Shown here one piece after another: positions 1 to 64,000 of a stretch of DNA of 64,000 nt (positions are counted from its first letter, which is position 1; every line of letters begins with the position of its first letter). Made by a program: the position numbers and the translations under genes. The notes below the pieces were generated by a model. That model was not told where the DNA came from. It was given only the letters and a program-made list of their open reading frames with translations, and searched no databases. This stretch comes from Liolophura sinensis (taxonomy: Eukaryota; Mollusca; Polyplacophora; Chitonida; Chitonidae), in contig NC_088297.1 in NCBI RefSeq assembly GCF_032854445.1, positions 26,963,915 through 27,027,914 of the forward strand, given 5' to 3'.

Positions 1-59
1 CAAACAAATAAATAAACAAATTATTCTCTTTGATTTATTCTTGATTACGTTTCACTTAC

Positions 60-194
60 CTAGATACACGCCTCCCTTGTTCCTGATCTGCATGTATATA
101 ATCCCCAGAGTGAGGACGATGACTAAAAGTATGGCACCCACAAGTCCTAACCACCAGAGAGACATTCCGGCAGAGGCGGGCTCCCTGTGCAGAG
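60..194 (-). CDS. Gene A exon 11: transmembrane helix and juxtamembrane start
   Basis: 135 nt with acceptor TCATACAG (chosen for phase) and donor GTAAG. It encodes S-L-W-W-L-G-L-V-G-A-I-L-L-V-I-V-L, then G-I-I-Y-M-Q-I-R-N-K-G-G-V-Y-L. A single hydrophobic helix is followed by a basic residue cluster, so type I topology. R-N-K-G-G-x-Y is the L1-family juxtamembrane motif. The tail exons of this copy are left of the window. Confidence 0.8.
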
Positions 195-3100
195 CTGTAT
201 GACAGATCACGTGATGTATGTTTGTAGCAAATCATTTTCAATCTCACCCTATTCGTAAATGACTACCTTATCACGCATATTTATGTGGAATATTTTTCCG
301 TTGGATTCTCATGGTGAATAATGATGTCATGTCAGAAAGTTGCCTAATTTATAGGGACAGAAAACATAAAAATGAAGTAAGCATAAGTGGAATGCATGGC
401 TTTTAAAAACTATCGGATCCCATGTTTCAATGCATACTCCTCACAGTGAGGGGAATCACGAGAGTATCACTACCACTACTAGACAAGTTTGACCTTTTCA
501 CACACATGAGGTATCAGTCTCACCTGTAATGACCGCGCGTTGACTCATAATCAACATTTATCACTAAAAAGATTTCTGCACAAAATATTCTTATTAGTGG
601 TGGCGTCATGTTTAGCTAGACCAGAAATTTGTTTATCTCATCTGTATGCGCTGTGAGGAGTATGTATGCATGGCGGTTGGAGTTGCTACTGATCCACTTT
701 CTACTAGTTTTATTCTTGTGTGGACTTTCTGGTGATGGCACAATGGTACTCTCACCTTGAATTAAGAGCTCATGCGATTAAGAGTGCGAACAGATATATT
801 ATTTGACAGACAGCATTAGTGTATTGAGGTCAGCACGGGAAGTACAGAGGTGTTCAATCTAAGCTTATGGAAAATGACAGGACTGTAATAGTATCAGTAA
901 TACGCTATGAAACAGGGAATGACGCTGCCTCGACTTTTGTTGTGCATGGCGAAGTAACGGAGGCAGTGATGTCATAGTTAGCTCGCTGCCTCGCTGCCTC
1001 GACTTTTGTTGTGCATGGCGAAGTAACGGAGGCAGTGATGTCATAGTTAGCTCGCTGCCTCGCTGCCTCGACTTTTGTTGTGCATGCCGAAGTAACGGAG
1101 GCAGTGATGTCATAGTTATCTCGCTGCTTCGCTTCGCTATCTAGACATATGGTACTGAGTTTGCGAAATGTCCTGTGCCGGGTTCTACAATAGGGCAGTT
1201 TTTAATAATGAAGTCTACCAATATGACCTATAACGACAACTTACTATATCCAGCTTTCTTTGACGTCACAGTGAATTTGAGTCGCTTGGTTGCGTGGGGA
1301 ACGCCTACAGTCACTTCGCAGACGTACTCTCCCATGATGTTCGAAAACTCACTGGCTTTGAGGTTGCTCGTGTCGATAGTCAGGTGACTAAATCCGTCCT
1401 TTGGATAAACCTGGATCCCGGCGTCAAGGTTGGATGTCTTTAGCTCGGAGTTTGCGTGGTGCCAAATGTATTTCAGGTCATCTTTGTAATCTGGGTCAAC
1501 AGTGGCACTCACGTTGAGATGACCTTTCCCCCCAGGGACTATGTCCACGTGACTGTCTGATGCGTTGATTTGAATGGGCTCTGCATACAATAATAGTAAG
1601 GAGAACAGTGTTTCGAATAAATAAATGAATGCTTGGGGTTTAACGTCGTACCTAACAATTTGTCAGCCATATGACGACGAGGAGTTAGGTGCGTCTGTGT
1701 ATATACGCGTCTTCATATGGCAGGGCGAGTCCATGCCGCCAAAGTGCTGTTGCCACCGAAGTATCATGCCGAAGACGCAAGACAAGACACCCCACCCAGT
1801 GACATTATGCTGACACGGGACAACCAGTCCTGTTTCCTTCCTCTAACCGCTCTGTGCTGAGCGATTAACGAGGCACAAACAAGTACCGACCCAGGTTTGA
1901 TTCTGGGTCCCCGATTTCGAGGCTGACGATCTAACCATTAGGCTACCAGTGTTTCGAACAATTGCTCAAACCAGATGTCTGGTTAACCGAAGCCACTTGA
2001 TGGGTGTAAAAAAATTGTTACTTTACTTGGCAGATGGATGTTTGATTACTTATTATTCGCAAGTCACGTACTGATCCTACAAGATATGTAAAAAAGACGG
2101 TCACGTCTGAAAACATGACGTCAGTACCGTCGATCTCTCGGTAGATTTACACAAGATGGCTGCCTTTGACTTCAATTACGTTACAACAGATCATCTGGAG
2201 AACATTTTGATGACAGATGAGAGAGACAAGAACAAGACTAATATAGAGAGAGACCAAAACACTAAAATAGAACCGATTTTAGGTGAAAAGTTAAGCCTTG
2301 TGAATACAACCAACCGATATGTGACAAGCTGTGCGGCCATCAACAGTCAACTGGTACAAGACGTCCTGTCTAGTCCTCTTCTTTCAACTTTACAAGGCAA
2401 TTTCTGCAAGCATCTTCTTTCAGCTTTTAAAACACAATCTCTTCAAGCATCTTCTTTCAGCTTGTAAAAGACAACTTCTCCAAACATCTTCTTTCAACTT
2501 TTACAAGACAACTTCTAGAAGCATCGTTTTCAATTTTTACAAGACAACTTCCCCAAGCATCGTCTTTCAGCTTTTAAAAGGCGATCTCTCCAAACATCGT
2601 TTTTCAAATTTTACAAGACAACTTCTCCAAACATCGTCTTTCAGCTTTTAAAAGACGATCTCTCCAAACATCGTTTTTCAAATTTTACAACACAACTTCT
2701 CCAAACATCGTCTTTCAGCTTTTAAAAGACGATCTCTCCAAACATCTTCTTTCAACTTTTACAAGACAACTTCTCCAAACATCGTTTTTCAGAATTCTAC
2801 AAGACAACTTCTTCAAACATCGTCTTTCAGCTTTTTACAAGACAACTTCTCCAAACATCTTCTTTCAACTTTTACAAGACAACTTCTCCAAACATCGTTT
2901 TTCAAATTTTACAAGACAACTTCTCCAAACATCGTCTTTCAGCTTTTAAAAGACGATCTCTCCAAACATCTTCTTTCAACTTTTTACAAGACTTCTCCAA
3001 ACATCGTTTTTCAAATTCTACAAGACAACTTCTTCAAACATCGTCTTTCAACTTTTTACAAGACAACTTCCCCAAATATTTTCTTTCAACTTTTACAAGA

Positions 3101-6100
3101 CAACTTCTCCAAACATCTTCTTTCAACTTTTTACAAGACAACTTCTCCAAACATCGTTTTTCAAATTCTACAAGACAACTTCTCCAAACATCGTCTTTCA
3201 ACTTTTTCCAAGACAACTTCTCCAAATATCTTCTTTCAGCTTTTACAAGACAATTTCTCCAAACATCGTTTTTTCAAATTCTACAAGACAACTTCTCCAA
3301 ACATCTTCTTTCAACTTTTTACAAGACAACTTCTCCAAGCATCGTTTTCAATTTTTACAAGACAACTTCCCCAAGCATCGTCTTTCAGCGTTTAAAAGGC
3401 GATCTCTCCAAACATCGTTTTTCAAATTTACAAGACAACTTCTCTAAACATCGTCTTTCAGCTTTTAAGAGACGATCTCTCCAAACATCTTCTTTCAACT
3501 TTTACAAGACAACTTTTCCAAGCATCGTCTTCCAACTTTTACAAGACAACTTCTCCAAGCATCGTCTTCCAGCTTTTAAAAGACGATCTCTCCAAACATC
3601 GTATTTCAAATTTTACAAGACAACTTCTTCAAACATCGTCTTTCAACTTTTTACAATACAACTTCTCCAAACATCTTCTTTCAATTTTTACAAGACAACT
3701 TCCCCAAGCATCGTCTTTCAGCTTTTAAAAGGCGATCTCTCCAAACATAGTTTTTCAAATTGTACAAGACAACTTCTCTAAACATCGTTTTTCAGCTTTT
3801 AAAAGACGATCTCTCCAAACATCATTTTTCAAATTTTACAACACAACTTCTCCAAGCATCGTCTTTCAGCTTTTAAAAAACGATCTCTCCAAACATCTTC
3901 TTTCAACTTTTACAAGACAACTTCTCCAAACATCGTTTTTCAAATTCTACAAGACAACTTCTTCAAACATCGTCTTTCACCTTTTTACAAGAAAACTTCT
4001 CCAAATATCTTCTTTCAACTTTTACAAGACAACTTCTCCAAACATCGTCTTTCAGCTTTTAAAAGACGATCTCTCCAAACATCTTCTTTCAACTTTTTAC
4101 AAGACTTCTCCAAACATCGTTTTTCAAATTCTACAAGACAGCTTCTTCAAACATCGTCTTTTAACTTTTCACAAGACAACTTCTAAAAATATTTTCTTTC
4201 AACTTTTACAAGACAATTTCTCCAAACATCTTCTTTCAACTTTTTACAAGACAACTTCTCCAAACATCGTTTTTCAAATCCCACAAGACAACTTCTCCAA
4301 ACATCGTCTTTCAACTTTTTACAAGGCAACTTCTCCAATTATCTTCTTTCAGCTTTTAAAAGACAACTTCTCCAAACATCGTTTTTCAAATTCTACAAGG
4401 CAACTTCTTCAAACATTTTCTTTCAACTTTTTACAAGACAACTTCCCCAAGCATCGTCTTTCAGCTTTTACAAGACAACTTCTCCAAACATATTCTTTCA
4501 ACTTTTTACAAGACAACTTCTCCAAACATCGTTTTTCAAATCCCACAAGACAACTTCTCCAAACATCGTCTTTCAACTTTTTACAAGGCAACTTCTCCAA
4601 ATATCTTCTTTCAGCTTTTACAAGACAACTTCTCCAAACATCGTTTTTCAAATTCTACAAGACAACTTCTTCAAACATCTTCTTTCAACTTTTTACAAGA
4701 CAACTTCCCCAAGCATCGTCTTTCAGCTTTTAAAAGGCGATCTCTCCAAACATCGTTTTTCAAATTTTACAAGACAACTTCTCTAAACATCGTCTTTCAG
4801 CTTTTAAGAGACGATCTCTCCAAACATCTTCTTTCAACTTTTTACAAGACAACTTCTCCAAATATCTTCTTTCAACTTTTACAAGACAACTTCTCCAAGC
4901 ATCGTCTTTCCACTTTAAAAAAAACTTCTCCTAACATCTTTCAACCTATCAGGACAATTAGTACAAGACAGTTACCCGTAGATGTTCAGCCAACTTGTTC
5001 AAGAGAACTTTTTCGTAGGCTTACAGAACAACTTCTTCCAAACATTCCAGACAACTAAATCAAGAAACAAGGAAACCGGACAAAGGCCCATGAATATCAA
5101 TGGCCGTCCGCAGGTTGCTGCAAGACCTTCCCACATACGTCCGGAGAGGAGGCCAGCAAGAGGAAGACTATGTAAAACTGTGCTGGCTGTGTCTTAGTAG
5201 ATATTTACTGGGTTATACAGATGACGCTTGTTACTTGACTCTCACTCACCAATCACCGTTAAGGTGGCGTCGCTGACATGCGTCCTATTGTCTTTTGTCA
5301 CGTGACACTGTATACTGAAGGTGTCTCTTGGTTTCTGGACGTTATTCACAACTAGTGTGTCCCTGTACTCGTAGATTCTTTTGTCCTCTGTAAAAAGAAA
5401 GTACAGGTAGAAAGCAATGTAATATATAGAAGATATTGCACAGTGATGGTTGAAAATCCTAAATATTTTTCGTCTGAGAGGTGAAAATAATAACCCACGA
5501 GACACGAAGCGTCGATTGGGTTATCACTTCCACCTTTCACAAGACAAATATTTTTGATGTTCAACATCCACTGTGCAACATTCTATTTATTATTTATATT
5601 TTGACAATATGTAGGCCTTCACAGACTTGTGTATATAACGTGACGTCGCACATGGCGTCTTGTTTGACATCGTGTCTTATTGCGTGACGTAAGAAAAGCT
5701 CAAATCGACTGAACTTGTGTTATGGCGTCATTAAGGTAAGCACGAATTGGAACGTCATAAAACACAATGTTTCTTTGTGACCTCAGGGCGTCTGGGTGTG
5801 TAATAACAAAAGTGATATCTAACTATAGCTAGTGAGATATCACTTTTATCACTGAAGGACATTCTGACATTTCACCTATATATAAATAATAAATGATGCT
5901 AACTCACGTAACTCACCATGCATATTCTGAATATGGGTTATTTTTCCTGTCAAAAATAATGTTTTTATTCAAATAAGCACAACTGAAAAACGTTTCCACC
6001 AAAGGAAGACCAGCTCACTTTTTGTACAAACCTACTGCTATATGTATGCTGCAGCATTAAATTAACATTGGGCATCTGGATGCTGCTTCACTTAGCACTC

Positions 6101-9100
6101 CATCAATGCCAACTTAAGTAGGCGAATCACAAGCTCGTGCTACTTCAGTTTTACTTAATACTGGTGCCAGCATTCACGTCATAACAACGACGATTATCAG
6201 ATTCCGTGTCGAGTTTAACATCAACCTCGAACATGTGAGGATCTCACACGTGATAACGTCATCACGTATTCTCTTGGGAAATGGTCAAATTCTTGCTCAA
6301 ACATGATATCAAATAGTGAACACCAGCATATGGCATGAACTCGACACAATGTCTGGTTAACCTCCCATCGAATCGCATCGGAGTATTGGCCCTTGTATTG
6401 TCCAACCCATTCAGCACCACCTCATCAGCTAGTTTTACACAAAATTAAATTGGCCTACACAGATAAATTTAAGCGATTGTACAAAGGTCTTACATGTACA
6501 ATCTAGACCAGTGACGTCTTATTAATTGCAACTGACATCAATTGACTTCAATGCATTTTATTTATTTATTTGATTGGTGTTTTGCGCCTTATTAAAAAAT
6601 ATTTTACTTATGCGACGGCGGTCAGGATTATAGTGGGTGGAAACCGGGCAGAGCCCGGGGGAAACCCACGACCATCCGCAGGTTGCTCAAAGCATTTTAA
6701 ATTGGATACCGTTTAGGCATTTACATGAATAGTAAGAGTAAAATTCTGATGAAAACTGACAAGACACGAAATTTCACCAGTATCATGCCAATCATCATAC
6801 TGTCATCTCTTCTCAGATTTTCGGTTTCCTCCCACTATAATGCTGGCCGTAGTCGTATATCTAAAGTATTCTAGAGTACTGTGTAAAACACCAGTCAAAT
6901 AAATAAATAAATAAATTCTCTGATTTTACTCTCTATCCTGCAAATCTTTTATTATATTACATAGCAATAAATTTACGATCCTCACCTCCAACGGGTTTGT
7001 TATTAATGAACCATGCAATGTCGGCATCAGCCTCGTTCACAGCACACTGGAACTCCTGAGTGCTCCCCTCCGGCAGTACCATCATCATTGGATAGATATG
7101 TGAAATCAGCTCCTCTAAAAAATCAGAGATAATGCTACATCCGTTATATCATACTACATTTACAGTGCATGCGCCGCTCTATCTACGCTCACTTTACATC
7201 ACTGCCATCACAAGACAAGCTTGACCTTTGGAGCATGTGAGGCATACAAAGGCTTGTTTACGATACGCGGCACTATTTAATCAGCATTGAGCAAAAAAAA
7301 AGTTGTTTCAGGTGTTGATTAGAATCATGATGTCCATACTGAGAATAGAGTAGAGTGTTGTGGGAAACATTCATTGTTATGGTTACAGCCTTACTTGTTC
7401 CTACAAGATTCAACCATACAATGAGTTTCTTATAGAAATGTCCACAATTCGGTAGTCCTGTATGGTCGAGCTTTCTGACCACGAGGCTGAGATCGTGTAT
7501 TTGAATCCAGTTCTTATTTACTGGATTGCAGCCTTACGTCAGTAGAATTGTCTGGTACTGAGCTAAGGGTGGTGCTTGTGGTAGTTCTCTGCCTGGTGTT
7601 CTGCGCCAACGTGAACCCGACCAGCGACATGCAGTTGAAATATATAAATATAAGTATTTTCTGGGGCCTCCGTGGCCTAGTTGTTGGCGTGCTAGTGCAA
7701 CACAATGGCAAGGGGCCTCTCAGTACTGCGACGGCTGTGAGTTCAAGTCCATCTCATGGTTTCTCAGCAACCTACAGATGGTCGTGGGTTTCCCCAACCA
7801 TAATGCTGTTTGCCGTCGTCGTATAAGTGAAATTGTCTTGAGTACAGAGTGAAACACCAATCAAATAAATAAGTAAATAGTTTGTTTGGGTGTCGATCTG
7901 AGCTCTGTTTCATTATTCCCAGCTTGTTCAGACCCATACTCTTCCATTCAATAACCTGGAATTCGGTCTTTTCGAGTAGTATTTCAAACAAAAGTTGTAT
8001 GTCAAACAAAAACATATTTCCTTCAGTCAATCCTACGGTGGTTCTGACTTCATAACCAGGAACAGTATAGACTGTAAATTCACAATTGTATACAAACCTA
8101 CGAGACGGTCGCACTCGCAATCGTCCGGAAAAAGATTCTTTAGGGGGCTTACTGATTTTTGCTATTATAATTAAGAGAACGAAATATAAGCAACTGTTGT
8201 GAAAAAAGATGATCTTAGTTCTCTGAAGAGCAGTCGAATCAAGTGATTTGAAAATGGCGGTTTGTGAAGTTCGGCTGTGCCTGAGTGAAGTTTTGGTTGT
8301 ACTGCTACAGCATATCACGTGGCGGAACCTTTTTTGTCGCGTACATTGAGGACTGCGCAGGCAAAATGGTCATTCTCCAGGTTTGTCTGAGTAACGATCC
8401 AGAGCGGTCGATTTGGAGGTAAGCTGGGAACATGGCAAACCGATTTCAGAGCTAGTTTGGATGGAGCATCTGGACAGAGCGTTTTCGTGAGTCAGGACTA
8501 TCAATAGGGGGAGTTTCGAGTTGGAACTCTTTTGTCGTCAAAGGTAAAAACAGTCCCACTGTGTCATGTGGCTTGTAAAAAATATTAGGCATTATTTGTT
8601 GACATTAATTTTCCGTTCACCTGTCTCGCCCCTTTCTCGAGGCACAAATGACACGTCTTTCCTTTAGTAACTTCACATACGGTCAGATTCTCATTTTTCT
8701 CCACCATTGTTCTACTCTAAATTACTTTTTCTGACACTTTTTTCAGACGCCCATGTTATGGTGAATATTATCAGAAATTACGCTAAGCCTTCAGAACACA
8801 AAACCCTTATATGGACATAGGAGAGGCACACTACACTTACCAGTGACGGTCACCTGAATCGTCTGCTTGACCTCACCCCCGGAATTCTTCGCCTTACAGG
8901 CGTATATTCCCTCGTCAGTTTTTTTGACCTTCCGCACTGACAATGAGTACAGCGACCTGTCCACCTTATGTCTGTTACTGAGGCTGCCACCAGGGGGAAT
9001 CCACGTCACTTCCGGTTGAGGGCTATGAACGTAGTAAAGATTTTTTCACGGGTACTGGCCGGATTGTTATCACGAATAGATTTGTTTGATGGATTTTAGT

Positions 9101-12100
9101 GATTTGTTGACGCTTAATACTATAATGCCCAGTTAAGCCCACTTAAGCATGCATCACAGAGGCTTTATTACCATTCTACAGTTAAAAGTTTACTGTGCTA
9201 TGTCTTTTCACTAATTTACCCCCAAATATTTTCACGCTGAGCATTGCAGTTAACTTGAAAAAAGTCGTCAAAATCAGTGCCAGCATACATTGAATTGACA
9301 GGAAGTGATGTCCCTTTACCTCTGCATGAGATTTCTGTGCATTCGAGACCACGCGCCTTTCTACGTAAACAAGACTCGTGTATATATGGGCGCCATCAGC
9401 GTGGTGATTTCCCTCGAAAATTTGGGGATAATGATTGATGGGCTAGTAACAGATATTTAATAAATGTTTTCAGATTCATTGAGTCTAAATCTGTACCGGG
9501 GCCTCCGTGGCTCAGTTGATACGGGGGCAGTAGATACATTTGTATTTTAGAATGGTTTCTATGAGGCAACAATAAACACGGAACTGAGGGCGTCATACTA
9601 CTAGTTGGCTGTCTCCTGCCCAAACTCCGGTATTCACACTGACTGCAGAAACCGGTCAAAAAAGAAAAGTAATACCGTGTCTTAACTGCGGAATGTATTG
9701 TACTTACAGGCCATCCGCAATGCACTGAAGCTCTAGCCAGTCCCCGGCATTAAGTGTAGCGCTTTCAGTGTAATACACAAGACTTGGCGAACGCGGCTGT
9801 GGCTTTTCGCCTGGAAACACAAATGGCATTTCATTTTTCTGTCATGAATATCACCAAGGTATAGCTACATATTGAGCAATCAACATTTTACGGTTTTCTA
9901 TTGGTTAGAGCGTGTCAGTTTATTTGTCACACGGATAGTAAAGGTGTTTTGAAACCTTGATAAGCCATATCCACAAAAAAAGGGATATGTTATTCATGAT
10001 TTTGGTAGCGTATAACAAAGACCTTAACAGTTATTATTCTTCTCTGGATGTAATCCGTCAATGTCACTAATCAAATCAGAAAATTTATTAAATCCTGTCG
10101 TGTGAAAAAAACTACGTTGATGTCAAGAAATTTGCAGGTGTAAACAACCAGCCCTTGAATACTTGAAAGTCATAGGAAACACTAAAATGAAGTATGTATA
10201 GATGAACGACCATCAACAACTGCCCAGGAAACTAGCTGGATTTATGTGTTCTTTTTTTAGAATTTGTTTAACCTAGTAAAGTGCATTTGAATATTCTATT
10301 CTGACGTCACGTAAGGATTTTTACTACATAACACACATTACACTGCTACCTCTCATCATTCAAAATGCATATACATATAGATCTGTGAATACATTCGCCG
10401 ATTTGACCTTGGAACGGATTATATCAGGTAAAACTTATAAATGTATAAACGTAAATGACACCTTTTGGGTCACAACAGATCTTTCAACACAATTTTACAC
10501 TCTTAGAAAGATCATAAGAAAAAATAAATCCAACTATTTTCCTGGACTGTTTTTAATGTTCTTTTATCTGATATATACTTCGTTTTAAAGTGGCCATTGC
10601 GTTGAAAGCGACAATCTTGTTGACTGATTGATTGATTGATTTATAGATGAAGTAAGGGGATACCTGATTTCACTGTCAGCTTAGTAGGGCTGCCGTACAC
10701 TCGGGCTCGACTCTCAGCGTTAAACACGGAGCAGTTGTACATGGCGTTGTCCTTCGCCGAGTCATTCACAGTGAGCGGTAAAAAGTGAAGATTACCTGTC
10801 AACAGGAGATGTCAAGTCAGGTGATTGCTTACCTTTAATTGCATTTTCGCAATTGGTTACTTTATATATTGGAATTTGTATGCATTTACGCAGAGAAATT
10901 TTTGCATCGATTTCATTATTGCCTTTTTTTAACATAACGTGTAGATTATTTCAAACTATTGAATAGATGAACATAAATTCATGTAAATGTGTTGCGCTAT
11001 TTTGAACATTCGGTACGGCAGGTGTTTAAACGTTTATAACCCATGACTTGATGGCACCAAAATTGGCGTCAGAAAACAAAAACGCATTTTGAGACTTAAT
11101 TTCTTTACTAAGAAATGCATCTGTGTGTGGTGTCTAGATCCAAAGTGTACAAAGAGTGACCAGTAGTGGTAAGGCAAATACCATGGAAAACTTGTATACT
11201 GCTTCCAAGCAGTCTGTACACACGATTTTTATTGTCTGCTTCAGAATAAATTTGTTCCATACCCTCTTCACGGCAAACCATTCGAATCTATGCATTCTAT
11301 GCTCTGTCGATACCAGGTATTCTGATACGAGAGAAAATTAACGAAATCCGTGCAAGTCTATGAGCTCTTCGTTCCAGCAGAAACAAGTCATCTGTATAGC
11401 TTGTTTCTTTCAGAAACAGGCTTTTTTGGTTGGAAACAAAAACAAGACTGCATGTTCCCAAGGTTGGCATTTTCTAAAAGAATATAAGTTAGTTATTAGA
11501 GGGGAAATATGGAAAATTCAGTTTGAACTGCATAAAATGTGACTAAATGTCTGTACCCCGTCTCTATATCCGTCATTGTGGGACAGTTACAAATGAGCGA
11601 TCAAGTTTGAATGTCGCGCTGTTTTGTCCACTTAGCACCATTTTGCTGTTGATTTTGCCATTTCTCTGAACTCAAACATTGTGTGTAATTTCAGTGTGGT
11701 AAGATACAGGCGAAGTTTTGAAAAGCAATCTGTTTATCAGTCTATGTTAAATTGCTTTTGTTTCTCTTGCTAAAAAGCAGTTGAGCATTCAGTGTAAAAT
11801 AACCTGATAATTGTAATTGTATTCCATTTCATCTCAGTTTTGGTAGCGTTATGGACAGAAATTCTTCTGATAGAACTCATTATGCAAGCTATTCTTTTTT
11901 TTTTTTTTTTTTTTTTGATTGGTGTTTTACGCCGTACTCAAGAATATTTCACTTACACGACGGCGGCCAGCATTATGGTGGGTGGAAACCGGGCAGAGCC
12001 CCGGGGAAACCCACGACCATCCGCAGGTTGCTGTCAGACCTTCCCACGTACTGCCGGAGAGGAAGGCAGCATGAGCTGGTCTTGAACTCACAGCGACCGC

Positions 12101-15100
12101 ATTGGTGAGAGGCTTCTGGGTCATTACGCTGCGCTAGCGCGCTAACCGACTGAGCCACGGAGGCCCCGGCAAGCTATTCAGATGACTTGTTCGTGTATAA
12201 GAACATGTGTGACGCGTGTTTCGCATTTATTTATTTAATGCTTGTTAAACAGGCGCTTTGGAGTTTACGTACACGCTTAAGTACACTACCAGAACTTAGC
12301 GTCCGTTTAGGTCTAAACGGTGTGATGTGAGAGGTAAGCACTACTGTTTAGGAATTACACGGCATTGGTGCCGACTGGCGTTTAGTCACTAAGCACTGCT
12401 TTCTCCACACTTATTTAGGTTTTAAGCCATCATTTTTAATGTCAACTGGTTTTTAAAAGCCTCATTTGTGTTTGAAAGTCATGTCGGGTGTGGAGGGTGG
12501 GTGGGTGGATGTGGAGGGGGGATAGGTTGGTGTGGAGTGGGGGGGGGGGGGGAGTGACTGCCATGTAGAACCTATACGATCTTTTTTTCTGTGCAGCCCA
12601 CGGGATTTGGTGATGTATTGTGTAAGAAGTTAGCAGTTTTGATGGATACTTTTCTTACAAAACGACAAAAGGCAGTTTCCAGAGAAGAAAAAAAGTGGTA
12701 ACAAATAAAATACGCTTTCAGCTTGGAAGCTTAATTATGTGTATCTTGTAGCAAAACGTCGGTTTCTATAGATCGATGTCGAGCTGTTGTTGTGGGTAAA
12801 TTATACCCAGGGAGTTGCTTTCGCTATCCCATTACCTCGCTATGGTGAGGCCTCGCTGCCTTGAGGTAGCAAAGTGATGTAACAAGGATATGCTACTCGC
12901 TGTCCTTTTACCTCGCTCCGGTGAGGCCTCGCTGCCCCGAGGTAACAAAGCGATATGAAAAGCATATGCTATCTCGCCGTGCCATTACCCAGCTACAATG
13001 AGGCCTCGCTGCCTCGAGGTAGGAACCGATGTAACAAGGAAATGCTATCTCGCTGCCCCATTATCTCGTCACAGTGAGGCTTTGCTGCCTCGAGGTAGTC
13101 ACGCGATGGAACGAAGATATGCTATCTCGCTGTTCCATTACCTCGCTCTGGTGAGGCCTCGCTATCTCGAGGTAGCCAAGCGATGTAATAAGGAAATGCT
13201 ATCTCGCTGTCCATTACCTCGCTGTGGTGTGGCCTCGCTGTCTCGCCGCATCACAGCCACATATATGAACAGTTGCAATCAAAGCGCATCTGAGATACAT
13301 ATTTTATTGTCGACAAGTTATATAATATCATAGTACACGATTTGAGTACTGATTTCACTCATTCGCCAAGACAATACCTTGCATCTTTCCAAATTTCCAA
13401 CTGTTCACTGTTTTTCTTTGAATGATTCCGCCTTATCTTCATACTTTAGATACTTTCTTAGTTATTTGGTAATTCATGTTAAACTTCTTCCCAAGAATTT
13501 GTCTTGCGATTATTCACCTGGAACGTCCAGCTTGGTTGACGGCTGGTATACGAATATCTGTTTCGACGCATAGATTAACTACCTCGACATTAGTTGATTT
13601 CACAAATCTTGTCATACCCTTATTGTGTAGTTCTACAACCAGAACTCACCTAACTGGTCCACGGTAATTCGCCGGCTATGCGGAATTTCACTCTTACCAA
13701 GGTACCAGTTAAAGTCCTTGAGGGCAGGACGTGGCTTGCTGTCAGGTCGACTACGGCAGGGAAGGGAATGATTCTTACCGGCGTGCCCCGTCACATTCTC
13801 CGGCATTTCCGTCGGAAATCTGAACAAGTCTGATGAAAGAAGCCTATTGTTTAAAGTCAGAACTTATTGAAGGGGTCAAAGTAACAATCTCACTATGTAA
13901 CTTTAGTGACGGCGTCTTCTGTCAGACTTCCCTCGATCTCACATTTCGTGAGGTCACGGTGTTACATGTACATGTGCATAAAAATACACGAATAATTTTA
14001 TAGACATGTCAGGAATAGGCATTAGACATGACATGAGTTGGTAATAAACGTGTGAGGAATTGACAATAAACATGTCAGGAATTGGCATTAGACATGTCAG
14101 GAATCGGAAACAGATATGACAGGAAAGGGCATTCGACATGTCAAAAATTGTCAATAAACATGTCAGGAATTGGTATTAGACAATATAGGAATTGGCAACA
14201 AACGTGTCAGCAATTGGCAACAGACGTGTCAGGAATTGGCAACAGACGTGTCAGGAATTGGCAACACATTAGGGCTTGGCATTGGACATGACAGGAATTG
14301 GTAACACACGTCAGGAATTGACATTAGACATGTCGGGAATTGGCCATAGACGTGACAAGAATTTTAAAATAGACATGTCAGGAATTGGCAATAGGCATGA
14401 CAGGAATTGGCATTAGACATGACAGGAGTTGGCATTAGACATTTCGGGAATTAGCATTAGACATGTCAGGAATTGGCAATAGACATCTGCGAAATTGGCA
14501 ATGGACATGTCAGGAATTGACATAGACATGTGAGGAATTGGCATTAGATGACAAAAATTGGCAATAGACATGTCAGAAATAGACATAGACGTGTCAGGAA
14601 TTGGCAGTAGACATGTCAGAAATTGGCCTTAGACATGACAGGAGTTGGCGTTAGACATGTCAGAAATTGGGTTTAGGCATATCAGGAATTGGCATTAGGC
14701 ATGTCAGGAACGACATTAGACATGTGAGGAATACTAAATAATAAAGCAAAATCGACCCTATAGCCTATCAGAACACATTGGGTGAGATTTCATTGGTTAA
14801 CTTATATATTTCATCAGTGGCTTAGGTCATACATGTGTACAATTGACATATTCCTTCAAGTCTTGTGGGATAAGGAATTAAGTAGCTCACATCATCGTAC
14901 AGAGCACAGCCCAGATCTAATATGCGAAGTGTGATGACAGTGACATCATTTTTATGTAGTTCATATTATCGTATGGAACACAGCCTAGTCTAAAAATGTG
15001 ACATGTGATGACGTCAGCAACGGAATAGAGTGACATCTTTCATTAACGCAATATATTAGCTACATCGTTGTGAGAAAAAGTCAGGAGTCCCATGCGGATA

Positions 15101-18100
15101 TTATAAGATTTAATAAATATACATCTGACTCCAATAAATGTGACAAATCTAGGCATTTCACCAAATGTGTGGTAAAGCTCTATACTGGACAATGTGAATC
15201 TTACCTGACTTAGTCAGAGTTTTCGCGGAAGATCGGGAAACTCCGTAAGTGTTAGTAGCCACACAATAGTACGTTCCTTCATCCGCCACCGTGACCCTTG
15301 TGATGTTGATATGCCCCTGTTTTAACGCGATCCTTTCAGTAATGTTCAGAACTTTGCCATCTTTTACCCAGGTGATACTGTAAATAAAGAATCTTTATTA
15401 CGGAGAAAAGGGCATTGGGGAGATAGGACAGCTAGAAAGAAGTGGTTTATTTATGTCTGCATTACGTGGTTATACATATTAAGAAGAAATCATTTAAGAT
15501 CTCTCGACATTTCTGCGACTCTCAAAGACTGATATCATGTGTTTTACATTTTGTTGCCTAGAAAATATGTGCCATTGTCGTGACACAACGTAAATACCGT
15601 ATGCTTTAACAGGTAAAAGCAGTTCACGCCACAAAACCTAATCTCACGTTACGTCTTAGTGGCTGTCGAGTAAAGGCCCGTGTAAACTGAGTGTTTTGTT
15701 GTGACTCGACCCGACACAACTGAAAAATCGCATTGAGTTGCTGACAAATGTTCTGATGTATACCTCTCCACGACGAAAATCGAGTCCAGTTGGCTGCAGC
15801 CGTGTCTAGATTTATATAAAAAAAAAACATCAGACCCAGTCGAGAGTCTTTTATAGCGTATCCACTCCTACTATCGTCAGTGACTGTCTTCAACCTTCAG
15901 CCAATCAGAACTGGGCGCATAGTCACGCGACCACATTTTGGTATCCAAAATGGCGGTGCCCAAGGAGGCAAATCTTGAACCCAATTCCACGAATTGCGCT
16001 GGTGTAACCTGAAGGTGACATAATCACAATGATTTAAAGAAAACTTTGTAATGTTAACACCTAACATATTGAACGAAGCACAGTTGAAACCACCGAGTTC
16101 CAGGTAAGTGGATGTAACGATTCAGATCGGCATAAATAAAGGACTGAGGAAGAGAATCTAAGATGACATGACCAGCCACCGTCGGAACTAACAATTTACT
16201 CGCATTGGCGTCGGAAGTAGCACGTCCGGTACGGTCATGGCCTTACCACTTTCCATCACACAAAAGAAAAAACCATGCGCACATTAGACCGTTAATCACG
16301 TAAAACTACAATGGATCTATGTAAAGAATAAAAACCACGTAAAACAATTTCAGGGCATCTCCAGCCGTCTAGCATCCCATATTTTCGGGATCTAAGCGGC
16401 CCTGTACAATTGCCTTTCGCACTAGGACAGTTGACAGGTGCCGTGCCACCACACTGACCTGACCATGTACACGGTGTTTTTTTTTCAGCCCATTTTAAAC
16501 CTGACCTCTGACGTATTCTTGAAATGTTCACCCTGAACTAGGCGCACACTCATGCGGCCACTTTTTGGTATCCAAAATGGCGGCGCCCAAGGAGTAGACG
16601 ACAAGCTCATCGAGCTTTGGAGTGATGAGCCTTGTGAAAAAGCCCCTGCTGTTCACGCAACAGTAGACAAGACTTTACCCATCAACTCCTGAAAGTTACA
16701 ACTTCCTCTTTTAAAGCCTTTGTTGTGACTGGATCTACCGGTCCCGAAGCGGACGATCTAGCAACTGTGTCATTGTTGCGAGTACATGTGGGTGATCTTA
16801 CATTTCCTTCACAGTCTTACCTTGGAAGTGGATATCCCGTCACAACACATTCAGCTGCGATATAATCGTTAAAAAAGTCCTGGCTAGTCAGCGACGACAC
16901 AGACGGTGGGCGTGGTTCTGGAGAGAAGATAAATGCATTTACTGGAGGGGGACGAGTCACGTGGTACACACTTGCAGATCGAGATGTAAAGGGGGAGATG
17001 TAAACTTGGGATGCTAGGAATATCACACAACAGAGTTTAACATCAGTCCATTCAACAATCTGATTTTTACAATGAACAATAAACAATGAACCAAGTAGAC
17101 GACAAACAATTACATAGGCAGCAACCTCAGCCTTACAACTCTCTATCATTTCCCTTCGAAGCCGAGTTTGGATTGACGTCGATATTTTGTTATATGCCTA
17201 CAGATTGGGTTTTATTCGTAGGTGGCGTCTCCTACTCCAATACCTAATACCTCCTCTCCGGCCGCACGTGCGAAGGTCTGCAGGTAAACTGCGGATGGTC
17301 GAGGGTTTCCCCAGGGCTCTGCCCGACTCCCCCCACCATAATGCTGACCGCCGTTGAAATATTCTTCAGCACGGCGTAAAAAAATTCCGATCAAATAAAT
17401 CAATCAAACAGTCTCGAAAGACAACAGGCCCGTAGACGCGAGGTCCCTTGTTCGAATCCAGCTAGCTCTGCTCCCAGAGGTAGGTCATTTTCTAGTTCTG
17501 AAATCGCTTTCATTCTTCCCAGATCAGCTTTTAGAATTATACCTCTGTGTATTGTTATACATTCAGTAACCTGGAACTTAGCCCTGTCGCCTGCGCTGTA
17601 CGTGTGAAAACACGCCACAAAACTGGTTTCCTTTGATATTGAAGCAAGTCTGAATTCTAATCACCTCATTGTCCGTGAACAGTAAAGACTGTGCCCTCAC
17701 CATAAACACACGTATTTGAAAGTGTCCACTGAGACAGCATCCGAACTCGACTCCTTTGCAAAGCTTTCGGATATGAATGTTACAAGAACGCATTGATTTT
17801 TCTCACTATTCATGTAGTAAATTAGTGAACCTAAACCTAATGTATGCCTCCTAGCTTTCCACTAGTACAAAGCCATATCACCACATGAACCTTGCACTTT
17901 TTTCTACAACATATCCAAAACTAAACCTAGCATGACCACCGTTGGAAGTAAAGTCATAGCATTTTGTTACCTTGGTAACCTCCAGGGGAGTAAGAAGTAA
18001 CATAGGCAAAACGGTTTTTAGTCGTATCCTAAAAAGAGACAAAATTCTCATATATTTTAACTAGGTGCAAACTAACAGGGCAGAAATGTATAGTGCATCA

Positions 18101-20967
18101 ATAACCTAAAATGTCCGTGAGGCAGTATCACCCAATCAGTGCTCCTTCACTCTTTCACAATTCCACGAAAGATTCCAGGTGTACCTAAAGGTGACATAAT
18201 GTCACAATGACTTGAAGTAAACCGTGTTTTTTTTTTTTTGTTTTTTTTTGTTTGTTTGTTTGTTTGTTGTGTTTTTTTTTTGCGATGTTCACACTTCACA
18301 TGTTGAGCACAACACCGAGTTCCAGGTAAGTGAATGCAACGATTCAGATCGGCATGAATAAGGAACTGAGGAAGAGAATTAAGGATGACATGATCAGCCA
18401 TCCTCGGAACTAACCATTTACCTGCGGTGCAGTCAGAAGCAGCACAGACGGTACGACCATGGCCGTACTACCTTTCATCACTCAAAAAAACGTAAAGAAG
18501 AAAAATTAAGATAAGAAATCAAAAGTAAAGTCGAACAAATTTACTGGCGACCAACAAAATGAAGGCTCATGTGCACACCTGTGCACACTAGACCTTTAAT
18601 CACATAGAACAACAATGGATTTATGTGAAGAACAGAAACCCCGTTAACAATTTCATCTCCAGCCGTCTAGGACTCCAAAGCTGTCGGGGTCTAAGCGCCC
18701 CTGCACAACCGCCTTTCGCACTAGGACAGTTTACCGGTGGCCCTACCACTAAATTGACCCGACTTGACTATACACGCTGTTTTTTCGACCCATTTCAAAC
18801 CTGACCTCTGACGTACACTTGAAATATGCGCCCAGAAGGGCGTAAAACACTAATTCTAACAGCTGATTCTGTAACCTAAAAAGCATTGGACAGACTAGAT
18901 TTGAGATCGGTTTAAACGTCCGTATCTGTCTTCTACACTCACGATCTAAATGTACACTAAATAATTTGTTAAATTGCCGACTGAGTCACTTTCACCCACA
19001 TCATTCTTTACTCAAATAATTCGAAGTGGTTTGATTTAATTTTGCTCACCATTCAGTTTTATTTTGAATACAAAATTAAAAACATATATCAAAGGAGAAA
19101 AAATGTTAAAAACATGCAAATTTCACATGAAAACGTGTGAAAAGTTAATCGTAAATATGGTCTTAAATATTTTTGTCATTTGAAAATAATTTTTGTGTGG
19201 TTGATATTTGCTACCACCATTTGGCGTCTATGGTTTGTTATGATGTGATGCATGTATGTGTAATAAATTTATCTGAATGAAAATCTGCTGTTTATATCTA
19301 AACATATCCGTTAAATCTGAATTAAGACAATAATTAGATATATATTACAAATATAAATATGAGTAAACGGCTGAATTAAAACTTGTCAGAAGGAAACCCA
19401 AATGTATTTATTGGACATGAGCCATATCCTTTTTTATGACTTTCTTGTGCAAAGAAGATATATACCAAGGAATGACCCTAAATACCCACGATACAAAATT
19501 ATTTTCAAATGTCCATTTCTCCTAAAAGAAAAAAAGTATTCAGTCTTGATCATGTTTACAAATAACTTTTCACATTCTTTCGTTTGATTTATTTCTTTAT
19601 TTATTTGATTCGTGTTTTGCGTCGTGGTTAGGAATATTTCACTTGTACGACGGCGGACGGCATTGTGATGGGAGGAGACCGGACAGAGCCCGGGAGAAAA
19701 CCCATGACTATCCGCAAGTTGTTCGGAGACCTTCCCACGCACGACTGAAACTCACATCGACCGCATTGGTGAGAGGTTCATGGTTTACTGCGCCCTGCTG
19801 GCTTCCTAACCAACTCGGCCTCGGAGGGCCCTTTTCGTTTCTTTATTTGACTTTTATGTTTTCTCCAGAGCTAAAGAAAGATTGGATTATTTGAGATTAA
19901 CCTAAAAGCAAATACACTGTACAATACGTTCGCAGCTTGTATCTTTCCTATTTTGACGACTTAATAACTGTAGCCGACGCAGTTTTCTGAGAAACGCAAT
20001 GAACGAATGACTAATGAAATGGGTGACGAAGAGATAGTGACTAGGTAATCAGATCACCTATTATCTCATTATGCATATACTCCGCGTCATTTCACTTCCG
20101 GTTCAGGTTGCCCCAGTTTCTCCGTGACCACATATGGAATTATTTCACAGATACTGAACTTAGAGTTTTCTAAATTGTACTCCACGCTGTGGTTTACTAG
20201 TGTAGTTCCCATTTGTAGTCAGAGAGCAGAGGGTAAGACAAAAGTGCATTTGACACTGTGGTTTACTAGTGTAGTTCCCATTTGTAGTCAGAGAGCAGAG
20301 GGTAAGACAAAAGTGCATTTGACACTGTGGTTTACTAGTGTAGTTCCCATTTGTAGTCAGACAGCAGAGGGTAAGACAAAAGTGCATTTGACACTATGGT
20401 TTACTAGTGTAGTCCCCATGTGTTGTCACAAAGTACTTGGTAACACAGAAGTGTATTTGACGCTGTACTTTACCAGTATAGGCTATGTTTATAGTCACAA
20501 AGTACAGGGTAAATTAGAAGTGTACTTGACGCTGTGGCGTTCTTGTGTAATTCCTATTTGCACTGATAAAGTACGCAGCTACATGTATATAAGCATAATA
20601 TATATGCGTATGCGTATGCGTATGTATTCTTTACTGTATGTATTTCCTGATGATAGCACAAACATAATGACCGAATTATAGAAAAATATTATGACTTTAA
20701 TATTCGGAGTTACTTCCTTTCTGATTTATAAAACCACAAGTTAAGACTGTATGATTTTGGTCTGACAGCTCCGTGGTCCTGGCACCAGGGCGACCTATGT
20801 TGTATTTAATTGAGTGCTAAGGGCTACTTAACACTAAGCATGCTTCATAAAACTAACCCCATGACTTATACAACACGGTATAAACCATAAGTGTACTTAC
20901 TTAACGCTGTACTTATGCTGAAGACTGACAGCGCACAAAACACAACACAGACGGGGTTCCATGCCAT
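60..20967 (-). CDS. Gene A: L1CAM/neuroglian-like short Ig receptor (11 coding exons, C-terminus off left edge)
   Basis: Spliced minus-strand gene rebuilt from GT/AG sites and matching phases: 20967-20901, 16917-16821, 15377-15205, 13829-13650, 10795-10664, 9810-9708, 9022-8841, 7114-6986, 5387-5250, 1580-1245, 194-60. This gives about 557 residues: signal peptide, four two-exon Ig domains, a fifth Ig-like domain in one exon, and a transmembrane helix with basic stop-transfer. All Ig domain borders are phase 1, as is usual for extracellular Ig modules. Ig1-Ig4 read colinearly like L1CAM-family Ig1-Ig4: Ig3 has L-Q-C-I-A-D-G-x-P-x-P-x-V-T-W, and Ig4 has W-F-I-N-N-K-P-V. The fifth resembles L1 Ig6. 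Juxtamembrane R-N-K-G-G-V-Y-L matches the L1-family intracellular start. L1 proteins are adhesion receptors with six Ig and usually five FnIII domains; here FnIII and Ig5 are absent. Expected role is cell-surface adhesion or recognition. Family assignment is from memory of the family pattern, not a search. Confidence 0.8.
924..1133. repeat. CTGCCTCG minisatellite, copy A (3 units)
   Basis: Units of roughly 58-73 bp with GCTGCCTCGACTTTTGTTGT and GTAACGGAGGCAGTGATGTC, separated by CTCGCTGCCTC spacers. Minus-strand open frames across it are repeat artefacts. Confidence 0.9.
1245..1580 (-). CDS. Gene A exon 10: fifth Ig-like domain (L1 Ig6-like), single exon
   Basis: 336 nt, acceptor TGTATGCAG, donor GTAAGTT. 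A whole domain in one exon: H-L-N-V-S-A-T-V-D-P, L-K-Y-I-W-H-H, H-L-T-I-D-T, then G-E-Y-V-C-E-V-T-V. The first Ig cysteine is replaced by Val (L-N-V), so the canonical disulfide is missing in both copies. The pattern x-D-P before the Trp strand resembles Ig6 of L1/neurofascin. Seven residues differ from copy B. Confidence 0.78.
1612..1955 (-). mobile_element. tRNA-headed SINE, family 2 (copy A)
   Basis: On the minus strand it starts with a tRNA-like head (GGTAGCCTAATGGTTAGATC and a B-box-like GGTTTGATTC relative) and ends ...TACGACGTTAAACCCCAAGC then ATTCATTTATT. Full-length. Contains the +62-codon open frame, which is not a gene. Confidence 0.65.
2156..2340 (+). pseudogene. Possible Crypton/tyrosine-recombinase N-terminal fragment (copy A)
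   Basis: ATG in good context (ACAAGATGG) opens M-A-A-F-D-F-N-Y-V-T-T-D-H-L-E-N-I-L then D-E-R-D-K-N-K-T-N-I-E-R-D. This style (acidic start, V-T-x-x-D-L-x-x-I-L, then D-x-x-N-T-K) resembles the N-terminus of Crypton-type recombinases and their domesticated relatives. The frame runs into the 37-bp minisatellite at about 2378 and no catalytic domain follows. It sits in the Ig4-Ig6 intron on the opposite strand. Inference only. Confidence 0.3.
2378..4950. repeat. 37-bp minisatellite, copy A
   Basis: About 2.5 kb of units like TTTCAACTTTTACAAGACAA + CTTCTCCAAACATCGTC, with 36-38 bp variants and an alternative AAAAGACGATCTC half-unit. It fills most of the Ig4-Ig6 intron, where L1-family genes would carry Ig5. 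All open frames in it, on both strands, are repeat artefacts. Confidence 0.9.
5250..5387 (-). CDS. Gene A exon 9: Ig4, second half
   Basis: 138 nt with acceptor TTTTTACAG and donor GTGAG. It encodes T-L-V-V-N-N-V-Q-K-P-R-D-T-F-S-I-Q-C. The usual Tyr two before Cys is replaced (S-I-Q-C), as in L1-family Ig4. It has N-R-T and ends A-T-L-T-V-I. Copy B differs by two Tyr losses (to N and S). Confidence 0.8.
5808..5847. repeat. 13-bp perfect inverted repeat (copy A)
   Basis: AAAAGTGATATCT and AGATATCACTTTT separated by 14 bp. Conserved in copy B at 55212-55251. In the Ig4 intron, followed by nothing recognisable. Confidence 0.8.
6557..6695 (-). mobile_element. SINE family 1, 3' fragment
   Basis: TTATTTGATTGGTGTTTTGC tail-first and CGGGCAGAGCCCGGGGGAAA core; head missing. 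Paired head-to-head with the plus fragment at 6822-6916. Confidence 0.8.
6822..6916 (+). mobile_element. SINE family 1, 3' fragment
   Basis: CGGTTTCCTCCCACTATAAT ... GTAAAACACCAGTCAAATAA tail. Confidence 0.8.
6986..7114 (-). CDS. Gene A exon 8: Ig4, first half
   Basis: 129 nt with acceptor GATTTTTTAG and donor GTGAG. It encodes L-P-E-G-S-T-Q-E-F-Q-C (first Cys) and I-A-W-F-I-N-N-K-P-V-G, matching the W-x-I-N-G-x-P-V pattern of L1-family Ig4. Copy B differs at Y/D, A/V and N/D. Confidence 0.8.
7663..7879 (+). mobile_element. SINE family 1, nearly full length (copy A)
   Basis: Head GGGGCCTCCGTGGCCTAGTT (tRNA-like A box region), then GTGAGTTCAAGTCC (B box), then tail AAACACCAATCAAATAAATA. Confidence 0.85.
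7880..8318 (-). other. Unrecognised open region in Ig3-Ig4 intron (copy A)
   Basis: An open frame of 184 codons starts at 8318; its last part is SINE. The unique part contains F-T-V-Y-T-V-P-G-Y-E-V-R-T-T and E-K-T-E-F-Q-V-I-E-W. The DNA at 7905-8090 is a diverged relative of 17490-17730 (shared TAACCTGGAA, TTTCCTT and GAACAGTA-AGACTG blocks), where the frame is broken. It may be an old repeat or a dead exon. No function assigned. Confidence 0.25.
8841..9022 (-). CDS. Gene A exon 7: Ig3, second half
   Basis: 182 nt with acceptor TTCATAG and donor GTAAGTG. It encodes V-T-W-I-P-P-G-G-S and K-K-T-D-E-G-I-Y-A-C-K-A-K-N-S-G, a textbook I-set second half. It is identical at every base to the copy B exon, unlike its neighbours. 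Confidence 0.87.
9708..9810 (-). CDS. Gene A exon 6: Ig3, first half
   Basis: 103 nt with acceptor TTTCCAG and donor GTAAGTA. It encodes G-E-K-P-Q-P-R-S-P then L-E-L-Q-C-I-A-D-G, closely like L1-family Ig3 (L-x-C-I-A-x-G-x-P). Phase 2 donor joins the exon at 9022 to give D-G-L-P-Q-P-E-V-T-W. Copy B differs at four residues. Confidence 0.82.
10664..10795 (-). CDS. Gene A exon 5: Ig2, second half
   Basis: 132 nt. It encodes N-L-H-F-L-P-L-T-V then D-N-A-M-Y-N-C (variant of D-x-G-x-Y-x-C) and a strand ending K-L-T-V-K-S. G-N-L-H-F-L is the L1-family Ig2 pattern (G-N-L-Y-F). Copy B differs only by M to T next to the Tyr-Cys motif. Confidence 0.82.
11895..12168 (-). mobile_element. SINE family 1, full length with target duplication (copy A)
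   Basis: A 23-base T run marks the tail; core and tRNA-like head (GCGCTAGCGCGCTAACCGAC, TGAGCCACGGAGGCCCC) are complete. Flanked by the 11-bp duplication GCAAGCTATTC at 11884-11894 and 12169-12179. Confidence 0.92.
12480..12560 (+). repeat. G-rich purine tract (copy A)
   Basis: GGTGTGGAGGGGGG ... a G run of 14 before GAGTGACTG; several G3+ runs close together could form a quadruplex. Copy B equivalent at 61945-62025 differs in run lengths. Confidence 0.6.
12825..13245. repeat. About 75-bp CTCGCT minisatellite (copy A)
   Basis: Six units, each with ATTACCTCGCT, GTGAGGCCTCGCTGCC, TCGAGGTAG and ATGCTATCTCGCT. Open frames here are artefacts. Confidence 0.88.
13650..13829 (-). CDS. Gene A exon 4: Ig2, first half
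   Basis: 180 nt. The acceptor TTTCATCAG is chosen over a nearer CAG because it keeps the phase, giving D-L-F-R-F-P-T-E-M-P. It contains H-S-L-P-C-R (first Cys) and F-N-W-Y-L-G (Trp), resembling L1-family Ig2. It ends in V-D-Q-L with donor GTGAG. It differs from copy B at four residues (N/E, T/M, H/Y, K/E). Confidence 0.8.
14000..14735. repeat. 21-22-bp GACATGTCAGGAATTGGCAT minisatellite (copy A)
   Basis: About 34 imperfect units alternating CATT/CAAT/CAACA spacers. GACATGTC is palindromic within each unit. Confidence 0.9.
15205..15377 (-). CDS. Gene A exon 3: Ig1, second half
   Basis: 173 nt, donor GTAAG. It starts with I-T-W-V-K-D-G-K (C-strand Trp) and contains V-A-D-E-G-T-Y-Y-C-V-A-T-N (canonical D-x-G-x-Y-x-C) followed by a G strand ending T-L-T-K-S. 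With exon 2 it makes one complete I-set Ig domain. Two N-x-T glycosylation sequons are present (N-I-T twice). Confidence 0.85.
15909..16594. repeat. Repeat element between 59-bp direct repeats
   Basis: 15909-15967 and 16536-16594 are near-identical direct repeats (AACTGGGCGCA ... GGTATCCAAAATGGCGGYGC). The 550-bp interior (15982-16530) recurs at 18158-18832 without those repeats. Confidence 0.7.
16821..16917 (-). CDS. Gene A exon 2: Ig1, first half
   Basis: Acceptor CTCTCCAG, donor GTAAG, 97 nt. It encodes P-R-P-P-S-V-S-S-L then A-E-C-V-V-T-G-Y-P-L-P, the B strand with the first Ig cysteine and the G-x-P-x-P turn. The split codon AG|T gives Ser at the junction with exon 3. Copy B of this exon would lie beyond the right edge. 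Confidence 0.8.
17253..17408 (+). mobile_element. SINE family 1, 5'-truncated
   Basis: CTCCGGCCGCACGTGCGAAG ... CGGCGTAAAAAAATTCCGAT + CAAATAAATC tail. Confidence 0.8.
17490..17760 (-). other. Diverged relative of the 7.9-kb region
   Basis: Contains A-K-F-Q-V-T-E-C and L-G-R-M-K where 7.9 kb has T-E-F-Q-V-I-E-W and L-G-I-M-K, but only across frame changes. Lies in gene A intron 1, on the same strand as the related region. Confidence 0.25.
18158..18832. repeat. Second copy of the 16-kb interspersed repeat
   Basis: Begins CAATTCCACGAAAGATTCC and ends CTGACCTCTGACGTACACTT, colinear with 15982-16530 (shared CACTAGGACAGTT, AAGGTGACATAAT). Contains a T/G-rich insertion at 18227-18285. Confidence 0.7.
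19583..19831 (-). mobile_element. SINE family 1, diverged
   Basis: TTTATTTGATTCGTGTTTTG, GACGGCGGACGGCATTGTGA, CCGGACAGAGCCCGGGAG and a decayed head. Confidence 0.8.
20165..20580. repeat. 69-bp tandem repeat, six units
   Basis: GTGGTTTACTAGTGTAGTTC recurs every 69 bp, with later units diverged. Because 69 is a multiple of 3 it keeps a 185-codon plus frame open (23-residue repeats). It lies in gene A intron 1; no signal or family points to a real protein. Confidence 0.85.
20901..20967 (-). CDS. Gene A coding exon 1: signal peptide
   Basis: ATG at 20967-20965 follows an A-rich leader (ACTAACA just before ATGG). It encodes 22 residues, M-A-W-N-P then a hydrophobic core (VCVVFCALSVF) and S-I-S-T-A-L, a typical cleavable signal peptide. 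It ends in a strong donor GTAAGTAC, phase 1. The split codon joins in frame with the acceptor at 16917 to give K-P-R-P-P. A TTTGCTGCAG acceptor lies 17 bases upstream of the ATG, so the 5' leader is probably spliced. Confidence 0.75.
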
Positions 20968-20981
20968 TGTTAGTTTTTTTC

Positions 20982-22830
20982 TTCCTGCAGCAAATAAAGC
21001 AAAGAACAGCCTTTTAGAAAAACCATTTTGAAAACCAAATTAAAAAATATAAATAGGTTTAAATATTAATTTGTTACACTGACAGTGTGAAAGTTTCATC
21101 TAAAAAATGAAGTTATTGGTAAAGCACAGGTTTTTCAAAATGAACCACACATTACACGTAATATGCTACACTGACAACATTAACAACATATAGGTAAACA
21201 ACAACAACATGTTGACATTCCGGGTGCTGTTGACACACCTAATCCTAACCCCAGTCGTAAAGGGGAAAAACCTTGAGAACAGAGTAAAATGACAAGTAAA
21301 TATAAAGAAGTACAGAACAACCTTTTCAAGAACGAATATCAGGAAAAGAAGCCCTTTTCATTCTCAAATTAAATTTACGTTCCATCCATTGTATGCGGCA
21401 ATTTGCCTTCCACAAGCCAACATCCTTTGAAGATAGTTTGTTGCGGCACAGAAATTTTAGACAACTTTTTCAAGGGAATCAAAAAGCACGAAAATATGTC
21501 CATATCATAAGGAGGGAATAATTATAAGTACTGTACGACAGTTACGGTTTTTTTTTAGCAACAACAATGTAAGACAATTTTGTTCCATAAATAAGAAAGC
21601 ACGAAAATACGTCCACATCATAAAGAGGGAAGATGTTTCAATTTTTCTATAATTTTAGGTAAAACTATAGATGATTGCTCTGGGAGAGAAGCAGCTAGGC
21701 AAGACTCGAGTCAATAAATGATGGCCATGAAACCATTTTATGGAAAATTATCGTCCATTTGAAAATCCCGTTGGTCTTCTTATCAGGTAAGAGAATGCCT
21801 TGCTTGTTTATTGGAGCTTGTAGAACAAACTCTCGCAATGATCTTGATTTATTTTTCCCACATCATGATGCGATGCGTTTCACTTGTCCTACATAAATAT
21901 TCTTCAGCAAGTTTTCCAGCGGAGAAAAACATTTGGCACATTTGCCTATTACAGAAATTTGGAAACATCTTCATAGTATCAGTAGTTTTCTTTGTGGACA
22001 AATAGCAGGCATAATCATCATTAAATGTCTTTAACGTAACACGGGGATTTTTGGCTTCGTGATTTATAAAAACTATGCAGGAAGACTAAACAAACACTAT
22101 GCATATGTATTGTTTCTGAAAGTTAACTTTTATTTAATGTCACCACCACCACCCCCCCCATACCTTGTCCATTCAAGGTGAGGGCGACAAATATTTCAAG
22201 ATATCGTAATCACAGGACGTCACGTGTACAACAATCGTTAAGTTTGCAGCGGTCTTAAGTTCAAAGAATACCTCAAGAGGTGAGTAAGTCAATATCCAAT
22301 ATAATATCAATAGCACGTTGTCGGTTGTAAAGACGTCTCAAGCATGACAATAAAGATGTTATGAAATATGCTGCTAAATACAGTAGGTTATTAAGTTTAC
22401 TGTTAAAAACTGCGTCAAACATGCTGGTAAAGGTGTGCTCAAATACATTATCAAGTATATTGGTAAAGGCGTCATATAGTACATGTATGCTGGTAAAAAA
22501 TTTCAAAGGTTTTACTTACGATACGTAAAAGAAATGTCCGTCAGAACGCATAGACGAAAAACTGTATTTATTCTGCAAAAGTCACGACCTTGTCGAAGGC
22601 AAACAGAACTTCCGCAAAATACGGATGCTGGACCTATGACTGTTGATGCAAATGTGCTCCATTTGCATATTCGAACATGTGTCAGTACGATAACTGCACA
22701 TACAGCAGGAAGGAATGGTAATTACAAGCCTGCTTATATAGCATGCTGGTAATAATTATACCCTCTGAATGATGTGACATGGTAACAAAACTCGACAGCT
22801 TCATATACAATACCATGGACACTGCGCATT
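20982..22830. other. AT-rich intron/upstream DNA of gene A
   Basis: No exon-like, repeat-array or SINE signal recognised apart from a duplicated CACGAAAATA-GTCCA-ATCATAA block at 21489-21513 and 21600-21624. Confidence 0.5.
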
Positions 22831-22834
22831 GATG

Positions 22835-23030
22835 CGTCACTGGCTCATTGATACGTTGCTCACTGATACATCACTCACTGACTCATTGAAAGGTCACTCA
22901 CTTACTGATGCGTCACTCAATGATATATCAATCACTAACTCACCCACTGATACGTCATTCACTCAATCACTCAGTGAAACGTCACTCACTCAATGATTTC
23001 CCACTCACTGACTCACTGATACGTGGATCA
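22835..23030. repeat. CACTCACTGATACGTCA-type imperfect tandem repeat
   Basis: CACTCA/CTGATACG/TCATTGA words alternate over about 195 bp. Confidence 0.75.
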
Positions 23031-23429
23031 GGGACTAAAAGTCGTTCATGCTTCATTACGATCAGCCCTAAATTTCCGTCATGGGTGCTTGTAAAATGAC
23101 GCAGGCGCAGATATATCTCCAATTGTAAATCCACTCAGTAAAATGGAGAAGTTTTATTGCATTCAAAGTACAATATTAAAACAGGTGAATCCCTGGCGTT
23201 AAATGCCATCAATCATTCTCTCATTTTAGCCCTTGGCCATGCAATTAGGTCGCGTGTCCGAATCCAGAAGCCCGCACTGTGTCGGCTGGAGCTTTAACTT
23301 GGGAGGTTTTTCGGATAACACGCGCCAGCACGCACGTGGGTTCAACCATACCGGCCTTCATGGTCTTACCTGGACATGATGCACAGCAAATTTGTAGATT
23401 ACTTGAATCTCACACTTGTATAATATATG

Positions 23430-24118
23430 GGCATACATGTATGTATGTATGTATGCATGGATGTATGTATGGATATATGTATGGATGTATGTATGTATGG
23501 ATATATGTATGGATGTATGTATGCATGGATATATGTATGTATGTATGTATGCATGGATATATGTATGGATGTATGTATGTATGGATATATGTACGGATGT
23601 ATGTATGCATGGATATATGTATGGATGTATGTATGTATGGATATATGTATGGATGTATGTATGTATTTATGCATGGATACATGTATGTATGTATGTATGC
23701 ATGGATATATGTATGGATGTATGTATGTATGGATATATGTATGGATGTATGTATGCATGGATATATGTATGGATGTATGTATGTATGGATATATGTATGG
23801 ATGTATTTATGTATGTATGCATGGATATATGTATGGATGTATGTATGGATGTATGTATGCATGGATATATGTATGGATGTATGTATGTATGGATATATGT
23901 ATGGATGTATGTATGTATGGATATATGTATGGATGTATGTATGTATGGATATACGTATGTATGTATGTATGTATGTATGCATGGATATATGTATCGATGT
24001 ATGTATGTATGGATGTATGTATGGATGTGTGGATGTGTGGATGTGTATGTACGTATGGATGGATAGACGGATGGATGGATGTACGTATGTGTGGATGTGT
24101 TTATGTATGTATGTATAA
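23430..24118. repeat. ATGT/ATGG/ATAT tetranucleotide microsatellite, 690 bp
   Basis: Uninterrupted 4-bp register with a superimposed GGATATATGTATGGATGTAT pattern of 20-48 bp. Every frame on both strands stays open (up to 279 codons) for this reason only. Confidence 0.97.
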
Positions 24119-24131
24119 AGGATTTCTAATG

Positions 24132-24243
24132 AGTGACCCGAAGATGTCAAATTTATTAAGCGAGAGTAGTAGTTTTCAGTTTTCATTTTCATTTTCAATG
24201 AAAACTACTACTCGAGTGTGTTAAATTTGATATCGAGGGTCAC
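24132..24243. mobile_element. Fold-back MITE
   Basis: Arms GTGACCCGAAGATGTCAAAT ... GAGTAGTAGTTTTC and their imperfect reverse complement GAAAACTACTACTCGAG ... ATATCGAGGGTCAC enclose a short TTTTCATTTTCATTTTC loop. Abuts the microsatellite. Confidence 0.75.
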
Positions 24244-24785
24244 GAATTTCATATCCCATTTATCCCATAAATGCCTTATTGTGAATTTATAGCGGAAAAA
24301 TCATTACGATTTAATCTTTTCGGAAACTGCGCCAACATCTCACCGCGTGTTGATATCAGATATATAGGTCAAGTGAAGCGTCATCAGTACGTGACAACTA
24401 CGTGGCGGTGTATAATATACTACAGACAAAATACATTTACATAACGACTTTTATTTATACCACGTACATGTCAAAAGTTTGTTTTATACAATATATCGAT
24501 CAATACGTTAATATTCAGAACAAGCAAATTACATTTTACTACAGAAAGAAGTGCTGTCTAAAGACAGAGAAATTTAACGTGCGCTGAGTACACGCCGTGC
24601 AACGTTCAAAAAACAACTGACAGTTTAACATCACGACGGTTGAATAGGCGAAACAGTGTATAGATTAGTGATATCTAGCAGAAATTAAGTATGATGTTGG
24701 AGATATTATTGGTTTCATGTGGATTATGTCAAAATTAGCGAAGCACAAAGTTTAAGGCCTTTAGAATAATGTTGAGAAAAATAAT

Positions 24786-24947
24786 TTATTTATTTTTTTG
24801 ATTGGTGTTTTACGCCGTACTCAAGAAAATTTCACTTATACGACGGCGGCCAGCATTATGTTGGGAGGAAACCGGGCACAGCCCGGGGGAAACCCACGAC
24901 CATCCGCAGGTTGCTGCCAGACCTTCCTACTTACGGCCGGAGAGGAA
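24786..24947 (-). mobile_element. SINE family 1, 3' half
   Basis: TTTGATTGGTGTTTTACGCC through CGTACTTACGGCCGGAGAGG-like core; head absent. Confidence 0.85.
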
Positions 24948-25637
24948 CTCACTCATCAAAGTTGGATTTTGAGAAATATCAACTCTGATAACATGGCTGT
25001 TAATTTCACAGTGAAAGTCATTTGAGTTATTCGGCAGTTGAACTGATCAGGTAAATATTAACATAATTTCTATTAGCACCTCGACCTTAGATTACTTTGC
25101 TGGCTTCTGGTTCCAGCACTAATAAAAGTCCATTTCAATACTGTCTTACACGGAAAGTTAGGTTAGCTTTCAAGATCTGTACATAGTACCTGTCTATTTG
25201 GGTAATAGAAAGAAAAGTAATCTCAAAAATTTAATATCAAGCAATATGTAGGTTATTTATTTATTTATTAATAATTGTTTAACCGCATACCCAAGAATGT
25301 AGGCCTATGCATATTAAACACCTTTCGTATAAGCAGTCCTAGACGTCGGACAAAAGACGATGAGCAGATATCGTGTACACTGTATATCGGAAATTCTTTA
25401 CGTAGGTCTACACACCCAGCTATATTCCTGTCCTTTCAGTCACGAAGCTAAATGGACCTCAACAGATCCGGTTTAACTGTTACTAAAGACGTTTTCGGTT
25501 GTAATGTAATTTGTCTCTTAAACAGAAAATACGTGGGCAGACGGCCGTGAGTCATCCAACTGTGTTCACAAACATTTCAAAGCAAATTCAACACAATCAA
25601 ACTAGGTCTCTTATCAGCAAACGCTTCTCTCTGTCGC

Positions 25638-25907
25638 GGGGCCTCCGTGGCTCAGTTGCTTAGCGCGCAAGCGCAGCGTAATGATCCAGGAGTCTCTCAC
25701 CAATGCGGTCGCTGTGAGTTCAAGTCCAGCTCATGTTGGCTTTCTCTCCGGCCGTATGTGGGAAGGTCTTCAGCTACCTGCGGATGGTCGTGGGTTTCCC
25801 TCGGGTTCTGCCCGGTTTCTACCCACCATATTGCTGGCCGCCGTCGTATAAGTGAAATATTCTTGAGAATGGCATAAAACACCAATCCAAAAAAAAAAAA
25901 AAATCAC
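25638..25907 (+). mobile_element. SINE family 1, full length with target duplication
   Basis: GGGGCCTCCGTGGCTCAGTT head, GTGAGTTCAAGTCC B box, and A14 tail. Flanking duplication CTCTGTCGCG at 25629-25638 and 25908-25917. A young-looking copy between the candidate 5' UTR exon and the coding start of gene A. Confidence 0.92.
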
Positions 25908-26065
25908 TCTGTCGCGATGTCGCCTGCCCTTGCCTGGGTTAGAACGGCTTTGTACGTTACAACACAACGTGGTGTTCTCACTTCTCCCCATAAGTTCATC
26001 TTACCAAGGAGATCGTGTACAGACAACAGATTGAACAGTGACAATCAAAGTTAAACAGCACTTAC

Positions 26066-26150
26066 CTGTAGGTTTGAACGGAATTCCGAGTTCGTAAATA
26101 CAAAGCCTAGTTTAGGCGGCCACTCAAACCACTTTCCGCTCTTCTGTGCA
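26066..26150 (-). other. Candidate 5' UTR exon of gene A (5' end not resolved)
   Basis: On the minus strand, ...AACCTACAG is followed by the strong donor GTAAGTGC at 26065. The coding start exon at 20967 has an upstream acceptor (TTTATTTGCTGCAG), so a non-coding first exon is expected. This is the best donor I saw upstream; the right boundary is a guess. No clear TATA box is visible. Confidence 0.3.
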
Positions 26151-26726
26151 GGTAATATCATACGGGCACCTTACATCGTGACGTAGTACGCATGGTTGCC
26201 ACCGCCGAGGCTTTTCTTTTTCCAGCGCGTTGCGCCATTATTTGTATAGCTACGGTAAAGAAGTACATGCTTGCACATGTAGCACATGTTCCCCTCTTAA
26301 AATACCGTACATTATTTAGCTAACCGGTGGCATTGTACAAATATTTCATGGTACATACACTGTGTACAGCGGTGACTTGCAAGACTGTATTTATTTTTAA
26401 AGCAGGGCCTATGAGCAATAGAAATTCTCTCAAACAGAAAAAAAAATCATATTTTTTGGTGCCTTTTTCAAATCAGTTTTTTTCTTTTGTGTGCTTTTAT
26501 ATTTTATTTAAATGTATTTCTTTATTGCAGAAATAGTAAAGTTTTTTTTATGTAGTGCGTAAAAATTAGGTAGGCCTAATGCTTCATTCTGGAGTGGTTT
26601 TGTCTTTTTATTTGATTTGTGTATGACGCCGTATTCTGTTTATAGCTGCATAGATTATAGGCTATAACAAAAATCGTGTAAAAACGTACGTAAGCTACCT
26701 GAAAAACTTCCCGGACATAAACTGCC

Positions 26727-26945
26727 CCTGGCCCCGGGATCACAAAGCGACCTTTGTCAAAATTTCCATCATTAAACTTGATATCTTCCTGTCCTTTGTT
26801 TAAGCTGAAATTTGTTTACAATGACTTGCCCGGAATTTATACTGTCAAGGAATATTTTTGACCTTGTTACGTAAGAAGTAACAATTTTCAAGTAATTTCA
26901 AATTTTGACTTAAGTCTCAGATATCTTGGTGATCCCAGGGCCTGA
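26727..26945. mobile_element. Long-TIR MITE, copy 1
   Basis: Left end CCTGGCCCCGGGATCACAAA and right end TTGGTGATCCCAGGGC are inverted, with arms continuing (TCAAAATTT / AAATTTTGACTTAAG). Same family as 48619-48842. Confidence 0.8.
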
Positions 26946-27417
26946 CCCACCTCAAGGACCTAAGTCTAGATTTCAGCGGCTTCCTACAATTTTAGCCACC
27001 ACAAATTATCCAAAGCCGCGTCCCAGGTTACATGTACATCTCAGAACACAGAACTTCCACTCTTATCTTCCCCTAGATTCCCATTTGCAGCTATACAGCC
27101 AAGGTCCGCTTATATATATGTAGCATCTCCAACTTACACCATATTCCGCCTAATTACCATCCAAAAGTGGCATAAAAAACTCACATCTGGCTAGCGGAAA
27201 GGCTAGAATTTCCGGGGCCTATGAGGCCCCTAGACACGGCTATTTTGTTTTGATGGCTGTTAAGTTTTCTTCCTGAAGACCCCAAAAGGCTTGTGTATCT
27301 TGCCATTATTTTAGTATATAGTATAGTATACTTCGTCTCTGCAGCCGCACCACCCCCCCCCCCAACCACCTGAGCCATCCACCCAACCACGTCAAACAAC
27401 ATCCAGATAAATCTTAT

Positions 27418-27512
27418 TTATTCGCGTTAACGGTGTTTCACGCAACAATGGAGAATATATCTGGTATATAATGATGAAAGGAAACCGGACAGAGCCCAAG
27501 GGAAACCACCTG
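27418..27512 (-). mobile_element. SINE family 1, decayed fragment
   Basis: GGTGTTTCACGC and GGAAACCGGACAGAGCCC recognisable only. Confidence 0.55.
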
Positions 27513-27889
27513 AAATAATTTATTGTTTCACACTTTGGTGGTCATAATTTTCAGCAATACTTGTAATCTCGCCTTACAGAGTCTTAAGGACTCGTCCATT
27601 GCTTACATCAGCAAACCCTGATCACGTGTTACATGGTTATACCATTTCTCGATATTTACTTATGAACGATATAAAATCCGGGTTTATTACCTGCCAATAT
27701 AAAAAAAATTGGGGCGTATAAAGTGGTGTAGGCCTATAAATCGGCCGTGATCAGTTTGGGATAATACCGCATAACTAATTTATTCCATAATATTGGATGA
27801 GGTGTTAGGCCAAATACTTCCCAGATTAGACGACGGCAAAGCACTGATGGGGTTTACGACCTGTTGCAATAATAAAGACGACTTCGTGT

Positions 27890-30290
27890 AATGTGGAGAG
27901 TGAAATCAGACCTATTTACAGCAGTGACACTTAATTATAGGATGAGGAGTAAAATCAAATCTATTTATACCAGTGACACCTACATGCAGGATGGAAAGTA
28001 AAATAAGATCTACTTATACCAGTGACTCCTACATACAGGGTGGAGAGTACAATAAGATCTACTTACAGCAGTGACACCTACATACAGGATGGAGAGTAAA
28101 ATAAGATCTACTTACAGCAGTGACACCTACATACAGGCAGTGACACCTACATACAGGATGGAGAGTAAAATAAGATCTACTTAGAGCGGTGACACCTACA
28201 TGCAGGATGGAAAGTAAAAGAAGATCTACTTACAGCAGTGACTAATACATACAGGGTGGAGAGTACAATAAGATCTACTTACACCAGTGACATCTGCATA
28301 CAGGGTGGAGAGTACAATAAGATCTATTTACACCAGTGACACCTACATACAGGATGGACAGTAAAATAAGATCTACTTACAGCAGCGACACCTGCATTCA
28401 GGGTGGATAGTGAAATCAAGCCTACTTACACCAGTGACACCTACATACAGGGTGGAGAGTGAAATCAGATCTACTTATACCAGTGACACCTACATACAGT
28501 GTTGAGAGTGAAATCAGATCTACTTATACCAGTGACACCTACATACAGGGTTGAGAGTAAAATTAGATCTACTTATACCAGTGACACCTACATACAGGGT
28601 GGAGAGTGAAATCAAATCTACTTATACCAGTGACACCTACATACAGGGTGGATAGTGAAATCAGACCTACTTACATCAATGACACCTACATACAGGGTGG
28701 AGAGTAAAATAAGATCTACTTACAGCAGTGACACCTACATACAGGGTGGAGAGTAAAATTAGATCTACTTAAACCAGTGACACCTACATACAGGGTGGAG
28801 AGTAAAATTAGATCTACTTATACCAGTGACACCTACATACAGGGTGGATAGTAAAATCAGATCTACTTACAGCAGTGACACCTACATGCAGAGTGGAGAG
28901 TAAAATCAGATCTACTTATACCAGTGACACCTACATGCAGTGTTGAGAGTGAAATCAGATCTATTTACAGCAGTGACACATACATACAGGGTTGGGAGTA
29001 AAATCAGATCTACTTATACCAGTGACACCTACATACAGGGTGGAGAGAAAAATCAGACCTACTTACACCAATGACACCTACATACAGGGTGGAGAGTAAA
29101 ATAAGATCTACTTACAGCAGTGACACCTACATACAGGGTGGAGAGTAAAATCAAATCTACTTAAACCAGTGACACCTACATACAGGGTGGAGAGTAAAAT
29201 TAGATCTACTTATACCAGTGACACCTACATACAGGGTGGAGAGTAAAATCAGATCTACTTACAGCAGTGACACCTACATGCAGGGTGGAGAGTAAAATCA
29301 GATCTACTTATACCAGTGACACCTACATACAGTGTTGAGAGTGAAATCAGATCTATTTACAGCAGTGACACCTACATACAGGGTTGAGAGTAAAATCAGA
29401 TCTACTTACAGCAGTGACACCTACATACAGGAGTGAGAGTAAAATCAGATCTACTTACAGCAGTGACACCTACATACAGGGTTGAGAGTAAAATCAGATC
29501 TACTTATACCAGTGACACCTACATACAGGGTGGAGAGAAAAATCAGACCTACTTACACCAATGACACCTACATACAGGGTGGAGAGTAAAATAAGATCTA
29601 CTTACAGCAGTGACACCTACATACAGGGTGGAGAGTAAAATCAAATCTACTTAAACCAGTGACACCTACATACAGGGTGGAGAGTAAAATTAGATCTACT
29701 TATACCAGTGACACCTACATACAGGGTGGAGAGTAAAATCAGATCTACTTACAGCAGTGACACCTACATGCAGGGTGGAGAGTAAAATAAGATCTACTTA
29801 TACCAGTGACACCTACATACAGTGTTGAGAGTGAAATCAGATCTATTTACAGCAGTGACACCTACATACAGGGTTGAGAGTAAAATCAGATCTACTTACA
29901 GCAGTGACACCTACATACAGGAGTGAGAGTAAAATCAGATCTACTTATACCAGTGACACCTACATACAGTGTTGAGAGTGAAATCAGATCTATTTACAGC
30001 AGTGACACCTTCATACAGGGTTGAGAGTAAAATCAGATCAACTTACAGCAGTGACACCTACATACAGGGTGGAGAGTAAAATCAGATCTACTGATACCAG
30101 TGACACCTACATACAGTGTTGAGAGTGAAATCAGATCTACTTACACCAGTGACATCTACATTCAGGGTGGAGAGTAAAATCAGATCTACTTATACCAGTG
30201 ACACCTACATACAGGGTGGAGTGTAAAATCAGACCTACTTTCCCCAAGTGGCACCTGCATACATGCTACAGAGTAAAATCAGATCTGCTT
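27890..30290. repeat. 49-bp satellite array, about 49 units, with 490-bp higher order
   Basis: Unit contains GTGACACCTACATACAGGGT, GGAGAGTAAAATCAGATCTA and CTTACAGCA or CTTATACCA. Most units have the AGATCT hexamer. The marker GAGAGAAAAATCAGACC appears at 29042 and 29532, exactly 10 units apart, and the ten units between are repeated in order. Confidence 0.95.
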
Positions 30291-30299
30291 GTAAACAAT

Positions 30300-33200
30300 A
30301 AAAACAATGCAAAGTAAGCAGACCCCAGGACACATAGTCCACCAGCATAGTCCTGCGGATATGTACACATGCTCACTACAAAAGGCCACAGTATGCAGAG
30401 TAATTTATTTTTAATTGAATCATACAAATGTGTCTTGGGATATTTGTAAACTGAGATGGAGATCGGTGTGAACAGCCGAATCTCCGTATTTTGTCCGTGT
30501 ACAAGCTTACGGTATAAGATTCTTCGTGAAAACGCACAAGTTATATTATTACAAAAACTAGTGCAAATATAGGGGTTCGTATTAAACCGAAATATTTCTC
30601 ACAGCTTGCATAAATTCACATAAGTTAAAGAAATGCTCATGTTTGAACTAAGCTAAAAGCATTCCTCAAAACATGGAGCTAAATGAGCCAAAGGCTTATT
30701 TTTGCATATTCCTAAAGTTAAAAACATTGCAGGACATTGAAACTGTCACACCTTAAGGCTAAATACACTTTGATTACTTTTTCAGAAAGAATTTCTTACC
30801 TATAAGCTATATTTCTCATTTTTTATTTTTAAATCGTCTCAAATGCCTATCTATTTGGGGTTAAATCCAGTTTGTTTTCACCGCCAGTACTCTTATCACG
30901 TGACCAAAGAGTTTACTGATGATTGGCTCAGAGGAGATTATGAATAGGCACAAGGACGCACAGGAGTAATTGGTGTCCAAGAGAATGAGGACCTATTAAA
31001 CGTCCGGCAGCAGGACGTTGACGTCATTTCCCAGCCCATCATGATGACGTCACATTAAAGACAGTATGACATTACGACAGAAATTGATACACTGCAATGT
31101 TGTAGACACTACAATCTATTCTTGATGTAACGATGACTCGAGGTCCTGTTTCACACTAGCGCCACCTCACGGGATTAAAAATTATGCCGCCTCCCCATTA
31201 GTGTTTAAAATGGTTTATAGAAACGTATGAGGGTTCTTCTAATTCATATATATCTGCACGAGGATGAGAATGACGTTTAAAATGAGAACAATGCAATCTG
31301 GGCACTTTGGGATAATATACAGAAACCATTTTCTTCTTTTCCAAACACATTGACGTTACTGATCGCTTGTTATCGAGATCTTCTGGACCATGTTCGGGAT
31401 TTACTTATCTATATGATTGTTGTTTAACCCCATATAACACAAAAATCTTTGAGCAATATTCTATCAGACATTAAGCCTCAAAATTCTTTTGGCACACTAG
31501 TGCCGTCAGCCAGACCTATATATCTTCAAACTGTTTTGTCGCCACGATATGGCTGAAATATTGCCGATGTGGCGTTAAGCCATAATCATTCACAGTATCA
31601 CTGTAAGACATAGATTACATATCAACATTCTTTTGACACAATAACACGTCAAGCACAAAGCTTCAAGGTTCTTTTAACACAGTAACACATCAAACACATA
31701 GCTTGAAAGCTTTATATTAAAACTGGTTTGATTTCAGAAGATTATTTAGTCACAGTAACACTGCCAAATATATTAGGCAACTCAAAGGAATTCTTCTGGA
31801 CACTGTGAGACTGTAAGATAAACATATATAGTGCATTTAAGATTCCTTTGACACACTAATACCGTCAAACATATCAAGTCAAGTTCCCTTGATACATTCA
31901 TAATGCCAAACATTATGTTTCAAGGTTCTACTGACATAACAGCGCTAAGAGATAGAGCTCCCGTGTTCTTTTGCAGTAAGAATCTCTTCAACATTCTAAA
32001 AGTTGGGCGCAGTAACATCAAAAGACATAAGCAGATCTGCAGCGTTGGGAGTGTTTTTATACAGGAGCCAAAAATACATGGCAGATAAAAGATGCAATAA
32101 TACTGTCAAAGAGCTTCGCCAGAAACCCCCAAAGTGTAAATAAAGTCAAATGAAATGTTTTTACAAAACATATCTTGCGCACAACTAATAAAGTTTTACA
32201 GGAAAATACAGGTAACTTCTCCGACACAACTACAACGTATTGTTTTCTTTATAGTTTCATATTCGGTGTGAAACTCTTAATTTTATAAAATTAATTTTAT
32301 AAAGTCTGAAACCCCCATGGCGTGATGTCAAAAAGGGATTGTCTTTTACGATCGCCAATAGACATTCTGCGACTTTACGATAAACAAAATGTTTCTGAAA
32401 ATTTGGTTGGACAAAACTTGACCAAAGATGCTAAAACCGCCTTTGTCCTCCAAATACTGATTTTTAATGAGTGTACTTATACTACGGCGTCCAGCATGAT
32501 ATTTGTAGGACACCGGATAGAATCCCGGGGAAACTCACGAATATCCTCAGGTTGCCGAAATAATCCGTTGTTAATGTATTGGACTGAGGTCACCATATAC
32601 ACTAAATTCTATTTACCATTTGCTCCTCTCAGTATACGATGATGTACGTTTTTATGTCATGTTACACTTGTCCTCATTCTTAATGACATTTAATCATGCA
32701 AATATTCTCCGTCTGCATGAAACTCGAAGTCACAAAGGTGCAAATGTACCACGGAAATAGGTTTATCTAAACAGTCTACCGTGTTGTTTAAACAGGGGAA
32801 CTAACTCTGATGGTGGTTGGCCTCAGCACTTGGCGTGTGTGTGTCTTGCTCGTCATGTAGTGTTCATCAGGACTCTTCTTTGTCCAGTCCAGGATGCTGC
32901 TGACCAATAGTGATCAGTTATCCACTAATACCTAAAATCTTACAGGTTTTAGGAAAACTCAAAAATGAAGTATACATAAGATGGAAAGTCGGAGAAAGTT
33001 AATTGTAAACATAGTCTTAAACATTTTTTCCATTTTTCTTTACCTACTATACTGTAGGTATTTGGGACCACCTTTAGGTATGCTAGTGTATCGTCTTTGC
33101 ATAATAAAGTCCTAAATAAGGATGTGACTTATGTCCAATAAATATATTTGAGCTTGAATTGTGTGTTTTCTCCTGACAAACGTTTTAAAGCCGTATTTTA

Positions 33201-33480
33201 ATAATTTTTTCAATATATTCCTTAGTAATATCCTGATTCAGATTAAACGCATGCGTTTAGATATAAACAACAATTTTACATTCCAAACAATCTATTAGAC
33301 CAGCATCACATCATAATATGGAACTTTCCTATGCACCAAAAGGTGGTTCCCAAATACCCACCATACAAACAATATTTTAAAATGTTCTCTGTAATGAAAA
33401 ATTTAAAAAATATTTAAGACCAAGTTTACAAAGAACTTTTCACACCTTTTTAACCGAAATTTGCATGATTTTTAACAAAT
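30300..33480. other. Intergenic AT-rich DNA
   Basis: No gene recognised. Holds a decayed SINE tail (ATATGGCTGAAATATTGCCG with GTGGCGTTAAGCC at 31550-31580) and a SINE family 1 fragment on the minus strand at 32465-32545. Otherwise featureless to my eye. Confidence 0.5.
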
Positions 33481-33504
33481 TCAACGACAGATACATGTAA
33501 TGGA

Positions 33505-34540
33505 CTTTATGCCATGTCACAAGAATGCATGTTATCTAATCTGTACAGGTTACGCCATGTCACAAGAATGCATGTTATCTGATCTGTACAGGTTACGCCA
33601 TGTCACAAGAATGCATGTTATCTGATCTGTACAGGTTACGCCATGTCATAAGAATGTGTGTTATTTGTCCTGTATATTTTATGCCATGTCACAAGAATGC
33701 ATGTTATCTGATCTGTACAGGTTACGCCATGTCACAAGAATGCAAGTTATCTGATCTGTATATCTTATGCCATGTCTCAAGAATGCATGTTATCTGATCT
33801 GTACATTTTATGCCATGTCACAAGAATACATGTTATCTGATCTGTGCAGGTTATGCCATGTCAAAGAAATGCGTGTTATTTGATCTGTATATTTTATGCC
33901 ATGTCACAAGAATGCATGTTATCTTATCTGTACAGGTTACGCCATGTCACAAGAATGCATGTTATTTGATCTGTATATTTTATGCCATGTCACAATACTG
34001 CGTGTTATTTGATCTGTATATTTTATGCAGTGTCACAAGAATACATGTTTTCTGATGTGTACAGGTTATGCCATGTCACAAAAATGCATGTTATCTGATC
34101 TGTACAGGTTACGCCATGTCACAAGAATGCGTGTTATTTGATCTGTATATTTTATCCCATGTCACAAGAATGCGTGTTATTTGATCTGTATATTTTATGC
34201 CATGTCACAAGAATGCATGTTATCTAATCTGTATATTTTATGAGATTTCACAAGAATACATGTTTTCTGATGTGTACAGGTTATGCCATGTCACAAGAAT
34301 GTGTGTTATTTGTTCTGTATATTTTATGCCATGTCACAAGAATGCATGTTATCTGATCTGTACATTTTATGCCATGTCACAAGAATGCAGGTTATCTGAT
34401 CTGTACAGGTTATGCAATGTCAGAAGAATGCATGTTATTTGATCTGTACATTTTATGCCATGTCACAAGAATGCATGTTATCTGATGTGTGCATTTTTTG
34501 CCATGTCACAAAAATGCATGTTATCTCACTCTACAGGTTA
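33505..34540. repeat. 43-bp satellite array, about 24 units
   Basis: GCCATGTCACAAGAATGCAT + GTTATCTGATCTGTACAGGTTAC every 43 bp. Two alternating tail variants (TACAGGTTAC and TATATTTTAT) occur. Confidence 0.95.
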
Positions 34541-34579
34541 TTTTATATCTTCTCCCCACAATTCGTGCTAGTCCTTAAA

Positions 34580-35290
34580 GTCCACTGCCTACCTGGTTAG
34601 CACAAATTGGACACACCAAGTATATGTACTATCTACCTGGTTAGCACAAAGTGGACACACCAAAGTATATGTGCTGCCTACCTGGTTAGCACACACTGAA
34701 CACACCAAGTTTATGTCCTATCTACTTGGTTAGCACAAATTGGACACACCAAAGTATATGTACTATCTATCTGGTTAGCACAAATTGGACACACGAAGTA
34801 TATGTACTATCTACCTAGTTAGCACAAGATGGACACACCAAGAATAAGTACTATCTACCTCGTTAGCACAAAGTGGACACACAAAGTATATGTGCTGCCT
34901 ATCTGGTTAGCATAAATTAGACACAAGAAGTACATCTACTATTTACCTCGTTAGCAAAAAGTGGACACACCAAAGTATATGCACCATCTACCTGGTTAGC
35001 ACAAATTGGACACACCAAAGTATATGTACCATCTACCTGGTTAGCACAAATTGGATACACCAAGTATATGCACTATCTACCTGGTTATCACAAATCGGAC
35101 ACACCAAGTATATGTACTATCTACCTGTTTAACACAAATTGGACACACCAAGTATATGCACTGTCTACCTGGTCAGCACAAATTGGACACACCAAGTATA
35201 TGTATTATCTTCCTGTTTAGTACTAACTGAACACACTAAGTATATGTACTATCTAACTGTTAGGCAAAAATTGGACACACCACGCACCAT
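34580..35290. repeat. 44-45-bp satellite array, about 16 units
   Basis: CTACCTGGTTAGCACAAATT + GGACACACCAAGTATATGTACTAT. Directly abuts the 43-bp array but is unrelated in sequence. Confidence 0.95.
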
Positions 35291-35377
35291 GTAACATGTT
35301 GATATAGACACACACCTAGTATCTTCTAGAGTGATGACTCGGGCTGGAAACACGATATTCTCATTTAAAGCGTAAGC

Positions 35378-35620
35378 AGAGGCCTCCGTGACCCAGGTGG
35401 GTAGTGTGCAAGCACGACGCAACGACCTATGCCTTTCACTAGCTCATGCTGGCTTTCTCTCCGACAGTACGTGGGAAGATCTGCGAGGAACTTGGGGATG
35501 GTGGTGGTTTTCCCCAGGGGTTCTGCTCGGATTCCTCTCAGCATAACGCTGGCGGCCGTCGTATAAGTGAAATATTCTTGAGGACGGCATAAAACACCAA
35601 ACAAATAAATAAATAAAGAG
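35378..35620 (+). mobile_element. SINE family 1
   Basis: GAGGCCTCCGTGACCCAGGT head to AAACACCAAACAAATAAATA tail; mid-region diverged. Confidence 0.85.
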
Positions 35621-36149
35621 TTAAAACAAATCGAATGCAAAAACCACAAACGCTTATCTTCGAAATGCCGTGGATTAAAACTTCACAAAGCACTATATAA
35701 CCAACGTAGAATTAAGGATATTCTACTCGCTCTCTTATTAAACATGTGACATTTGGAGACATTTTGTTTCTGAACATTGGCAAGACTGGAGTTAATAATT
35801 ATCTTTTGGGCTTTATTTTGCTCCATTTTGCACCTCAGATTTTCAGTTTTCCCAACAATGCCTCCACTTTCATGTATGCATTTCAAGTTCGGTTTTTTCC
35901 AGCTGATAGAGACATAAAACTTGACACCACTATAGCCCTTGGTTGATAAGATCCCTAGTTCGTATCCAGCAGCAGGGATTAGTTAAACGAAGGCTTTTGT
36001 CAAGAGGTTCTATTGCATACCAAAAACCCCTTAATATTCTTTAGTGCCTACACTAAAACAGCCCTCAATAACGTAAACAAATATTAATTTTAAAAAGTCA
36101 ATAAGATACAGGAAATATGATCCCAGTTGCAGATTCTTACACTCAAACA

Positions 36150-36387
36150 ATTAATCTGTTAATTTTAACAAAAAGTCTGTTGTCTGAGTGATGCTAGATT
36201 GTGTTCTGTTATTATGGCACAATATTCTCTCAAATTCAACACAACATCCTATTAGTCTAATAGAATTATTTTGCTGAACTAATAGATTGTGTGTATTCTA
36301 TTCAACAGAACAATCTACTCCAATAATAGAAAACATTCTAGCATCACTCAGACAAGGGACGTTCTGTTAAATTAACAGAATAATTTT
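36150..36387. mobile_element. Palindromic MITE upstream of the CUB gene
   Basis: Arms AATTAATCTGTTAATTTTAA ... TTGTCTGAGTGATGCTAGA and the inverted TCTAGCATCACTCAGACAAG ... TTAAATTAACAGAATAATT. Ends about 295 bp before the TATA box. Confidence 0.75.
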
Positions 36388-36681
36388 GGATGGTACATTA
36401 ACGAATTGTTAGACTCAATAAATCTTACTGTAAATAAACATCGTATCACCAGACAGTTTAAAAGGCAGCTTTACGCGTCTTTGATAATAGACTGCGGAAG
36501 ATATCATTGACTTTTTAATGTGCGATTGTTAGCTCTATATGCTGCACAAACAAACTCTGAGATTAATCCGCAGGTGAGGGGACTTCTTTGTGGCATCTTG
36601 TGACAACTAAATGGTTTCTCATCATTAAGGTGTTTGATCAGGTTACTTCGGCTGTGTGTACAGTAACATCATCTAGTAGCC

Positions 36682-36688
36682 TATAAAA
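36682..36688 (+). promoter_or_regulatory. TATA box of the CUB gene
   Basis: TATAAAA lies 37 bases before the first base of the ATG at 36725, in CCTATAAAACACC. A start near 36712 (CCTCATCAC) would leave a very short 5' leader. This is a strong focused core promoter by sequence. Confidence 0.65.
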
Positions 36689-36724
36689 CACCAGCTTAAC
36701 ACCCTATCCCCTCATCACTCCATC

Positions 36725-36781
36725 ATGAAGACTCTCATCGCTGTTGTGTTAGCTCTGACAGTTCTGCAGGCGACCGCTGTG
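36725..36781 (+). CDS. CUB gene exon 1: signal peptide
   Basis: 19 codons from ATG to G-C-T-G-T-G before donor GTAAGAT, phase 0. Hydrophobic core V-V-L-A-L-T-V-L then Q-A-T-A, a likely cleavage region. Confidence 0.85.
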
Positions 36782-39700
36782 GTAAGATTCCTTATTGGTT
36801 GTTTGCTTTGGTTGTGAAATTGGTATATTTTACATGCGCTCTGTTCGAGGGGACTATGTGACAAGTGGTCTAAGACGTTCGTGTGACCAATTACTCAGTC
36901 TTTACGCTCGCCAATGACCCCTTATTCATTCCGCCAATATATATGATACGCATATCTGTACGTCACACGTCTTCAGTGAGCAAGGCCGTTTACGCACTCT
37001 TGACGCTCTTTAACGACTCATGAGTTCAACCAATATCATCTGCACATCTGTACGTAACACGTGGGAAAGTTCGTCAGTAACCTGACAAAGGTTGATCGTT
37101 TATTCCGGGCACTTAAGTTTCAACCACCCATGTATGCATGAAAATAACCGCCATCGGGCTAAACAACAATAAATTAAGTAAAACAAAAAAATAATATAAA
37201 ACAATAGCTCTTAATGTAACTCTTAACTACAGCGCATGTAAAGATGCACTGATTTCTTCTTGACGTGTGTTTTTTGTTTGACGGGTACGTTCTCAAACGT
37301 TCATGAACGTCCTCGTGCGTGTAGTGCTTCCACCAGGACGGCCGTTCACCTATTGGATTCCATGCTGACTGCACTTTTCATGATGATGTGTCTGCATAAT
37401 TATCTTGTCCGATTTCACTCTTTTGTGAAGCCCAAGCAACTCCAGATTCTTTCCTACAATGAAGTCCGTTATCAGTCTTCATTGATGTTCTGGATCTGCC
37501 GCCTGTCACGCTTGCATCATCACGTAGTCAGGATTCTGTTGCACCGAAAGAAGTCTGGTAACCCCGTCAGCCTGATTTCCTCCTCCCTTCAGACAGTTCA
37601 CTATTGTATATGCGAAATGCGTAATTTGACTTACAGAAATGAGCTTTGCAATTATACTTTACTGTTTGTATTTTATCACCTGCTTCCATTTGGAGGCCTG
37701 TATGTAGCTGAGCGTTTTAGTTAGCACCTGGTTAGTGTGCTTGTGCGTCACAATGACCCAGAAACCTATCACCAGCGCGGTCGTTGTGAGATCAAGTTCA
37801 GCTGATGCTGGCTTCCTCTTCGGTCGCGCGTGGGAAGGCGTAAATAGGCCTAAGTAAATAAATACATATAAAATGTTCTCAATTGGGATTACAGCCTTAA
37901 ACCCGATAAGGCCTCATTCTGCTCGCACGCTTCAAGTGTAAAATGAACCCATCCTTACTAAACATCGATCAATAAAGCACATAAATAAATTACTGCATGT
38001 TAGACAGCAACTAATGAATTATTTCCTATTTCATGTGATGTTCTGCTTTTTCCTTGTCCCGAATACAACGCCAGCCTCTGGACGTGAATGAAGCGGAAGT
38101 TGACAGACCTGGTAGGGTTATTTACACTTTTTTTAGAATCTTTCACTTCTTGACTTTTTTTGGTTCACCTTGGATTTGAATTTTCAAGGCAAAACCTTCT
38201 TTCCGGGGATGTTGCATTTGCTTTGTTTCCAGATAAAAGATTCATGTAGGCCTATATATACTATAACTATGGATACAGACTACCTTAACATTTTGAACCG
38301 CTATTTGTTGCACTGAAGTTTATGCAAATGAAAATCTAGAAAATTAAATAGATTCTTTTTTCTGGTGTGTCATCATACCGGAAAACCTCTTTTAGACGCG
38401 TTCGCTGGTTATAAAAATAACTCACGCCTGACTGGGTAAAAGTGATAACATGGCGGCGCTTTAGATTTTTTGCTTCCTTTTAACCGGTGATATCAGGGTT
38501 ATACGACATCACAAAAATAAACGGCATACTATATGGATGCATATATACATTGGGTCTAGTGATGTCTTTTCTCTTGTTGGGAGCGGAAGACCCAGGATCA
38601 ACCCTGGGTCGAGTCACACCTAAGACTTTAAAAGAGGAAGTTGTAACTTCCTCGCTTGGCGTTCAGCATGAAGGGGATAGTGCAACGACTGGTTGACAAT
38701 TATCAGCATAATGGCTCGGGCGGTGCGGCTTACTTGCCTTCGGTAAGGCGTCTCAGTGAAGCAGCACTAAATAAAAGAGCGGTGGAAATCCGTCCAGCAA
38801 CAAGGAGGCACATTACACGCACTCTAAGGATTCCTTCGTCGTCATATGACTGAAAAATTAAGTACGACGTTCAACCTCAATCACTCACTCACCTAAGAGC
38901 TTAGGCCAGAAAATTTAAATCAAATACATATATCATAAGTCAAGAGCTCCGTCCCACTCATCTGAACAACTCAGTACATAACATCAATATTAGATAGGAA
39001 AATTAGGCAGACTAGATGTGAGTTCATTAATGTTTTCAATTTTCTTCTGTAACCAGCTCGCTGGGGGAGATACTGCGACCAGTCCTATTACAACAACAGC
39101 GGTGTGATAACAAGTCCTAACCACCCTCAGAATTATGATAACAACCTAGACTGCGATTACGTCATCAACCCGACGCTGTACGGACGCTATGAGATGCGAT
39201 TTTACCTCTGTGACTTCGCTGTGGAATCGTCTGTATTCGGCGGATGCTCAGACTGGGTGGACTTCAACGGGACGCAGCGGATTTGTGGGATTCAATCGGG
39301 CGAGATGAAGTGTGAGTGTGGCGGCCAGCTCGTTACCATTTGCGCGATGGCAGTGCTATCCTGGTCGTCAGTTGGCAAGGAAGTTTTAGATTCTGATAGC
39401 TGACTGCCCGTAAAGGCTTGGTGAAAGTAAACGAAAAGCTTCGCTCATTCAGGCATTTAAAAACCACTTGCCATACACGGGTATGGTGTGCATGGTTGTC
39501 TGTATGTCATGATTGTCTATACGTCATGAATGTCTGTACGTCATGATTATCTGTACGCCATGGTTGTATGTGTGTCATGGTTGTCTGTGCGTCATGGTTG
39601 TCTGTACGTCATGAATGTCTGTACGTCATAATTGTGAATATGTCATGGTTGTCTGTATGTCATGATTCTCTGTATGTCATGGTTGTCTGTACTTCATGAT

Positions 39701-40589
39701 TGTCTGTACGTCATGGTTATCTGTACTTCATGATTGTCTGTACGTCATAATTGTCAGTATGTCATGGTTGTCTGTATGTCATGGTTGTCTGTACGTCATG
39801 GTTCTCTGTACGCCATAATTGTCAGTATGTCATGGTTGTCTGGACGTCATGATTGTCTGTACGTCATGGTTGTCTGTACGTCATGGTTCTCTGTACGCCA
39901 TAATTGTCAGTATGTCATGGTTGTCTGTACGTCATGATTGTCTGTATGTCATGGTTGTCTGTACGTCATGATTATCTGCATGTCATGGTTATCTGTACGT
40001 CATGATTGTCTGTACGTCATGGTTGTATGTGCGTCACGATTGTTTGTACATCATGCACAGGTCATGAAGAAACGTTTGTCTCTAGCATTGTTTGTACATA
40101 TATAGAAGCTGACAAAGAAGTTTCTGTATGGCGTTAAAAGTCAATCACTATTAAATAAACGTGTAAAATACAATCCAATACAAGCCAGCAAATCAAGATT
40201 TCCCCATAAGCGATGGGCGATACAGCAAAGACATTACCTAGATACGTACGAAACTTTTGACAAACTTAGCCACACTATTTTACTTAAATCGTACTTAGTT
40301 CAATTTTCTTACGCTAAATTCGTTTAACATCATTTCAGTTTTGGGCACTGGGTTTTTCGAGTTGAAATTTCACACAGACTGGCGTACGACACGACGTGGC
40401 TTTAGGATTGCATATTGTGCTGGCTGTTATAACTGGAACGCTGTGTCGGCAGTGTGCAGGAACAGGCGTTCCCGTTTGGCGAATACAGGCTGGCAAAACG
40501 GATACTTCCCGAACGGTTCCTTCGGAAATGGATGGCCGAACATCACTCGCTACAACCAGTCCCAGCATTGGGGATGGCCTAGCCAGTAA
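36725..40589 (+). CDS. Secreted single-CUB-domain protein, four exons, 199 residues
   Basis: Exons 36725-36781, 38075-38111, 39057-39311 and 40339-40589 join in phases 0, 1, 1 with good GT/AG sites. Residues 1-19 are a signal peptide (M-K-T-L-I-A-V-V-L-A-L-T-V-L). An acidic 12-residue linker follows (D-V-N-E-A-E-V-D-R). A CUB domain then spans about residues 33-145: R-Y-C-D-Q-S-Y-Y-N-N-S-G-V-I-T-S-P-N-H-P-Q-N-Y, L-D-C-D-Y, Y-L-C-D-F, C-S-D-W-V-D-F, R-I-C-G, and F-H-T-D-W...G-F-R-I-A-Y-C. The C-terminal 55 residues have two extra cysteines, then a Trp/Asn/Gly/Gln-rich stretch ending H-W-G-W-P-S-Q. CUB modules bind proteins or glycans outside cells. The tail is not one I recognise. Confidence 0.85.
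37725..37865 (+). mobile_element. SINE family 1, internal fragment
   Basis: GTTAGTGTGCTTGTGCGTCA, CACCAGCGCGGTCGTTGTGA, GCTGGCTTCCTCTTCGGTCG; in CUB intron 1. Confidence 0.75.
38075..38111 (+). CDS. CUB gene exon 2: short acidic linker
   Basis: 37-nt micro-exon between AACGCCAG and donor GTAGGG; P-L-D-V-N-E-A-E-V-D-R-P. Small, but both phases fit its neighbours. Confidence 0.7.
38575..38895 (+). mobile_element. SINE, family 2
   Basis: Plus-oriented relative of 1612-1955: CCCAGGATCAACCCTGGGTC near the head, CTTCGTCGTCATATGACTGA near the tail, and a TCACTCACTCAC end. In CUB intron 2. Confidence 0.6.
39057..39311 (+). CDS. CUB gene exon 3: main CUB exon
   Basis: 255 nt after CTTCTGTAACCAG; carries five CUB cysteines and G-V-I-T-S-P-N-H-P-Q-N-Y. 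Donor GTGAGTG follows A-A-G-T. Without splicing the frame runs on into low-complexity intron. Confidence 0.85.
39490..40060. repeat. 17-bp minisatellite in CUB intron 3
   Basis: TGTCTGTACGTCATGGT and near variants, about 33 units, between the two main CUB exons. Confidence 0.92.
40339..40589 (+). CDS. CUB gene exon 4: end of CUB and novel tail
   Basis: Acceptor CATCATTTCAG; 82 codons plus TAA at 40587. It closes the CUB domain (T-D-W...G-F-R-I-A-Y-C) and adds the Trp-rich tail with two N-x-S/T sequons (N-G-S, N-I-T). Confidence 0.85.
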
Positions 40590-40646
40590 ACCGAAACTTT
40601 AAATACATAGCTTCTCTTAATGATACACATCATTTGACAAATAATT

Positions 40647-40652
40647 AATAAA
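40647..40652 (+). terminator. Poly(A) signal of the CUB gene
   Basis: AATAAA, 58 bases after the CUB stop codon; no closer signal. Confidence 0.6.
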
Positions 40653-41524
40653 ATACGTAACCGTGGATGAATCTGCATCAAATCAATTAAAAATACAAAG
40701 TCTGAGACCTTTGTTTATTCAAATAAATAAAACTTGTTCTGATGCTATCACATTCATGATTTCAGCTTACTTAACTGTCGACTAATTAAGGATTGGTTTT
40801 CAGTAGTGATAGGTACATGCTGAATGCGTATAACCGGTTCTGGACTCATCACATATTCACATCAATGTGGTAAATGGATTACCTTTACGTTACCTTTATG
40901 GCCTTTGCGTGTTAGGAGCGGTCTGACTTTTTGTCATACTGTTCAGGTAGCAAATCTGTCAGCTTTATTTAAAAATCATATACATAGAGATTATCACAAC
41001 AATGTGTGATCGGCGATGATGTACCAGTTGTCTGAGGTCGTCATGTCGTAACAGCCGAACTCGAAGATGGAAAGCTATGATTATTTCTGACCAGTAAAAT
41101 TTTACCTGCAATCTTTGCTTTCCATAATGACAAAGCTGACAAATAAAGTAACACACTGATCTCATATTAGGAACGTTGTCATTTTTGTTTGCATGAATGG
41201 GTTGTAAAGGATGGCGTATATGATAAGGTGCTCCAAAACGAAGAGTATGTGGTTGTAAGGAAAATGAAGAAATATGTACCAAACCATAAGACAAACAATT
41301 TTCGTTTTCGTGGGATATTTCTTAACACCCCTGTATTTCATGCATACTTTCTGTCAGTGTTGGGAAATATTCGAAGATGACGTCATCGATGAACACACTG
41401 GGAACGCGTGACGAGCTTAGCGCCTGAAGTCCGGAATTTGTCCAGAGCTGATTAGACAGTTACCAACGATTAAGGTTACAGCAGCAGGTTACTTAATTTC
41501 ACGACTGACCACTGGAGAATGTGA

Positions 41525-41745
41525 TTCATTTATTTACTTATTTGATTGGTGTTTTACGCCGTACTCAAGAATATTTCTCTTATATGACGGCGGCCAGCAT
41601 TATTGTGGGAGGAAACAGGGAACAACCTGGGAGAAACCCACGACTATTCGCAGGTTGCTGGCACACTTTCCCACGTACGGCCGGAGAGAAAAAAAGCATG
41701 AGCTGGACTTGAATTCACAGCGACCACACTGGTGGGAACCGGAGA
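41525..41745 (-). mobile_element. SINE family 1
   Basis: TTGATTGGTGTTTTACGCCG tail to GAATTCACAGCGACCACACT; head lost. Confidence 0.85.
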
Positions 41746-42144
41746 ATGTGGTCTTAAACCATTTTCACGCCACGTGTTCAAATCCCCAAGGTTTCTATCC
41801 ATGGCAGAGGGTGTTTTCCAACGTTTTCAAGGACAAATTATTTTCAGTGCAAACTTTCACAAAAAGATTTATAGACACTATCTGGATAATTGGTTTGGTA
41901 TTAGCATGAAAGAAAGACAGGTCTACATTCAAAGGCATCCAAAACATTAAAAAAAAGTCTTTTAAAGGACTTTCATGCATCATCTTGAAAAATTTTCAAA
42001 ATAATTCAGGGAGTTTATCACCTGTTGGCTCAGAAGTTTCCATACATCAGGAGGTTTGTCAGATCAATGATGCGGTGGCATTAACCTGGCTCTTTCTGTT
42101 CTTTCTACCTGTAAATAATGGACCCAGGAACAACGTGTTGGCGG

Positions 42145-42270
42145 AATATCTGCGGATGATCGTGGGTTTTTCCCAGGCTCAGCACGGTTTCCATCCACCA
42201 AAATGCTGACCGCCGTCGTACAAGTGAAATGTTGTACAGCGTAAAACACCTATCAAAGAAATAAATGAAT
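42145..42270 (+). mobile_element. SINE family 1, 3' fragment
   Basis: GATCGTGGGTTTTTCCCAGG ... GCGTAAAACACCTATC + AAAGAAATAAATG. Confidence 0.8.
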
Positions 42271-44086
42271 AAAGCACATATATTTTAAATATCTAACTAC
42301 GCCATACCTAACAACGCTGATTGAAAAGTCAACAACATGTGCAATGGCACCCATGGAAAACAAACTTGCATTTTAACACATGTGTACCTATTCTCTTTAT
42401 GGGATCCACACCTGAAAGCTCGATGCTAGTCAACTTTTACGCCTAGCTTGATTAGAGAGCTGAGGTCCTATTCTTTTCATCCCCATTGATCCGAAGTGGA
42501 CCAGGCCGCGTTGACTGCATTCGGGCAATAAAACAAACGGTCAACTAATGTATTGCGTATTGGCCTACAAATACGTGTACAAAGACGGCGTGTGGTGATT
42601 CTGACTGGTTTCCTTCATCCATAAATCTGAGAACGTTCGCAAGTAAACAAATTATAATATGGTGAATCAAATAAATAAGTAAATACAGGTATTTGATTGC
42701 TTTAAATTCTAATCTTAATAAAGGATGAGGCGTCACCTTGTTATTACATAAAAAGTACTAACCTTTATTTTGCCGATGTAATTTCGCCGAATGTGAGGTA
42801 AAAGAAAGTTATGATACTAATGTGAATCGAGGCAATCGTCTTGAGAATTTTATCCAGTTGAACCCTAACAGACCGCGCTATAAGATCATTACCCATTCGC
42901 CCAAAGGAGCGACGGCTAATATGACATTGATTTGACTTCGGGATCATTTACAAGAATTTAGTTTGGCATTGTGTAGCCGGAGGTCCGCGAAGTCTGTGTC
43001 ATCAAATGGATTGCAGTTGTACTGCACTGTATCTTTCTTGCTAAAATTGTGTATATGTTAAATATGATAACAAGGCAGCATTTTGAGTAATTCTAGATCA
43101 GTGACGTCTTATAAGTTGCAATTAATATCACGGCATTTTCACACTAATTCTGCTTTAGTCGTCGTGCTTTGGGGCGTGTAAATTACACAATTTAAATGTT
43201 TCCATGAACAGTTAGAATAAAACCCTAAATGGTTGAACACTCTATTCTGTATTTTTTTTTTTCATGAGTAGAATAAAAACATAACTTAAGTAAACTGAAA
43301 AGAGGCCGTATTTAACGCATTACGCATGACCATTTGTCATCTGCCACCCTGCAACGGCCATGCTGATACCTTTTATTACAGCGTTTTCGTTGATCACCAT
43401 ACAACCTGTACGTGTTGTGATTTCTCAGAAAAATCCAAGGCTCCAGCCCGGCACTCGGGCAGGGAAAATGTTCATTTCCACCATGATAGGTTTGGCATAT
43501 CAACGTTATATATGTGGGAACGCACGTCAGTAACTTGACCGTGGACTTACCCCGGGCACTTCGGTTACTACACCAATTAAAAACTATTACCGCCGTGTAA
43601 GTGAAAAAACCCTAAGTATTGCGTTGAGAAACAATCAAGCAAATAATTCAAGAAATTTTCCAGCTATGGCGACAGTTAGGTTTTTGGGAGAAAGAAGCTA
43701 AAGAATTAAAAGTCTGCTAAACTTCGAGCAGAAGTGAAAACAATTTGAGATGGATTCGAGCGGGAGACGTCCAGCAGTCAGAGATAACCAGAGCTTTTAG
43801 AGTAATAAAGCACTACTATTGTGGGACATTATCATGGATTGCACAATTTGGGCGCAAATACTGTCAAAGACAAGAAATGTGACCAGTACGCGTACATTGC
43901 ATAAGTAGGCGGACACATATCTGTAATAAGGTAAAATCCGTCTAAGAAATTTTAATGATGAATTTCAATGCTCAATTTTGTTCTTGAACAAGCACGTTTG
44001 GAAATGATCTCTGACCTGCGCCAACTCACACGAAGCCCTCTTGAAGTAACGAGCACGTAACTACCATGGCGACGTGCTCTTAACGT

Positions 44087-44609
44087 CGGCTGCGTGCAAA
44101 TGGACACAGTTTGACTTCAACAACAACGGCGGGATAACAAGTCATAAATGATCGTTCAGAATTGTACATACAGCACGAATAAAACAAATAAATGTGACTC
44201 AATTTTCATTTTCCTAATTTCTTTTTATTCGTCAAATTTTAAGAAAAATAAATCAAGTAGAATCATTTTTAAGAGACTTATATAAAAAAGAAACAGTTAA
44301 AGGGTTAATCAATACGTGGATATTTGCAGAAAGCATAAGCAAGGAACAACAAAAACTCCCCGGAGTTTTATGTGGATTCACGGCTTGCAACGAAAAAAGT
44401 ACAATAAACATTAAAACATGTGAATTAGTAGAAAAAAATCATGACATAAGGTCAGAAGAAACGTTTTGATATGACAACTATCCATTTCGTTAAGGGGCCT
44501 CCGAGGTGGTTAGCACACCAGCGCAATGCACCTCCCCTTGGTCACACATAGTGGAGTAGACAAAGGAACAATGGAATGTATCTCTGACGCAAACAGCGAC
44601 TTGCAAAGT
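44087..44609 (+). pseudogene. Decayed CUB-exon fragment, tandem unit 1
   Basis: Reads C-K-W-T-Q-F-D-F-N-N-N-G-G-I-T-S-H-K then stop, clearly related to the start of the CUB exon at 39057 (Y-N-N-S-G-V-I-T-S-P). The rest of the unit is AT-rich DNA with a SINE head fragment (GGGGCCTCCGAGGTGG). No intact splice or frame continues. Confidence 0.6.
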
Positions 44610-44615
44610 CTTACA

Positions 44616-45107
44616 CGGCTGCGTGCAAATGGACACAGTTTGACTTCAACAAAAACGGCGTGATAACAAGTCACGCCCGGCTCACTGTTAGTAAATAAAT
44701 GATCGTTCAGAATTGTACATACAGCACGAATAAAACAAATAAATGTGACTCAATTTTCATTTTCCTAATTTCTTTTTATTCGTTAAATTTTAAGAAAAAT
44801 AAATCAAGTAGAATCATTTTTAAGAGACTTATATAAAAAAGAAACAACAAAAACTCCCCGGAGTTTTATGTGGATTCACGGCTTGCAACGAAAAAAGTAC
44901 AATAAACATTAAAACATGTGAATTAGTAGAAAAAAATCATGACATAAGGTCAGAAGAAACGTTTTGATATGACAACTATCCATTTCGTTAAGGGGCCTCC
45001 GAGGTGGTTAGCACACCAGCGCAATGCACCTCCCCTTGGTCACACATAGTGGAGAAGACAAAGGAACAATGGAATGTATCTCTGACGCAAACAGCGACTT
45101 GCGAAGT
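44616..45107 (+). pseudogene. Decayed CUB-exon fragment, tandem unit 2
   Basis: Near-identical direct repeat of 44087-44609, with an internal deletion of about 50 bp (the stretch from GTTAAAGGG to GCAAGGAAC is absent). Reads F-D-F-N-K-N-G-V-I-T-S-H-A. Lies just downstream of the gene B stop, in its 3' region on the other strand. Confidence 0.6.
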
Positions 45108-45281
45108 GAGAGGAGATCAAATGTGGACAAGTGCGTGTTTCGACTGCAAACTGACGACATCTGTTTCTGTGTGAAACCTAGTCCCTTAGACGTTGGTGGA
45201 CTCAACAGATTTTATATGTATCATTTTTGCGACACATAAACGATATATGTCGTGGTAACGTGGACCTTTTGGGCAGATTTA

Positions 45282-45318
45282 TTACTCTTGGTAGTCGTTG
45301 ATGTCATCGTTTTCATCC
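45282..45318 (-). CDS. Gene B terminal coding exon
   Basis: Acceptor TTGAATTGCAG; the split Ser codon (TC|G) is followed by D-E-N-D-D-I-N-D-Y-Q-E and TAA. The acidic C-terminus is in frame with the previous exon. AATAAA occurs right over the stop (45278-45283) and again at 44775-44780 on this strand; either could serve for 3' processing. Confidence 0.7.
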
Positions 45319-48300
45319 CTGCAATTCAAGAGCAAAGTTAACCATAAGAGTGATTTTCTATAGACCTTGAATTAGTATGCGACTAGGTCGTGGATTTCTC
45401 CCGGGCTCTTCCTGGTTTCCTCCCACCATAATGTTGGCCACCGTCGTATCAGTGAGATTTTCATAAATACGGCGTATAACACAATTTAAACAAATAAACA
45501 AAGTAAAGGACTAAAATGGCATAAAACAGAAAACAAGTAAATAAATTATAAGCTCATTCTAAATGGTCCCTTGAATGGCATCCTTGACCTCCTAAGTTGC
45601 AGCTTACCTGTTCGTTACCACCAGGACACATATCTATCATGTTCCTACTTATTTTTCTCAGGATATAACAGTATTTTAGTATCAAAGAACTGAGTACATA
45701 TTTTAAGGGATTCATAATTTTATTAGTAAAAGGGGTCTTTGGGAGTTTGACTTACAGCCTATGCCCGCTTTCCACCTACCATAATGCTGGCCGCCGTCGT
45801 GTAAGTGAAATATTCCTGAGTACGGGGTGAAACACCAATCAAATAAAGAAATACCGGCTGACGGCGCTTACATGTGATTTGGATATTTCGAATCCACTAT
45901 TCGTCATTCAGTGGGCTGTTTCAAAGCACATAATGTACATTACCGTACCAAAGAAAACGCTAGAAGTTTTAAGGATCGAAAGAAAAGTCAATCAGACACC
46001 AAAGCGACATCACAAAACAGAAGTTAGATCTCATTAATATGTTGTAAATGTCTAGCGCGCGCACTTTGCTTTCTACATTCAAAAGCACGTGTAAGAGCAT
46101 GCGCACAAGACACAGCAGACTCACGAGCGGTTTAGTTCCTGCATCTTGTTTTCTTCGGCTAACTCTTTCACAGGATCGTGTCCGGCCTGGCGCTCCCATT
46201 TGTCCACTGAAAAGCACAACAGAGATATAACGATTAAATTTGTTTATTTATTTGATTAGTATTTTACGCCGTACTCAAGAATATTTCACTTATACGACGG
46301 CGGTTAGCATTATTGTGGGAGGAAACCGGACAAAGCCCGAGGGAAACCCACGACCATCCGCAGGCTGCTGCGAGACCACGCCGGAAATCATTTACAACAC
46401 AGAAACAGATTAGCCTGTTTTGTGATTAAATCTGTGTAATGCATTACAGCGGCACATATCGTTGAACTTCGAAATGATCAAAGTCGCCTGATAGTGTATA
46501 GTGTAATTTTTCTTTAGTGTGAATAACATAGGTCTCAGATTGGTGTTTGGTGTTATGTATAGAAACACCGCTAAATTCTGACGACATAAATACTAAATCG
46601 CCCCTTTCGAATCACCGATCACCGTCTTTACATACGTATCAGCAATCCATTTGAGCATAGTGCCAGATTATGGACGACATGTGAAATTGAGGCTATAGGC
46701 TAGCTGTAGAGGAGGCGTTCTGATCTCATGAGTTAACGCATTCGAATCCGGTTGTCTGTGATATGCCGGCAACTAAAAACAAATGCCGATGGTATTGACA
46801 GAGCTCTTAACCCAGTTTTAGACATCCTGGGACTCGATCGCTGTGGTTTTAATGTAATACGCATGGAAATGTGTTAAAAAACCAACTGAATGCATCAATA
46901 GGTGGAGAAGAAACCAAACGCAACAGAACGTTCTGTTCGCTTCCTTCTCATCGATAAATTATCCATGCATACAAACTTACCATTCTATCCAACAAAAATT
47001 AAACCAAAATACGAAAACTAATTTCGTTATATTTATTTCCTTTATTTTTTTTCTGTTTTGACGGTTGTTTGAAAATCTGATGAAAAGACTTGCGCATCAC
47101 ATTCGTCAACGACAAGTGGTCCTTAACGAACATTTGACGGCACAAACGGTCACTCGAGCATTCCCAGCCGCTTATTGTCACCAAGGCCTCACTAATAAAG
47201 AGATTTGGCCAATTTACAAAGTCTCAGTCCAAGGCACGGGTTGAACTCCAACCTAGCCTGCTTAAAGTTGGAGTCGAGCACTAGTGAGCCACGTCATATC
47301 ATCGAACCTGAAAAATGTAAAAACTGCCGTCTGCATGTCTATTGGAAGAAGAGGGCGTTAGCACATCAGCGCGGTGCAATGACCCTGGAGGTTGTTTTTC
47401 AAAGGGGTGGTAACGTTATGCCGGTCGTAAATACCAAGGCGGCATATGCCGTCAGTATCTCGCGTCATAGTGATTAGGCCGGCGTAACGTTATGGCGGTT
47501 GTAAATACCAAGGCGGCATATGCCGTCAGTATCTGACGTCATGGTGATGAGGCCGGCGTAACGTTATGGCGGTTGTAAATACCAAGGCGGCATATGACGT
47601 CAGTATGCGACGTCATGGTGATTAGGCCGGCGTTACGTTATGGCAGTTGTAAATACCAAGGCGGCATATGACGTCAGTATGCGACGTCATGGTGATTAGG
47701 CCGGCGTTACGTTATGGCGGTAGCAAATACCAAGGCGGCATATGCCGTCAGTATGCGACGTCATTGTGATTAGGGCGCCTTAACATTACGAACCCTTTGA
47801 GAAACAGCCCCCAGGAGCCTCTCGCCAATGCGGTAGCTGTTAGTCCTATAGTTCAGCTCATGCTGGCTTCATCTCCGGCCGTCCGTGGGAAGGTTTGCAG
47901 ATGGTCGTGAGTTTACCCGTGGCTCTAACCAGTTTCCTCTCACCATAATGTTGGCCGTCGTCGTGTAAGTGAAATATTCTTGGTACCTGATGCTGCCTCG
48001 CTTGGCGCTCAACACTGAGAGATTAGAGCAAGGAAACAGGACTGTTTGACCTGGTATCAGTGTATAATGTGACTGGATGGGGTGTCATTTATGGTGTCTT
48101 TGGCAAGATACATGTACTCCAGTGGCGGTAGCAATTTGGCGGCAGGAACTCGCCCGGCCACGAGGAGACGCTGTATATGTACACACACCTAATGACTCTT
48201 CGTCGTCATAGAACTCAAAAATTGTTAAATACGACGTTAAATCCCAAGCGTTCATTCACTCATTCATTCATTCTAGATTATGATTATGACATCTGTACCC

Positions 48301-51300
48301 GATTTGTGACCCCTTTCAGGAGAGGCAGTAGATAGAAGGCTACAGTCCTCTGCATTAGGAGAGTATACATAGGCTTACTATTAAAATGACTTTTACCTTA
48401 TTACTGGTCACATTAAAAAAACCTCTTTCCAGAAACACCACATAATATGCGTTATTTTTCAAAACAGTCTGGTCAAATGGTAAACAAATAAAGTCCAAAA
48501 CTGATCAGTAAACCAATCAGAGTCGTCCTCTTTTTCTGTGAAATAAGTTGCACGCGTGAATAGGAAGCGCGATGGTTTAGGGGCATGTTACGCTCTGTTT
48601 TAGACCAAAGGGAACGATCTGGACCCGGGATCACAAAATGATCTTAGAATTAAGTCAAAATTTCATGCATTAAGTTGGTATATTCCTTTGCGTCATTTTA
48701 GTTCAATTTTGTTGTACAATAACTTATCCAAAATTTATCCTCTCAAGCAATATTTTGCCCTTGGCACGTAAACAAAAACAATTTTACAGTGATTTGAAAT
48801 TTTGACTTAAGTCTAATATTGCTTCGTGATCCCGGAGCCTGAGCGGCAACTCAGAATGTTCTCTAGTGTAAAGCGTGGCTAAAACGTGGCTCTTTGTTCG
48901 TAACCAGAAAATGTCAACACATATTCGCGCGTGTCCCTACTGACATGGTTTCATTTTCGTTGATCCCAACAGAAAGACTGGCCACCGTCATGTACGTGAA
49001 ATATTCTTGAGTACGCCGTAAATCACCAATCAAACAAATAAATAAACAAATTATTCTCTTTGATTTATTCTTGATTACGTTTCACTTACCTAGATACACG
49101 CCTCCCTCGTTCCTGATCTCCATGTATATAATCACCAGAGTGAGGACGATGACTAAAAGTATGGCACCCACAAGTCCTAACCACCAGTAAGGCATTCTGG
49201 CAGAGGCGGGCTCCCTGTGCAGAGCTGTATGACAGATCACGTGATGTATGTTTGTAGCAAATCATTTTCAATCTCACTCTATTCGTAAATGACTACCTTA
49301 TCACACATATTTATGTGGAATATTTTTCCGTTGGATTCTGATGGTGAATAATGATGTTATGTCAGAAAGTTGCCTAATTTATAGGGACAGAAAACATAAA
49401 AATGAAGTAAGCATAAGTGGAATGCATGGCTTTTAAAAACTATCGGATGAAGCCTTTAACTTGACGACCACGGTTCTCTCGCGCGAATCCGTCTTGGTAT
49501 TCCGCGCATGTGCTCTATCATGGTGAACATCACTACCTAGCTCTGTAGGTCAGTGGTTACGTATACTATCACAGCCTTGTCTTGTTCCATAAGATTACCT
49601 TAAACACCTCTGTACTTTCCTTGCTGTCCTTAGTACACTACTGCCGTCCGCCAAATAACGTGTCTGTCCATGCTTATATTGGTTTCAGCTATCAATTCCA
49701 TGTAGGTTTGCCCAGGTGCAATCACTAAAATTCCACAGAAGCATAAAACTGCTGGACATTGGATACATTCCAACTACAACGGCCATGTTTCAATGCACAC
49801 TCTTCACAGTGAGGGGAATCACGAGGGTATCACTACCACTACTAGACAAGTTTGACCTTTTCACACACATGAGGTATCAGTCTCACCTGTAATAACCGCG
49901 CGTTGACTCATAATCAACATTTATCACTAAAAAGATTTCTGCACAAAATATTCTTATTAGTGGTGGCGTCATGTTTAGCTAGACCAGAAATTTGTTTATC
50001 TCATCTGTATGCGCTGTGAGGAGTATGTATGCATGGCGGTTGGAGTTGCTACTGATCCACTTTCTACTAGTTTTATTCTTCTGTGGACTTTCTGGTAACA
50101 ATGTGCACAATGGTACTCTCACCTTGAATTAAGAGCTCATGCGATTAAGAGTGCGAACAGATATATTATTTGACAGACAGCATTAGTGTATTGAGGTCAG
50201 CACGGGAAGTACAGAGGTGTTCAAACTAAGCTTATGGAACATGACAGGACTGTAATAGTATCAGTAATACGCTATGAAACAGGGAATGACGCTGCCTCGA
50301 CTTTTGTTGTGCATGGCGAAGTAACGGAGGCAGTGATGTCATAGTTAGCTCGCTGCCTCGACTTTTGTTGTGCATGGCGAAGTAACGAAGGCAGTGATGT
50401 CATAGTTAGCTCACTGCCTCGCTGCCTCGACTTTTGTTGTGCATGCCGAAGTAACGGAGGCAGTGATGTCATAGTTACCTCGCTGCCTCGACTTTTGTTG
50501 TGCATGCCGAAGTAACGGAGGCAGTGATGTCATAGTTAGTTCGCTGCCTCGACTTTTGTTGTGCATGCCGAAGTAACGGAGGCAGTGATGTCATAGTTAG
50601 CTCGCTGCCTCGACGTTTGTTGTGCATGGCGAAGTAACGAAGGCAGTGATATCATAGTTAGCTCACTGCCTCGCTGCCTCGACTTTTGTTGTGCATGCCG
50701 AAGTAACGGAGGCAGTGATGTCATAGTTAGCTCACTGCCTCGACTTTTGTTGTGCATGGCGAAGTAACGGAGGCAGTGATGTCATAGTTAGCTCACTGCC
50801 TCGCTGCCTCGACTTTTGTTGTGCATGGCGAAGTAACGGAGGCAGTGATGTCATAGTTAGCTCGCTGCCTCGCTGCCTCGACTTTTGTTGTGCATGCCGA
50901 AGTAACGGAGGCAGTGATGTCATAGTTAGCTCACTGCCTCGCTGCCTCGACTTTTGTTGTGCGTGCCGAAGTAACGGAGGCAGTGATGTCATAGTTAGCT
51001 CACTGCCTCGCTGCCTCGACTTTTGTTGTGCATGCCGAAGTAACGGAGGCAGTGATGTCATAGTTATCTCGCTGCTTCGCTTCGCTATCTAGACATATGG
51101 TACTGAGTTTGCGAAATGTCCTGTGCCGGGTTCTACAATAGGGCAGTTTTTAATAATGAAATCTACCAATATGACCCATAACGACAACTTACTATATCCA
51201 GCTTTCTTTGACGTCACAGTGAATTTGAGTCGCCTGGTTGTCTGGGGAACGCCTACAGTCACTTCGCAGACGTACTCTCCCATGATGTTCGAAAACTCAC

Positions 51301-54300
51301 TGGCTTTGAGGTAGCTCGTGTCGATAGTCAGGTGACTAAATCCGTCCTGTGGATAAACCTGGATCCCGACGTCAAGGTTGGATGTCTTTAGCTCGAAGTT
51401 TGCGTGGTGCCAAATGTATTTCAGGTCATCTTTGTAATCTGGGTCAACAGTGGCACTGACGTTGAGATGACCTTTCCCCCCAGGGACTATGTCCACGTGA
51501 CTGTCTGATGCGTTGATTTGAATGGGCTCTGCAGACAATAGTAGTAAGGAGAACAGTGTTTCGAATAAATAAATGAATGCTTGGGGTTTAACGTCGTACC
51601 TAACAATTTGTCAGCCATATGACGACGAGGAGTTAGGTGCGTCTGTGTATATACGTGTCTTCATATGGCAGGGCGAGTCCATGCCGCCAAAGTGCTGTTG
51701 CCACCGAAGTATCATGCCGAAGACGCAAGACAAGACACCCCACCCAGTGACATTATGCTGACACGGGACAACCAGTCCTGTTTCCTTCCTCTAACCGCTC
51801 TGAGCTGAGCGCTTAACGAGGCACAAACAAGTACCGACCCAGGTTTGATTCTGGGTCCCCGATTTCAAGGCTGACGATCTAACCATTAGGCTACCAGTGT
51901 TTCGAACAATTGCTCAAACCAGATGTCTGCTTAACCGAAGCCACTTGATGGGTGTAAAAAAATTGTTACTTTACTTGGCAGATGGATGTTTGATTACTTA
52001 TTATTCGCAAGTCACGTATTGATCCTACAAGATATGTAAAAAAGACGGTCACGTCTGAAAACATGACGTCAGTACCGTCGATCTCTCGGTAGATTTACAC
52101 AAGATGGCTGCCTTTGACTTCAATTACGTTACAACAGATGATTTGGAGAACATTTTGATGACAGATGAGAGAGACAAAAACAAGACTAATATAGAGAGAG
52201 ACCAAAACACTAAAATAGAACCGATTTTAGGTGAAAAGTTAAGCCTCGTGAATACAACCAACCGATATGTGACAAGCTGTGCGGCCATCTACGTCCTGTC
52301 TAGTCCTCTTCTTTCAACTTTACAAGGCAATTTCTGCAAGCATCTTCTTTCAGCTTTTAAAACACAATCTCTTCAAGCATCTTCTTTCAGCTTGTTAAAG
52401 ACAACTTCTCCAAACATCTTCTTTTACCTTTTACAAGACAACTTATCCAAGCATCGTCTTCCAGCTTTCAAAAGACGATCTCTCCAAACATCGTTTTTCA
52501 AATTTTACAAGACAACTTCTTCAAACATCGTCTTTCAACTTTTTACAAGAAAACTTCTCCAAACATCTTCTTTCAACTTTTACAAGACAACTTCTCCAAG
52601 CATCGTTTTCAATTTTTACAAGACAACTTTCCCAAGCATCGTCTTTCAGCTTTTAAAAGGCGATCTCTCCAAACATCGTTTTTCAAATTTTACAAGACAA
52701 CTTCTCTAAACCTCGTCTTTCAGCTTTTAAGAGACGATCTCTCCAAACATCGTTTTTCAAATTTTACAAGACAACTTCTCCAAACATCGTCTTTCAGCTT
52801 TTAAAGGACGATCTCTGTAAACATCTTCTTTCAACTTTTACAAGACAACTTCTTCAAACATCGTTTTTCAAATTCTACAAGACAACTTCTTCAAACATCG
52901 TCTTTCAACTTTTTACAAGACAACTTCTCCAAATTCTTCTTTCAACTTTTACAAGACAACTTCTCCAAACACCGTCTTTCAGCTTTTAAAAGACGATCTC
53001 TCCAAACATCTTCTTTCAACTTTTTACAAGACTTCTCCAAACATCATTTTTCAAATTCTACCAGACAGCTTCTTCAAACATCGCCTTTCAAATTTTTACA
53101 AGACAACTTCTCCAAATATTTTCTTTCAACTTTTACAAGACAACTTCTCCAAACATCTTCTTTCAACTTTTTACAAGACAACTTCTCCAAACATCGTTTT
53201 TCAAATTCCAGAAGACAACTTCTCCAAACATCGTCTTTCAACTTTTTACAGGGCAACTTCTCCAAATATCTTCTTTCAGCTTTTACAAGACAACTTCACC
53301 AAACATCGTTTTTCAAATTCTACAAGACAACTTCTTCAAACATCTTCTTTCAACTTTTTACAAGACAACTTCTCCAAGCATCGTTTTCAATTTTTACAAG
53401 ACAACTTCCCCAAGCATCGTCTTTCAGCTTTTAAAAGGCGATCTCTCCAAACATCGTTTTTCAAATTTTACAAGACAACTTCTCCAAACATCTTCTTTCA
53501 ACTTTTTACAAGACAACTTCTCCAAACACCTTCTTTCAACTTTTACTAGACAACTTCTCCAAACATCGTTTTTCAAATTCTACAAGACAACTTCTTCAAA
53601 CATCGTCTTTCAACTTTTTACAAGACAACTTCTCCAAATATCTTCTTTCAACTTTTACAAGACAACTTCTCCAAACATCGTCTTTCAGCTTTTAAAAGAC
53701 GATCTCTCCAAACATCTTCTTTCAAACTTTTACAAGACTTCTCCAAACATTGTTTTTCAAATTCTACCAGACAGCTTCTTCAAACATCGTCTTTCAACTT
53801 TTTACAAGACAACTTCTCCAAATATTTTCTTTCAACTTTTACAAGACAACTTCTCCAAACATCTTCTTTCAACTTTTTACAAGACAACTTCTCCAAACAT
53901 CGTTTTTCAAATTCCACAAGACAACTTCTCCAAACATTGTCTTTCAACTTTTTACACGGCAACTTCTCCAAATATCTTCTTTCAGCTTTTACAAGACAAC
54001 TTCTCCAAACATCGTTTTTCAAATTCTACAAGACAACTTCTTCAAACATCTTCTTTCAACTTTTTACGAGACAACTTCACCAAGCATCGTTTTCAATTTT
54101 TACAAGACAACTTCCCCAAGCATCGTCTTTCAGCTTTTAAAAGGCGATCTCTCCAAACATCGTTTTTCAAATTTTACAAGACAACTTCTCTAAACATCGT
54201 CTTTCAGCTTTTAAGAGACGATCTCTCCAAACATCTTCTTTCAACTTTTACAAGACAACTTCTCCAAATATCTTCTTTCAACTTTTACAAGACAACTTCT

Positions 54301-57300
54301 CCAAGCATCGTCTTTCAACTTTAAAAAAACTTCTCCTAACATCTTTCAACCTATCAGGACAATTAGTACAAGACAGTTACCCGTAGATGTTCAGCCAACT
54401 TGTTCAAGAGAACTTTTTCGTAGGCTTACAGAACAACTTCTCCAAACATTCCAGATAACTAAATCAAGAAACAAGGAAACCGGACAAAGGCCCATGAATA
54501 TCAATGGCCGTCCGCAGGTTGCTGCAAGACCTTCCCACATACGTCCAGAGAGGAGGCCAGCAAGAGGAAGACTATGTAAAACTGTGCTGGCTGTGTCTTA
54601 GTAGATATTTACTGGGTTATACAGATGACGTTTGTTACTTGACTCTCACTCACCAATCACCGTTAAGGTGGCGTCGCTGACATGCGTCCTATTGTCTTTT
54701 GTCACGTGACACTGTATACTGAAGGTGTCTCTTGGTTTCTGGACGTTATTCACAACTAGTGTGTCCCTGGACTCGTTGATTCTTTTGTCCTCTGTAAAAA
54801 GAAAGTACAGGTAGAAAGCAATGTAATATATAGAAGATATTGCACAGTGATGGTTGAAAATCCTAAATATTTTTCGTCTGAGAGGTGAAAATAATAACCC
54901 ACGAGACACGAAGCGTCGATTGGGTTATCACTTCCACCTTTCACAAGAAAAATATTTTTGATGTTCAACATCCACTGTGCAACATTCTATTTATTATTTA
55001 TATTTTGACAATATGTAGGCCTTCACAGACTTGTGTATATAACGTGACGTCGCACATGGCGTCTTGTTTGACATCGTGTCTTATTGCGTGACGTAAGAAA
55101 AGCTAAAATCGACTGAACTTGTGTTATGGCGTCATTAAGGTAAGCACGAATTGGAACATAATAAAACACAATGTTTCTTTGTGACCTCAGGGCGTCTGGG
55201 TGTGTAATAACAAAAGTGATATCTAACTATAGCTAGTGAGATATCACTTTTATCACTGAAGGACATTCTGACATTTCACCTATATATAAATAATAAATGA
55301 TGCTAACTCACGTAACTCACCATGCATATTCTGAATATGGGTTATTTTTCCTGTCAAAAATAATGTTTTTATTCAAATAAGCACAACTGAAAAACGTTTC
55401 CACCAAAGGAAGACCAACTCACTTTTTGTACAAACCTACTGCTATATGTATGCTGCAGCATTAAATTAACATTGGGTATCTGGATGCTGCTTCACTCAGC
55501 ACTCCATCAATGCCAACTTAAGTAGGCGAATCACAAGCTCGTGCTACTTCAGTTTTACTTAATACTGGTGCATGCATTCACGTCATAACAACGACGATTA
55601 TCAGATTCCGTGTCGAGTTTAACATCAACCTCGAACATGTGAGGATCTCACACGTGATAACGTCATCACGTATTCTCTTGGGAAATGGTCAAATTCTTGC
55701 TCAAACATGATATCAAATAGTGAACACCAGCATATGGCATGAACTCGACACGATGTCTGGTTAACCTCCCATCGAATCGCATCGGAGTATTGGCCCTTGT
55801 ATTGTCCAACCCATTCAGCACCACCTCATCAGCTGGCTTTACACAAAATTAAATTGGCCTACACAGATAAATTTAAGCGATTGTACAAATCTCTTACATG
55901 TACAATCTAGACCAGTGACGTCTTATTAATTGCAACTGACATCAATTGACTTCAATGCATTTTATTTATTTATTCGATTGGTGTTTTGCGCCTTACTCAA
56001 GAATATTTTACTTATGCGACGGCGGTCAGGATTATAGTGAGTGGAAACCGGGCAGAGCCCGGGGGAAACCCACGACCATCCGCAGGTTGCTCAAAGCATT
56101 TTAAATTTGATACCGTTTAGGCATTTACATGAATAGTAAGAGTAAAATTCTGATGAAAACTGACAAGACACGAAATTTCACCAGTATCATACCAATCATC
56201 ATACTGTCGTCTCTTCTCAGATTTTCGGTTTCCTCCCACTATAATGCTGGCCGTAGTCGTATATCTAAAGTATTCTAGAGTACTGTGTAAAACACCAGTC
56301 AAATAAATAAATAAATAAATTCTCTGATTTTACTCTCTATCCTGCAAATCTTTTATTATATTACATAGCAATAAATTTACGATCCTCACCTCCGACGGGT
56401 TTGTCATTAATGAACCATGCAATGTCGGCATCAGCCTCGTTCACAACACACTGGAACTCCTGAGTGCTCCCCTCCGGCAGTACCATCATCATTGGATCGA
56501 TATGTGAAATCAGCTCCTCTACAGAGATAATGCTACATCCGTTATATCATACTACATACACAGTGCATGCGCCGCTCTATCTACGCTCACTTTACATCAC
56601 TGCCATCACAAGACAAGCTTGACCTTTGGAGCATGTGAGGCATACAAAGGCTTGTTTACGATAAGCCTCATCGCGACACTATTTAATCAGCATTGAGCAA
56701 AAAAAAAAGTTGTTTCACGTGTTGATTAGAATCATGATGTCCATACTGAGAGTAGAGTAGAGTGTTGTGGGAAACATTCATTGTTATGGTTACAGCCTTA
56801 CTTGTTCCTACAAGATTCAACCATACAATGAGTTTCTTATAGAAATGTCCACAATTCGGTAGTCCTGTATGGTCGAGCTTTCTGACCACGAGGCTGAGAT
56901 CGTGTATTTGAATCCAGTTCTTATTTACTGGATTGCAGCCTTACGTCAGTAGAATTGTCTGGTACTGAGCTAAGGGTGGTGCTTGTGGTAGTTCTCTGCC
57001 TGGTGTTCTGCGCCAACGTGAACCCGACCAGCGACGTGCAGTTGAAATATATAAATATAAGTATTTTCTGGGGCCTCCGTGGCCTAGTTGTTGGCGTGCT
57101 AGTGCAACACAATGGCAAGGGGCCTCTCAGTACTGCGACGGCTGTGAGTTCAAGTCCATCTCATGGTTTCTCAGCAACCTACAGATGGTCGTCGGTTTCC
57201 CCAACCATAATGCTGTTTGCCGTCGTCGTATAAGTGAAATTGTCTTGAGTACAGAGTGAAACACCAATCAAATAAATAAGTAAATAGTTTGTTTGGGTGT

Positions 57301-60300
57301 CGATCTGAGCTCTGTTTCATTATTCCCAGCTTGTTCAGACCCATACTCTTCCATTCAATAACCTGGAATTCGGTCTTTTCGAGTAGTATTTCAAACAAAA
57401 GTTGTATGTCAAACAAAAACATATTTCCTTCAGTCAATCCTACGGTGGTTCTGACTTCATAACCAGGAAAAGTATAGACTGTAAATTCACAATTGTATAC
57501 AAACCTACGAGACGGTCGCACTCGCAATCGTCCGGAAAAAGATTCTTTAGGGGGCTTACTGATTTTTGCTATTATAATTAAGAGAACGAAATATAAGCAA
57601 CTGTTGTAAAAAAAGATGATCTTAGTTCTCTGAAGAGCAGTCGAATCAAGTGATTTGAAAATGGCGGTTTGTGAAGTTCGGCTGTGCCTGAGTGAAGTTT
57701 TGGTTGTTCTGCTACAGCATATCACGTGGCGGAACCTTTTTTGTCGCGTACACTGAGGACTGCGCAGGCAAAATGGTCATTCTCCAGGTTTGTCTGAGTA
57801 ACGATCCAGAGCGGTCGATTTGGAGGTAAGCTGGGAACATGGCAAACCGATTTCAGAGCTAGTTTGGATGGAGCATCAGGACAGAGCGTTTTCGTGAGTC
57901 AGGACTATCAATAGGGGGAGTTTCGAGTTGGAACTCTTTTGTCGTCAAAGGTAAAAACAGTCCCACTGTGTCATGTGGCTTGTAAAAAATATTAGGCATT
58001 ATTTGTTGACATTAATTTTCCGTTCACCTGTCTCGCCCCTTTCTCGAGGCACAAATGACACGTCTTTCCTTTAGTAACTTCACATACGGTCAGATTGTCA
58101 TTTTTCTCCACCATTGTTCTACTCTAAATTACTTTTTATGACACTTTTTTCAGACGCCCATGTTATGGTGAATATTATCAGAAATTACGCTAAGCCTTCA
58201 GAACACAAAACCCTTATATGGACATAGGAGAGGCACACTACACTTACCAGTGACGGTCACCTGAATCGTCTGCTTGACCTCACCCCCGGAATTCTTCGCC
58301 TTACAGGCGTATATTCCCTCGTCAGTTTTTTTGACCTTCCGCACTGACAATGAGTACAGCGACCTGTCCACCTTATGTCTGTTACTGAGGCTGCCACCAG
58401 GGGGAATCCACGTCACTTCCGGTTGAGGGCTATGAACGTAGTAAAGATTTTTTCACGGGTACTGGCCGGATTGTTATCACGAATAGATTTGTTTGATGGA
58501 TTTTAGTGATTTGTTGACGCTTAATACTATAATGCCCACTTAAGCCCAGTTAAGCATGCATCACAGAGGCTTTATTACCATTCTACAGTTAAAAGTTTAC
58601 TGTGCTATGTCTTTTCACTAATTTACCCCCAAATATTTTTACGCCGAGCATTGCAGTTAACTTGAAAAAAGTCGTCAAAATCAGTGCCAGCATACATTGA
58701 ATTGACAGGAAGTTATGTCCCTTTACCTCTGCATGAGATTTCTGTGCATTCGAGACCACGCGCCTTTCTACGTGATCCTAAGGTACGTAAACAAGACTCG
58801 TGTATATATGGGCGCCATCAGCGTGGTGATTTCCCTCGAAAATTTGGGGATAATGATTGATGGGCTAGTAACAGATATTTAATAAATGTTTTCAGATTCA
58901 TTGAGTCTAAATCTGTGCCGGGGCCTCCGTGGCTCAGTTGATACGGGGGCAGTAGATACATTTGTATTTTAGAATGGTTTCTATGAGGCAACAATAAACA
59001 CGGAACTGAGGGCGTCATACTACTAGTTGGCTGTCTCCTGCCCAAACTCCGGTATTCACACTGACTGCAGAAACCGGTCAGAAAAGAAAAGTAATACCGT
59101 GTCTTAACTGTGGAATGTATTGTACTTACAGGCCATCCACAATGCACTGAAGCTCTAGCCAGTCCCCGGCATTAAGCGTAGTGTTTTCAGTGTAATACAC
59201 AAGACGTGGCGAACGCGGCTGCGGCTTTTCGCCTGGAAACACAAATGGCATTTCATTTTTCTGTCATGAATATCACCAAGATATAGCTACATATTGAGCA
59301 ATCAACATTTTACGGTTTTCTATTGGTTAGAGCGTGTCAGTTTATTTGTCACACGGATAGTAAAGGTGTTTTGAAACCTTGATAAGCCATATCCACAAAA
59401 AAGCGATATGTTATTCATGATTTTGGTAGCGTATAACAAAGACCTTAACAGTTATTATTCTTCTCTGGATGTAATCCGTCAATGTCACTAATCAAATCAG
59501 AAAATTTATTAAATCCTGTCGTGTGAAAAAAACTACGTTGATGTCAAGAAATTTGCAGGTGTAAACAACCAGCCCTTGAATACTTGAAAGTCATAGGAAA
59601 CACTAAAATGAAGTATGTATAGATGAACGACCATTAACAACTGCCCAGGAAACTAGCTGGATTTATGTGTTCTTTTTGTAGAATTTGTTTCACCTAGTAA
59701 AGTGCATTTGAATATTCTATTCTGACGTCACGTAAGGATTTTTACTACATAACACACATTACACTGCTACCTCTCATCATTCAAAATGCATATACATATA
59801 GATCTGTGAATACATTCGCCGATTTGACCTTGGAACGGATTATATCAGGTAAAACTTATAAATGTATAAACGTAACTGACATCTTTTGGGTCACAAGAGA
59901 TCTTTCAACACAATTTTACACTCTTAGCAAGATTATAAAAAAAATAAATCCAACTATTTTCCTGGACTGTTTTTAATGTTCTTTTATCTGATATATACTT
60001 CGTTTTAAAGTGGCCATTGCGTTGAAAGCGACAATCTTGTTGACTGATTGATTGATTGATTTATAGATGAAGTAAGGGGATACCTGATTTCACTGTCAGC
60101 TTAGTAGGGCTGCCGTACACTCGGGCTCGACTCTCAGCGTTAAACACGGAGCAGTTGTACGTGGCGTTGTCCTTCGCCGAGTCATTCACAGTGAGCGGTA
60201 AAAAGTGAAGATTACCTGTCAACAGGAGATGTCAAGTCAGGTGATTGCTTACATTTAATTGCATTTTCGCAACTGGTTACTTTATATATTGGAATTTGTA

Positions 60301-63259
60301 TGCATTTACGCAGAGAAATTTTTGCATCGATTTCATTATTGCCTTTTTTTAACACAACGTGTAGATTATTTCAAACTATTGAATAGATGAACATAAATTC
60401 ATGTAAATGAATTTACACTTTGTAAATTTTTGAACATTCGGTACGGCAGGTGTTTAAACGCTTATAACCAATAATATGACTTGATGACACCAAAACTGGC
60501 GTCAGAAAACAAAAACGCATTTTGAGACTTAATTTCTTTACTGAGAAATGCATCTGTGTGTGGTGTCCACATCCAAAGTGTACAAAGAGTGACCAGTAGT
60601 GGTAAGGCAAATACCATGGAAAACTTGTATACTGCTTCCAAGCAGTCTGTACACACGATTTTTATTGTCTGCTTCAGAATAAATTTGCTCCATACCCTCT
60701 TCACGGCAAACCATTCGAATCTATGGATTCTATGCTCTGTCGATAATAGGTATTCTGATACGAGAGAAAATTAACGAAATCCGTGCAAGTCTATGAGCTC
60801 TTCGTTCCAGCAGAAACAAGTCATCTGTATAGCTTGTTTCTTTCAGAAACAGGCTTTTTTGGTTGGAAACAAAAACAAAAACTGCATGTTCCCAAGGTTG
60901 GCATTTTCTAAAAGAATATAAGTTAGTTATTAGAGGGGAAATATGGAAAATTCAGTTTGAACTGCATAAAATGTGAGTAAATGTCTATACCCCGTCTCTA
61001 TATCCGTCACTGTGGGACAGTTACTTGTATTAATCTAACTGAAAGTTTTCACTTGGTTTCACCGTGACAAATGAGCGATAAAGTTTGAATGTCGTGCTGT
61101 TTTGTCCACTTAGCACCATTTTGCTGTTGATTTTGCCATTTCTCTGAACTCAAACATTGTGTGTAATTTCAGCGTGGTAAGATACAGGCGAAGTTTTGAA
61201 AAGCAATCTGTTTATCAGTCTATGTTAAATTGCTTTTGTTTCTCTTGCTAAAAAGCAGTTGAGCATTCAGTGTAAAATAACCCGATAATTGTAATTATAT
61301 TCCATTTCATCTCAGTTTTGGTAGCGTTATGGACAGAAATTCTTCTGATAGAACTCATTGTGCAAGCTATTCTTTTTTTTTTGATTGGTGTTTTACGCCG
61401 TACTCAAGAATATTTCACTTATACGACGGCGGCCAGCAGTATGGTGGGTGGAAACCGGGCAGAGCCCCGGGGAAACCCACGACCATCCGCAGGTTGCTGT
61501 CAGGCCTTCCCACGTACGGCCAGAGATGAAGGCAGCATGAGCTGGTCTTGAACTCACAGCGACCGCATTGGTGAGAGGCTTCTGGGTCATTACGCTGCGC
61601 TAGCGCGCTAACCGACTGAGCCACGGAAGCCCCGGCAAGCTATTCAGATGACTTGTTCGTGTATAAGAACATGTGTGACGCGTGTTTCGCATTTATTTAT
61701 TTAATGCTTGTCAAACAGGCGTTTTGGAGTTAACCGCTTAAGTACACTACCAAAACTAAGCGTCCGTTTAGGTCTAAACGGTGTGATGTGAGAGGTAAGC
61801 ACTACTGTTTAGGAATTACACGGCATTGGTCACCACTGGCGTTTAGTCACTAAGCACTGCTTTCTCCACACTTATTTAGGTTTTAAGCCATCATTTTTAA
61901 TGTCAACTGGTTTTTAAAAGCCTCATCGGTGTTTGAAAATCATGTGGGGGGATGGGTGGGTGTGGAGGGTGGTGGGGATGGGTGTGGAGGGGGGATAGCT
62001 GGGTGTGGAGTGGGGGGGGGGAATGACTGCCATGTAGAATCTATACGATCTTTTTTCCTGTGCAGCCCACAGGATTTGGTGATGTATTGTGTAAGAAGTT
62101 AGCAGTTTTGATGGATACTTTTCTTACAAAACGACAAAAGGCAGTTTCCAGAGAAGAAAAAAGTGATAACAAATAAAATACGCTTTCTGCTTGCTTTCAG
62201 CTTCTATAGATCGATGTCGAGCTGTTGTTGTGGGTAAATTATACTCAGGGAGTTGCTTTCGCTATCCCATTACCTCGCTATGGTGAGGCCTCGCTGCCTT
62301 GAGGTAGCAAAGTGATGTAACAAGGATATGCTACTCGCTGTCCCTTTACCTCGCTCCGGTGAGGCCTCGCTGCCCCGTGGTAACGAATCGATGTGAAAAG
62401 GATATGCTATCTCGCCGTGCCATTACCCAGCTACAATGAGGCCTCGCTACCTCGAGGTAGGAACCGATGAAACAAGGAAATGCTATCTCGCTGCCCCATT
62501 ATCTCGCCACAGTGAGGCTTTGCTGCCTCGAGGTAGTCAAGCGATGGACCAAGGATACGCTATCTCGCTGTTCCATTACTTCGCTCCGGTGAGGCCTCGC
62601 TACCTCGAGGTAGCCAAGCGATGTAATAAGGAAATGCTATCTCGCTGTCCATTACCTCGCTGTGGCGTGGCCTCGCCGCATCACAGCCACATATATGAAC
62701 AGTTGCAATCAAAGCGCATCTGAGATACATATTTTATTGTCGACAAGTTATATGATATCATAGTACACGATTTGAGTACTGATTTCACTCATTCGCCAAG
62801 ACAATACCTTGCATCTTTCCAAATTTCCAACTGTTCACTGTTTTTCTTTGAATGATTCCGCCTTATCTTCATACTTTATATACTTTCTTAGTTATTTGGT
62901 AGTTCATGTTAAACTTCTTCCCAAGAATTGGTCTTGCGATTATTCACCTGGAACGTCCAGCTTGGTTGACGGCTGGTATACGAATATCTGTTTCGACGCA
63001 TAGATTAACTACCTCGACATTAGTTGATTTCACAAATCTTGTCATACCCTTATTGTGTAGTTCTACAACCAGAACTCACCTAACTGGTCCACGGTAATTC
63101 GCCGGCTATGCGGAATTTCACTCTTACCAAGGTACCAGTTAAAGTCCTTGAGGGCAGGACGTGGCTTGCTGTCAGGTCGACTACGGCAGGGAAGGGAATG
63201 ATTCTCACCGGCGTACCCCATCACCTCCTCCGGCATTTCCGTCGGGAATCTGAACAAGT
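45282..63259 (-). CDS. Gene B: second L1CAM-like short Ig receptor (5' part off right edge)
   Basis: Tandem copy of gene A. In-window coding exons: 63259-63080, 60215-60084, 59232-59130, 58429-58248, 56518-56390, 54791-54654, 51528-51193, 49224-49090, 46206-46125, 45318-45282. All splice sites and phases of gene A are kept. This copy shows the full cytoplasmic tail: juxtamembrane R-N-E-G-G-V-Y-L-V, then D-K-W-E-R-Q-A-G-H-D-P, a charged stretch, and D-E-N-D-D-I-N-D-Y-Q-E before the stop. The tail is about 45 residues, less than half the usual L1-family length, and lacks the FIGQY-type ankyrin-binding motif. Signal peptide and Ig1 should lie within about 7 kb past the right edge. Replacement changes against gene A are in excess over silent ones. 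Confidence 0.8.
45385..45505 (+). mobile_element. SINE family 1, 3' fragment
   Basis: GGTCGTGGATTTCTCCCGGG ... CGGCGTATAACACAATTTAA tail; just upstream (minus strand) of the gene B last exon, in its last intron. Confidence 0.8.
45755..45852 (+). mobile_element. SINE family 1, 3' fragment
   Basis: CCGCTTTCCACCTACCATAA ... GGTGAAACACCAATCAAATA. Confidence 0.8.
46125..46206 (-). CDS. Gene B exon: cytoplasmic tail
   Basis: 82 nt with acceptor GTGCTTTTCAG and donor GTGAGTC. In the phase demanded by the transmembrane exon it reads V-D-K-W-E-R-Q-A-G-H-D-P-V-K-E-L then A-E-E-N-K-M-Q-E-L-N-R-S. The G-G-V-Y-L-V-D-K-W-E junction matches the L1-family G-G-K-Y-x-V-x-x-K-E pattern across an intron. The other two frames hit stops or break phase. 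Confidence 0.75.
46232..46375 (-). mobile_element. SINE family 1, 3' half
   Basis: Starts 26 bp upstream (transcription sense) of the gene B tail exon; GATTAGTATTTTACGCCGTA ... CATCCGCAGGCTGCTG. Confidence 0.85.
46376..47395. other. Gene B tail intron, unique part
   Basis: No feature recognised beyond ordinary AT-rich intron sequence. Confidence 0.5.
47398..47795. repeat. 74-bp tandem repeat, five units
   Basis: ACCAAGGCGGCATATGCCGT recurs at exactly 74-bp spacing (47433, 47507, 47581, 47655, 47729). Inserted within a SINE family 1 copy whose 3' part resumes at about 47808. Confidence 0.9.
47808..47985 (+). mobile_element. SINE family 1
   Basis: CAGGAGCCTCTCGCCAATGC ... TAAGTGAAATATTCTTGGTA; the head piece (AGCACATCAGCGCGGTGCAA) lies left of the 74-bp array at about 47360. 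Confidence 0.75.
47990..48275 (+). mobile_element. SINE, family 2, 5'-truncated
   Basis: CTCGCTTGGCGCTCAACAC ... CTTCGTCGTCATAGAACTC ... TACGACGTTAAATCCCAAGC followed by CATTCACTCATTCATTC. Confidence 0.6.
48619..48842. mobile_element. Long-TIR MITE, copy 2
   Basis: CTGGACCCGGGATCACAAAA ... TTCGTGATCCCGGAGCC, with better preserved arms (AATTAAGTCAAAATTTCA / TGAAATTTTGACTTAAGT). In the gene B tail intron. Confidence 0.8.
48968..49051 (+). mobile_element. SINE family 1, 3' fragment at the left edge of the copy B match
   Basis: GACTGGCCACCGTCATGTAC ... CAATCAAACAAATAAATAAA. Its last 21 bases match window positions 1-21, so copy A probably has it too, off-window. Confidence 0.8.
49090..49224 (-). 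CDS. Gene B exon: transmembrane helix
   Basis: 135 nt; R-M-P-Y-W-W-L-G-L-V-G-A then V-I-I-Y-M-E-I-R-N-E-G-G-V-Y-L. Seven base changes against copy A in six codons, all replacing residues, two of which swap Lys/Gln for Glu at the inner membrane face. Confidence 0.8.
49449..49782. other. Block present only in copy B (indel between duplicates)
   Basis: Copy A joins TATCGGAT directly to CCCATGTTTCAATG, while copy B has about 334 bp between. No terminal repeats or poly-A tail were seen, so it may be a deletion in copy A rather than an insertion. It lies in the intron between the Ig6-like and transmembrane exons. Confidence 0.7.
50291..51078. repeat. CTGCCTCG minisatellite, copy B (12 units)
   Basis: Same unit as at 924-1133, expanded from 3 to 12 copies. 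Adjacent unit variants (GGCGAAG/GCCGAAG, AACGGAGG/AACGAAGG) occur in blocks, as expected from unequal exchange. Confidence 0.9.
51193..51528 (-). CDS. Gene B exon: fifth Ig-like domain (Ig6-like)
   Basis: 336 nt, single-exon domain with first cysteine replaced by Val as in copy A. Seven replacements (S/F, A/V, K/Q, N/Y, H/Q, A/T, K/R) and one silent change. Confidence 0.78.
51560..51903 (-). mobile_element. tRNA-headed SINE, family 2 (copy B)
   Basis: Same insertion as 1612-1955 carried by the duplication. Confidence 0.65.
52104..52290 (+). pseudogene. Possible Crypton N-terminal fragment (copy B)
   Basis: Copy of the 2156 fragment; D-D-L-E-N-I-L where copy A has D-H-L-E-N-I-L. The 201-codon open frame that continues to 52709 is minisatellite translation. 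Confidence 0.3.
52306..54345. repeat. 37-bp minisatellite, copy B
   Basis: Same array, about 500 bp shorter than copy A, with internal blocks rearranged. Confidence 0.9.
54654..54791 (-). CDS. Gene B exon: Ig4, second half
   Basis: 138 nt; R-I-N-E-S-R-D-T-L replaces R-I-Y-E-Y-R-D-T-L of copy A. No silent changes. Confidence 0.8.
55212..55251. repeat. 13-bp perfect inverted repeat (copy B)
   Basis: Same palindrome as at 5808-5847, unchanged. Confidence 0.8.
55960..56318. mobile_element. SINE family 1 head-to-head fragment pair (copy B)
   Basis: Copy B counterpart of 6557-6916: minus fragment on the left, plus fragment on the right. Confidence 0.8.
56390..56518 (-). CDS. Gene B exon: Ig4, first half
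   Basis: 129 nt. A 6-bp deletion just upstream of the acceptor (TCTCTGTAG instead of GATTTTTTAG) leaves a usable 3' splice site. Three replacements and one silent change against copy A. Confidence 0.8.
57070..57286 (+). mobile_element. SINE family 1 (copy B)
   Basis: Same insertion as 7663-7879. Confidence 0.85.
58248..58429 (-). CDS. Gene B exon: Ig3, second half
   Basis: 182 nt, identical base for base to gene A exon 7; D-E-G-I-Y-A-C present. Confidence 0.87.
59130..59232 (-). CDS. Gene B exon: Ig3, first half
   Basis: 103 nt. L-E-L-Q-C-I-V-D-G keeps the Ig cysteine. Four replacement and two silent bases against copy A. Confidence 0.82.
60084..60215 (-). CDS. Gene B exon: Ig2, second half
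   Basis: 132 nt. Contains D-N-A-T-Y-N-C where copy A has D-N-A-M-Y-N-C; otherwise identical. Confidence 0.82.
61373..61634 (-). mobile_element. SINE family 1, full length (copy B)
   Basis: Same insertion and target duplication (61362-61372, 61635-61645); the T run is shorter by 12 or more bases. Confidence 0.92.
62262..62680. repeat. About 75-bp CTCGCT minisatellite (copy B)
   Basis: Same six-unit array as at 12825. Confidence 0.88.
63080..63259 (-). CDS. Gene B exon: Ig2, first half
   Basis: 180 nt, same splice sites as gene A. Contains M-P-E-E-V-M-G-Y-A-G-E-N-H-S-L-P-C. Five replacement bases and one silent base against copy A. Confidence 0.8.
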
Positions 63260-63431
63260 CTGATGAAAGAAGCCTATTGTTTTAAGTCAGAACTTATTGA
63301 AGTGGTCAAAGTAACAATCTCACTATGCAACTTTAGTGACGGCGTCTTCTGTCAGACTTCCCTCGATCTCACATTTCGTGAGGTCACGGTGTTACATGTA
63401 CATGTGCATAAAAATACACGAATAATTTTAT

Positions 63432-64000
63432 AGACATGTCAGGAATAGGCATTAGACATGACATGAGTTGGTAATAAACGTGTCAGGAATTGGCATTAGA
63501 CATGTCAGGAATCGGCAACAGATATGACAGGAAAGGGCATTCGACATGTCAAAAATTGTCAATAAACATGTCAGGAATTGGTATTAGACATTATAGGAAT
63601 TGGCAACAAACGTGTCAGGAATTGGCAACAGACGTGTCAGGAATTGGCAACACATCAGGGCTTGGCATTGGACATGACAGGAATTGGTAACACACGTCAG
63701 GAATTGACATTAGACATGTCGGGAATTGGCCATAGACGTGACAAGAATTTTTAAATAGACGTGTCAGGAATTGGCAATAGGCATGACAGGAATTGGCATT
63801 AGACATGACAGGAGTTGGCATTAGACATTTCGGGAATTAGCATTAGACATGTCAGGAATTGGCAATAGACATCTGCGAAATTGGCAATGGACATGTCAGG
63901 AATGGACATAGACATGTGAGGAATTGGCATTAGATGACAAAAATTGGCAAAAGACATGTCAGAAATAGACATAGACGTGTCAGGAATTGGCAGTAGACAT
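63432..64000. repeat. 21-22-bp minisatellite (copy B, runs off right edge)
   Basis: Same array as at 14000; continues past the window end. Confidence 0.9.

Follow-up and report, generated by a model that had tools for sequence, protein, structure and literature searches.

A gene on the minus strand of the window (the whole stretch of 64,000 nucleotides that was analyzed, C3:26963915-27027914 of the 609-Mb Liolophura sinensis genome) has a well-supported descent from a neuroglian/L1-type gene through loss of the exons for Ig5 and for the FnIII domains. On balance, this gene, here termed gene A, probably encodes a short L1-derived receptor that holds an Ig1-Ig4 head near the membrane and that operates without coupling to ankyrin. 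The sections below present the structure of the gene, its relationship to the neuroglian gene of the same genome, its relatives on the same contig, and hypotheses regarding its biologic role.

Exon structure of gene A

The full model of gene A has twelve exons, of which exon 12 is outside the window. The other eleven extend from 20967 (the ATG) to 60 (the final donor inside the window) and are joined in frame. All 11 exons have GT donors and exons 2-11 have AG acceptors, with compatible phases, and splicing yields an open frame of 557 codons uninterrupted by a stop. The initial annotation had proposed that spliced exons provide a signal peptide, Ig1-Ig4, an Ig6-type domain and a transmembrane segment, and this arrangement is borne out. 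The encoded order is signal peptide, Ig1, Ig2, Ig3, Ig4, Ig6-type domain, transmembrane segment and L1-type juxtamembrane exon.

Exon 1 (20901-20967; GT donor, phase 1 out) contributes the start codon and signal peptide. Each of the first four Ig domains is encoded by two exons, all on the minus strand. The halves of Ig1 are in exon 2 (16821-16917; phase 1 in, 2 out) and exon 3 (15205-15377), with the split phase of neuroglian Ig1. Those of Ig2 are in exon 4 (13650-13829), taken from the spliced model, and exon 5 (10664-10795), and the split between G and NLHF is identical to that of neuroglian. Ig3 is divided between exon 6 (9708-9810; spliced model) and exon 7 (8841-9022; spliced model and comparison of phases with neuroglian), and Ig4 between exon 8 (6986-7114) and exon 9 (5250-5387), both from the spliced model. 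Exon 10 (1245-1580) encodes the whole Ig6-type domain, without its first disulfide cysteine, as determined from the model and a comparison with neuroglian. Exon 11 (60-194; spliced model) encodes the transmembrane segment, which was called by reading a hydrophobic stretch, together with the first portion of the L1-type juxtamembrane part.

The locus is rich in repeats. A repeat search revealed a 37-bp minisatellite of approximately 69 copies at 2380-4938, in the intron where Ig5 would be expected. Different minisatellites are present in gene A introns and in the upstream flank (window 923-1133, 12821-13245, 14001-14732, 20187-20481 and 23437-23994). Long open frames on both strands overlie a short-period repeat array at 23279-24224, and are likely a by-product of the repeat. 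Also, a dispersed repeat recurs in the locus at 11911-12165, 6540-6700 and 19570-19830, where similar wording was recognized by reading; it may resemble repeats in mollusc genomes.

Relationship to neuroglian

A Pfam profile search on the spliced protein, which had been suggested as a check, placed Ig domains well above the cut-off: the I-set model scored 160.3 bits (cut-off 23.7), with three stretches, not five, passing individually. The closest solved structures to gene A are neurofascin (1.6e-34) and contactin-5 (2.5e-34), and by Ig sequence alone gene A is equally near to contactins and neurofascin. For F2, a paralog described below, neurofascin (2.8e-45) is ahead of contactin-2 (1.8e-38).

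The same genome carries a canonical neuroglian gene at C7:45.366-45.384 Mb. Ig4 and Ig5 occupy two exons each and Ig6 one; the gene also has a transmembrane segment and a juxtamembrane exon, its last exon contains FIGQY, and its FnIII pieces, when grouped by eye, make up five domains. Intron phases of neuroglian were read by eye, and those that were readable were compared. They are equal to the phases of gene A where Ig1, Ig2 and Ig3 are each divided, after the first Ig4 exon, and around Ig6, the transmembrane segment and the juxtamembrane exon. In neuroglian, the Ig5 pair is bounded on both sides by phase 1, and phase 1 is also found where the Ig6 exon ends and where the transmembrane exon begins. 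Because both the Ig5 pair and the FnIII block are thus flanked by phase 1, whole cassettes are removable with the frame kept. Given a neuroglian gene on C7 with matching readable intron phases, we conclude that gene A is L1-derived and that the Ig5 and FnIII cassettes are missing from it. Near the canonical neuroglian, further FnIII, Ig4-like and Ig6-like matches occur at C7:45397784, C7:45422740 and C7:45601473, and may belong to additional L1-like genes.

Ig2 and the second halves, not the first, of Ig1 and Ig3 were read in neuroglian as well, and individual Ig domains were compared with those of neuroglian. Gene A Ig1 scores 16.8 with the neuroglian Ig1 half and 16.7 with Ig5; Ig2 scores 8.7 with Ig2 and 7.9 with Ig6; Ig3 scores 12.1 with the Ig3 half and 13.0 with Ig5; and Ig4 scores 5.6 with Ig4 and 4.2 with Ig6. 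The Ig1-Ig4 domains of gene A are in L1 order in the sense that positional partners are best or near-best, with ties. For F2, the Ig2 scores are 9.8 with Ig2 and 9.1 with Ig5, and Ig1 and Ig4 are unambiguous.

The last Ig domain of gene A is most similar to neuroglian Ig6 (z 4.9, versus -0.4 for Ig5), as is that of F2 (7.3, versus 0.8 for Ig5), and is a single exon in gene A and neuroglian alike. Its first disulfide cysteine is missing in all five aligned sequences of the short family and is present in neuroglian. When neuroglian Ig6 is used as the query in the reverse direction, exon 10 ranks fifth in A and third in F2 among locus open frames, and the Ig3 and Ig1 exons of gene A rank above it. 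The initial description of the last domain as Ig6-like is therefore favored by the z score and the single exon and is opposed by the reverse ranking; Ig6 appears to be the best option for a name, with moderate support that falls short of proof. Since the N-terminal Ig scores tie and the reverse ranking is as described, the L1 ancestry that was originally proposed, which our data uphold, rests mainly on intron phases, the transmembrane segment, the juxtamembrane exon and the FIGEY-type tails of paralogs.

Searches for Ig5 and FnIII exons

Exon 10 and the transmembrane exon are 1,050 bp apart and are joined in frame, and no profile signal was detected between them (best E 0.17 for Ig and 2.0 for FnIII). 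These data agree with the initial annotation, which had placed the two exons approximately 1 kb apart with no room for FnIII domains. At E <= 0.05, an FnIII profile that was built from C7 neuroglian gave 9 matches in its own neuroglian locus, and the A, B, F1 and F2 loci yielded none. Similarly, a genome-wide search with Pfam fn3 gave 148 matches, none of them on contig C3 among the 150 of 443 candidates that were scored. The absence of FnIII domains is thus corroborated. We rejected the idea that FnIII exons are hidden in introns, because the loci contain no FnIII profile signal, and also rejected assembly gaps as a cause, given that neither the 30 kb adjoining the window on its left nor the 104-kb joined stretch contains any N.

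For Ig5, the introns between Ig4 and the Ig6-type exon were searched in A (1581-5249; 3,669 bp), F1 (1,444 bp) and F2 (919 bp), and no Ig, FnIII or Ig5 signal was found (best E 0.47). The Ig profile is insensitive, in that it recovered only two of the Ig exons of A, of B and of F2, and three of those of F1. In a control with single pieces of neuroglian Ig domains, six of the seven pieces in F2, but only three of the seven in A, placed the positional exon first. Neither Ig5 piece of neuroglian found anything in the F2 intron (best E 24 and 5.4) or in the gene A intron, where the test is weak (best E 6.3). Judged from these searches, the proposed loss of Ig5 is well supported in F2; in A, the layout points to it more weakly, and a much diverged exon may be missed.

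The initial annotation had also described the intron at the place of Ig5 as mostly minisatellite, and indeed the 37-bp repeat occupies 70% of it. However, Ig5 is absent from the short introns of F1 and F2 as well, so the minisatellite is not required for loss of Ig5, and we rejected it as the cause.

Juxtamembrane exon and ankyrin motif

Gene A had been thought to end at the transmembrane exon. This view is corrected by exon 12 (window -2875 to -2794, minus strand), which was assigned by tblastn and phases and is separated from the left edge of the window by 2.8 kb. Exon 11 closes at a phase 1 donor, and exon 12, which is entered in phase 1 and left in phase 2, encodes the L1-type juxtamembrane segment VDKRERQAGHDPVKELAEENKMQELNR. 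This exon was detected by tblastn with the juxtamembrane pieces of two paralogs (5.6e-8). A juxtamembrane profile matched A at 3.4e-18, with A's own row included in the profile, and B at 2.5e-17. Exon 12 is present in copies B and C, and was not found in copy D by tblastn with the paralog juxtamembrane pieces or by the exon search. Unspliced read-through of exon 12 in gene A leads to a stop after one further residue. A poly-A-like signal is located 404 bp past the exon, and was not counted as evidence.

The Pfam Bravo_FIGEY model has three matches genome-wide, namely, C7 (neuroglian), C3:22.952 Mb and C3:22.918 Mb, and this search gave no match near A or B. With a profile of the FIGEY last exon, nothing below E 2.7 was found in minus-strand open frames of the 30 kb left of A's transmembrane exon, or on the minus strand of the 28 kb left of B's transmembrane exon. 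The latter stretch extends to the start of gene A and therefore covers B's 3' territory in the window. A scan of acceptors and open frames, limited to acceptors with at least 12 pyrimidines in 18 positions, produced no convincing candidate for the last exon of A or B. Among the paralogs, the tail of F2 contains SFIGNY, and that of F1 the degenerate SFFVKY. In A and B, by contrast, no FIGQY-type ankyrin motif is recognizable. The original argument for loss of this motif depended on the edge of the window, with exon 12 outside it, and the motif could not be judged for A from the window itself; with the flank included, no FIGQY-type exon was found for A or B.

Related genes on contig C3

Gene A is a member of a recently duplicated gene family. 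Its tandem copy, B, is approximately 49 kb away on the same contig, and the similarity of the two extends through both their exons and their introns. Copy B is complete, with all twelve exons, including exon 1, and no stop. Its juxtamembrane tail of the L1 type is encoded by exon 12 (46125-46206), which was identified by tblastn and the exon search. The exon search also located exon 11, the transmembrane exon (49090-49224), exon 10, the Ig6-type domain (51193-51528), and exons 9 (54654-54791), 8 (56390-56518), 7 (58248-58429), 6 (59130-59232), 5 (60084-60215) and 4 (63080-63259), all on the minus strand. Exons 3, 2 and 1 are right of the window, with exon 1 at C3:27038730-27038796.

Two further copies, C and D, are present at 23.03 Mb of contig C3. 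In comparisons of the A, B, C and D stretches, which were restricted to matches no shorter than 600 or 800 bp, C is 95-99% identical to A over the longest blocks outside the minisatellite. Exon 9 of C has a one-base deletion relative to A. For copy D, exons 1-3 and 12 were not found, exon 4 has a two-base insertion, and the stretch contains 200 N. F1 and F2 are divergent paralogs with the same layout of five Ig domains, transmembrane segment and juxtamembrane part, and they have kept the last exon. In F1, exon 7 does not stay in frame; in F2, a stop occurs where exon 3 joins exon 4 unless the splice uses an upstream acceptor.

The contig also carries an array of four successive blocks of Ig exons (C3:22822336-22868995, loci L018-L022), spaced 11.5-12.6 kb apart. 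At the two junctions that were read, the last Ig exon is approximately 0.33 kb from the first exon of the next block. No transmembrane match was found between blocks by a search that also missed the transmembrane segment of gene A, so that a diverged one could escape it. The Ig6-type exon of the last block is disrupted, and there is no tail match in the 10 kb beyond this block. The array could encode one very long receptor or supply alternative ectodomain blocks, or it could be a relic.

Sequence change between copies

The aligned introns of A and B cover 16,545 bases, of which 246 (1.49%) differ, a rate that excludes tandem repeats and poorly aligned stretches and that may be lowered thereby. 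At this rate, 19.8 nonsynonymous changes are expected in A-B exons and 34 are found (P 0.002, excess), whereas synonymous changes number 6, versus 5.8 expected. Without exon 1, nonsynonymous changes number 32, versus 19.2 expected (P 0.005). A simple test of the replacement share in exons 2-12 (32 of 38 changes, against a share of 0.76 that is our own figure) is not significant (P 0.34). The A-B pair was examined first, and the remaining pairs were added later. Between A and C, 17 nonsynonymous changes are found versus 12.7 expected (P 0.15); dN approximately equals dS for B-C; and dN/dS is 0.27-0.42 for A-D, B-D and C-D. These pairwise substitution counts exclude exon 9 of C, exons 1-4 and 12 of D, and codons split by introns. 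For A versus F2, dS is saturated and gives no dN/dS value, and the F1-F2 and A-F1 ectodomains were left out because exon 7 of F1 is out of frame. Protein change that is faster than that of introns was thus observed in one pair only, A-B.

Insertions and deletions were also counted. The 1,754 exon bp of A-B have none, versus 3.1 expected (P 0.046), and A-C has one (in exon 9), versus 2.9 expected. A and B thus seem to have preserved their reading frame.

Alternative explanations

The layout of gene A is unusual, and one might suppose instead that it is an ordinary L1/neuroglian with FnIII exons that are elsewhere or are missing from the assembly. We regard this as highly improbable, because the last Ig and transmembrane exons join in frame across 1,050 bp, the adjoining 30 kb on the left and the joined stretch of 104 kb are free of N, the layout recurs in F1 and F2, and a full neuroglian sits on C7. 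A different concern is that C and D at 23.03 Mb are misplaced alternative haplotypes, which would make the family smaller than it appears. The 95-99% identity of C to A over the longest blocks outside the minisatellite and the 200 N in the D stretch are consistent with this possibility, which we nevertheless doubt; in any case, A and B, which are in tandem in one contig, are unaffected by it.

The state of the other copies raises the question of decay. Since C, D and F1 have disabling or missing parts and F2, with its stop, is doubtful, A and B may be young relics, that is, young duplicates under relaxed constraint that are becoming pseudogenes and have no receptor function of their own. That A-B replacements are not below neutral (34 nonsynonymous, 6 synonymous) and that the tail profile did not find a last exon in A or B would also be expected of such relics. 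However, all twelve exons are free of stops in both A and B, no indel is present in exons where 3.1 are expected, and dN is below dS in the D comparisons, so we consider decay rather unlikely. The excess of A-B replacements over the intron rate, with silent changes that match that rate, could also reflect a diversifying locus of tandem, fast-changing receptors that discriminate self or pathogens, and the tandem copies and Ig-block array on one contig are in keeping with such a locus. Yet the excess is confined to A-B (for A-C, P 0.15), dN is below dS in the D comparisons, and the simple A-B test gave P 0.34; we view this explanation as less likely than not. The short L1-derived receptor remains our preferred interpretation.

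Possible biologic roles

Under the preferred interpretation, whole in-frame Ig5 and FnIII cassettes would have been dropped from a neuroglian/L1-type ancestor. The four N-terminal Ig domains would constitute the L1-family adhesion head. In neurofascin and other members of the family, according to a published study (PMC9239158), these four domains form a horseshoe dimer that is needed for adhesion. In place of a long stalk, one short Ig domain would carry the head near the cell, and contacts would be close because only this single domain lies under the head. The head might bind an identical molecule or a different surface protein. Because A and B show no recognizable ankyrin-binding motif, a contact would be passed on without ankyrin, with the signal relayed through the juxtamembrane tail. 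The juxtamembrane part that is retained in gene A is what we take to be the ezrin site. As far as can be predicted from sequence, the most likely role would be short-range recognition between cells or of non-self. The initial suggestion of a lineage-specific recognition receptor would fit the tandem copies in the one species examined.

Several known systems resemble gene A in part. It shares with the L1 family (neuroglian, L1CAM and neurofascin) the Ig1-Ig4 domains, intron phases, the transmembrane segment, the juxtamembrane exon and, less firmly, the Ig6-type domain, but no Ig5 or FnIII domain was detected in it, and A and B have no recognizable FIGQY exon. Because these three L1 features were tested and not found, we classify gene A as an L1 variant, not as a canonical member. 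Contactins, which are GPI-anchored and have FnIII domains, are about as similar to Ig1-Ig3 of gene A as is neurofascin; unlike them, gene A lacks FnIII domains and has an L1 transmembrane segment followed by an L1-type juxtamembrane exon. Hemolin, with four Ig domains and no membrane anchor, is likewise free of FnIII and has L1-like Ig domains (structure 1bih matches gene A at 1.7e-18), whereas gene A adds a fifth Ig domain, a transmembrane segment and a tail. In open-licence PMC literature, titles and the openings of abstracts disclosed no L1 receptor that is free of FnIII. A published paper (PMC11999971) assigns five C2-type Ig domains to the molluscan defence molecule (MDM) of Lymnaea stagnalis. 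Gene A also has five Ig domains, a likeness in domain count, and by this analogy MDM may be the most suggestive relative of gene A.

A broader scenario, which we offer tentatively and consider less probable than the receptor itself, is that a neuronal adhesion molecule, reduced to its binding head, gave rise to a tandemly expanding, diversifying multigene family of short recognition receptors. The F type would have an ankyrin-type tail, A and B would have been freed from ankyrin, and the five-Ig array would serve as raw material. Our findings imply that in-frame loss of whole cassettes can turn a nerve adhesion gene of the L1 type into short FnIII-free receptors beside an intact neuroglian. 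Hemolin and the five-Ig molluscan defence molecule may have been recruited by the same route. If the short receptors are expressed on immune or epithelial cells, they would provide a direct test of how neural adhesion molecules come to be recruited for recognition.
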